A DNA stretch of 39,014 nt from a virus, in the IMG/VR virus record IMGVR_UViG_3300000117_000073, positions 1 through 39,014 of that record; one strand, given 5' to 3'. Positions 1-39,014 of the stretch are shown here, piece after piece. Position 1 is the stretch's first letter, and the number at the start of each line of letters is the position of its first letter. The translations under genes and the position numbers were made by a program. The notes beneath the pieces are model-generated. The model saw only the letters and a program-made list of their open reading frames with translations. It was not told the origin of the DNA and did not search any database.

Positions 1-3000
1 CTACTGCCGTTATGTCTCCTGAACCTGCACCAAAACCCTGTGCCTCTATGTAATCATAAACCACATCTCCTGTGACTAGCCCTGCATTACCATTAGCAAC
101 AGCACCATCGCCCGCTAGTGTCGAAGCTGTTCCTAATCCCAAGTTACTTCTAGCTGTACCTGCATTAGTCAAATCAGATAAGTTACTAGACTTTACTAAT
201 TTTTGACCTAATGTTGTTGCAGTAGTAGTTGCGAAATTAGCATCATCACCCAATGCGGCTGCAAGCTCATTAAGCGTATCTAATGCGTCAGGTGCGCTAT
301 CAACAATACTTGCTGTTTTGCTATCCACATAAGCTTTGATTGATTGCTGTGATGCTGCTGCCGTAGCACTATTAGTAGCCATATTATCTTCGTCAAGAAG
401 AGTTAGCTGAGTGTTAGTATCTGCTGTCATGTCATCTACTACGAAATTAATCCTACCGTTTGTATCATCATAAGTAACACCGATTCTTGTTTCAGTACCA
501 ACCAACATACCGCCAACAATATCTTGAACTTGTTCAGTAGATAGTTGAGTGTTTGTATTTGTATCTGTTGAGGCTATTGTTACCGAACCACCGCTTTCGC
601 TAATTGTAACATTAGAACCAGCAGTAAAAGCAAGTGTTTCTGATGCCCCTAATGTATTTCCACCTGCGGTTACAGTCCTAAACGTATTGTCATTAGCGGT
701 CATGTCATCTACTACAAAATTAATCCTACCATTTGTATCGTCATAGGCAACTCCTATTCTTGTTTCTGTACCTACTAACATACCGCCTACTATGTCCTGA
801 ACCTGTTCGGTGGATAATTGAGTGTCAGAAGTTGATATTGTTCCGTTAGATGATGGAATTGTAAGACTTGATATATCGTTGCCGTCACTACCTTGAAACC
901 TTAGAATAGCACCGTTTGATGCGGCACTTGCTGTTTTTACAGTAAGTCTAGTGCTTGTATCTCCTAACAATTGAACGGAATTGTTTAGTTGAATATCACC
1001 CGATACTGCTGAGATAGTGACGGTATCTGTTGAGGGCGTGGTAGCAATCGCAAGATTTCCTGAAACTGCAAGGGTAAGAGTATCGGTTGTTCCATCTGCT
1101 ACAACATCAGACGACCCACTTACTGATATGGTGCTAAAAGCGTTCTGATTGTTTTCACCGCCCGAACCCGCAGCTACCCAAGTAAATCCACCACTAGCTG
1201 AATCATAACTTAGAAGATGATTATCTGTTGCTGAATTGGTTGCGTTTAGGTGTGATTCATCAACAGCCCCATCTTTTAATTCCGAGCTATCAATAGCATT
1301 AGCATCAATCTGCCCTGCGGCAACTGAGTCAAGAGTAGCTAATGCACCAAGAGCTGAACCGCCTAGATTTATTGCATCTGCATATAATACCCCATCAATA
1401 TATGCGTCTTTGAACTTGAAAGTGCTAGAACCTAAATCGTAATCATTGTTTGTTGCAGGTCTTACAAACCCATCATGAAAATGGATTTGATCATTACCCT
1501 CAACTACAACCATCAATCCTTTTCTTTGATTTGTATTATCGTCTATTGCGGCTCTAAGTCCGGTACTTTGAAAGCCTGTCGCATAAAATGAATAACTTGG
1601 ATGTGTATTCGCACCTGTTCCTACACGAATTATACCATTGTATTGACCACCTACTGTTAGTAATTCCGTGTTATTAGAAGTTGTATATTTCAAACCCTGA
1701 TCGCCTGTAATGCTTGTGCCGTTACCAAATGCAACTTGTGTATCAGCTATGCTTCCTTGAATCCCAGTTGCAGCGGCAACAAGATCTATTGTTCCATCTG
1801 AATCTTGATATGTAGCTGTAATATTTGTTTCAGTATTACTAGAAAACATAGCACCAACTATATCTTGCACTTGTTCATTTGACAATTGAGTGTTTGATGT
1901 TGAATAATTTTGTGCTGCTATGTAATCAAACACAACATCTCCTGTAACTAAACCTGCATTACCGTTAGCTACAGAACCATCACCTGCTAAGGTTGCGGCT
2001 GTTCCTAACCCTAAATTGGTTCTAGCTGTTCCCGCATTTGCTAAATCTGATAGATTACTAGCCTTTGCGAGCTTAGTGCCAATACTTGTAGCAATTGTTG
2101 TCGAGAATGAAGCATCATCCCCTAAAGCCGCAGCCAATTCGTTTAACGTATTCAATGCACCCGGAGCCGAATCAACTAATCCAGACACTTCTGCATCCAC
2201 ATACGCCTTGATAGATTGCTGACTTGCTGCTGATGTTGCACTATTCGTAGCCATGTTATCTTCATCTAACAAGGTCAATTGCGTGTTAGTATCAGTTGAT
2301 GTAATCGTTACTGCACCGCCACTCTCACTAATACTAATGTTTGAACCTGCCGTGAAAGCTAAAGTTTCGCTAGTGGAGAGTGTATTGCCACCCGCAGTAA
2401 TTGTTCTAAATGTATTATCATTTGCGGTCATGTCATCAACGACAACATTTATTTTACCGTTAGTATCATCGTATGTTGCTGCTACCCTAGTTTCGGTGTT
2501 AGAAGCAAACATACCACCTACAATATCTTGGATTGTTTCTGTAGCTAAATTGATTGTAGCATCGCCTGTATTCGCACCACCAGTGAGATTTGTTCCGGCA
2601 ATTACCGCAGTTATATCTCCGCCACCTACACCAAAACCATAGGACTCAATCTTATCGGCAATAGCCGCAGAAGTCATCAATGAAGTGTCATTATCGGCAA
2701 AGGACTCACTACTAATCTGAAGGCTATTAGCTGCTAATTCACTCACGGTCAAACCACTAACATTTAGGGTAACTGTTCCCGATGAACCACCACCAGACAA
2801 CCCCGTTCCAGCTACAACACCTTCTATATCTGCTGCATTTGTAGCTATTGTAATCGTTTCTCCACTATGATCTAATGTAATATTAGTACCTGCTACAAGA
2901 GTAATGTCGTCATTACCTGAACCACTACCCCCTGCTGTAAGGCGAATAATTGCATTATCACCTGAATCAACAGCACTAATCGAATAGGTTGTATCTGTAT

Positions 3001-4672
3001 CTGTTACAGATTCAGTAGCTGAAGCTATACCTGTTACATGACCATCTGAATCAAGAGTAATATCTTGTATGTATGTTCTGCCACTATTATTAACTGAGTT
3101 TGCACCACTTATGTTAGGATGAGCTGAAGCTATTGTTATCTGATCGGGTGATGTTGAAGTATCTGGTGTTAAGGTAATATTAGACCCTGCTACTAATTTA
3201 ACAGAAACTGTGCCTGAACCACTACCCCCTGCTATTAAATCAATAAGAGCATCATTTGAGCTATCAGATGCAGCTAAGGTATAAGTGGTGTTTGTATTAC
3301 CAGATGAAGTATCTATTGAATCCTGTAAATCATCTAATGTCATGTATTTCCATGAAGATGCAGATTCATCCCAAAGGAGAATCTTATCATCGGTAGCATC
3401 TGATGATTCATTTAATTGAGTTAAAGAAGCAGGGTCAGTAAGACCTAGTGTATCTCCTGTAAGCGTTAATGGTGAAGAAACTGCAAGATTAGTGTTAGAG
3501 CTAATGTCTATACTAGATAATGTAGCCAACGAACCTAATCCTAAATTGCCTCTTGCTGTAACTGCATTTGCTAAATCTGATAAATTACTTGATTTCGCAA
3601 GTTTAGAATTAACTGTATTAGTTATAGTGGTATGAAATGAAGCATCATCATTGATTGCCGCAGCAAGCTCATTGAGTGTATCTAACGCACCCGGAGCTGA
3701 AGCTATTAAATCAGATACTTCAGCATCAACATAGGCTTTGATTGATTGTTGGGAAGCTGCGTGAGAAGCTGAATTAGAAGCCATATTATCTTCGTCTTTC
3801 AAATCCAGATTCAAAGTGACTGTTCCTGACGTTCCACCGCCCGACAATCCTGTTCCAGCTACAATTGATGTAATGTTCCCCGCACCTGTTGAATAACCAT
3901 AGGATAGAATCTTATCTTGTATAGCGGCTGAAGTCATTATAGTAGTGTCATTATCTGCAAAAGACTCACTACTAATTTGAATACTGCTTGCCGCTATTTC
4001 TGATACTGTAATCCCGCTAACATTCAAAGTCACCGCACCGCTTGAGCCGCCACCACTAAGTCCTGTTCCAGCGGTCACACCAGTAATATCTCCTAGCTCT
4101 TGAGTAGTCCAAACACCATCTATTGCTACAATTGCATGATTATTAGTAGGTGAAAGGTTAGCAAACTCAGTAAGTTGTGGATCATAACTTTGCCATATAT
4201 CCGCACCTACTACATCATTAGTTGATGGATTGATAAATGATACCTCGCTACCTGCCGATAAACTAAATGTAATTACTTCAAATTGCATAGTATATCTAAA
4301 CAATTTCTTAGCACGGTCTGATAAGTCTGTTCTTGTTTTGAAAATAATACGATCTATGTTTTTACTATCTCCTTTTCTAAACCCATGCAAGATTCTTCTT
4401 ACTTCATTTCTAATTTCAGAAAGGCGAGTGCGACTTTTTACGGTACGAATATCAATGGTTAAGTTAATGTGTTCATTTACGAAGTCATACAACAGCTCAG
4501 GTTGGGATTCATTATGAGCTGTTTCAAATATTCTAATAACATCTTTATCTTGTAATCGAACTCTCTTACCATCGCCTTTGTCAATGTTAGCAATATCTTG
4601 TATTGATGGCTTAGGTGCTTTCGACCAATTAGCATCAAGGATATTGACAAGTATTGCGATTGCATCAGTCAC
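1..4672 (-). CDS. Giant tail fibre protein with N-terminal neck/tail-completion-like domain (partial, C-terminus off left edge)
   Basis: About 1557 residues are visible and the frame is still open at base 1. The start is GTG at 4672, overlapping the upstream stop by eight bases; the ATG at 4665 is in another frame. Residues 1-150 are helical and charged (IDIRTVKSRTRLSEI, then TDLSDRAKKLFRYTM) and look like the small tail-completion or neck proteins of marine viruses. The remainder is Ser/Thr/Asn/Gly-rich beta sequence built from repeated fibre modules: AGTGLSGGG-type blocks, three IKAYVD...NELAAA...SNLSDL...NLGLG modules, and four TEQVQDIVGGM blocks. A DNDYDLGSSTFKFKDAYID-like segment, common in phage fibres just before the tip, lies near 1370-1450. 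The role is inferred to be host recognition at the virion surface. Fusion of a neck-like domain to a fibre is unusual. The frame was followed by eye through the repeats and no stop was seen. Confidence 0.88.
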   Translation of the reverse strand, partial: MTDAIAILVNILDANWSKAPKPSIQDIANIDKGDGKRVRLQDKDVIRIFETAHNESQPELLYDFVNEHINLTIDIRTVKSRTRLSEIRNEVRRILHGFRKGDSKNIDRIIFKTRTDLSDRAKKLFRYTMQFEVITFSLSAGSEVSFINPSTNDVVGADIWQSYDPQLTEFANLSPTNNHAIVAIDGVWTTQELGDITGVTAGTGLSGGGSSGAVTLNVSGITVSEIAASSIQISSESFADNDTTIMTSAAIQDKILSYGYSTGAGNITSIVAGTGLSGGGTSGTVTLNLDLKDEDNMASNSASHAASQQSIKAYVDAEVSDLIASAPGALDTLNELAAAINDDASFHTTITNTVNSKLAKSSNLSDLANAVTARGNLGLGSLATLSSIDISSNTNLAVSSPLTLTGDTLGLTDPASLTQLNESSDATDDKILLWDESASSWKYMTLDDLQDSIDTSSGNTNTTYTLAASDSSNDALIDLIAGGSGSGTVSVKLVAGSNITLTPDTSTSPDQITIASAHPNISGANSVNNSGRTYIQDITLDSDGHVTGIASATESVTDTDTTYSISAVDSGDNAIIRLTAGGSGSGNDDITLVAGTNITLDHSGETITIATNAADIEGVVAGTGLSGGGSSGTVTLNVSGLTVSELAANSLQISSESFADNDTSLMTSAAIADKIESYGFGVGGGDITAVIAGTNLTGGANTGDATINLATETIQDIVGGMFASNTETRVAATYDDTNGKINVVVDDMTANDNTFRTITAGGNTLSTSETLAFTAGSNISISESGGAVTITSTDTNTQLTLLDEDNMATNSATSAASQQSIKAYVDAEVSGLVDSAPGALNTLNELAAALGDDASFSTTIATSIGTKLAKASNLSDLANAGTARTNLGLGTAATLAGDGSVANGNAGLVTGDVVFDYIAAQNYSTSNTQLSNEQVQDIVGAMFSSNTETNITATYQDSDGTIDLVAAATGIQGSIADTQVAFGNGTSITGDQGLKYTTSNNTELLTVGGQYNGIIRVGTGANTHPSYSFYATGFQSTGLRAAIDDNTNQRKGLMVVVEGNDQIHFHDGFVRPATNNDYDLGSSTFKFKDAYIDGVLYADAINLGGSALGALATLDSVAAGQIDANAIDSSELKDGAVDESHLNATNSATDNHLLSYDSASGGFTWVAAGSGGENNQNAFSTISVSGSSDVVADGTTDTLTLAVSGNLAIATTPSTDTVTISAVSGDIQLNNSVQLLGDTSTRLTVKTASAASNGAILRFQGSDGNDISSLTIPSSNGTISTSDTQLSTEQVQDIVGGMLVGTETRIGVAYDDTNGRINFVVDDMTANDNTFRTVTAGGNTLGASETLAFTAGSNVTISESGGSVTIASTDTNTNTQLSTEQVQDIVGGMLVGTETRIGVTYDDTNGRINFVVDDMTADTNTQLTLLDEDNMATNSATAAASQQSIKAYVDSKTASIVDSAPDALDTLNELAAALGDDANFATTTATTLGQKLVKSSNLSDLTNAGTARSNLGLGTASTLAGDGAVANGNAGLVTGDVVYDYIEAQGFGAGSGDITAV
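40..382 (-). repeat. Fibre module A, copy 1
   Basis: This segment encodes about 115 residues from MATNSATAAASQQSIKAYVD through LNELAAALGDDA, SNLSDLTNAGTARSNLGLG and NAGLVTGDVVYDYI. The same order of blocks recurs at 1909-2254 and 3515-3784. It is a duplicated fibre domain within one gene. Confidence 0.8.
430..825 (-). repeat. Fibre module B, two adjacent copies
   Basis: Two copies of TQLSTEQVQDIVGGMLVGTE followed by RIGVxYDDTNGRINFVVDDM lie near 430-550 and 690-825, separated by a GNTLGASETLAFTAGSN linker. Two more distant copies lie near 1790-1895 and 2428-2560. The block is common in fibre proteins of marine viruses. Confidence 0.75.
1909..2254 (-). repeat. Fibre module A, copy 2
   Basis: This is the closest match to copy 1, from MATNSATSAASQQSIKAYVD to NAGLVTGDVVFDYIAAQ. 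The DNA has diverged at many third positions while the protein is well kept, so the duplication is not recent. Confidence 0.8.
2640..4090 (-). repeat. Fibre module C, two copies flanking unrelated fibre sequence
   Basis: The block GTGLSGGGxSGxVTLN, then SSxQISSESFADNDT, then MTSAAIxDKI appears near 3895-4090 and again near 2640-2830. Between the copies lie module A copy 3 and a Ser/Asp/Gly-rich stretch. Confidence 0.7.
3515..3784 (-). repeat. Fibre module A, copy 3 (shorter, diverged)
   Basis: The copy starts MASNSASHAASQQSIKAYVD and ends near ARGNLGLGSLATL. It lacks the NAGLVTGDVV block found at the end of the other two copies. Confidence 0.7.
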
Positions 4673-4919
4673 TCGGCATCACTCCATCAAAGGGCTTCAT
4701 GGCTTCCCTTAAATTATTGGTGAAGGCATGAGCTTCTAATTGCTTTTCAACAAGACTTTCTATTTCGGCATCAGTATAATTTAATCCATCTTCAATTGAA
4801 GATTGTGTTTCAGTCGCAATTAATTTTTCTCGAACACTTGGCATTTTAGTAACATAGTCATCCATAGCGGAAACGAGCTTTTCACTAGCCTTAGCTAAAT
4901 CTTTGAAATAGCCATCCAC
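4665..4919 (-). CDS. Small helical protein between neck and fibre genes
   Basis: This 84-residue protein is charged and predicted helical (DLAKASEKLVSAMDDY, then IESLVEKQLEAHAFTNN). It has no cysteines, signal peptide or membrane segment. The start is GTG directly after the TGA of the neck gene, with a GGTGG ribosome site about seven bases upstream, and its stop overlaps the fibre start. The position suggests a head-tail joining or tail-assembly factor, but I do not recognise the family. Functional assignment is by location only. Confidence 0.75.
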   Translation of the reverse strand: MDGYFKDLAKASEKLVSAMDDYVTKMPSVREKLIATETQSSIEDGLNYTDAEIESLVEKQLEAHAFTNNLREAMKPFDGVMPSD

Positions 4920-6758
4920 TCAACCACCTACCCCCGCAACGATAATGGTTTCTTGATACGGGATAAGAAGTCTTTTTGTTTCTTCATCTAACTTCTGTAT
5001 CTTAGCATCAAGAGATACATTTTGAGTGCCTTCTGGGAATAAAGAAGTATAATCATCTGACATTAGTATATCTCTAACTACTAGCTTTGTGCAAACATCT
5101 TCAATAACTTTGTCTAAATATCTTTCACCATAGATATATGATACTTTTAGACTGTGATTTTCAAAGAAAGGATATTGATTATTGAATAAGATTGCACCGT
5201 TATCTTCGATAGACCACCAATCTTTTTGCCTTTCTTCATCTATTATGTCTGTTTTGAATCGGTATTGTTTTATTTTTCCTACAACCGCAGTAGCAGATGC
5301 ACCCGATCCACCACCACCATTAAATGAAACGGTAATATTTGTATCTGTTGATAAATAAGCCGAACCCGGATTAGAGATAGTAAGTTTAGTTATAGCACCA
5401 TTTGTTACTGTTGCAGTAGCCGCAGCATTCACACCTGTTCCGCCTGAAATACTTACAGAAGGGGCAGAAGTGTATCCTGAACCCCCACTATCTACTATAA
5501 TATCACTCAATCCCCCCACATTTGAGGCGAAACTTGATGTTAAATCGGTGGTAATTGTTATAGTATTATCATCTCTTGAGCATAAAGCCACATGATTAAC
5601 ACCATTCAAGCCTTCAATGTAATACAATCCAGACCCTTGAACCATACCTGCTGCATCAGATGTGGTGAATGATGTTGTTGGTGTGCCTGTTTCGGTTAGT
5701 AAATCAACAGCAATTTCATTTCCTTTATCAAAAAGAAAACTATTTCTTTGGCTAACAGCAACGGTGCTATTCGTTCCATCTACGGCTTCTCTCATACTAC
5801 TAATAACAACAACGCCATCACCTTCATCGCTATTACCCGTAGCTAGATATTCGTTAGATATATTGAGGTTAGAACCATTTTGTGTAAGGCTTCCAATTTG
5901 AATTGCAGCTTTTGAAGTATCAGAATCTTCATTAATTAAAGAAGCTATTTCATCAGCTACAGATTTTTTACCAAAATCTCTAATCCATTTTGTAGTTGAT
6001 GATGCAGATGATTGAGCTGCTTGTAATGTTCCTACATGAGCTACATTCGGGCATAAGAATATCTTATCTGTATCTGACATTTTATGCGTCTTATCAACAT
6101 GAATCTCCATTCTACCTGCGGCCAACTCTCTGTAAAAATCACCTTGCCAAACACCCATTTTTAGAATCTGCCTAATACTTCTATGATTAAGATAAACTGC
6201 ACCTACATAATCTGTGTAATATCTCCTACGATATGGTTTGAAAGTTGTGAAGTTTTTGTATTCATCTACTACGATACGAGGCCGCCAAGCCATTCTTGTG
6301 ATTGTATCAATGTAATCTTGTCTTTTCTTAATTAGATTTTCAACACCAGATTTTGTGATTCCTCTTTCATTACTATCGGTCAATATACTTGCAGGTTGAA
6401 CAAAAGCATTGTTCGCAGTAGTAAATGAATTATTTTGTGATTCGGGTGCTAACAACCAAACTAAACCACTTGAACCTGCTGATTGTGTTCCATTCAAAAT
6501 ATAATCAATACCTTTAGCATTCAAATCATCATAGACTTTTATGGTATCTCCTGATACAAAACCCCACCTTCGGTAATCTGCACCAGTTATCGGGATACGA
6601 ATATTATTGCCGGATATTGATGTATCACCGCCAAGAGCTACGGGTTCAGTAGCAGGTAGCTGAAGGTATTGCACTACTTTAGCTACTGTGCTATAAGCCA
6701 ATGCGTCTGGATACAAAGGCTGACTTGGCCTATGTCCGGGATTGAATGTTCTCGGCAT
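4920..6758 (-). CDS. Putative head-tail connector/neck structural protein with inserted beta domain
   Basis: This 612-residue protein begins with an ATG preceded by a very strong GGAGGGGTGA site inside the end of the previous gene. Residues 1-250 (SGDTIKVYDDLNAKGIDYIL, RMAWRPRIVVDEYKN, FKPYRRRYYTDYVGAVYLNH) and the last 100 (YGERYLDKVIEDVCTKLVVR, then KLDEETKRLL) form a mixed fold resembling phage adaptor or neck proteins. Between them is a Gly/Ser/Thr-rich insertion with the SGGSGYTSAPSVSISGGTG motif repeated as ISNPGSAYLS, a beta domain found in many phage virion proteins. Its position after capsid genes and before the fibre fits a virion neck role. The exact class is uncertain. Confidence 0.7.
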   Translation of the reverse strand: MPRTFNPGHRPSQPLYPDALAYSTVAKVVQYLQLPATEPVALGGDTSISGNNIRIPITGADYRRWGFVSGDTIKVYDDLNAKGIDYILNGTQSAGSSGLVWLLAPESQNNSFTTANNAFVQPASILTDSNERGITKSGVENLIKKRQDYIDTITRMAWRPRIVVDEYKNFTTFKPYRRRYYTDYVGAVYLNHRSIRQILKMGVWQGDFYRELAAGRMEIHVDKTHKMSDTDKIFLCPNVAHVGTLQAAQSSASSTTKWIRDFGKKSVADEIASLINEDSDTSKAAIQIGSLTQNGSNLNISNEYLATGNSDEGDGVVVISSMREAVDGTNSTVAVSQRNSFLFDKGNEIAVDLLTETGTPTTSFTTSDAAGMVQGSGLYYIEGLNGVNHVALCSRDDNTITITTDLTSSFASNVGGLSDIIVDSGGSGYTSAPSVSISGGTGVNAAATATVTNGAITKLTISNPGSAYLSTDTNITVSFNGGGGSGASATAVVGKIKQYRFKTDIIDEERQKDWWSIEDNGAILFNNQYPFFENHSLKVSYIYGERYLDKVIEDVCTKLVVRDILMSDDYTSLFPEGTQNVSLDAKIQKLDEETKRLLIPYQETIIVAGVGG

Positions 6759-6772
6759 TCTTCACCCCTCCA

Positions 6773-7051
6773 TCACTCCTTCCATGTGCTAGGTGATGAA
6801 TCACGGTCTGATTCCATAGACCTTCTTCGCAACTTGCACCTGTTAGCAGGGTTTCTAGGATTCTTACCGCATCGCTCACCTGTTTCAGCACCACATTGAG
6901 GACAGGGTGCAGCTTTAACGACACCCCATGCCTTTTCAAAAGAAGCGTATTTTTTCTTGTTTGCCTCTTTCACATCAGGGGGGCAAGTGCAAAGCGGAGA
7001 ATCTGGAACATCGCAAAATCTTCCGCAACAAGGGCCAGCTTCTTCACTCAT
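6773..7051 (-). CDS. Small cysteine-rich protein with internal F-E-K-A-W tag
   Basis: This 92-residue protein has an N-terminal cysteine cluster (C8, C9, C13, C21, C23), then the recurring tag ASFEKAWGVVK at residues 36-46, then a second cluster CPQCGAETGERCG with C72 and a basic tail. The second part looks like a zinc ribbon. The start is ATG in an ATGA overlap with the upstream gene. This copy of the tag is internal, directly before the zinc cluster, as in the protein at 38738-39014. Function is unknown. It lies among capsid and neck genes, so it may be a virion or assembly component. Confidence 0.75.
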   Translation of the reverse strand: MSEEAGPCCGRFCDVPDSPLCTCPPDVKEANKKKYASFEKAWGVVKAAPCPQCGAETGERCGKNPRNPANRCKLRRRSMESDRDSSPSTWKE

Positions 7052-7353
7052 GAATACTTCCCCATATTGTAATCCATCTTACCACCACACCCTGCACAGG
7101 CGGGAGTCCAACAGAAATGTAGTAGCCCACAGTCGGTGCATCTTGTACCCGCACCTATGTTCTGAATATCAAATCTTTCTCGGCCTCTAGTTTGAACCCG
7201 GACTGTATGTGAATCCTTAGCCATGTTATCTTTGCTAAAGATTGACTGGTCGGATCGAGTTGAACCTGTTTTTAATTCAGCTAGACGCTTACCACGCCTT
7301 TTTTCTATCTCCAATGCTTCTTGAAGATTTATTTCACCTAATTGTAGTCCCAT
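7048..7353 (-). CDS. Small zinc-ribbon-like protein
   Basis: This 101-residue protein has a charged helical N-terminal half (LQEALEIEKRRGKRLAELK) and a C-terminal cysteine cluster (C72, C75, C81, C86, C89) in RCTDCGLLHFCWTPACAGCG. The two CxxC pairs suggest one bound zinc ion. It overlaps the following tagged zinc protein by four bases. The family is not recognised. It is inferred to be a virion-associated or regulatory zinc protein. Confidence 0.7.
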   Translation of the reverse strand: MGLQLGEINLQEALEIEKRRGKRLAELKTGSTRSDQSIFSKDNMAKDSHTVRVQTRGRERFDIQNIGAGTRCTDCGLLHFCWTPACAGCGGKMDYNMGKYS

Positions 7354-7367
7354 AAGGCAAGCCTCTC

Positions 7368-7682
7368 TTAAGCTCGCCCGCCTGTAACCGTGATGTATGC
7401 AATAGCTGTTGATATATCTCCTGACGCTACTGCATCAAGAGCTGCACCATCAGCACCTGCTTCAAAGGCTAGAAGTTTTTTGTTTGCCCTATCATAAGAA
7501 AAAACGTATCCGGTAGTGCTTGATTCCACATGAGCTGTATCTATGTTAGCCACATACTCAGTAAGATCTAATGCCTCACCACCTGCCCCTGCCCATGATG
7601 AGTCGGGGGTGACTTTCAATGCAACCGATAAGCGATTGCCACTAACATTCGTTCTTCCTAATTGCTCTACGGTAAGTGCCAT
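7368..7682 (-). CDS. Small beta-rich capsid-associated protein (decoration-like)
   Basis: This 104-residue protein resembles small proteins that commonly follow the major capsid gene in marine phages: MALTVEQLGRTNVSGNRLSV, then LTEYVANIDTAHVE, GYVFSYDRANKKLLAFEAG and a final AYITVTGGR. Such proteins are usually head decoration or stabilising proteins. It has no cysteines or membrane segments. The ATG has no Shine-Dalgarno but has a TATA-like box 25-34 bases upstream, after an oligo-T run, so it may have its own leaderless promoter. Strong independent expression would suit an abundant virion protein. Confidence 0.75.
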   Translation of the reverse strand: MALTVEQLGRTNVSGNRLSVALKVTPDSSWAGAGGEALDLTEYVANIDTAHVESSTTGYVFSYDRANKKLLAFEAGADGAALDAVASGDISTAIAYITVTGGRA

Positions 7683-7706
7683 ACAAAACTATTGTTAAGA
7701 CAATCC

Positions 7707-7716
7707 TATTTAATAA
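7707..7716 (-). promoter_or_regulatory. Candidate archaeal TATA box, leaderless promoter for 7368-7682
   Basis: On the minus strand TTATTAAATA lies 34-25 bases before the ATG at 7682. No Shine-Dalgarno is present before this ATG, unlike most genes here. Archaeal TATA boxes sit about 26-30 bases before the transcription start, which would place that start at or next to the ATG. Confidence 0.45.
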
Positions 7717-7721
7717 GTTTC

Positions 7722-7730
7722 AAAAAAAAA
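7722..7730 (-). terminator. Oligo-T tract after the gene at 7735-8265
   Basis: Nine consecutive T residues on the minus strand begin a few bases after the TAA of the preceding gene. No clear hairpin precedes them. Archaeal transcription commonly terminates at oligo-T runs, and this is one of the few real intergenic gaps, followed at once by a TATA-like box. Confidence 0.45.
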
Positions 7731-7734
7731 GCCT

Positions 7735-8265
7735 TTATTCGTAGATTAAGACCAATCTTATCGAGCCGCCAGTATATGCACCTGCGGCTACTGCAAAGGT
7801 AAATGTTACAGCTCCACATACTAACCCATTCCAAGCTGAGGGCTCATCTATGACTACCCCACCAGTAGTTGAACTGCTCGGTGCGCTGACTGTTAGAGCC
7901 AAACCACTTGTAGCTCCGGCATCTGCATTCATGTTGCCGCCTTCCGAAGTTTGGAAGTGAAGAGGGGTGTTGCTTGCGGTTCTAAAATCAAGAGCTGCAA
8001 GAGTATCACAGTAAGGATATTCATTACTACTCGAATCTTCTATATCCATTGTAAGCTTCATTGAACCAGAAGTTGCACCTACTGAGCCATTTGCAGTTAC
8101 CCTGCTTGGATCAAGTATGATACGACCTATTTTACCATTCATAATGACAGTAGTAGTTACACTATTTCCTGAAGCGGTTGGAATATCAACTACTTTACGG
8201 TTAATGCGTTGCCTTGAGGCATATCTGCCATCTCCATCGTCAATATCTGTGAAATTATCGGTCAC
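7735..8265 (-). CDS. Putative virion structural protein (beta-rich)
   Basis: This 176-residue protein is rich in Ser, Thr, Gly and Val with alternating hydrophobic strands (GNSVTTTVIMNGKIGRIILD, then GSMKLTMDIEDSS). It ends GGSIRLVLIYE, similar in shape to the end of the protein at 8823-9200 (THRLTLLYA). Both lie directly downstream of the major capsid gene and may share a fold. The start is in an ATGA overlap with the upstream gene. I do not recognise the family; a head or tail structural role is inferred from position and composition. Confidence 0.7.
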   Translation of the reverse strand: MTDNFTDIDDGDGRYASRQRINRKVVDIPTASGNSVTTTVIMNGKIGRIILDPSRVTANGSVGATSGSMKLTMDIEDSSSNEYPYCDTLAALDFRTASNTPLHFQTSEGGNMNADAGATSGLALTVSAPSSSTTGGVVIDEPSAWNGLVCGAVTFTFAVAAGAYTGGSIRLVLIYE

Positions 8266-8813
8266 TCAGAAGCCCCCGCTAAAAATTGGCGGGCTTTTCC
8301 TGTTAGCGATGCTTTTGTATCGGTATTGATTGTAGGTATTCCCCTTGAACCACACCAATTTTGCATTTGAGCCCTTGTCATTCCTGATGAAAAACCAGCT
8401 TCTATCAACATTTCATCGGTTACATCGTCAGCAGTTAAACTTGAAGATTCACTTACTATTTCTGGAACTTCAGGAAGAAGGTCAGAACTTGTTATAGTAG
8501 TTGTTTCTTCAACGATTGGTTCAGGCTCAGGTTCAGGTTCAGGCTCAGGCTCAGGTTCAGGTTCAGCTACAGGAGCTGATTTCTTAGCCGCTTCTTGAAG
8601 AGCTTTAATCATTTCTTTGCCTTGTGATTTTGGGGTTGCCCCCGTTACAATCCACATTGTAGTGCCGTTAGCAATAGCGGGTAGTATCTCTTGTTCTATC
8701 CACCAATCGGGAATATCATCCCGGCTAACGCCTCTAGCAAAGCCATACCGAACACCATTTATTGATAGCTCGGTGTATGCCTTTCCACCTGCATATTTTA
8801 AGGTAAGAGCCAC
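8262..8813 (-). CDS. Structural protein with Glu-Pro repeat linker and SAP/HeH-like C-terminus
   Basis: This 183-residue protein has three parts. Residues 1-75 are a small domain (LKYAGGKAYTELSINGVRYG, then WWIEQEILPAIANG). Residues 80-100 are a Pro-Glu repeat encoded by a near-perfect hexanucleotide repeat. The last 50 residues (LIEAGFSSGMTRAQMQNWCG, then GIPTINTDTKASLTGKARQF) resemble SAP or helix-extension-helix motifs, which bind DNA or proteins in phage structural genes. The start is GTG with a GAGGTGA site four to five bases upstream, in the end of the preceding gene's region. A role as a head-tail or capsid-associated protein is inferred. Confidence 0.7.
   Translation of the reverse strand: MALTLKYAGGKAYTELSINGVRYGFARGVSRDDIPDWWIEQEILPAIANGTTMWIVTGATPKSQGKEMIKALQEAAKKSAPVAEPEPEPEPEPEPEPEPIVEETTTITSSDLLPEVPEIVSESSSLTADDVTDEMLIEAGFSSGMTRAQMQNWCGSRGIPTINTDTKASLTGKARQFLAGASE
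8518..8566. repeat. Hexanucleotide tandem repeat encoding Pro-Glu linker
   Basis: About eight units of ggttca/ggctca lie within the gene at 8262-8813 and encode alternating Glu and Pro. Such a simple repeat can change length by slippage and gives a stiff extended linker. Confidence 0.85.
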
Positions 8814-8822
8814 AGGCTCACC

Positions 8823-9200
8823 TCAAGCATATAGTAATGTCAATCTGTGCGTATCGCCAGCTGTTCCGCTTGCTGTTGTGAAAACTACTGTTGCACCTGA
8901 TGTATGAGATAGTGTTGCATCTTCAAAACCACCTGAGTTATTGTGTAGTCCAAGAACCGCTAATGCTGCTGTTCCGCTTACGCCAGTTATACCTGTATCA
9001 GTTAAGTCAAAAGTTGTTGCCGTACTTGCTGATGCACATACAAGATCCACTACGAGTAGCTTCAAACCACCCTCAGCATTTCCAGCAGATACACCTGCTA
9101 TTCCGTTCAACCATGCGGTTGAGCCATCTCTCGTTCCCGCCCATAGTCCTGTATCCAAGACTACTGAGCTGCTTGCTTCTGTAATATTTACGTTTGCCAT
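8823..9200 (-). CDS. Small beta-rich capsid-associated protein
   Basis: This 125-residue protein follows the major capsid gene. It is low in charge and rich in Ala, Gly, Ser and Thr (MANVNITEASSSVVLDTGLW, then LKLLVVDLVCASASTATTFD), ending DTHRLTLLYA. It is preceded by the very strong site GAGGTGA six to seven bases before the ATG, which fits abundant expression. Composition and position suggest a head decoration protein. No catalytic motif is seen. Confidence 0.75.
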   Translation of the reverse strand: MANVNITEASSSVVLDTGLWAGTRDGSTAWLNGIAGVSAGNAEGGLKLLVVDLVCASASTATTFDLTDTGITGVSGTAALAVLGLHNNSGGFEDATLSHTSGATVVFTTASGTAGDTHRLTLLYA

Positions 9201-9238
9201 TTTTTATTCACCTCTTTATCTCCATATCTCCAAAGCAC

Positions 9239-10408
9239 CTAAGCACTCAAGTCCCTCACTTTACCATGCGCACCATAGAACAGTTGCCAAAGGTCGCCCA
9301 TAGTATGGAACATACCCATTTGACCTAGCCTGTTGATTCCAAATGGATCGCCAGTTTCAATACCAGATTCGTGATATAGAGTAGGTTTAGCTGTGCAGAA
9401 ATACATATAATCTGTATCCATGTAGTATAGACGACTTAATCCGCCACCATCTTCAACTACATCTTTAGAAGGAATTAGAGGAACACCGTTGTATGTTGCT
9501 ACGATGAAACCAGCTTCCATACCGGGAACACCTTTTACACCATTTACGCCGGGTGTGACTCTCTTCATCTCAGTAAATCTTTGCTGAGGTTGTAGTAGTT
9601 GTTGGATTTTCTCAAGTGTGTCATAGCCAGTTAAGATAACTTTTGGCTGACCTCCACGTTCCCATACACTTCGGAACATACCGTCAAGGATGTTCAAAGT
9701 TAGTGGTCTTTGAGCTGATGTTGTTCCCGCATCTACGTTAGCATCATACCATTGTCTTGAGCTTCCATCGTCTGCTCTATCAATATTGTATTGCTTGTGG
9801 TCGCCAGCAGCTATATCGCTGAAGCTTGTAGTTTCAATGTTAGTAGCAGATATGCAACGATCTAATGATTCAAAGTCATTTAATGTAGTTGAACGGTTGC
9901 TTACATCGCTTAGAAGCATTTTATTGATAACTTCAGCGTGATGTTTAGCCATTTCCATTTTCATAACAGCTCTTGCATCTCCAAGACCGTCATCTTTGTC
10001 AGCCAAGAACATAGCTGTTTCTGATAGGTCAAAGGTATGAGCTACTGTGCGTGGTTTGTCGCTGACATGAGCAAACTCAGGCTTGATTGTATCTGGTAGT
10101 GTTCCGTTCTCAGGAAGTCCACCACCTACTGCACCTGCATTCGGTTTGCCTGTGACGACTCTCCATCCAGATTTTTCCCATGGTTTCTTTGGTAGTATAG
10201 AAAAGGCGTTGAACTCTTGGTTGAGTTGCGACCATACCTTTCTACCAAATATTGCTTGGTATGTACCTGTGGTGGTACTCATTAAAGGCGAATCTGCCTT
10301 CAAAAGGTCTGTACCGGAATATGCCCATGCGTTAGCACCTGCACCAGCTCCGTAGTATAGCCTCTCCATATCTTCAATCGTGCGTATGTATCCTCTCGAA
10401 CCACTCAT
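9239..10408 (-). CDS. Major capsid protein (HK97 fold)
   Basis: This 389-residue protein is placed directly after the prohead protease, as in HK97-like heads. The sequence has the usual order of an N-arm, a mixed core and a long central helix (DARAVMKMEMAKHHAEVINK), followed by beta-rich sequence (GGQPKVILTGYDTLEKIQQL) and a C-terminal region (GIETGDPFGINRLGQMGMFH). Similar proteins serve as the main head subunit in marine archaeal and bacterial tailed viruses. The start has a GAGGTGA site embedded in the end of the protease gene, two bases apart from it. Its family placement is by pattern recognition, since capsid proteins have no catalytic motif. Confidence 0.85.
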   Translation of the reverse strand: MSGSRGYIRTIEDMERLYYGAGAGANAWAYSGTDLLKADSPLMSTTTGTYQAIFGRKVWSQLNQEFNAFSILPKKPWEKSGWRVVTGKPNAGAVGGGLPENGTLPDTIKPEFAHVSDKPRTVAHTFDLSETAMFLADKDDGLGDARAVMKMEMAKHHAEVINKMLLSDVSNRSTTLNDFESLDRCISATNIETTSFSDIAAGDHKQYNIDRADDGSSRQWYDANVDAGTTSAQRPLTLNILDGMFRSVWERGGQPKVILTGYDTLEKIQQLLQPQQRFTEMKRVTPGVNGVKGVPGMEAGFIVATYNGVPLIPSKDVVEDGGGLSRLYYMDTDYMYFCTAKPTLYHESGIETGDPFGINRLGQMGMFHTMGDLWQLFYGAHGKVRDLSA

Positions 10409-10410
10409 AT

Positions 10411-11757
10411 TTAGTCACCTCTTCTTACAGCCCTACGAGCTAAATCTTCAACAGCTCTCCATCCATCAAGATCAGTACCCATAGCTGCGTACTCTTCATG
10501 TGTAGGGACTCTAATGTCAGTTGGTTGAACTACAACGGATTTTTGTATTTCGTTGTTAGTAGTGCGTAGGTTTGCGATTTCATGCTTTAGTGCATTAATT
10601 TGCCCTGAGTAATCTCTCGACTTCTGAACTTCTAAAGCTCTTGCAGTTTCAGCTTGGTATCGAGATTCCCAATCGCTTTTTACCATGCCTTTGAGGGATT
10701 CTTCATCACGAAGGCTTGCATAAGCCCTGTAACCTTTTTCAAGACCAGCAGGGGTAATTTCACCAGATGATGCTTTTCTAACTCTGCGAGATTTGATTAC
10801 GTTTTTATTTCCAGATGGACCTTTGTAAGCCATGTTAGAAACGCCCGGTTGCTTGATAACATATTTATTTCCGCCCGGTGCTGCAAGAGCAGGGTATGAA
10901 GGCTCAGAAGCATCTTCACCGCTTCCTATTTCATCTCCTTGACCTCTATGTGTATGACCGCTATTGCCATCCACACCAGCTAAGTATGCTTTTTCAAGAC
11001 CAAAATGGCCTCTTAGTTTGTCAAGATCAATTCCTTGCTCATGTGCAAACTTCTCAAGAGTATCAATGTAGGCTACTGCCGTATTGTTCTCAGTTGTTGT
11101 TTTTTCCACCGTACCTGTATCCATGTGTTTCAATACACGGCTTAGGCCATCTCTTATTTCACTTAATGCTTCACTTTCAGTCATTTTTTCACCTTTATTT
11201 ATTATTTCAGATTCATCCATCTTAAGGATTGTATAACGAGCTTCAGGATTAATCCCTTTCTTACATAGAGTAACCTCATGTAATTCTAGCTCGGTAATCT
11301 CACGGTGGGATCCATGTTCTGGTGTATGCTTTGATACACGGAACAATGCTTGCCCTCCTATTGAAAAGGCTCGAAGGTCGCCATCTCTAATTTGATTTTG
11401 CACCTCTCTTGCCTTCTGTATGTCGCTTCTTATCTTACAAACGACAAAAAGGCCGTGGTCATCAACTTCTGATTTCCATACTCGACCTTGTGAATCTGAA
11501 TGGTCGGCTACAACCTCTCCGACTTGTATTCCGCTATGTGCGAGCTGAACATTTCTAAACGCTTTATTTTCCATAAACTTAGAAAAAGCTTTTTTCAATG
11601 CCTCGCCCGGTATTCTATCACCCTGCTTATCTACCATATCTACACTAGCATATCCAGCGATGTATAAATCACCACCAACTTGAGACTTCAAGATGAAATC
11701 TGAGCCGACAGCACTCCACTTAAGAGTAGGTTGTAATACAGCCTCTGCGGTTGCCAT
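10411..11757 (-). CDS. HK97-type prohead protease with C-terminal scaffold-like extension
   Basis: Numbered from the upstream TTG, residues 35-190 form the U35/prohead protease domain: GYASVDMVDKQGDRI, then QLAHSG (His81), LRAFSIGG (Ser139) and ELHEVTLCKKGINPEARYTI (Glu168 region), the typical His-Ser-Glu/Asp order. The remaining roughly 265 residues are charged, with a coiled segment (YQAETARALEVQKSRDYSGQ, then IANLRTTNNEIQK), typical of a fused scaffold. It would cut scaffold and capsid precursors during head maturation. I prefer the ATG at 11757 because neither start has a Shine-Dalgarno and a TATA-like box lies 23-30 bases before this ATG. A TTG at 11778 would add seven residues. Confidence 0.87.
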   Translation of the reverse strand: MATAEAVLQPTLKWSAVGSDFILKSQVGGDLYIAGYASVDMVDKQGDRIPGEALKKAFSKFMENKAFRNVQLAHSGIQVGEVVADHSDSQGRVWKSEVDDHGLFVVCKIRSDIQKAREVQNQIRDGDLRAFSIGGQALFRVSKHTPEHGSHREITELELHEVTLCKKGINPEARYTILKMDESEIINKGEKMTESEALSEIRDGLSRVLKHMDTGTVEKTTTENNTAVAYIDTLEKFAHEQGIDLDKLRGHFGLEKAYLAGVDGNSGHTHRGQGDEIGSGEDASEPSYPALAAPGGNKYVIKQPGVSNMAYKGPSGNKNVIKSRRVRKASSGEITPAGLEKGYRAYASLRDEESLKGMVKSDWESRYQAETARALEVQKSRDYSGQINALKHEIANLRTTNNEIQKSVVVQPTDIRVPTHEEYAAMGTDLDGWRAVEDLARRAVRRGD

Positions 11758-11779
11758 TGGTGAACTATCGTTATTCAAT

Positions 11780-11787
11780 GGTATATG
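11780..11787 (-). promoter_or_regulatory. Candidate TATA box ahead of the protease/capsid genes
   Basis: CATATACC on the minus strand lies 30-23 bases before the ATG at 11757, inside a short gap after the 1140-residue gene. A second AT-rich stretch (AATATATC) lies just after the previous stop. Spacing fits a leaderless archaeal start. Confidence 0.3.
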
Positions 11788-11818
11788 AACAGTAGGTTGT
11801 CAATGCTGACAGGATATA

Positions 11819-14800
11819 TTAGACTGAATCCGTGCGAATCGTGGGTTGTGCCTCTAATTCGCTGTTTTTTTCATTTTTTTCTTTAATTGGGATACGCATT
11901 ATAACTTTATCACCTTCAAACTCTATTTGCGGTTCTTCAACATCTGCTTGAGGGTCTAAAGAAAGGTTAGGGATTTCCAATTTATCACCTTCTCTATCAC
12001 GATTTATAGGGTCAGCAAAAGTAGTATTATTTTCATCTGTTATTTCAGTAGCTCCTGTGGGTGCTGTAATGTCTGCTTGCATACCTGCCCAAGCCCCACC
12101 ATCTCCTGATGCTCTATTCATTCTAGGAAAAACAAACTTTTCAACAACAGTCGTATCAACTATATCATCATCAATAGCTTCATTCAAAGTCCATTTGTCA
12201 TCTTCTGTTTGTTCAATTCCGTATTCACCACCAAATCTCAAAAGATGATCGTGTTTTAATCCTTCAACTCTTTCTTCTAATTCTTCTGATGTTAATGATT
12301 CTTCAGCATTGTCTATTGCTTCTCTAACGTGACCCATAAGATGGTGAACGTCATCGCCATCATCATCATCATCAATAATAGCTGGTGCTTTTACTAGCTT
12401 TCTTTTCTTTTTCTTAGTAGCTACAGAATGAACAGGTTGGTATGTTCCTTCGGTAGTTGATGACACCATGCCAACACCTGCACCTGCACCGCCACCTGCA
12501 CCGCCACCTGCACCGCCACCTTCTTTGAGTAAGAAAGCAATCGGGGGAGTCCAAAGAACTTCTTGTGATTGAGCTTGTTTTACTAAATGAGGGTAGCCTT
12601 CGTATCTATCAATATATATTCCATGCTCATCATTTCCTAGCTTCACCTTTACAGGTGCTAATATTTCAGGATATTCTAATATTACAGTATCGCCTTTAAT
12701 CATTACTTCAGGCAAAGGTGGGTATATTTTTGTTTTAGATATGTCATCATTAGCAAATAATATCCATTTTGGATGTAATTCTTTTTCTTTAATAAAAGTG
12801 GATGTAGCATCTCGGACTAAAAACTCGCCTCTATCAAAAGAAGCTATTGCTTTAACTAACCCTTCATCATCTGAATTAACACAATTAGAAGGTGCAGGGA
12901 AGTGAACATTGTCAGTTGAATGGTATAATGTTCTTAATACGTTAATTCTATCTTCTAATGGTTCAAAAGATAAATCAGATCCTTTATGGACTAACAAATC
13001 AATTACATTTAACGTGCTATCGTCTAAATAAGCATCAAACGTAAAATCACCTTTCATATCTTTGAGGTCTTTTGAAATTGTATTCGGAACACGGGGCTCT
13101 ATTGATTTTCCTCTTTTTTCAATAAGCATACGTTCTCCAGATGGTTTATGTTGAACTATCCAATCACCACTAAATCCTTTCAAAGTAGTCAAATCATCTA
13201 TGTCTTTCACCACATGAGCTGGTGTAATTAGCTTATTACCAAATACGCCAGTCGGTTCGTAATCATCATCGGATTTATGTAAATCGGTTACGAGAGATGG
13301 ATAACCCGTGTGATTAGATGTGAGCAATCTAATATCTTCATCTTTTGTTTGTATTGGTTTTTTACTATATGCAGGGTCTATCATACGAACATGACCTTCA
13401 TGTGCTGTCCTTTGCATAATTGTAAATGGCTGTTCAGCTAACGAGAATGTTATTCCAGAGCTTAAATCGTCAGACCAAATTAAAGTAGCGGGCATTCTAT
13501 GACCCCAAGCATCAGTATTACCTGTATTGTAAATAGGTGGAACTACACCCATAGATTCGGGCGATACAGGGCCCAATGTTCCCTCTTCTGATGATAGTTG
13601 GCCGGAATTAAGATTAGGTAATGACATTACTGAATGCCCACCTGAATCACCATACTTCATCAAAGAATAATTTGCTGCCGCCATGAGCTGTTGAATATTT
13701 CCTCTAGCTATGGTATTAGATTCAACATCAGCCCAAGCATTTTCATCAAGGCTTCCAATAAATACTTCAGAACCCAATTGCTGATTGACAATACCTGCAA
13801 GCCTCATGGCTTCTCTTGTCAATGCTTTATCTGCATCTTCAAAAAATGAATTGTGAAGTTTGTGAAAATCGGGATTAGAATTAGGATGTTCTAAGCCGAT
13901 AAATTGAGCTAAAGGCGCACCGTGTTCTCCTATATTCATCATAGCCCTACCAAAAGGTGCAATCATGTATGCGTCATGTGGTATTGTCATCATTGAACCT
14001 TGAGATTCTATTTCAGATGGATGCAAATGATGGTGGAATGCCGCAGCACCACTCCAATTAGCTCTTTTTCTTTCAAAATCTAAATTAACTGTGGAATCAG
14101 ATGATACAACACCAGATAATTCGCCTTGCCCTGCTTCAGTATTTGCAGCCATTGGGAAGTGAGAACCTGCAATTGAATGTCTCCCGGTAAGTGGAATCCC
14201 TTCAAACAACATTTCACTAAGCCAAGATTCATTGAATATTTTAGAATAACTTTGTGAGAATATTGTTTTTAATGAATTAATATCTCTACCTACACCACCC
14301 CAATATAGGAATGGTTGCCACCAATGGTGGTTATGATTCGGAACTATACCTTCTTCGCTTAGATTCCAAGGCGAATTGTGATGCCTATCTGGAGCTGTTG
14401 CATTCGGTCCAGCTTCAACAGGTCCTGATTTATCTGCTGGTCGCATCCACCATGAAGCTAAAGGCGTAAATCTATCTCTCCAATTTCGCAACGCTCGACC
14501 CCAAGTAAGCCCTGCTTTTTCTGCAAACTTGTTATTTAGAAACTTAGCTTCAGGTGAACCTTGTTCAGTAGCTCCTAATTGCCCTACTAAATCCATAAAT
14601 GTATCTCTTTGATCCGATGATTGATATTCTAAACCAAACAAATAAGATAACAAACCATAGTTATCTGACAATTCTGTTTTTTTTGCTTCAAAATAACCTT
14701 CTTCAGAAAGCTCAGCATAACGACTTCTATCTATGTTGTATAAGTCTAACATTGATTCAGCTGGGTCGCCCATCATTTCAAACATAGGTCTTAGGTCGTT

Positions 14801-15241
14801 TCTGATTCTTCTTTCAGCTTCTCTGCTATCACTTAATTGATTTATGAAACCAAGAACATGATTTGCATAATTAGGATCACCGTGTACTGCACCGTGCAAA
14901 AGAGGGCAACTATTTGATTCGGGATGAAAAGGGTGTTGTTTTCCAAATCTATTATCCATTTCAGCTTCAGGCCAATCGCCAGCGTAGCTAGTTGAAATCT
15001 TAGTATGGCCGTTAAGAAAAGCACTCATATCTTGAGGAATTACCATTGTTGATGGATTCATAGGATTATCTAAATCTCTCATAGAGTAAGGTGGTGGTTC
15101 TGAAGCTACTGCAAGAGTAGCCGCATCTTGAGGTGATTCTACAACACCTAATTCTTCTTTGTAAATATCTAAATCATATTCTCCGCCAGTAAGAGCTGAA
15201 AGAAGTGTATCGGTTCTTTTTCTTACTAGCTCATCAGACAT
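11819..15241 (-). CDS. 1140-residue protein with DNA-ligase-like nucleotidyltransferase domain
   Basis: The first ~600 residues are unrecognised (Trp/His/Asn-rich, e.g. HHWWQPFLYWGGVGRDINS). Residues about 660-830 resemble an ATP-dependent DNA ligase core: LITPAHVVKD, then GDWIVQHKPSGERMLIEKRG (Lys699, K-P-S-G in place of K-x-D-G), FTFDAYL (Asp736), VIDLLVHKGSDLSFEPLEDR like ligase motif IIIa, and GEFLVRDATSTFI (Glu806) followed by a lysine-containing segment like motifs IV and V. The changed motif I and IV residues mean activity is uncertain. After it come a Gly-rich repeat linker, a basic-acidic stretch (KKKKRKLVKAP, IIDDDDDGDD) and a charged tail. ATG with a GAGGTGA site. It lies between portal and protease genes, so it may be an injected virion protein. 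Confidence 0.8.
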   Translation of the reverse strand: MSDELVRKRTDTLLSALTGGEYDLDIYKEELGVVESPQDAATLAVASEPPPYSMRDLDNPMNPSTMVIPQDMSAFLNGHTKISTSYAGDWPEAEMDNRFGKQHPFHPESNSCPLLHGAVHGDPNYANHVLGFINQLSDSREAERRIRNDLRPMFEMMGDPAESMLDLYNIDRSRYAELSEEGYFEAKKTELSDNYGLLSYLFGLEYQSSDQRDTFMDLVGQLGATEQGSPEAKFLNNKFAEKAGLTWGRALRNWRDRFTPLASWWMRPADKSGPVEAGPNATAPDRHHNSPWNLSEEGIVPNHNHHWWQPFLYWGGVGRDINSLKTIFSQSYSKIFNESWLSEMLFEGIPLTGRHSIAGSHFPMAANTEAGQGELSGVVSSDSTVNLDFERKRANWSGAAAFHHHLHPSEIESQGSMMTIPHDAYMIAPFGRAMMNIGEHGAPLAQFIGLEHPNSNPDFHKLHNSFFEDADKALTREAMRLAGIVNQQLGSEVFIGSLDENAWADVESNTIARGNIQQLMAAANYSLMKYGDSGGHSVMSLPNLNSGQLSSEEGTLGPVSPESMGVVPPIYNTGNTDAWGHRMPATLIWSDDLSSGITFSLAEQPFTIMQRTAHEGHVRMIDPAYSKKPIQTKDEDIRLLTSNHTGYPSLVTDLHKSDDDYEPTGVFGNKLITPAHVVKDIDDLTTLKGFSGDWIVQHKPSGERMLIEKRGKSIEPRVPNTISKDLKDMKGDFTFDAYLDDSTLNVIDLLVHKGSDLSFEPLEDRINVLRTLYHSTDNVHFPAPSNCVNSDDEGLVKAIASFDRGEFLVRDATSTFIKEKELHPKWILFANDDISKTKIYPPLPEVMIKGDTVILEYPEILAPVKVKLGNDEHGIYIDRYEGYPHLVKQAQSQEVLWTPPIAFLLKEGGGAGGGAGGGAGAGVGMVSSTTEGTYQPVHSVATKKKKRKLVKAPAIIDDDDDGDDVHHLMGHVREAIDNAEESLTSEELEERVEGLKHDHLLRFGGEYGIEQTEDDKWTLNEAIDDDIVDTTVVEKFVFPRMNRASGDGGAWAGMQADITAPTGATEITDENNTTFADPINRDREGDKLEIPNLSLDPQADVEEPQIEFEGDKVIMRIPIKEKNEKNSELEAQPTIRTDSV
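12475..12520. repeat. 12-bp tandem repeat encoding Gly/Ala linker
   Basis: Three units of a 12-base repeat encode GGGA repeated, just after the ligase-like domain of the gene at 11819-15241. It is likely a flexible linker. Confidence 0.8.
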
Positions 15242-15250
15242 ATACTCACC

Positions 15251-16015
15251 TCATAGGCGAGCATAGACTTGTTCCGTGAGGCTCGCAATTTCTTCAATAA
15301 TGCCGACTTTACCGGGATGTGCTTTCTTTAACTCAGTAAGTTTCTCTTCCCATGTATCAATATTATCAGTAAAGCCGCCACCATCATTTAGTTTCATGTG
15401 TAAAGAAGAACTATCTACACCATAACCTGTTTGAGCTACTGATGGCATTTTATACACTTCACTAATCGGACTTCGTGTAGGTCCATCTTCCATGTAAGGG
15501 ATTCTTTGATTCGTGCTATAAACAGTTGCTCTAATTTGTTCGCTACCTGATACTTCCATTAGTTGAGGCACATGATCATTTACTGAATCTTCTTGTTCAT
15601 ATTTTACAAATATTCCACGTTCTCTTAGGAATTGAGTAGTTGCATCACCTTTTTTCATTTGCTTAAAGTCATCACCATCAATGTCGCCATCCTTGTCTTT
15701 ATCAAGATTCTTTTGCCCACCGACTAATGGTTTCTTTTTGCTATCTTTCTTTCCTTTGCCGATTTTATTTTTGTTGCCTTTAGGGGATGGTAAATCCGGC
15801 ATTTTTCTATCGCCACGGTCTGATTTGTAACCTCCTTTAGATGAACAATCACTACAATCATCACTCTTACAACCCATGCAATTCATGTTTTTATCCATGT
15901 AAGCCATACTGCTGTTCTTTGATTTGACGATGCGTTCTAATTCATTGACTATACCTAAAAGTTGGCCTTCAGGTGTGTCGTTCATTGGGTCGTGGTATGC
16001 AAATCCTTGATTCAT
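15251..16015 (-). CDS. EF-hand and cysteine-cluster protein of the head module
   Basis: This 254-residue protein has an N-terminal helix (QLLGIVNELERIVKSK), a cysteine cluster CMGCKSDDCSDC (C46, C49, C54, C57) that could bind one zinc ion, a Lys/Gly-rich stretch, and a calcium-binding loop DKDKDGDIDGDD (residues 105-116) with the Asp/Gly spacing of EF-hand or dockerin loops. The C-terminal half is unrecognised and ends in a helix (EEIASLTEQVYARL). It overlaps the upstream gene by ATGA. Its position between portal and protease suggests a head-assembly or internal virion role. Confidence 0.75.
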   Translation of the reverse strand: MNQGFAYHDPMNDTPEGQLLGIVNELERIVKSKNSSMAYMDKNMNCMGCKSDDCSDCSSKGGYKSDRGDRKMPDLPSPKGNKNKIGKGKKDSKKKPLVGGQKNLDKDKDGDIDGDDFKQMKKGDATTQFLRERGIFVKYEQEDSVNDHVPQLMEVSGSEQIRATVYSTNQRIPYMEDGPTRSPISEVYKMPSVAQTGYGVDSSSLHMKLNDGGGFTDNIDTWEEKLTELKKAHPGKVGIIEEIASLTEQVYARL

Positions 16016-16341
16016 TGTTTAGCCGCCTCTTCTGCATCAATCCATTCCTGTAGCTCATCGTATCGGCTTTTGGATTTAGTAAATATTTCACCAGAACCGT
16101 CAAAAGGAGTATCTAATCTCATTTCATCACCGCCAGCTCTATTTAATGGATCGAATGTTTCTGCGGCATGAGGTGTTGATACTCGTAACCAACCTGCTTT
16201 CTGCAATAGTGCGTCAGGGTTTGAAATTGCTTTTCGTAAGTCATGATTTTCGTGTTCAACAAAAGCTATTCTTTCATTTAATGCACGAAGCTCTCCTACT
16301 ACCTGCTTTAATATTTCTAATTCACCTGTATCATCGCTCAT
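16012..16341 (-). CDS. Small coiled-coil protein
   Basis: This 109-residue protein begins with a clear heptad-patterned helix (ELEILKQVVGELRALNERIA, then FVEHENHDLRKAI), followed by a short linker and a second helix (SRYDELQEWIDAEEAAKQ). It has no cysteines. Four-base overlaps on both sides show translational coupling. It is probably an oligomeric assembly or scaffold component; the family is not recognised. Confidence 0.75.
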   Translation of the reverse strand: MSDDTGELEILKQVVGELRALNERIAFVEHENHDLRKAISNPDALLQKAGWLRVSTPHAAETFDPLNRAGGDEMRLDTPFDGSGEIFTKSKSRYDELQEWIDAEEAAKQ

Positions 16342-16880
16342 AATCCCATACCTCCAAGCATACTATTCAAACCATTCACGGGCGGGTTCGCCACTTGAGG
16401 GTTTGCTATCTCAGTCATGTTAGGTGCTTGAACAGGTGCATCATACTCTAACATCGTCATAACTTGAGGGTCTTTTTGCATAGCCGCTAATAATGAAAAC
16501 ATTTCATCGTATTTTTCCATTACTAACCCCAATACCATATCAAATTGAGATATACCTTCACTTGGCATACCATTACTTGCCCATTGAGCTAAATACCCTT
16601 TTCTTGTTCCGAGCATATCTCCAAGTTGCCCTGCCGCAGCTAATAACTCATCGTAATATTTCTTACCTGCCGCAGAAGCAGGTACTACTGGTGGAACAAG
16701 TGATTGGTCTTGAACGGGTTGAGTATTAGCTAAACCCGCACCTGCTGGTGTATTAGGGTCTGATGCCATCATAGCTGCATTAGGATCTGCAGGTCCAGCT
16801 TTGCGAAGGAGAGATGAGCGTATCTCTAAAGCTCTCATTCGGTCTGATATTGACCCTCTATCTGATGTAAATCCCGCCAC
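16338..16880 (-). CDS. Unknown head-module protein, Met/Ala/Pro-rich
   Basis: This 180-residue protein starts at GTG with a GAGGTGA site five bases upstream. It has a charged N-terminus (GSISDRMRALEIRSSLLRKA), an Ala/Pro/Asn-rich linker, a central helical domain (KYYDELLAAAGQLGDMLGTR, then FDMVLGLVMEKYDEMFSLLA) and a Pro/Asn-rich tail ending NSMLGGMGL. No known motif is visible. Its place after portal suggests a portal-associated or scaffold role. Confidence 0.7.
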   Translation of the reverse strand: MAGFTSDRGSISDRMRALEIRSSLLRKAGPADPNAAMMASDPNTPAGAGLANTQPVQDQSLVPPVVPASAAGKKYYDELLAAAGQLGDMLGTRKGYLAQWASNGMPSEGISQFDMVLGLVMEKYDEMFSLLAAMQKDPQVMTMLEYDAPVQAPNMTEIANPQVANPPVNGLNSMLGGMGL

Positions 16881-16889
16881 TTTTTCACC

Positions 16890-17240
16890 TCAAAACACTT
16901 GATGCTTACGATAGAGTCTGTCGCTTCTGCCCGGTCTTACTACCCCGTAAGCAATAGCATCTTCCCCACCATTAAAGTTATTTTCTGTGTTTTGAGGGGT
17001 ATATGTAACACCCTTACGAATCTCATCTGTATTGATGTGATTACCTAATGCTTTAACAAGCGAATCATGTAAAACCAAATCTTCTGAAAGAGCTTTAAGT
17101 GCATTTGTAGCAGCTTCAAGATGTTTAGCTACATCATCACGATTATTCAAATCAATTGCTTTCTGCATGGCCTCAACAGAAGCAACGCATCTGCGAGCCA
17201 TAGGGTCCATTTTCTTAAGGTCAAATAGTGCTTCGCCCAT
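16890..17240 (-). CDS. Small helical protein downstream of portal
   Basis: From ATG at 17240 this is a 116-residue protein; a GGAGAG site lies about ten bases upstream of that ATG, whereas the in-frame TTG at 17267 has no such site. Residues 15-70 are helical (VASVEAMQKAIDLNNRDDVA, then AATNALKALSEDLVLHDSLV). The C-terminal part is Asn/Gly/Arg-rich and ends DRLYRKHQVF. The family is not recognised. It is inferred to be a head-assembly component from context. Confidence 0.65.
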   Translation of the reverse strand: MGEALFDLKKMDPMARRCVASVEAMQKAIDLNNRDDVAKHLEAATNALKALSEDLVLHDSLVKALGNHINTDEIRKGVTYTPQNTENNFNGGEDAIAYGVVRPGRSDRLYRKHQVF

Positions 17241-17279
17241 AACTATCAACTCTCCTACCATATACAATCCTATTCAAGG

Positions 17280-19055
17280 TTATTCATCAGACTGACCTCT
17301 TTGGCCGTCTATGTTCAATCTTTTCAATTTGGCATCAGCTATTTTTTCAGATGATGTTTTATCTGTATCCTTATTGCCTTTAGATGAAATAGGTGAACCT
17401 TCATTGTGAATTATACGTTCATTCTTTTTGGTTTGACCGCCTCTTGTTTGAGCTATTCCACCTTCTCTAAGTGGTCTGATAGTTGAACCTCTTGTTGATA
17501 CCATAGCCGAAGCGTCTGGAACACTACCATGAACTGAATCAGTTACATCTCTTTTGAATACTTCAAACTCGCCCATTTTCTGAACAGGAGCTTGCCCCCC
17601 ACCTTGTTCTTGAGCCATAGCAGCTTCTTGAGCAGCTACTTCTTCTTCATTTGGTTCTGAATAATCAAACTTAAGATATACATCGTCTATGTCATCTCTC
17701 AACTTAGCATTAAATCCAGATTGTTTCATCTGCATCATGTTACGGATAGCCATTTCATCTCTTCGTAGTTGCATAATTTCATCCTCTTCTTCATGAGGCG
17801 TTAATGTAATCTCCCACTCATCTATTCCAAATGCCTCAAGCAAAGCAGGGAATAGAAGTCTGTTGTATATAGACTGAGAAAAAGATACAGACCTATTACT
17901 TACTACAATTTGCATACCTTCATTGTTTAATCCGCCACCAGATACGTCATTCATAAATACATTTGATACACCATAGAATGCAGATATTCTTTGGCGAATA
18001 TCATCTTTGATAGGTATATACTGTAATTCCTCAAGAGTATCCATCATTCTAACATATTCTAAACCACCTCTTCCTGATTCAGTTTCAACACCAATTGTAG
18101 GTATGTAATTTGGATCACGTTCAAGATGCTCTTGAATATTACGAGCTGTTCTTTCAACAGTTTCCATATTAGATGATTTGATTACCATAACACCTCTTGG
18201 CATTCTTCTCTTTTGATAAGCTGAATAAACATAATTATCCATAGCTATGAGAGTATTTACTTGTCGCCACATAGTAGCTACAGGACTTCGACCATACAAT
18301 TTAGATGGCGACCATTTGCTAATATGTATTACTTCGCCCTCAGTATAGACTTGACCTGAGCCTACACCTGCAAGATTCATGTAATGAATAGGAACAACGG
18401 GCATACCAGTTGTAGGGCAAAGAGCAGAAGCATCTGTTGTTCTATATGCTCTATCCACTAAGCTAGTATATTGTGAACCGCCTCTAACCCCTCTTTTGTC
18501 AGAAAGTATTCTCATAAATATAGGGTCAGCTCTTGAAATCTCTTTTATTCTAAAGAAAGTAGGTGATTTAGTTTGAGGGTCAATGAAATATTCTTTTGTG
18601 ACAATTAAATATGCGTCATCAACAATATTCAAATCCATTTCCAATTCTCTTAGAACGTCTATAAATGTCTGACCCATACCATTTACATTACTAAATATTG
18701 CATCAGCGTATTCAATTTGACTCCTATCTGCCTTTCTAACTTCCCCGCCTGTTTCAGGATCCATTTCGTATTCTTGATTGAAGTATTGGTCGGTATCTAC
18801 GCTTTTAACTACAAACTTAGGCTTCCAACCCCACCCTTTTCTAAAAGTTTCAACACAAAGATGATTCAGTATAGATCTTAAAACCATACATTCGTATGAT
18901 GCGGCATACAAAGCTGGTATTGTGATACCTTGTAATAGTGCAGGTTCTTGAATCCCTGATGTGAATAAAGGCATAGAAGGAATAGGCGTTGTATGCCTTT
19001 CCATATCTAAACCAACAGCAGAAAATATTCGGTCCATGCGTTTCTTATCAACCAC
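17280..19055 (-). CDS. Portal protein
   Basis: This 591-residue protein forms the head vertex ring through which DNA is packaged and ejected. Typical portal features are visible: the N-terminal segment YECMVLRSILNHLCVETFRK, the core with FFRIKEISRADPIFMRILSD and VIHISKWSPSKLYGRSPVAT, the helical crown region (KDDIRQRISAFYGVSNVFMN, then GGGLNNEGMQIVVSNRSVSF), and an acidic, Gln/Ala/Gly-rich C-terminal tail. The position two genes after terminase supports the call. The start is GTG preceded by GAGGTGA inside the last codons of the upstream gene, overlapping it by eight bases. The length is in the usual portal range. Confidence 0.92.
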   Translation of the reverse strand: MVDKKRMDRIFSAVGLDMERHTTPIPSMPLFTSGIQEPALLQGITIPALYAASYECMVLRSILNHLCVETFRKGWGWKPKFVVKSVDTDQYFNQEYEMDPETGGEVRKADRSQIEYADAIFSNVNGMGQTFIDVLRELEMDLNIVDDAYLIVTKEYFIDPQTKSPTFFRIKEISRADPIFMRILSDKRGVRGGSQYTSLVDRAYRTTDASALCPTTGMPVVPIHYMNLAGVGSGQVYTEGEVIHISKWSPSKLYGRSPVATMWRQVNTLIAMDNYVYSAYQKRRMPRGVMVIKSSNMETVERTARNIQEHLERDPNYIPTIGVETESGRGGLEYVRMMDTLEELQYIPIKDDIRQRISAFYGVSNVFMNDVSGGGLNNEGMQIVVSNRSVSFSQSIYNRLLFPALLEAFGIDEWEITLTPHEEEDEIMQLRRDEMAIRNMMQMKQSGFNAKLRDDIDDVYLKFDYSEPNEEEVAAQEAAMAQEQGGGQAPVQKMGEFEVFKRDVTDSVHGSVPDASAMVSTRGSTIRPLREGGIAQTRGGQTKKNERIIHNEGSPISSKGNKDTDKTSSEKIADAKLKRLNIDGQRGQSDE

Positions 19056-20391
19056 TCTTCATCACCTCTTGTTTCATCAAATCAAAATTGCTAACAGATA
19101 ATTTTTTACTTTTCAAAAATGCAACTTGCTTTTTCTTGTCAAGTGAATCGTGTATCATTACCATCAACGCATTCTTATCTCTTCTGAGAGCCTTCTCTAA
19201 CAAAAATGCTTCGTGATTTTCAGCCATAATATGAGGCAAAGCCATATCTAACGCTTTAAGCACACCCTTTTCTCCTTCTATTGTAAGACCACCTGCTGTG
19301 GGTTTAACACAATCAACTCCTATTTCTTTATTCAATGCTGTAGCATACCAAGGTGCAGTAGGGGCTTTGAAGTTTAATTCAATACGAGGATTAGATCTTA
19401 TATCAAACTTAATTGTAGAACCTGTTTCAATTAAACCAGCTAAGAAACGGTGTGCATCTTTCAAAATCACATCTCGTCTTTTAATATCATAAAACAACCC
19501 TCTTCCTATTGATTTACTAACAACCCCTACCGATACAATATCATAAAGAAATCCATGTGATTTGATTAAAGAAGAAATCTCAGCCGGACTAGCTCGAACA
19601 CCATTAAACTTCAAAGTATGAGCATTCAAAGCACCTTTTCTTAATAACAAATCAGAACATTGTGAAAGAATGTTTCTTTCTCTTGCAGATATTCTTTGGT
19701 CAGCATCAACAACAGATTTCCAAACATTGTATGATTCGTTTCTAGCTTGTGATGTATTTGCTGATTCCCACATTTTTACAAACCTTCTGAAAGGAATACC
19801 TAATCTTCCAGAATATCTATTCAAACGATCATAATCTATATCAGTTAATGGTAATTTCTTAACTAACTGTGGTGAAACACCCGGAAATGATGACAATATT
19901 GCTTTCTTTTCTGCAATAAGAAGGGGATAAAGTGCATCTAAAGCTTCTAACTCTTGTTTTTGAATTAATAAAGATGCCATTTCTGAACCCGTCATTCCAA
20001 AATTATCTAAGAACCAATTTTTGTCAAGAGATAGTTGTATATTTGGGTCAGTAGGTAAGCCTTCTTTGGTAGGTGCAGACACTTCACCATCCACATCAGA
20101 TGTAGGAGATGAGCTTTCAGGACTATCCATACCTTCTATCTCCGCACCCTGCCCCTCTTGAGTCTTAGCCTTGTTAGCCTTGTCAGCATCCACCTTTTGC
20201 GATGCTGTTAGAGCTTGCGTTGCTTCTGAAACTTTAGCTTGTAATGCTTGAGTAGCTTCAGAACCAACGGCTGCACCGAACCCTGTTGCTGCAGCTAAAC
20301 CTGCTGCGGCCAAAGGATTTTTACGAATATCAAGAGAATCTGCAAGAGTTTCAACACCTGTCAAACTTTTGATATAACGTCTATCAAGCAT
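19048..20391 (-). CDS. Unknown protein between terminase and portal
   Basis: From ATG at 20391, overlapping the terminase stop by eight bases, the product has 447 residues. An in-frame upstream start would lie deep inside the terminase. It has an Ala-rich N-terminal segment (NPLAAAGLAAATGFGAAVGS), an Ala/Gln heptad-like stretch, a Ser/Pro/Glu linker, and a 320-residue folded domain (LNRYSGRLGIPFRRFVKMWE, then ISARERNILSQCSDLLLRKG, then GRGLFYDIKRRDVILKDAHR). I do not recognise the fold. Insertion of such a gene between terminase and portal is not unusual and may provide a packaging or head accessory role. Confidence 0.72.
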   Translation of the reverse strand: MLDRRYIKSLTGVETLADSLDIRKNPLAAAGLAAATGFGAAVGSEATQALQAKVSEATQALTASQKVDADKANKAKTQEGQGAEIEGMDSPESSSPTSDVDGEVSAPTKEGLPTDPNIQLSLDKNWFLDNFGMTGSEMASLLIQKQELEALDALYPLLIAEKKAILSSFPGVSPQLVKKLPLTDIDYDRLNRYSGRLGIPFRRFVKMWESANTSQARNESYNVWKSVVDADQRISARERNILSQCSDLLLRKGALNAHTLKFNGVRASPAEISSLIKSHGFLYDIVSVGVVSKSIGRGLFYDIKRRDVILKDAHRFLAGLIETGSTIKFDIRSNPRIELNFKAPTAPWYATALNKEIGVDCVKPTAGGLTIEGEKGVLKALDMALPHIMAENHEAFLLEKALRRDKNALMVMIHDSLDKKKQVAFLKSKKLSVSNFDLMKQEVMKSG

Positions 20392-21799
20392 CTTGCCACC
20401 CCAATCTCTTTTGCCAAGTAGCACCATCAAGAATTACAATGTTTTCTCTATATTCTTTAGTAGCCTGAACTGAAAGAGCTAATGCTATGACCATATCGTC
20501 ATGAGCCCCTAAACTCGCCATCTTACCATTATCAAGCATAGTAAAATATGATAATTCAGTCAATAAAGCATTCATGTGCCTTCGAGTAGCACCTTCATCC
20601 TTGTATGGAATAAGTAAATGCCGTTGTTCAAAGTGCAATTGTAATGTATGAATAAGTGCTTCCTTTTTCATCCTACTCATGTTGAAAGGTTTGATTGGTA
20701 AATCACTAATTTCTTGAAGAACTTGGTTAAATGCCATAGCAAAATTGTTAGTTTCAAGCTCTATTATAACAGGATTAAATCGAGTATTCAATTCAATTAT
20801 TTTGTCTATTTGCTGATTAAAATCCATATTTTTCTCATGATGAACATGAACTACTCTTTTGTGCCTATTTTCATCCATACCTATTACAATCATACAAGTG
20901 TAGTCAGCCCTTCTATCTGCGCTGATTGCCGGATCCCAACCAATATAATAATTCAAAGCTTCATCTGGTTCAGGATAGTATGACAAAGCCAAAGTGTCAT
21001 CTTTTACTCTCTCTAATGTTTCTTCGGGGAATAAGCTTGACTCACTAGCTATCGGTTTGCATAAGTATTCTCTTGTAAAAGCAATAGAAGTCATTTCACC
21101 TTTACGAGCATTCAAAGCATCAAGATTCCACCTTTCAGGCCATAGTGGTTCACCTGAAGCTTCGTTAATTGCAGGGTATTCTCTAACACAATAACCGTCT
21201 AAACCCTTTAACTCAGAATACAAATCAGTATAGGAGAAAGGCGTTCCGACAATGCACATTTGAGCAGTATGGTGAAGAACAGGAAGAAGTGCAGTATAGA
21301 ACCATGTAGCTATGGACTTTAGTTGTGTTTGAGCTTCACTTGATAGAATATCGTCAAGAACTACTATGTCAGGGTGAGCCCCACGAACCGCCTTACCGAT
21401 AGACATAGCACGAATAGATGACCTGTTGGTGAACTTGAATAACTGCTTAGCCCAACCTCTTTTGGGCTTTAGATGTGCAAGAGCTGGTGTTGTAACTATT
21501 AGCTCATCCATTTTAGCCATGTGGTCAATAGACTGATGCTGACTGTGGCTAAAGAATAGAACTTCAGTATTAGGGTTGTAAGCCATTTTCCATAACAAAT
21601 AGCATCTAAAGAATACAGATTTACCATGATCACGGCTTGCTATAACGCATATCTTACTGTTATTCTCGGCATTCTCATACCATTCTTTGTGAAAATGTGC
21701 GAGCTGAAATCCACATATATCTTCAAAGAAGTATTGGAAGTCACGCCTTCCCATTTCAAAATCAACCTTACTGGCTAATCTTTGAACGGCATCACTCAT
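20384..21799 (-). CDS. terL: Terminase large subunit
   Basis: From ATG at 21799 this is a 471-residue DNA-packaging motor with ATPase and nuclease domains. The Walker A-like ASRDHGKS lies at residues 55-62, Walker B DIVVLDDI at 144-151, and the coupling-like GTPFSYTDLY near 185-195. The RNase H-like nuclease shows the acidic residues in GWDPAISADRRADYT (Asp289), VIIELETNNFA (Glu347 region) and GAHDDMVIALAL (Asp434/435). All key residues are present, so the protein appears active. An ATGA overlap with the upstream cysteine-rich gene decides the start; an in-frame ATG four codons earlier is less likely. Confidence 0.95.
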   Translation of the reverse strand: MSDAVQRLASKVDFEMGRRDFQYFFEDICGFQLAHFHKEWYENAENNSKICVIASRDHGKSVFFRCYLLWKMAYNPNTEVLFFSHSQHQSIDHMAKMDELIVTTPALAHLKPKRGWAKQLFKFTNRSSIRAMSIGKAVRGAHPDIVVLDDILSSEAQTQLKSIATWFYTALLPVLHHTAQMCIVGTPFSYTDLYSELKGLDGYCVREYPAINEASGEPLWPERWNLDALNARKGEMTSIAFTREYLCKPIASESSLFPEETLERVKDDTLALSYYPEPDEALNYYIGWDPAISADRRADYTCMIVIGMDENRHKRVVHVHHEKNMDFNQQIDKIIELNTRFNPVIIELETNNFAMAFNQVLQEISDLPIKPFNMSRMKKEALIHTLQLHFEQRHLLIPYKDEGATRRHMNALLTELSYFTMLDNGKMASLGAHDDMVIALALSVQATKEYRENIVILDGATWQKRLGWQDA

Positions 21800-22170
21800 A
21801 CGAATCCCCAAGCCTTCTCAAAAGAAGATTTATTCATTTCTTGGAAATCACTTTGAAAGGTGGGTCCGGTAGTTTCTTGGGATAAGCAATCTTCGCATCT
21901 TTCGCCCGTGCTAGTCCAATCTCTAGCTAATACATCGTAAGATAAGATTTCATCCTTACAATCTTTACAGCTCAACATAGCTGACCCCTCTCCGGGCAAT
22001 ACATATTCCCCCTTTTTCTTACCGCAATTATCGCACATGGGGTTTGAACAGTCGGGGCATCTGCACTCAGTATTCTGTACCGAATCACCTGCGCATCTTT
22101 CGCAAACAGCATCTTCACCCCATTCTTCAGGAATAGGGTTTTCACAATAAGCGCAACCGCAGCTACTCAC
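21796..22170 (-). CDS. Multi-zinc cysteine-rich protein ending in the F-E-K-A-W tag
   Basis: From GTG at 22170 (overlapping the upstream stop as GTGAGTAG) this is a 124-residue protein with many CxxC pairs: CGCAYC, CERC, CRCPDC, MCDNCG, CKDC, CEDC. This pattern suggests several zinc knuckles. The very last residues are NKSSFEKAWGFV, the recurring tag at the C-terminus, ending before the usual Lys. Its stop overlaps the terminase start by ATGA. A DNA- or protein-binding role near the packaging motor is possible, though nothing proves it. Confidence 0.75.
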   Translation of the reverse strand: MSSCGCAYCENPIPEEWGEDAVCERCAGDSVQNTECRCPDCSNPMCDNCGKKKGEYVLPGEGSAMLSCKDCKDEILSYDVLARDWTSTGERCEDCLSQETTGPTFQSDFQEMNKSSFEKAWGFV

Positions 22171-23293
22171 TATCCCACCCCGCAGGTAGCAAGCTCGTAT
22201 CCCCTTTTGGAGCTTCGGCATCTTTATTGAATGCACTTGAAGGCAACAAACTCATATCATCACCTCTTCTTGCATCAAAACCTGCGTTTATTAGAGCTTC
22301 TTCGGGTGATTCGCCTTTGATTAAATCTGGTTGTAGTGAAATTATGGGTGTGTTATCATGTGTAACTTCGGGTGGTTGTTCTTCAGATAGAGATGCAAAG
22401 CCATCATTGAAGAACGGATTTGCGAATGGATCTTTAACGACAGTCCAGCTATCCGCTACTTGATGTGGTTCTGAAGCTTGTTTATCTTCGCCTCTTCCGA
22501 GAAGCCTTTCTATTTCTTCATACCCTTCTTGATTTTTTAGTTTTGCTTCCTGTTCCTCTTCATACTTTTGTTGTGAGGTTAAAAGCCGTAGTAATTCATG
22601 GTCGTTTTCCAATTCTGAATTATTTGGAGATGGCGGTGTAGGCGCACCCTCAGCCCCGCCTGTAAATCCTGTTCCCGGTATTTCAGCTCTTACGGTTTCA
22701 GGCTGTATCTCATCATTTGATATTTTTGGTTCTTCAGTAAGTGTAGGTGGTGAAGCAGTAACGGAATCCATAGATTCGGGTATGGCTGGCTTTGGCTTAT
22801 TCATTTGTTCTAATGCCATTCTATGTTGCCGAACACCAGCTTCTAAACCATCAGGATTTCTAATTAAATTATTGACTATGTATTCGTTTAGAGCTTCTTG
22901 TTCTTTTTGTTTCTGTTTGACCTTTCTTGTGAAATCGCCAAAGAAGCCTTTCTCAACATCTTCAGCTTCGGATTCACCTCCTTCCCAAGCATTATTAGAT
23001 TCAGCCCATCCACCGTGCCAACAATCATCGCAAATAGGATGTTCATACATCATCAAACCAGCTCCTTCATAGCTACCGCAATTAGCACAATGTCTTTCTG
23101 AATGTGTAGATGAACTCAATTCTTCATCGTCTGCCATATCTTGTTCGTGTTGCCCTGAAGAATGCCATCTATCCCAACAAGTAGTTTCTTCTCCATCAAT
23201 TTCAACACGGCAATCACTTCCACACTTACCGCATTTGAATCTCTCATTCTTAGCAATATTCCAAGCTAGGTCAAATATATCATCTGTAGGCAA
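22163..23293 (-). CDS. Tagged zinc protein with two copies of the tag
   Basis: This 376-residue protein starts at TTG with a GGAGG site about nine bases upstream. The N-terminal tag DIFDLAWNIAK (residues 5-15) is followed by CGKCGSDC and later HCANCG and CDDCWHGGW, giving zinc clusters. A second, diverged tag VADSWTVVKDP lies around Trp283. Between them is a Lys/Glu-rich helix (DFTRKVKQKQKEQEALNEYI) and Pro-rich disordered sequence. It lies just upstream of the C-terminally tagged zinc protein and terminase. Function is unknown; architecture suggests an adaptor with a sorting tag and zinc fingers. Confidence 0.72.
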   Translation of the reverse strand: MPTDDIFDLAWNIAKNERFKCGKCGSDCRVEIDGEETTCWDRWHSSGQHEQDMADDEELSSSTHSERHCANCGSYEGAGLMMYEHPICDDCWHGGWAESNNAWEGGESEAEDVEKGFFGDFTRKVKQKQKEQEALNEYIVNNLIRNPDGLEAGVRQHRMALEQMNKPKPAIPESMDSVTASPPTLTEEPKISNDEIQPETVRAEIPGTGFTGGAEGAPTPPSPNNSELENDHELLRLLTSQQKYEEEQEAKLKNQEGYEEIERLLGRGEDKQASEPHQVADSWTVVKDPFANPFFNDGFASLSEEQPPEVTHDNTPIISLQPDLIKGESPEEALINAGFDARRGDDMSLLPSSAFNKDAEAPKGDTSLLPAGWDSE

Positions 23294-24365
23294 GCCGAAT
23301 CGCCTCCGTGCTACCCCTATCTGTAATTTCTAATCTTGATTTGTGAACGCCATAGTAATGTTCGAGAATATCTTCTGAAGCTTGAATACTCATTCCTTGA
23401 TTTGCTAATCTTTGCATATCTTGTCTGCCTTGCCCTCTTTGGTATCTGTTGTAAGCAAAACCCGCTGCATTTGATAGACCACCCGTCAAAACACCAAGAT
23501 AAGGGTTAGTAGCTACCCCACCCTTTGTATTCATACGCTTTTCCGCATCATTTAATGCACCTTGCCCTAATTTTTTCTTTGCTTCTTCTTGGACTGAAAA
23601 AGATTGATTATTCTGAGCAGGTGGATTCTGAGCAGGTGGATTCTGAGCAGGGTTCATCCCCGCTGCTAAGTATTCCTCGTTTGACATTTCTTCTTGATTC
23701 GTTTCTGTTCCTGTTGTGGAGGCTAGTGGTGGCGTTGCTTGTGGTATTCCTTGCCCTGCTGACCCTGTACCAGAATTGGTTTGAGTAGCGTTGTTGTACG
23801 CATTTACACCTCTACCAACAAGATTTCCTACGCCTTGAGCAAAATTACCCATAAAGCTAGTTGCTGAACCACCTGTTGCTTCGCCTGTTTGTGAGCTAGT
23901 TAATGGATCTTGACCGCTTTGTATATCGCCCATTGTTTCTTTAGCTTCCGGTGAAGCTACACCCGGAGCGTTTTGTAAAAGTTTTACTTGAGCTGCATTT
24001 TGACCTGCTATTTGACTATCCTTTCCCTGTTGCTCTAAGGTTTTATTTTGCTGAGCTACCATATTTGATTGCTGTTCGGGGGTCATACGTGTTCTATCTC
24101 TTTGAGCTGCGGCTCGATTACCTGCGTTGAAAGGATTATTCCCTGCAAGAGCTGTTGTCATCCCATCTCTTACAGCACCAAGAGTGTTTCTTACAGCACC
24201 ACCTGATTGAACTCTTGTATTAACAGGAGATTGCTGACCTGTATTATACTGACCTGCATTGTAGTTTTCTAACAGTCCTTTGTCAATACTAAAATTATTT
24301 TGAAGTTGGTAAGATACTGATTGTTCTTGCTCATGCAAACGAGCTTTGAGGATTAAATCATTCAC
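23280..24365 (-). CDS. Asn/Gln/Gly-rich low-complexity protein
   Basis: This 361-residue protein starts at GTG in a GTGA overlap. It is rich in Asn, Gln, Gly, Ala and Thr, with a short tandem repeat (PAQNPPAQNPPAQN) and long disordered stretches. A Gly-rich hydrophobic segment (FMGNFAQGVGNLVGRGVNAY) and a C-terminal helix (MQRLANQGMSIQASEDILEH) are the main ordered features. No enzyme motif is seen. It could be an internal head or ejection protein, by analogy with other low-complexity virion proteins, but this is only inference. Confidence 0.65.
   Translation of the reverse strand: MNDLILKARLHEQEQSVSYQLQNNFSIDKGLLENYNAGQYNTGQQSPVNTRVQSGGAVRNTLGAVRDGMTTALAGNNPFNAGNRAAAQRDRTRMTPEQQSNMVAQQNKTLEQQGKDSQIAGQNAAQVKLLQNAPGVASPEAKETMGDIQSGQDPLTSSQTGEATGGSATSFMGNFAQGVGNLVGRGVNAYNNATQTNSGTGSAGQGIPQATPPLASTTGTETNQEEMSNEEYLAAGMNPAQNPPAQNPPAQNNQSFSVQEEAKKKLGQGALNDAEKRMNTKGGVATNPYLGVLTGGLSNAAGFAYNRYQRGQGRQDMQRLANQGMSIQASEDILEHYYGVHKSRLEITDRGSTEAIRLAYR
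23611..23652. repeat. 15-bp tandem repeat in the low-complexity gene
   Basis: Nearly three copies of ttctgagcaggtgga lie in tandem and encode the NPPAQ repeat. The copies are essentially identical, which suggests recent slippage. Confidence 0.8.
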
Positions 24366-26212
24366 GAAAACGCCACCTTTACCATTTGAACCTGCTCATG
24401 TTCGATGCCAATTGTTTTAGCAATATTTCGCCAATCTCCTTTTGTGAACAATATACTGATTACATCAGCAGTTGGTTTCTGAATATGTGCGCCCATCATA
24501 GCAATATCAGTTGGCGAGTTTATATCAAAAGCTGGAACGTCATATACATCTTCAAGAACTGCCTTAGCAAGCTCTAATTGAACATTTTCAAGGTATTCTT
24601 CTATTTGGTTTGCATCTTCTGAACGTAAAATTGTTCTATTGCCCGCAATACGGCCAAGTATAGTAGCAATTTGATCCATAATACCGCCCCCGCCTTCGCC
24701 CTGTGTATTCGCATTCATCAATGGTATATTTGCATTCCCGCCATTTATACCGTGTTGATGGTTTAAGGTAGGAATTGGTGATGATACCAATGATGGTGCT
24801 GTATTAGCTTCAGGTCTTGATATTGGTGCATCGGGTAATTCAGGAGCTTCGGGGGGTGGAGCTGTGTGAATTGTTATTGGTTCGGGCGATAAAGCCATTG
24901 GCATTTGTTCTTGCATAGATGTTTGTGAAGGATTCAATGCTTCGGCTACATTTGGCGGGGGTGCATCATCATACCATGTAGGAACTGCTGATGTTTGAGT
25001 TACATGATGATTAAGAAGAGCTTCTGTAAATCTGTTTTTGATACTACCCGATTTAGGCATACCGTTTTGTTTTCGGCTTACATCTTCAACAAACTGTGCA
25101 GCTTGAGCGTCATCCATGTGATGATGTTCTGCAAGATAATTCACTACTTTTTGATTTGCGATACCAGAATCTTTGTCAAAGAATGAATGTCTTTGGTTAG
25201 ATACCATGTTTTTCATCCAAGTTGTATCTCGGTGATCGGGATGAATTACAGCACTTGGATTTGTTTGCGGTGCTTGGGTAACTTCGGGGTCTGTTCCTTG
25301 AAGCATTTGCATTTCGTGTTCTATATCTTGGTCAGAAAATGGTTGTTCGCCATCGTCTGGTCGTATAACACGGCCATAAGTTGATTCTTGAGCGTGATGG
25401 TGGTGTCCTGTCATGTGAAATGCTCGGCTATCTTGCATCCACATTTCTTTTGCATGGCTAAGAGCAGATGCTCTATCAATTCCTTGCCCTAAAGCATCTT
25501 GAAAGTGTTGCCGGACAGCAGTATTCATTTGAATTGCTTGATTGTTATCATTAAATGATATTAAATTGCGATTACTCAAATCCTTATGTCCTCGAATATA
25601 TCTATCGTTTCTTTTTGTTTCTTCTCGACCTGCCGTTTGTAATGCTTCTTCGTAAGGTCTAGCCCAACCTTCTTCTCTTTTGGTATTAGTGCTTGTTATA
25701 TGAGTTACTAATTGATTGTTAGAATTGAATGGGTTAGCATTTTTTGTTCCCGGTATAAGTATCTGAGATGGTTCAGCAGAAGCACCATGCACCCACGGCA
25801 CATTGACTTGAACTGAACCTGACCTATCTGATTGAAAAGCCATAGGCATTTGAGCTATTCCCCTACCCATATTAATATTATTCTGTTGTTGAATTGCAGT
25901 ATTAATTATAGGTGCGCCAGCTTGTATAGCTAATTTTGCGGCATTTTGAAAATTAGGATCAGTAGGTCCGTTATGTAATACTTCATACACTTCTGAAGGA
26001 ATTAAAGAGTTTCTAATAGCCATATCAATAGCATCAATTTCAACACCAGACAATTCGCTTTCTCTAACATTATGATGGTCTAACTGCATCAAATCTTGAA
26101 CTGCCGCACCTTGCCCATTCGCAAACATTTCAATAACTTGGTCTAAATCATAAACACCCCACCCTTTTTGGATGGTGAAATAATTAGGGTCAAACATCCA
26201 TGAACGGCTCAT
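24362..26212 (-). CDS. Large His/Gln/Met-rich unknown protein
   Basis: This 616-residue protein starts in an ATGA overlap. Its N-terminus YFTIQKGWGVYDLDQVIEMF has a segment distantly like the recurring tag (QKGWGV), but lacks the Phe and Lys. The middle is rich in Asn, Gln, Met, His and Pro (FHMTGHHHHAQES) and appears disordered. The C-terminal 110 residues form an ordered helical part (SEDANQIEEYLENVQLELAK, then DWRNIAKTIGIEHEQVQMVK). No family is recognised. The cluster of large disordered genes here may encode internal virion proteins. Confidence 0.65.
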   Translation of the reverse strand: MSRSWMFDPNYFTIQKGWGVYDLDQVIEMFANGQGAAVQDLMQLDHHNVRESELSGVEIDAIDMAIRNSLIPSEVYEVLHNGPTDPNFQNAAKLAIQAGAPIINTAIQQQNNINMGRGIAQMPMAFQSDRSGSVQVNVPWVHGASAEPSQILIPGTKNANPFNSNNQLVTHITSTNTKREEGWARPYEEALQTAGREETKRNDRYIRGHKDLSNRNLISFNDNNQAIQMNTAVRQHFQDALGQGIDRASALSHAKEMWMQDSRAFHMTGHHHHAQESTYGRVIRPDDGEQPFSDQDIEHEMQMLQGTDPEVTQAPQTNPSAVIHPDHRDTTWMKNMVSNQRHSFFDKDSGIANQKVVNYLAEHHHMDDAQAAQFVEDVSRKQNGMPKSGSIKNRFTEALLNHHVTQTSAVPTWYDDAPPPNVAEALNPSQTSMQEQMPMALSPEPITIHTAPPPEAPELPDAPISRPEANTAPSLVSSPIPTLNHQHGINGGNANIPLMNANTQGEGGGGIMDQIATILGRIAGNRTILRSEDANQIEEYLENVQLELAKAVLEDVYDVPAFDINSPTDIAMMGAHIQKPTADVISILFTKGDWRNIAKTIGIEHEQVQMVKVAFS

Positions 26213-27417
26213 TTCTTGCCCACTACTCCCGCTACTAATAGCGGTGTAGCATCCTCATAAAACATCCATGGCTTTTCATCGTTTTCTGTTCCACCTTGAG
26301 GTGCTGTACCTGTATCTTTATTTGGTGTAGCACCCATTTTGTCTTTGGCTTCGTTCTCTACGCCCGCTTTTGCCAATTTATCCAATTTACGCATAAGAGC
26401 TTCAATCTTTTTCTTTAGACCGATAATTTCTGTTCTGCTTAAACTATCAAAACCGCTTTTTGCTTTTGTCATTAGTGGATCAACTGCACCAAGAGGGTCG
26501 CCAAGATCCTTATCTGTAAGTTTATCGGGTTTTCTTGCATCTTCCCTCATAGGCATAGGCATCCTTGTTCCCATTTTAGGAGAAGATGGTAACTGCGTTC
26601 CTTTACCTTGAGGCATTCCGCCACCCATAGGACTTGCACCCATAGGACTTGGATTCTTCATACGTTTGTTTGATTGTTGTTGATTATATTGTCCGGGATT
26701 GCGGAACTTAAGAGGCATTTGTCCTTGAGACATCCCCCCGCTTGGCGGTGGTGAACGGCCTTTAGGCATAGGCATTTTCTTGCTTGGCTTTTTCTTAGCT
26801 CTACCCTTTTTCTTGGCCTTACCTTTCTTTGCAGGTCTTTTGTTAGACTTTTTATCACGCTTGTTTGATTTTTTCTTAGGTTTTTCATCATCCTCATCAT
26901 CTTCGTATTTGCGTGACTTAAACCTCTCTTTTGCAGCTTTCAATAAACTCTCAGACTTACCAAATGAGTTTGTTGTTCCTCGCCCGTAATTCACATACGG
27001 TGTATCACTTCTAACCGTGCCTCTATGTGCGCCAGCTGAAAATGATAATCCCCTTGCCCCTAAATCAACCCCCAATCTTGATTCAAGAAGCTTGTTTTCA
27101 TCTTCAAATCTTGGTGAACGCTCAATTACATCAGACATTACTTCTGGTTTAATTTGAATATGTTGTAATCCCGGCAACAATTCTCTCATAGCCTTTTCTC
27201 GTCTTTTATCGGGGTCTGCTTGTTCTCTGCTTTCTGTATCCTCAGTAGTGTTGCGTGAGTTATGAGCTAAATCATCATCATCCTCATTAGGATTGATTTG
27301 AAGATCTAATACTTCTCTCGGATTGAAACCACCTGTATGTTCTTGTGTTCTTGGTCGCCATAAGTTACCTACATCACGGGGATTAGCCGATACTTTGAGA
27401 ATATCGTCATCACTCAT
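26209..27417 (-). CDS. Highly basic protein, likely nucleic-acid binding
   Basis: This 402-residue protein has a central Lys/Pro-rich region around residues 170-250 (KKPKKKSNKRDKKSNKR, then KKGKAKKKGRAKKKPSKKM), like histone or capsid-internal DNA-condensing tails. It is followed by Met/Pro/Gly/Gln-rich sequence. The last 90 residues include a helix (RTEIIGLKKKIEALMRKLDK). It overlaps neighbours by ATGA on both sides. DNA compaction in the head is a plausible role. Alternatively it is a disordered scaffold. No defined domain is seen. Confidence 0.65.
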   Translation of the reverse strand: MSDDDILKVSANPRDVGNLWRPRTQEHTGGFNPREVLDLQINPNEDDDDLAHNSRNTTEDTESREQADPDKRREKAMRELLPGLQHIQIKPEVMSDVIERSPRFEDENKLLESRLGVDLGARGLSFSAGAHRGTVRSDTPYVNYGRGTTNSFGKSESLLKAAKERFKSRKYEDDEDDEKPKKKSNKRDKKSNKRPAKKGKAKKKGRAKKKPSKKMPMPKGRSPPPSGGMSQGQMPLKFRNPGQYNQQQSNKRMKNPSPMGASPMGGGMPQGKGTQLPSSPKMGTRMPMPMREDARKPDKLTDKDLGDPLGAVDPLMTKAKSGFDSLSRTEIIGLKKKIEALMRKLDKLAKAGVENEAKDKMGATPNKDTGTAPQGGTENDEKPWMFYEDATPLLVAGVVGKK

Positions 27418-27911
27418 TTATACATCGCCCCTTTAGGATTGTTTTTGTAATCAAGCTCTAATCTTGCCCTATCTCTTTCAAGTTGTTTGATTGTTTTGAA
27501 AGAAGTGGCTACACGCATCGGCAAATTAAGATACCAATGAGAAAGAGATGGAACTTTTGCATAGGATTTAGCTAGTGGAACATAGGCTTGTTTAAGCTTA
27601 TTCATTTCCTTCATTACATCAACAAAATCTGCTTTTTCTTCGTTTTCATAATCTAAGAACGAATATATAGCAAAACGAGTAGTCAGATTTTTTGTGTATA
27701 ATTCCTCAGCAATCTCATTAGCCATATCTAATAAACCAAAGGGGGTCATTGATTCAACCCATTCTTGAACTACATAATCCATAGCATCAAGCAAATCCAT
27801 CAACCCAGTCCAATCAGAAGGTATATCCCCGTGTAAAACATCTTCATAGTTGCTGTAAGGTCCTTCTTTGAGCTGTAACTCTTCTGGTCTTTTACCGATA
27901 TGAAAACTCAT
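27414..27911 (-). CDS. Unknown helical protein
   Basis: This 165-residue protein is mostly helical (WTGLMDLLDAMDYVVQEWVE, then EMNKLKQAYVPLAKSYAKVP) and ends in a charged helix (TIKQLERDRARLELDYKNN). It has no cysteines, signal or membrane segment. Four-base overlaps link it to the zinc-finger gene upstream and the basic protein downstream. The family is not recognised. Confidence 0.68.
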   Translation of the reverse strand: MSFHIGKRPEELQLKEGPYSNYEDVLHGDIPSDWTGLMDLLDAMDYVVQEWVESMTPFGLLDMANEIAEELYTKNLTTRFAIYSFLDYENEEKADFVDVMKEMNKLKQAYVPLAKSYAKVPSLSHWYLNLPMRVATSFKTIKQLERDRARLELDYKNNPKGAMYK

Positions 27912-28618
27912 TCATCCATCACCCCTGCTTCTGCTAACATTTGTCGGATAACTCTCCACTCTTCAGGGGCCTTCTCCGAGAAATACTGTTGCATTATGCT
28001 AATCACAGACACGCTTTCAACCTTATCCACTTCTTTGAGTTTATCCATCCATTTCGCAAGCTCCCCAAGAGTTTCACGAACTTCCCGGTGCATTTTAATC
28101 GCCAAATCTAAATCTTTACTAGAAACCATATCAGGATTTTCTAACATTTGTTCTTCTAACCTATCTAAGTGTAATGAAAATAAAGAATCCATTCTATTCA
28201 TATTCTTTTCAACACGATTCAAACTGTCATTAGTTGTCTGAATTGCTTTCGGTATAACTTCAATATTAGCTTGGCGTTGAATTAATGGTTTTGTATGTTT
28301 TTCCATGTGGTGAGAAATAGTCAATTCAGGAATATCTAATTCTTCTGAAAAATCAATTATAGTAGCTCTATGGTCAAGGATTGCTGTTTCTATTTCTATT
28401 CTTTCAGGGTGCGTACATACAGGGCAATCTACGTTTGATTCGTTGAAAAAAGCACCTGCATGATTTCTCATGTGCCTATGAGCAACACCATTAGCCCAAC
28501 CTTGATCTCTATCAATGTCATTAGTATCAAGACAACCAGCTCGCACATCTAATTCAAGTGAATCTCTTTCGGGATGTTGGCAGAAAGGACAATTCTTGCG
28601 TATCCGCCTACCACTCAT
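27908..28618 (-). CDS. Tandem CxxC-HxxxH DNA-binding protein (possible small terminase)
   Basis: This 236-residue protein carries two related modules. The first has CPFCQHPERDSLELD (Cys10, Cys13) with His49 and His53; the second has CPVCTHPERIEIETAI (Cys65, Cys68) with His104 and His108 in ISHHMEKH. Each looks like a zinc-stabilised helix-turn-helix, a type seen in phage DNA-binding proteins. The second half has a long coiled region (NRVEKNMNRMDSLFSLHLDR, then DLAIKMHREVRETLGELAKW) suited to oligomerisation. DNA-binding plus oligomer architecture fits a terminase small subunit, but the gene is six kilobases from the large subunit, so this remains a hypothesis. Confidence 0.75.
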   Translation of the reverse strand: MSGRRIRKNCPFCQHPERDSLELDVRAGCLDTNDIDRDQGWANGVAHRHMRNHAGAFFNESNVDCPVCTHPERIEIETAILDHRATIIDFSEELDIPELTISHHMEKHTKPLIQRQANIEVIPKAIQTTNDSLNRVEKNMNRMDSLFSLHLDRLEEQMLENPDMVSSKDLDLAIKMHREVRETLGELAKWMDKLKEVDKVESVSVISIMQQYFSEKAPEEWRVIRQMLAEAGVMDE

Positions 28619-28649
28619 GTGTTGAGTGATGTTATACCATCGTTATTGG

Positions 28650-29096
28650 CTATTGCCCTTCAAACTTGCGTAAATGTATTCCACAATAACCCTTTTCTGA
28701 TTTATCAGATATACGCCTCTTACACCTATCACCAGATGATGTATGAGCTACACACCGTTCTGCATCAGTAGGATTTCTATAACATTCAACACATACACCC
28801 GTTTGATATTTTGATTTCTTTTTTAGTGCTTTGCCGCATCTAACGCAAGCTCTTTTTGTTGGTTTCCCGTCTTTAGGTGGGGTAGGCAAAAACGAATCAG
28901 CTAAACCATGTAAATCGTCAAGATTTATTTTCCCATCATTGTTTCTATCAAGAGTTTTCTTAGCTACAGCCTTTACATCTTGAAAATTAACTTTACCATC
29001 TTTATTGTAATCAAAAGGCGAATATTGTTGTTGGCGATAGTGTGCAACGGTAGGGGGTCGGTAGGGCCCCGCCATCGCCATAGATGGGGGGCTCAT
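28650..29096 (-). CDS. Two EF-hand loops plus zinc-finger protein
   Basis: This 148-residue protein has two calcium-binding loops, DYNKDGKVNFQD (29-40) and DRNNDGKINLDD (50-61), spaced like a dockerin or paired EF-hand. A zinc ribbon follows with CVRCG (84, 87) and CVECY (102, 105), and then CVAHTSSGDRCKRRI to GYCGIH (115, 125, 138, 141), a pattern known from small phage and bacterial zinc domains. It overlaps the membrane protein gene upstream by ATGA. Calcium-dependent protein binding is likely; partners are unknown. Confidence 0.78.
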   Translation of the reverse strand: MSPPSMAMAGPYRPPTVAHYRQQQYSPFDYNKDGKVNFQDVKAVAKKTLDRNNDGKINLDDLHGLADSFLPTPPKDGKPTKRACVRCGKALKKKSKYQTGVCVECYRNPTDAERCVAHTSSGDRCKRRISDKSEKGYCGIHLRKFEGQ

Positions 29097-29356
29097 CGAA
29101 AAGCAGCGTATTGCCTAACTGCTAAAAAGAATGTTAAAAACACGCCCATAATAGCAACCATTGAAAATGTAGGATCCATTGTTGGACCCTTCCATAGCAT
29201 TACTGATGTAATTAAAAGCATAAACGATATAATGAAAATCATCGTTGCACTTTCAACTAACATCTTATTTGGTGCAAACATCTCCATTGTCGTGTCAGCC
29301 ATTGTTGTTCCATAAGGTGTGCTATCTCTTCTTTCTCTCTCGTCATTCCTTTGCAT
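29093..29356 (-). CDS. Small two-helix membrane protein
   Basis: This 87-residue protein has a charged N-terminus and two membrane segments, about residues 37-54 (ATMIFIISFMLLITSVML) and 63-81 (TFSMVAIMGVFLTFFLAVRQ). A GAGGTG site precedes the ATG. Size and topology are compatible with a holin-like protein or a virion membrane factor. Two other small membrane proteins and a GTPase lie close upstream. Confidence 0.72.
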   Translation of the reverse strand: MQRNDERERRDSTPYGTTMADTTMEMFAPNKMLVESATMIFIISFMLLITSVMLWKGPTMDPTFSMVAIMGVFLTFFLAVRQYAAFR

Positions 29357-29365
29357 ATTAACACC

Positions 29366-30010
29366 TCAGAGTAAAGCTCCAGCACCCATCATAGCACCCA
29401 TGCCGCCTTGATTTTGCATTTGCTGACCTAGAACATTTCCTATCAAGCTGCCGAAGAATCCCGGTTGGTTATTCATCATAGGGTTATGAGCTTGGAGAAG
29501 CATTTGTGTTTGTTGTTGATTCATCTGAAGCTGTTGTTGAGCAGATTGACGAATTGTTTGAAGAGATAAAGATAGGTTTTCAGGCGATAGAGTGGCTATA
29601 TTAGAAGGAAGTGTAGTCATATCTAAACTAAGTTTTCCATCTTCCCCTGCGGCAAGTTGAACATTTGCGAAAAAGTCTTTAAGAGATAAAGCCATTATTT
29701 CGCCCATAAGATCCATAATCATACTAAATTGATTAGCTACTATGAATGCGCTTATAGGGTCATAATACTGCAACAATCTTGATGTGGCTATGACAGGATC
29801 ATTAGCCATTTGTTGCATCATAGGATTTTGACCCGCCATTTGCATTTGCATCGGGTCCATCATTCCGTTTGACATTCCATATCCATTATTCATTCCGTTC
29901 ATTCCGTTCATTCCTCCCATAGCACCCATTCCTCCCATAGCACCCATATTATTTGATGCACCGAATTGTTGCGTAGGGGCTTCATTACCTCTGTTAAATA
30001 GCCAACCCAT
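29366..30010 (-). CDS. Met/Gly/Gln-rich protein
   Basis: This 214-residue protein has repeats of MGAMGG and MNGMNG near residues 22-45, then an ordered helical core (ARL-like segment SRLLQYYDPISAFIVANQFS, then DLMGEIMALSLKDFFANVQL) and a Gln/Met-rich tail. The ATG has a GGAGAG site upstream. Composition resembles low-complexity virion proteins nearby. Function is unknown. Confidence 0.68.
   Translation of the reverse strand: MGWLFNRGNEAPTQQFGASNNMGAMGGMGAMGGMNGMNGMNNGYGMSNGMMDPMQMQMAGQNPMMQQMANDPVIATSRLLQYYDPISAFIVANQFSMIMDLMGEIMALSLKDFFANVQLAAGEDGKLSLDMTTLPSNIATLSPENLSLSLQTIRQSAQQQLQMNQQQTQMLLQAHNPMMNNQPGFFGSLIGNVLGQQMQNQGGMGAMMGAGALL
29890..29948. repeat. Short repeats encoding Met-Gly and Met-Asn-Gly units
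   Basis: Two adjacent small repeats, one of nine-base attccgttc-type units and one of about 15-base units, encode GMNGMNGMN and GAMGGMGAMGG within the gene at 29366-30010. Confidence 0.7.
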
Positions 30011-30023
30011 TATTCTCTCTCCA

Positions 30024-31022
30024 TTATGTTATTTGTTGTTGTCCCTGCGTATTTGTCTGAGGACTCTGATTTACCGCTGGTTGCGATTGTGGTATTGTAT
30101 TTGGGGTCATATTAGGTATTACTGCACCATTTTGAAGCCCTATTGCTTGTCTTTGAACCATCGCATCATTTATTTGTAAAGCTCTAAGGTCAAATGTAAC
30201 TGATACCAAATCTGCTACACCAGTTATAGGATTAGGATATTGAGTCAAAACAATTCCTTTCTTATGTTTCGTATCTTGCTGTATCATCTTGAAAAATGGT
30301 TCGTATTTGAGAAGAGAATCTGTTGTTGAACGATTTTGAGCAGAAGAACCGCCCATTAAAGCACCCATACCCGGAACTTTGAGGAACTTTGTTCCTTTAC
30401 TCACAGGTCTTAATCCATCTGCTGTCATTTCATCTTCTTGAACTAATTTTCTTAAAGTGTGATAGATATGTAAATGAGCCGGACATAATGTGCTGTTCAT
30501 CTCATCACCATGATCGCCTCTTGTTCTTGCGTGAGGGATAATTGAATTACCTGTTTCATCATCAAACCAATACAAATCAGCTAGACTGACTTTGCCCGGT
30601 AAATCGTAATCAACAATTTGTGCGTAGTCATTGTCGCCTTCAAGAAATCTTCTTACATCTACCCCGCAACAAGCGCATTCAAAAGTTCCATTATATCTGT
30701 AAATACGCCATAGACCTAGTAAATAACTAGGTGGTTTTAGTGCTTTTCTCAATTTTTTAATATTTTTTCGTCTAGCTTTTTTGGGATTGTCTGGATTTTG
30801 CACTAATTGAACCTCAACTGTGGGTACTACTTCTTCAGTTCCGCCAAAGCCACCTGCCCCACCTGCACTAGCGATTTCTGCCCTTTGTTGGGCTTTTAGC
30901 ATAGGAAAAGCTATTCCTGTATTAGTAGCAACTAGCTTCAATTGTTCGTCAGATAAACCTGCTAATTTTGCGTTTGCCATACCGCCCATCCATGTCGGTA
31001 GGTGATTGCCAGTCCAGCTCAT
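30024..31022 (-). CDS. Protein with central Cys/His zinc domain, HNH-like
   Basis: This 332-residue protein has a CACCGVDV pair near residue 118 followed by PHARTRGDHGDEMNSTLCPAH and IYH about 50 residues later. The spacing of Cys-x2-Cys, His, Asn and Cys-x2-His is reminiscent of an HNH-type zinc fold, but the catalytic His context is not clear. The N-terminal part contains a basic segment (KKARRKNIKKLRKALKPP) and the C-terminus is Gln/Asn/Pro-rich. It could be a degenerate nuclease or a structural zinc protein. It lies just downstream of the GTPase gene. Confidence 0.65.
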   Translation of the reverse strand: MSWTGNHLPTWMGGMANAKLAGLSDEQLKLVATNTGIAFPMLKAQQRAEIASAGGAGGFGGTEEVVPTVEVQLVQNPDNPKKARRKNIKKLRKALKPPSYLLGLWRIYRYNGTFECACCGVDVRRFLEGDNDYAQIVDYDLPGKVSLADLYWFDDETGNSIIPHARTRGDHGDEMNSTLCPAHLHIYHTLRKLVQEDEMTADGLRPVSKGTKFLKVPGMGALMGGSSAQNRSTTDSLLKYEPFFKMIQQDTKHKKGIVLTQYPNPITGVADLVSVTFDLRALQINDAMVQRQAIGLQNGAVIPNMTPNTIPQSQPAVNQSPQTNTQGQQQIT

Positions 31023-31065
31023 GTTAGCTATCCCAACCTTGACAAGTAATTGAATGTATGCTGTT

Positions 31066-31794
31066 TCACAGTAGTTCTACAATAGATATTAACACCTTTT
31101 CCACATTTACGCCATGTTGAGCTGAAATAGCATCTATGTCTGCTCTAACCCCAGCTTTTCTCAACCTTCTTAGCTCGTTTCGGAAGGGTGCAACAATAGG
31201 ATGCTCTCTTTGAAGATTCTTAGCCCAAAGATAGTCAGCTTCAGGAGTCCACCAAATATCCATTTTATTTACTAGAAATACTACGACTTTAGGCATATAA
31301 TTACTACGAGATGTTTTCTTTGCTTTTCTTGATATAGCAGTAGATACATCTGTTCTGGTAATGTTATCAATTAAATATTTGAATGAAGCTAACGAATCCT
31401 TAGCAAAAGCCTGACTTGTCAATACTCTATGATCAACCATGAATATGACTATTTCGCATTTGCGACCAAACATATCTTCTATCCATAGATTTCTGAATTG
31501 AGCTTGACCCGCTATATCTGCATTAGAGATTGGTATCCTATCTTTTTTGTATTTGATTAATTTTCTATGAGCTTTAGGAAGTCTAGCTTGTCCGTTCACC
31601 ATAGGATGCGATGTTCGCATCTCAATAGGTATAGGGTCTATATCACCGGGAACGGTCAAATATTGATCTAAAGTGGTCTTACCCGTCATACTTGGTCCGT
31701 ATATTCCGACTTTGTATGGTTTGAGAATACGATAAAACTTCTGTATTGCGTGGACCGAGCTAATGAGCAGATGCCCTGCAATAACCGCACTCAT
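31066..31794 (-). CDS. Ras/Arf-like small GTPase
   Basis: This 242-residue protein has all main GTPase signatures: P-loop GPSMTGKT (residues 33-40), switch II DIAGQ (93-97), NKMD (176-179) for guanine specificity and SA (224-225) as G5. A Gln follows DxxG, as in Ras and Arf. Arrangement and size match the Ras superfamily with a short N-terminal extension. It likely binds and hydrolyses GTP and acts as a switch. Three small membrane proteins lie next to it, so it may act at the membrane. Such a gene is unusual in a tailed-virus structural region. Confidence 0.82.
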   Translation of the reverse strand: MSAVIAGHLLISSVHAIQKFYRILKPYKVGIYGPSMTGKTTLDQYLTVPGDIDPIPIEMRTSHPMVNGQARLPKAHRKLIKYKKDRIPISNADIAGQAQFRNLWIEDMFGRKCEIVIFMVDHRVLTSQAFAKDSLASFKYLIDNITRTDVSTAISRKAKKTSRSNYMPKVVVFLVNKMDIWWTPEADYLWAKNLQREHPIVAPFRNELRRLRKAGVRADIDAISAQHGVNVEKVLISIVELL

Positions 31795-31807
31795 GCGGCC
31801 AGCCTAC

Positions 31808-32029
31808 TTACACACGGCCTTTGAGATATTCCCATAGGCCAATTGGAGATGTACCTAATTCGTCTAATATGATTAGGGCAGCAAAAGTTCCGCCTATTCC
31901 TATTGCTAACGCTACAACAGTCCTGACCCATCCGGCCATACGTTCCATTTTTCTCTCGTAAGAGTTTTCTGCAAGAATCTGAGCCATTTCTGCGGCTTGT
32001 CTTTCCTGTCTTGTCGAAAAAGGCCACAT
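31808..32029 (-). CDS. Small single-span membrane protein
   Basis: This 73-residue protein has a charged N-terminal helix (RQERQAAEMAQILAENSYER) and one membrane segment at about 36-56 (RTVVALAIGIGGTFAALIIL). The ATG has a GGTGG site eight bases upstream. An overlapping ORF in another frame is rejected because it has no plausible protein composition. It lies between the GTPase gene and another membrane protein gene. Confidence 0.7.
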   Translation of the reverse strand: MWPFSTRQERQAAEMAQILAENSYERKMERMAGWVRTVVALAIGIGGTFAALIILDELGTSPIGLWEYLKGRV

Positions 32030-32045
32030 TTAGTTCCCACCTGCT

Positions 32046-32510
32046 TCAGTTGTTGGACTTCCCATCATCCTCATTTGAAGCAGGGGAATTAGGCAAACCA
32101 AATAATTCTGTTCCTTGTGCTGTAGCTTGCATTTGAGCCATTTGGCCTTGTAACTCTTGATAGTATTGTTGTTTCTGCATACGCCTGTTGGTCATTTGCA
32201 TTTGATTTCTGAACCACTTATCATAACTAGCTTCTTTAGAAAACTCAGCTCTCATAGCCATACTATCTCTAATACCACCTACTTGGAATAATACCATTGA
32301 TGTGCATAAGAAACCGAATGCGATTAGTCCGTATTGTAATCCCATCTCACCTGCATTAGCATTAGAGAGATACCAACCCATGTGAGAAATAGCCACAGCT
32401 ACCCCTGTAAGTAAAGATTGCCATAAAAGCATGGCTATCAGATTTACATCTACTCGATTCCCTGTTGATTCTCCTTGCGGTTGCCACATTGGTATTTGTG
32501 TTCCATTCAT
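32046..32510 (-). CDS. Two-span membrane protein with Gln/Met-rich tail
   Basis: This 154-residue protein has two membrane segments, about 22-48 (NLIAMLLWQSLLTGVAVAIS) and 57-78 (LQYGLIAFGFLCTSMVLFQV). After them comes a helical Gln/Met-rich cytoplasmic or lumenal tail (QMTNRRMQKQQYYQELQGQM) and an acidic end. It overlaps the ribbon-helix-helix gene by ATGA. A membrane role in entry, assembly or lysis is possible; nothing more specific is visible. Confidence 0.72.
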   Translation of the reverse strand: MNGTQIPMWQPQGESTGNRVDVNLIAMLLWQSLLTGVAVAISHMGWYLSNANAGEMGLQYGLIAFGFLCTSMVLFQVGGIRDSMAMRAEFSKEASYDKWFRNQMQMTNRRMQKQQYYQELQGQMAQMQATAQGTELFGLPNSPASNEDDGKSNN

Positions 32511-32656
32511 ATTTTTCCTTCCTTCTGCTCATCTATAAGCCTAAAGTAGTGTTGTAACGCATGATTAACATACGATGATTTTGATTCTCTCCCCCTTTCT
32601 TTTTCCATTCTGCGGTATAATTCTTCCCACATCACTACTGAAACGTGTTGGCTCAT
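32507..32656 (-). CDS. Small ribbon-helix-helix protein
   Basis: From ATG at 32656 this is a 49-residue protein: a beta strand (SQHVSVVMWEELYRR) followed by two helices (RMEKERGRESKSSYVNHALQ). This is the CopG/Arc pattern for dimeric DNA-binding repressors. An in-frame start further upstream would overlap the previous gene by 41 bases and add an unrelated sequence, so I reject it. It may regulate the downstream membrane/GTPase genes. Confidence 0.65.
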   Translation of the reverse strand: MSQHVSVVMWEELYRRMEKERGRESKSSYVNHALQHYFRLIDEQKEGKI

Positions 32657-32714
32657 TGTATCGGTCTGAAATATGAGAGCCTTAAGAGAGTTGTTATAGA
32701 TGACAGGGTTGAGG

Positions 32715-33941
32715 TTAGATTTTTCGCATGAATTGTCGTAAATCCAAACCATCATCTATGGTTCGAGCAAATGGTTGATAATTTTCACCGTAATCCAATT
32801 CCATTGGGGGCATATTTGGTCTTGTTTGCATTAAATCAATTGGGCGATTTTTACCACCTTCGGTATGAAGATTGTAACTAATAGGCCCTTCATGTTCCCA
32901 ACAATCTCTACAATCATAATCGTCACAATTACCCCCTAAAACTGAAGCAGGGCAGGTTTTAGATGAAGGATCAATAGATGAAATCTCACTTACTCCTACA
33001 TTTCTCATTTCTTTCAATTCATCTAACAGGCTTGTCACATTAGAAAGACCAAAAATATCATTAATTGTATTATCTGAAGCTTGTCCTATAAAAGGAACAG
33101 ATATTCTAGTTTTCATATTATCTGGAATTGCATCAACACCCCTTTCATCCATTACTTGCTTTACGCCACCCATTTGACGAGTAGGTAGCCAAAACTTGCC
33201 GTGAGGAAGATTTCTTCCTATGTCTATCAATTGAGCAAAATGCTTAGCACCAAAGTTCTTTTTTCTTTCTCCTTTGCCTCTTTGTAAGTCACCACTATCC
33301 ATCCATCTCCAATAAGGTTCACCATCAAACAACATTTGCGCATTTATTCTATCAGATAACGCTGAAGCATATTTTGGATCGTTCCGAGTCAAGCCATGAA
33401 GATTGTCATACATTTGAACCTGTTTGTTGTTCAAAGGATACCTGCCTTTTGTTGCATAACAAGCATGACAACCTGCTGTTTTAATTCCAGCTAATCTCAT
33501 TCCTACATCACAAGTATGAGCTGGGAAGGCCAACGACCCTCCGGGCATCTTTGATGTAAATGAAAAGCCACCGCCAATTAAGTTCTCAGCTAACTGCTTT
33601 TGTTTTCTGCCCGTCAAATCAGTAAGGTCGCTCAATGGTGCTATTGTTTGAGGTTCATCTGTTATCCAATCAACCCTATTTTCATCGAGATATTGATTTA
33701 ATTTATCTTTATTTGAAAGTATCCAATTGAAAGTGCTTCTATCGTTTTTACTCCAAGGCTCTTGACCACCAAATCTCTTACTCCAATGCCCCATTTCTCC
33801 CTTATCACCGTATGCTTTTAACAACAAATTAGCCGTGTAAGCAACAATATTGTTGTCAGAATCGCATAGAGCTTTTACTATCAACCAAGCCTCTTCAAAA
33901 GAGTCAAGGCTATCACCCATAATAAACTGTTGAGAGCCCAT
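32715..33941 (-). CDS. GP88-like protein with N-terminal tag
   Basis: This 408-residue protein starts with the recurring tag (DSFEEAWLIVK at residues 13-23). The rest matches what I know of the GP88 family of phage proteins: a Cys cluster with GCHACYATKGRYPL near 157, WRWMDSGDLQ near 214 and GKFWLPTRQMGG near 247, then CPASV and CDDYDCRDCW near the C-terminus. GP88 proteins are phage accessory proteins of poorly known function. The conserved Cys positions suggest bound metal. A second in-frame ATG lies at residue 8. The tag joins it to the group of tagged proteins. Confidence 0.78.
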   Translation of the reverse strand: MGSQQFIMGDSLDSFEEAWLIVKALCDSDNNIVAYTANLLLKAYGDKGEMGHWSKRFGGQEPWSKNDRSTFNWILSNKDKLNQYLDENRVDWITDEPQTIAPLSDLTDLTGRKQKQLAENLIGGGFSFTSKMPGGSLAFPAHTCDVGMRLAGIKTAGCHACYATKGRYPLNNKQVQMYDNLHGLTRNDPKYASALSDRINAQMLFDGEPYWRWMDSGDLQRGKGERKKNFGAKHFAQLIDIGRNLPHGKFWLPTRQMGGVKQVMDERGVDAIPDNMKTRISVPFIGQASDNTINDIFGLSNVTSLLDELKEMRNVGVSEISSIDPSSKTCPASVLGGNCDDYDCRDCWEHEGPISYNLHTEGGKNRPIDLMQTRPNMPPMELDYGENYQPFARTIDDGLDLRQFMRKI

Positions 33942-33944
33942 TCA

Positions 33945-34025
33945 TCAAAAGATTACCGCACTATTCATAATGAATTGTAAAGAATAGTAAAACTGCGGGA
34001 GGAAGCTGACTCGTCTATCGTTCAT
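33945..34025 (-). CDS. Possible 26-residue mini-ORF upstream of the GP88-like gene
   Basis: The ATG at 34025 has an AGGGGA site about six bases upstream, and the TGA ends three bases before the next ATG, as expected for coupled genes. The product is short and hydrophobic toward its C-terminus (PQFYYSLQFIMNSAVIF). It could be a leader peptide or simply chance. The gap from 34026 to 34084 holds no other gene, only an AT-rich AAAATATG stretch. Confidence 0.3.
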   Translation of the reverse strand: MNDRRVSFLPQFYYSLQFIMNSAVIF

Positions 34026-34084
34026 GATGTTCCCCTAAAGTATGGCTGCAATAACATATTTTCTTTCCTAGCTTCCTTTCGCAC

Positions 34085-34222
34085 TCAAAATCCGTTGTTC
34101 TTTAGCTGACGAAGGGTAAAGTCAATAATCTTGATGACAGGCCACGCAACGAGGACTATGGGGATTACCACCGCACCAGCTAACAATTCAGTCCATTTGG
34201 CACGATCAGAATTATCTGACAT
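34085..34222 (-). CDS. Tiny single-span membrane protein
   Basis: From ATG at 34222 this is a 45-residue protein with one hydrophobic segment (TELLAGAVVIPIVLVAWPVI) flanked by charged residues, ending TLRQLKNNGF. A TTG at 34270 would add residues with no membrane or other signal. A TATA-like box lies 31-40 bases before the ATG, and no Shine-Dalgarno is seen. Function is unknown; small membrane proteins of this kind often modify host membranes. Confidence 0.6.
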   Translation of the reverse strand: MSDNSDRAKWTELLAGAVVIPIVLVAWPVIKIIDFTLRQLKNNGF

Positions 34223-34252
34223 GGATTGGTCGCATCCATATGCGTTTATGTT

Positions 34253-34262
34253 TCTTTTTAAT
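34253..34262 (-). promoter_or_regulatory. Candidate TATA box for 34085-34222
   Basis: ATTAAAAAGA on the minus strand is 40-31 bases before the ATG at 34222. It lies in one of the few intergenic gaps, which is strongly AT-rich from 34223 to 34312. Confidence 0.3.
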
Positions 34263-34312
34263 CCAAACAATATTATTGATAAGACTTAGAATAATATTAA
34301 CTCGGACTTGAA

Positions 34313-34879
34313 TCACCTGTAAGCTTCAGTATAAGCTCTCATCAAATCTCTTCCTTTACAGCCTACCAATCGGCAAACCTGTTGAACGGCTTCCATAACA
34401 GGCATACCCTGTTCAACCAAATCTCTCACTTCTTCAACAAAATCTTCTGCACCGTTCATTTCATGTCGAAGCTGACCAGATGGTGTCAAATCTTCACCAT
34501 CAGGATTTTCATCGTATTTCTTTACAGGTCCTCTTGGTGTAGGACCAGCTCTTTTGAATCTCTCAATGAGTCCTTTTGAACCAAGAGCTTGAGATGAGCT
34601 ATCAGGCATTGAAGCTGGTTCATTGTCAAACATATCCTTGAGCCTTCCATACTCATCTTCAATACCATCATTATCTGTTTCTAATATGTTAGCCATAACT
34701 TTTCGATTATGTTCTTCGCCACCAGTTGTTGGTGTCATATCGCCAAACTTCTTTGGAACACCTTTTGAACCCGGTCTAAGTGAATCTAGCTTACGGTTAA
34801 ACTTCTCACCAAAGTTATTTCCTCTTATGTGATTAGTATCGTATTTCACGATACCCCAAGCCTTGTCGAATGCTGTCAT
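34313..34879 (-). CDS. Tagged unknown protein
   Basis: From ATG at 34879, one base after the previous stop, this is a 188-residue protein with the tag MTAFDKAWGIVK at the N-terminus. An upstream in-frame start is rejected because it overlaps the previous gene and an AGGA site precedes this ATG. The middle is charged and disordered (RKLDSLRPGSKGVPKKFGDM), and the C-terminal 50 residues are helical (DFVEEVRDLVEQGMPVMEAV). The function is unknown. Confidence 0.75.
   Translation of the reverse strand: MTAFDKAWGIVKYDTNHIRGNNFGEKFNRKLDSLRPGSKGVPKKFGDMTPTTGGEEHNRKVMANILETDNDGIEDEYGRLKDMFDNEPASMPDSSSQALGSKGLIERFKRAGPTPRGPVKKYDENPDGEDLTPSGQLRHEMNGAEDFVEEVRDLVEQGMPVMEAVQQVCRLVGCKGRDLMRAYTEAYR
34847..34879. 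repeat. Tag-coding direct repeat, copy 1
   Basis: This 33-base segment encodes the start of a tagged protein. It matches the copy at 35381-35413 at 31 of 33 positions and is identical to the copy ending at 35042 over the last 24 bases, while downstream coding sequence is unrelated. Confidence 0.8.
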
Positions 34880-34880
34880 C

Positions 34881-35042
34881 TCAATTCCTGCCTTTGTGCC
34901 ATTCAGCACATTTCAAATCGTCACATGGATGGAAGCCTTGTCTGCAAGGACATTTGGATGTACCTGCATACGGTGAATCTTCTGGCCCCTCGTCATAGTC
35001 GTCTGCCTTTACTACATTCCAAGCCTTGTCGAATGCTGTCAT
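34881..35042 (-). CDS. 53-residue tagged zinc-cluster protein
   Basis: ATG at 35042 follows a GGAGATG site; the product starts MTAFDKAWNVVKADDYDEGP and ends with a Cys/His cluster (KCPCRQGFHPCDDLKCAEWH). It has four Cys and two His, enough for one zinc ion. It is a minimal example of tag plus zinc module. The genes on each side carry the same N-terminal tag with nearly identical DNA, so this small gene is very likely real. Confidence 0.72.
   Translation of the reverse strand: MTAFDKAWNVVKADDYDEGPEDSPYAGTSKCPCRQGFHPCDDLKCAEWHKGRN
35010..35042. repeat. Tag-coding direct repeat, copy 2
   Basis: The last 24 bases are identical to the end of copy 1. The first nine bases differ more (AWNVVK instead of AWGIVK). 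Confidence 0.75.
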
Positions 35043-35044
35043 CT

Positions 35045-35413
35045 TCACATCTCCATTATTCTTTGCCTAAGTGCGATAAGAGCCTCGACATTAGCAATAT
35101 CTTGCGGGTGGTTTTCACCATCGTTATCTTCTGCCGCAGTTCTCATCTGTGCCACTTCATCTGTTGTAAGTCCTTCAATGGCTTCTTCTCTAAATACATC
35201 TATCATTTGTTCATCGGTTAAACCGTGATAACCGGGTATATTTCTCCTAACTTTGTCTAAAAGCATCTCTATTGGTTGCTGTTCCAAAGGAACGGGTAAA
35301 TCCGCCATTTTTCTATTAGGGTCTACATCTCCTTCCCCTAAACCTCTAAACCTTTCAAGATTATCATATTCATCGCCTTTCACGATACCCCACGCCTTGT
35401 CGAATGCTTTCAT
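35045..35413 (-). CDS. Tagged unknown acidic protein
   Basis: This 122-residue protein starts MKAFDKAWGIVKGDEYDN, with a GAGGCGA site upstream. The remainder is helical and acidic (MLLDKVRRNIPGYHGLTDEQ, then DVFREEAIEGLTTDEVAQMR). It has no cysteines. Its tag DNA differs from that of the gene at 34879 at only two of 33 positions. Function is unknown. Confidence 0.75.
   Translation of the reverse strand: MKAFDKAWGIVKGDEYDNLERFRGLGEGDVDPNRKMADLPVPLEQQPIEMLLDKVRRNIPGYHGLTDEQMIDVFREEAIEGLTTDEVAQMRTAAEDNDGENHPQDIANVEALIALRQRIMEM
35381..35413. repeat. Tag-coding direct repeat, copy 3
   Basis: It differs from copy 1 at two bases. All three copies sit exactly at gene starts, so the repeated unit is the coding tag. 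Confidence 0.8.
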
Positions 35414-35423
35414 CTTAATCGCC

Positions 35424-36083
35424 TCAAAATATATTCCTCATATCTTCATATCCGCCATCGGCCAATCTTTGTAATAATGCAAGCATATTCATTCTTTCGA
35501 CCCTTCCTTTTTGCCCTGCTCCGTCATGGTCGTAACTATATCCGCTTTCACCGTAATTTCCTTCACCGATTCGATCATATCCCAATCTGTAATTCAAATC
35601 ATAAGGGAAATCATCTGAGTATTGATCCATGCCACTAAGAGATTTCATGTCATCTTCTGTCATTTCCCAATCATCTCCAAATAGCTCTTTTTCGCTTGGC
35701 CTGTTTCTTGAAAGACCTGCGAAATCACCACCCATATCATAACCCGTCTGCAACCACATTTCTGGGTTCTGAGTTAGCATTTCTATTATTGGAAGCATAG
35801 ATTTTGGCATCTTCACATAGACCATCTCTTCATCGGTCATCGCCTTGCTTACGCCCCCATCACAATGCCCCCTTCCATTCTTAGAATCTTGATTATGGCA
35901 CTTTTCACCAATTCTTCTTTCAACACCACAGCCGGGGCAATCTTCCCATCCACCGCCTTCACGCTCATTCATAGATTCAGCAGGTGTTTTGCCACAATGA
36001 AGGCAGTTTCCACTCATATCGGTGGTCGTGCAATCACAACCTTCTTCTTTGGTTATTTTCCAAGCTTTTTCAAAACTACTCAA
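35424..36083 (-). CDS. Tagged zinc protein
   Basis: This 219-residue protein starts at TTG, overlapping the upstream stop, with a GGGAG site about eight bases upstream. The tag SSFEKAWKITK is followed by two zinc-like clusters: CDC...CLHC (Cys16, 18, 27, 30) and CPGCG...KCHNQ...GHC (Cys49, 52, 62, 74). The remainder is acidic and Gly/Tyr-rich (YSDDFPYDLNYRLGYDRIGE) with a helix at the end. It is a clear example of tag plus zinc ribbons. Confidence 0.75.
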   Translation of the reverse strand: MSSFEKAWKITKEEGCDCTTTDMSGNCLHCGKTPAESMNEREGGGWEDCPGCGVERRIGEKCHNQDSKNGRGHCDGGVSKAMTDEEMVYVKMPKSMLPIIEMLTQNPEMWLQTGYDMGGDFAGLSRNRPSEKELFGDDWEMTEDDMKSLSGMDQYSDDFPYDLNYRLGYDRIGEGNYGESGYSYDHDGAGQKGRVERMNMLALLQRLADGGYEDMRNIF

Positions 36084-36592
36084 CCTAACATCTCCCTTAT
36101 CATTTCTATTTGTTCTGGTGAAGCTCTTCTTAGCATATTTAGAAGGTCATAATCTACACCCCTCACCATAGAAGGTGGTTCATAAACATCTGAAGGTCTT
36201 GGAGTGTATGGGTTTTCTTTCGCCCAAGCTTGCATAGCCCGTTCATAGGCAGCATCGTCATCAAAAATCCCTTGTGCTTCAAGAGCTGCGACACCCTCTT
36301 CATCCATTTGCCCGCCATACGGCCAATCATCCAAGTATTCATCTTGATCTCCTTCTCTCATATAACCGCCTTTAACTCCGCCTGTTTCGCCGTATCTTCG
36401 TGAAACCAAATCACTAAGCTCTTTACCCGATCCTTGTAAGGCATCCAAATAGCTCATACCATAATCACCAGATTCATCGTCAGACATTCCCATAGCCATA
36501 CTAACTATGTGTTGAATCATCCTCCTTTCTTCTTCATCATGCTCTTGACCCATTTTTACTATGGGCCAAGATTTATCAAACGCATCGACCAT
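36080..36592 (-). CDS. Tagged unknown acidic protein
   Basis: This 170-residue protein starts MVDAFDKSWPIVKMGQ, a tag variant with Ser for Ala. The rest is acidic (DEEERRMIQHIVSMAMGMSD, then RRASPEQIEMIREMLG at the end). It has no cysteines. The ATG lacks a Shine-Dalgarno but has a TATA-like box 26-33 bases before it, so it may begin a transcript. Confidence 0.74.
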   Translation of the reverse strand: MVDAFDKSWPIVKMGQEHDEEERRMIQHIVSMAMGMSDDESGDYGMSYLDALQGSGKELSDLVSRRYGETGGVKGGYMREGDQDEYLDDWPYGGQMDEEGVAALEAQGIFDDDAAYERAMQAWAKENPYTPRPSDVYEPPSMVRGVDYDLLNMLRRASPEQIEMIREMLG

Positions 36593-36617
36593 GTAATTTG
36601 ACCTATGAAGGACAATA

Positions 36618-36625
36618 GATTTTAA
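36618..36625 (-). promoter_or_regulatory. Candidate archaeal TATA box for 36080-36592
   Basis: TTAAAATC on the minus strand is 33-26 bases before the ATG at 36592, in a 40-base gap. The spacing fits a leaderless archaeal transcript. Confidence 0.45.
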
Positions 36626-36632
36626 CAGTTCA

Positions 36633-37076
36633 CTAAATATCGTTATAAAATCCTAAGCTTTGGCGTAATTTTAACTTTTCTTTGTGATCTCTTAGCAATT
36701 CAATAGCTCTTTCGATATTGATTTCGTTTGTTTCTCGGTTTCTAGCTTGATTTAGAAGCATATTCCAATCTTCTTTTACTTTGCCTCTAATTTGGTGTCC
36801 TTTCTTTGAACCTCTTGACCTATTCAAAGCTTCAAAATAATAAGATTCTATTGCGGTATCTAAATCATCAAAAGGACCCGAATAATTATCGGTGGCCGAC
36901 CTTGCATCAGTAGCATTAACAAAACCACCACAGTTTGGGCAAAAACCAAGCTCATCAAGCACACCAAGTTTTGATGAGCCACTAATTGGGATTCTTTTTG
37001 CTTGACCTATACTCATTAGAGAACCACCACAGTTAGTGCAATTAAAACCCCATTTGTTAGACCATTCATCCGTCAA
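36633..37076 (-). CDS. Zinc-ribbon protein
   Basis: The start is TTG at 37076, seven bases after a perfect GGAGG site; an upstream ATG would overlap the previous gene by 62 bases without a site. The 147-residue product has CTNCGG and CPNCGGF about 30-35 residues apart, a classical zinc ribbon near its N-terminus. The C-terminal half is helical and basic (NMLLNQARNRETNEINIERA). It lacks the recurring tag, though EWSNKWGFNC has a weak resemblance. Nucleic-acid binding is possible. Confidence 0.72.
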   Translation of the reverse strand: MTDEWSNKWGFNCTNCGGSLMSIGQAKRIPISGSSKLGVLDELGFCPNCGGFVNATDARSATDNYSGPFDDLDTAIESYYFEALNRSRGSKKGHQIRGKVKEDWNMLLNQARNRETNEINIERAIELLRDHKEKLKLRQSLGFYNDI

Positions 37077-38400
37077 GTGTATTCCTCCTTGCGTTTTCTC
37101 TTGCCCTAAGCCCCATAGATACCTCAAACGGCCAAGTATTGAATGGATTTATGCCTACTTGCTCAGGATTGCGAGCTAAATCTAGTATATCGCCAACATC
37201 GGAATTGGGGTATTCGTTCAATGCCTTGAATCTCTCTTCTGGTGTTGCACCCATCGTGTGAGCTTCAGCCGCATGAGCAGCATATTCTTGAGCTGAAGTC
37301 CATTTTCTATTTACTTCTCGTTGCTTCTCTCTCGCTAACTCTTTTCTCTCGGATTCGCTCAATCCTTCGGGATATTCGCCCCTGTGCCTTGCGTATTCCC
37401 ATAAATCATCAGAATGAGGCGGGCTTAGTGCCTGATGAGCTTGCTCATGGGTTAATATCTGGACTATCCTTCTAATCATCTCATCCTCGTCTGTTTTACC
37501 GCCCCAACTCGGATTATCCCATGTCATGCCGCCTAAATTGACGAATGCCTCATCATTATTCGGATCATACCCACCTGCCGTGAACATATCGGGGAATCTT
37601 CGGAGATAACGAAACTCTTTCACAATCTTTGGGTGAATGTTGCCTTCGGGGTCTGTAGCTACCCATGGCTTTTGTGATGCACTATCAATCATGCCTTCAT
37701 CTACTAGCTTATTCCAATAATCAACGGTATCGTTTTCAATATTGGTAGCTCTAATCGGCAAATCCTCGCCCTCATATTCCTTCAATTCAGTTATCATTTC
37801 ATTTAGCCTATCTCTTGATAGCCCCTTGCCTTTCTTATCATTAGCCATTTGAAATAGAACCATTTGCAGATATGAGCCGAGTTCGGGGTCATCATCTTCA
37901 TCTACATAATTCGCATAACCTTGTGCATCACCTTGTTCTGACTCCCAAAGCATTGGGTTGTTATCACCATGCCCAATCATCCTATCCTCAGCTATATTGA
38001 TTGTATCAAACTTGTAATTCTCAGCATCATCGTGCCAATCATCAGTATTGACTTGATAGGGGTGATAGATAGGCATCTTTATCAAAGGCCATTGTGCATT
38101 CCAATTATCCATAAACTCGGCCATTGTTCCGTATTTTGGATGCACGACATTATCAATATATTCTCTATCAACCCCATATAGCTGTAATTCCTTGTCGTAT
38201 TTATCGGGATCGTAATAGTGATGGTTAGGGTCATTAACATCGTCTGCGTTTAACCTACCCATTAAAGCGGCAAGAGAATATGGGCAATCAAGAGTCTGCC
38301 CACCATTAGGCCCACATACTGGGCAATCCTCCCATGCACCAATACCATGAGCTAAAACATCATACTTCACCAAATCCCATGCTCGGTCAAAGGCGGTCAT
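37066..38400 (-). CDS. Tagged putative HExxH metalloprotease
   Basis: From ATG at 38400 (ATGA overlap) this is a 444-residue protein with the tag MTAFDRAWDLVK and then a CPVCGPNGGQTLDC cluster near residues 26-39. Residues 318-322 are HEQAH within VQILTHEQAHQALSPPHSDD, the HExxH zinc-protease signature. A later EYAAHAAEAH could supply a third metal ligand. The region between has no recognised domain (e.g. LSRDRLNEMITELKEYEGED). It may cut viral or host proteins, but HExxH alone is not proof. It shows a possible enzyme bearing the tag. Confidence 0.75.
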   Translation of the reverse strand: MTAFDRAWDLVKYDVLAHGIGAWEDCPVCGPNGGQTLDCPYSLAALMGRLNADDVNDPNHHYYDPDKYDKELQLYGVDREYIDNVVHPKYGTMAEFMDNWNAQWPLIKMPIYHPYQVNTDDWHDDAENYKFDTINIAEDRMIGHGDNNPMLWESEQGDAQGYANYVDEDDDPELGSYLQMVLFQMANDKKGKGLSRDRLNEMITELKEYEGEDLPIRATNIENDTVDYWNKLVDEGMIDSASQKPWVATDPEGNIHPKIVKEFRYLRRFPDMFTAGGYDPNNDEAFVNLGGMTWDNPSWGGKTDEDEMIRRIVQILTHEQAHQALSPPHSDDLWEYARHRGEYPEGLSESERKELAREKQREVNRKWTSAQEYAAHAAEAHTMGATPEERFKALNEYPNSDVGDILDLARNPEQVGINPFNTWPFEVSMGLRARENARRNTLDG

Positions 38401-38738
38401 TCCCATGCCAACCCCCCTATCTGTTCAATTGTGCTTGGTTCAGCAAACACCCTTTCAATTCCGCTTTGGTTTATGTAAAAGAGGGGTAAAGAGGGTAATT
38501 TATGAAAAGAGGCGGCATAATCGTCTGCAATATGCAAGTGTTCGCCATATCCCAAACCCTGTTCCAATGTGGCTAAATCACTTGCCGATACATTGTTTGC
38601 TAAATCATCATAGGTTGTTTCAATTGAATTATCAATGATATAATGCAAAACCGCCACATCGTCAAAACCATTAACACAATTTCCGTAATACGGCAAACCT
38701 TGTTTCAACAAAACCCAAGCTAGGTCAAAGGCGGTCAT
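38397..38738 (-). CDS. Tagged unknown protein
   Basis: This 113-residue protein starts MTAFDLAWVLLKQGLPYYGN and has a GGTGA site upstream in a TAATG coupling with the previous stop. The rest is acidic and helical (DDVAVLHYIIDNSIETTYDD). It has one Cys and no known motif. Its tag DNA shares at least 15 bases with that of the next gene. Confidence 0.73.
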   Translation of the reverse strand: MTAFDLAWVLLKQGLPYYGNCVNGFDDVAVLHYIIDNSIETTYDDLANNVSASDLATLEQGLGYGEHLHIADDYAASFHKLPSLPLFYINQSGIERVFAEPSTIEQIGGLAWE

Positions 38739-39014
38739 TAGAAATCACCCGCACAGTCGCAGGGTCTTTTCCAATTAGGAGGGTAATAAGGTAAGTTTGG
38801 GTATCTGCCATAAGTGTCTTTCACCTTCTCGCAAAGCCAACACCTTTCTTTCTTAGCTACAGACCAAGCATCCTCAAACACATCACCAGAAGCTGTGAAA
38901 TCACCCGAAAAGTCCTCAGATATACAAGATTCCCATTGTTCAAGCACCTTTTTCGCTGCTTGTTGTTCTATGCCCTGTGGACTATCAACATCGTCATACA
39001 CAAGCCATTCCAAC
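38738..39014 (-). CDS. Tagged cysteine-rich protein (partial, N-terminus off right edge)
   Basis: The reading frame is open at the right edge, so the start is not known. The visible 91-92 residues have a helical first part (GIEQQAAKKVLEQWESCI), then the internal tag DVFEDAWSVAKKE, directly followed by CWLCEK and a terminal PCDCAGDF. The order tag then zinc cluster matches the protein at 6773-7051. Function is unknown. Confidence 0.65.
   Translation of the reverse strand, partial: LEWLVYDDVDSPQGIEQQAAKKVLEQWESCISEDFSGDFTASGDVFEDAWSVAKKERCWLCEKVKDTYGRYPNLPYYPPNWKRPCDCAGDF

Follow-up and report, generated by a model that had tools for sequence, protein, structure and literature searches.

A short helical tag on unrelated late proteins of magrovirus-type archaeal viruses, a likely capsid-targeting signal with a predicted prohead-protease site

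What is the role of a short peptide shared by proteins of one virus that otherwise have nothing in common? The question is raised by a viral DNA of 39,014 nucleotides (IMG/VR record IMGVR_UViG_3300000117_000073), the whole of which was analysed and is called the window here. Six-frame translation of the window revealed the strict pattern F[DE]x[AS]Wx[VILF]xK 11 times, always in a coding frame of the minus (coding) strand and never on the plus strand. Each of two DNA patterns also gave 11 matches on the minus strand of the window, none on the plus strand and none for the backwards control. A further protein, encoded by ORF 21796-22236, ends with a truncated copy of the tag, MNKSSFEKAWGFV*, which lacks the final Lys and overlaps the ATG of the terminase gene. 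In the rows of the 11 strict tags below, the higher coordinate is the first base of the F codon.

38852..38878, minus strand: tag FEDAWSVAK, internal in ORF 38738-39013, a zinc-cluster protein
38703..38729, minus strand: tag FDLAWVLLK, N-terminus of ORF 38397-38738
38365..38391, minus strand: tag FDRAWDLVK, N-terminus of ORF 37066-38406
36554..36580, minus strand: tag FDKSWPIVK, N-terminus of ORF 36080-36592, an acidic protein
36048..36074, minus strand: tag FEKAWKITK, N-terminus of ORF 35424-36083, a zinc-cluster protein
35378..35404, minus strand: tag FDKAWGIVK, N-terminus of ORF 35045-35413
35007..35033, minus strand: tag FDKAWNVVK, N-terminus of ORF 34881-35048, a small zinc-cluster protein
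34844..34870, minus strand: tag FDKAWGIVK, N-terminus of ORF 34313-34909
33873..33899, minus strand: tag FEEAWLIVK, close to the N-terminus of 32715-33941, a protein with a GP88 domain (Pfam PF17338, E 3.8e-12)
23249..23275, minus strand: tag FDLAWNIAK, N-terminus of ORF 22163-23293, just upstream of the terminase gene
21796..21822, minus strand: truncated tag FEKAWGFV* (no Lys), C-terminus of ORF 21796-22236
6914..6940, minus strand: tag FEKAWGVVK, internal in zinc protein 6773-7051

The internal tag at 38852..38878 has counterparts in two relatives: in G023 a longer protein bears two tags, of which it is the second, and in G033 it is one among several tags. The tagged gene beside the terminase gene may possibly encode a structural part rather than cargo. 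The tagged zinc protein 6773-7051 adjoins a baseplate-like gene (4920-6758).

Among the 45 predicted proteins of the window 9 strict matches were observed, against 0 in 200 shuffles; the predicted gene set leaves out overlapping short ORFs and therefore includes only 9 of the 11 strict tags. In a larger set of 1,971 proteins from 30 contigs, chosen mostly for the presence of the tag, there were 271 strict matches compared with a shuffle mean of 0.00 and none in the reversed proteins of the same set, and a position-weight scan yielded 360 sites at a score where reversed proteins yield none. The extended pattern, [TS]-A-F-[DE]-x-A-W-x-[LIV]-[VL]-K-[AM], comprises 12 amino acids and is predicted to be helical. 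In most proteins the tag starts 3-4 residues past the protein start, with a minority of internal or C-terminal copies (235 of the 271 strict tags are N-terminal, 36 internal). The tag sequence named for fusion to a GFP reporter is MTAFDKAWGIVKA.

A sequence-only reading of the window had described the pattern as a short peptide tag, carried by at least twelve proteins that are otherwise unrelated, and had proposed comparison with shuffled proteomes and a search of related viral genomes, both of which have now been done. The reality of the tag held, and its spread is far larger than was noticed, with 471 distinct tagged ORFs across 108 IMG/VR stretches. The count of twelve largely held (11 strict tags and one truncated), as did the lack of relationship among the attached sequences. 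The assertion that the tag usually lies at the very N-terminus had to be corrected to a few residues after the start, and a supposed second, diverged copy in the protein at 22163 was not confirmed, since only one site there exceeded the threshold of the position-weight scan.

The simplest explanations would be a paralogous family, a DNA-level element such as a start-region signal or a recombination site, or chance. In their favor, third-base identity among the tags of one genome is somewhat above the prediction from codon usage (0.53 versus 0.43), and internal tags lie at domain-swap junctions, as seen in 14 protein pairs that are alike upstream only. Arguing against chance are the shuffled and reversed proteins, which gave 0. 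A paralogous family would be expected to show homology over the whole length of its members, but the 471 ORFs sort into 179 groups with no relationship to one another beyond the tag, and when 137 representatives are aligned, no column is invariant other than the tag's F and W. A DNA-level signal is rejected on account of the variety of synonymous codons at invariant residues (e.g., Ala GCT/GCA/GCG, Phe TTT/TTC) and of the internal copies. All three explanations are thus as good as eliminated. Tags within one genome co-vary (0 of 300 permutations), as would be expected from a single cognate receptor, although copying of tag DNA may have contributed to their likeness. In one genome, G041, W is replaced by F in half of the tags.

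In each genome the tag is attached to at least a dozen late proteins that are unrelated to one another, up to about 20 per contig. Relative to the strand of the terminase, and hence of the head genes, 263 tags are on the same strand and 1 is on the opposite strand, which holds 435 untagged genes. Three opposite-strand matches (FDDAVGVVK or FDDAAGVVK) belong to the viral thermosome and are not tags. In the Magrovirales, the morphogenesis and replication modules are oppositely oriented (PMC10768690, PMC12999244). Compared with those descriptions, the tagged viruses meet the criteria of magrovirus-type marine archaeal tailed viruses, namely a Druskaviridae-like head module, an opposite-strand replication module and a chaperonin (thermosome); a formal family is not assigned. 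N-terminal tags were also sought in 84,980 genomes of bacteria and archaea, without a hit, such that no use by hosts or proviruses was seen. Of 30 contigs selected by their capsid gene, 18 showed no tags, which the contig coordinates trace to truncation: the cassette lies upstream of the capsid gene, and on that side none of the 18 retains more than about 27 kb. It is established that the tag exists, that it does not depend on the domain attached to it, and that it is confined to one lineage and one strand.

The head module of the window consists of the following genes.

10411..11778, minus strand: prohead serine protease (Peptidase_S78, E 3e-11), fused to a long, coiled, scaffold-like C-terminal half
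9239..10408, minus strand: major capsid protein, in which residues 35-39 are an invariant LLK and then AD
17280..19055, minus strand: portal protein, with relatives in archaeal viruses only
20384..21811, minus strand: terminase large subunit, which defines the late strand
19048..20430, minus strand: conserved head-module protein of unknown function, with the second-strongest excess of [ILV]xK[AS]

The protease-scaffold protein of the window contains 9 [ILV]xK[AS] sites where 1.0 is expected (p about 1e-6). In 26 homologues there are 202 such sites versus 30 expected, whereas the forms with another residue in place of K are rare (observed/expected: R 0/18, E 7/34, Q 0/14). The homologues share descent and are not 26 independent observations, an objection partly answered by the single-sequence test. 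The capsid protein has an invariant LLK[AS]D at the predicted end of the propeptide; in the window this is LLK-AD, which aligns with VSK103-AD of Haloarcula virus HCTV-1. In the HCTV-1 capsid protein all four [ILV]xK[AS] sites end within the first 103 residues, and the scaffold domain of HK97 likewise comprises 103 residues (PMC10275583). PDB sequence searches with the capsid proteins revealed no solved structure able to show the mature N-terminus.

Seen against this motif, the tag appears to have two parts: a capped amphipathic helix (T-A-F-D-x-A-W), then [LIV]-[VL]-K with A or M as the next residue. A helix-capping box, consisting of an N-cap S/T/D/N and D/E at +1, is present in 370 of 447 N-terminal tags. 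At the other end, [LIV] occupies P3 in 92% and K occupies P1 in 99% of the tags, while A (4.4x) and M (5.1x) are enriched at P1' and I, L, V, P and C are depleted. This preference resembles that of the residue after K in the scaffold half of the protease, although P1' of the tag admits a wider range (A, M, also E, G, N, D) than the S/A that defines the scaffold motif. The end of the tag thus matches the inferred motif of the prohead protease; that cleavage occurs there is an inference. In the bodies of the cargo proteins [ILV].K[ASMG] is found at 0.69 of expectation, in contrast to 1.44 and 1.57 when K is replaced by E or Q in the same proteins and to 1.25-1.45 for the K form in control proteins.

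These data bear on a second explanation, in which the tag is merely a processing signal or a generic internal-scaffold segment and its carriers are assembly factors that are degraded during head maturation, without delivery to the host. In its support, the tag end fits the protease motif and multi-tag proteins resemble chains of domains with sites between them. However, the site is depleted in cargo bodies, unlike in the scaffold half; recognizable enzymes are found among those bodies; and the F-x-x-A-W face is not required for recognition by the protease at the scaffold [ILV]xK[AS] sites, from which it is absent. We regard this explanation as very improbable.

A third possibility is that the tag docks proteins to a non-virion late hub, e.g., the viral thermosome, a transcription factor, a polymerase or a membrane assembly site, and that they act in the producing cell. 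Direct evidence of packaging is absent, a thermosome is encoded in most long contigs of tagged viruses, a link between T4-type propeptides and the recruitment of chaperonins has been described (PMC10052503), and zinc and DNA-related cargo would be compatible with an intracellular role. Arguing against a hub are the [LIV]xK[AM] end of the tag and the avoidance of the site in cargo bodies, both of which it leaves unexplained. Moreover, the thermosome is on the strand opposite the tags and was not found in the tag-rich contigs G024 and G033, which may be incomplete. A non-virion hub is therefore unlikely.

In the more plausible model, the tag is a protease-removed capsid-targeting signal that loads cargo into the virus head. 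This is the likely reading, reached from sequence alone. T-A-F-[DE]-x-A-W-x-x-[VL] would fold as a capped amphipathic helix, the F/A/W/[VL] face of which would bind a component inside the prohead. The most plausible partner is the scaffold half of the fused protease, but this is a guess, as the receptor has not been identified. [LIV]-x-K, with A, M, S or E as the next residue, would be recognized by the virus's own prohead serine protease, which would remove the tag during head maturation. The freed cargo would remain in the head, exit with the DNA and act on the archaeal host early in infection. Helix docking, receptor, cleavage, packaging and ejection are all inferred, without a virion proteome, cleavage data or a complex model.

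The folds of some cargo enzymes are established; their role as effectors is presumed. The cargo includes an ADP-ribosyltransferase fold, a GNAT acetyltransferase, D12 methyltransferases (DNA methyltransferases), a ParB-like nuclease, a TFIIB zinc ribbon and zinc proteins. Kinase-like cargo, hinted at in alignment A4 by conserved K, E, D and N, is not claimed, as Pfam, a PDB profile search and a structure model (pLDDT 49) were uninformative. In a bolder version, which we favor by only a narrow margin, an entire order of archaeal viruses that are abundant in the sea fills its heads, by means of one evolvable plug-in tag, with a large, fast-changing host-takeover arsenal (ADP-ribosyltransferases, acetyltransferases, methyltransferases, nucleases and others). 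Recombination behind the tag would bring in new effectors, and the tag would have co-evolved with head receptor and protease in each virus. The uncultivated Poseidoniales rank with the most abundant surface-ocean archaea. If the model is correct, a one-line sequence rule identifies hundreds of candidate effectors against them and predicts each mature N-terminus, a cleavage rule for the prohead protease of an archaeal virus is obtained, a ready tag is at hand with which proteins can be loaded into the heads of archaeal viruses, and unannotated "hypothetical proteins" become a testable class.

Protein delivery alongside the genome is familiar from T4, P1 and jumbo phages. To our knowledge no comparable cargo code has been described in archaeal viruses; in the literature searched, only one paper mentions magroviruses together with ADP-ribosyltransferases, and it surveys the tailed viruses of archaea in general. 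Judged by capsid protein and portal, the nearest characterized relatives are the haloarchaeal Druskaviridae (HCTV-1, HVTV-1), which share the [ILV]xK[AS] sites in capsid propeptide and protease. HCTV-1 differs with respect to the tag: six frames over 100 of the 103 kb of HCTV-1 contained no strict tag, and a search of this virus for any other shared N-terminal motif found none. Phages of the SPN3US/phiKZ type also have protease-removed N-terminal propeptides on head and ejection proteins, with a short cut motif, AXE, recurring within them (PMC10052503, PMC7411985), but these propeptides are mostly 100-250 amino acids long, have no single shared tag and belong to jumbo bacteriophages. The Dar system of phage P1 (DarA, DarB, DdrB, Hdf) similarly places antirestriction proteins in the head; the N-terminal region of DarB can send a reporter to the P1 capsid (PMC9024508), and DarA is trimmed by the prohead protease (PMC12810830). 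The Dar signal regions are longer, however, and no short tag common to the Dar proteins is described in these two papers.

The sequence-only reading had inferred an amphipathic docking helix that directs loading into the head, and had likened the tag both to encapsulin cargo peptides and to the capsid-targeting sequence (CTS) of T4. The first likeness is not supported: there is no encapsulin shell, the capsid belongs to a tailed-virus module (terminase, portal, protease) and the tag is mostly N-terminal, in contrast to the mostly C-terminal peptides of encapsulin cargo. The second is supported, although direct proof of packaging is missing, by evidence not available to that reading: the restriction to the head-gene strand, the ending that matches the inferred protease site, the site avoidance in cargo, the helix-capping residues and the effector-like cargo, part of which has the fold of an ADP-ribosyltransferase, the class to which T4 Alt belongs. 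The two systems differ in sequence, and a common origin is not claimed. The P1 residue of the T4 prohead protease is Glu, that of the marine tag would be Lys. The marine host is an archaeon, up to about 20 proteins per contig are tagged rather than four, tags are also internal, C-terminal or present in multiple copies, the protease is of the HK97-type S78 class fused to a scaffold half, and packaging, proven in T4, is inferred here. Common to both is a short N-terminal peptide on unrelated proteins of one virus, in T4 those of IPI, IPII, IPIII and Alt. The T4 peptide is removed by the prohead protease, from cargo that includes an ADP-ribosyltransferase (Alt) and an anti-restriction protein, and the corresponding criterion, a prohead protease encoded by the same virus, is met in the marine virus. 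In IPIII of T4, residues 4 and 7 serve targeting and residues 8 and 10 the protease, within about 10 amino acids (PMC9026906), a layout paralleled in the marine tag by F4/W8 and then [LIV]10/K12.

The window, a 39-kb IMG/VR virus record coding almost entirely on its minus strand, contains 11 copies of the pattern F[DE].[AS]W.[VILF].K in six-frame translation, all of them on the minus strand and within coding ORFs. Two DNA patterns back-translated from the tag gave 11 reverse matches in the window, 0 forward matches and 0 in controls, and the tag was absent from shuffled window proteins (0/200 shuffles). The sequence-only reading had claimed a peptide tag on at least twelve window proteins; its observation of a recurring tag held, with 11 strict copies and a truncated twelfth, which is possibly a decayed or frameshift-dependent copy:

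21780-21850, truncated tag MNKSSFEKAWGFV* at the end of an ORF, its final codons overlapping the terminase ATG

A search of IMG/VR with a DNA pattern encoding M-T-A-F-[DE]-x-A-W returned 108 stretches, with 5-10 clustered matches in many contigs. These stretches encode 471 distinct tagged ORFs (called by a simple longest-ORF rule), 449 of them with the tag near the start codon, most commonly three residues past Met. After removal of the tag the proteins formed 179 groups that share no detectable similarity, and in an alignment of 137 representatives the F and W of the tag were the sole invariant positions. The 1,971 predicted proteins of 30 whole contigs included 271 strict copies (shuffle mean 0.00); the reversed proteins of the same set included none. 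When the collection was scanned a second time, from another anchor, largely the same contigs were recovered. None of 84,980 bacterial and archaeal genomes yielded the tag, and neither did the 100 of 103 kb searched of the Haloarcula virus HCTV-1. Most contigs had been picked because they carry the tag; when they were picked by the capsid protein instead, 12/30 had tags, and the coordinates of the other 18 showed that the cassette region is missing from all of them. The majority of tagged genes form this cassette, upstream of the head module, and the remainder recur beside the terminase gene and before a baseplate-like gene. Of the tagged genes, 263 share the strand of terminase and 1 lies opposite, on a strand that also carries 435 untagged genes (Fisher p about 1e-30). 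Because of this 263:1 split, the tag is associated with late, particle-making genes.

The tag is preceded by T/S/D/N at -2 and A/P/S at -1. Its core consists of F at 0 (100%), D/E at +1 (94%), A at +3 (95%) and W at +4 (100%), and it ends with L/V/I at +6 (92%), V/L at +7, K at +8 (99%) and A/M at +9. A classic helix-capping box, in which an N-cap S/T/D/N is followed by D/E three positions later, is present in 370/447 N-terminal tags. In an AlphaFold model of one tagged protein, residues 3-10 are helical, at low confidence, and outside the folded domain. On a helix F, A, W and +7 share one face; +6 lies off that face, such that its conservation suggests another reason.

The end of the tag resembles a prohead-protease site. 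The relevant genes of the window are:

10411-11778, minus, protease-scaffold, a Peptidase_S78 with a long coiled, scaffold-like C-terminal half
9239-10408, minus, capsid protein

The motif [ILV]xK[AS] occurs 9 times in this protease-scaffold against 1.0 expected (p about 1e-6), and 202 times against 30 expected in 26 protease homologues. With K replaced, the counts in the homologues were 0 vs 18 expected for R, 7 vs 34 for E and 0 vs 14 for Q. In the major capsid protein LLK[AS]D is invariant at residues 35-39, and the surrounding stretch aligns with VSK-AD of HCTV-1. The HCTV-1 capsid protein has four [ILV]xK[AS] sites, every K within the first 103 residues and the last exactly at 103; the scaffold domain of HK97 is 103 residues long (PMC10275583). 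At tag residue +9, A and M are enriched 4-5 fold and I, L, V, P and C are depleted, a composition much like that of K+1 in the scaffold half. Outside the tag the tagged proteins avoid the site: [ILV].K[ASMG] was observed 83 times against 120 expected (0.69), with ratios of 1.44 and 1.57 when E or Q took the place of K; in control proteins the K motif had ratios of 1.25-1.45. The match to the motif is shown; cleavage is inferred. In HCTV-1, the protease and capsid protein (L118 24951-28342, genes 111 and 112) share these sites, and the predicted cleavage rule is therefore testable in a cultivated haloarchaeal virus.

Tags within a genome are more alike than tags between genomes, even on unrelated proteins (0/300 label permutations reached the observed value). 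In one tagged genome (L215, G041:C1:2395-9537, plus), Phe replaces Trp in 6/12 tags (MTAFDQAFTLLK among others); covariation with this concerted change may identify the receptor. In 14 protein pairs homology extends as far as an internal tag and is not detectable beyond it, from which it was concluded that internal tags are domain-swap points. For example, an ADP-ribosyltransferase-like protein (L158, G023:C1:40385) and a zinc protein (L181, G004:C1:39435) are closely similar over 141 residues up to the tag, which is the swap junction, and unrelated thereafter. In a 690-residue protein (L147, G033:C1:68020-70092, minus), cysteine-rich repeated domains are separated by three strict tags and a fourth, diverged one; the protein resembles a chain of cargo domains, potentially separable by the protease.

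The largest group of tagged proteins has an H-G-T motif, and its AlphaFold model (pLDDT 82) best matches KptA/Tpt1 and other ADP-ribosyltransferase-fold enzymes. Another group consists of GNAT acetyltransferases; further matches were to D12 DNA methyltransferases, ParB-like proteins, an HNH/GH-E nuclease, a TFIIB zinc ribbon and GP88, and HExxH-like metalloprotease motifs were spotted by eye in several proteins. The conserved residues VVK, E, QPRL, N and FDLD of one tagged family (alignment A4, with L090 1630-2439 and relatives) hint at a protein-kinase fold, which neither databases nor a structure model supported. Ejection of these proteins and their action as effectors are inferred.

The capsid protein and portal have matches only in archaeal tailed viruses, the best being the Haloarcula viruses HCTV-1, HCTV-5 and HVTV-1, and relatives of the capsid protein are encoded in at least 587 IMG/VR stretches. 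The tagged contigs have in common a conserved head module of fixed order, comprising a P-loop protein, terminase, portal, protease-scaffold, capsid and the baseplate-like gene; on the opposite strand, long contigs encode a thermosome together with a helicase or family B polymerase. In Magrovirales of Poseidoniales, the nearest named relatives of which are Druskaviridae, the morphogenesis module is oriented opposite to the replication module (PMC10768690, PMC12999244). Head-protein matches and module layout fit the tagged viruses to Magrovirales of Poseidoniales, the host being inferred rather than shown. Two further head-region genes of the window were observed:

31066-31794, P-loop GTPase-like protein with a weak EF-Tu/Roc match, which in nearly all contigs extending that far is conserved and opens the head module
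28650-29096, within the head-gene cluster, small protein in which two EF-hand/dockerin-like calcium loops precede a zinc-cluster region

The tag and its distribution are established, and the best explanation, a likely one, is a head-loading cargo tag: it would load cargo into the head and then be cut off by the protease. The docking partner and packaging remain inferences without proteomic data. In the capsid-targeting sequence (CTS) of phage T4, residues 4 and 7 serve targeting and residues 8 and 10 processing (PMC9026906); the tag is arranged in the same way, with F4 and W8 followed by [LIV]10 and K12. By analogy the tag would work like the T4 CTS, a shared origin being neither shown nor claimed, and T4 Alt, a head-ejected ADP-ribosyltransferase (PMC9026906), is the obvious functional parallel to the cargo with the ADP-ribosyltransferase fold.
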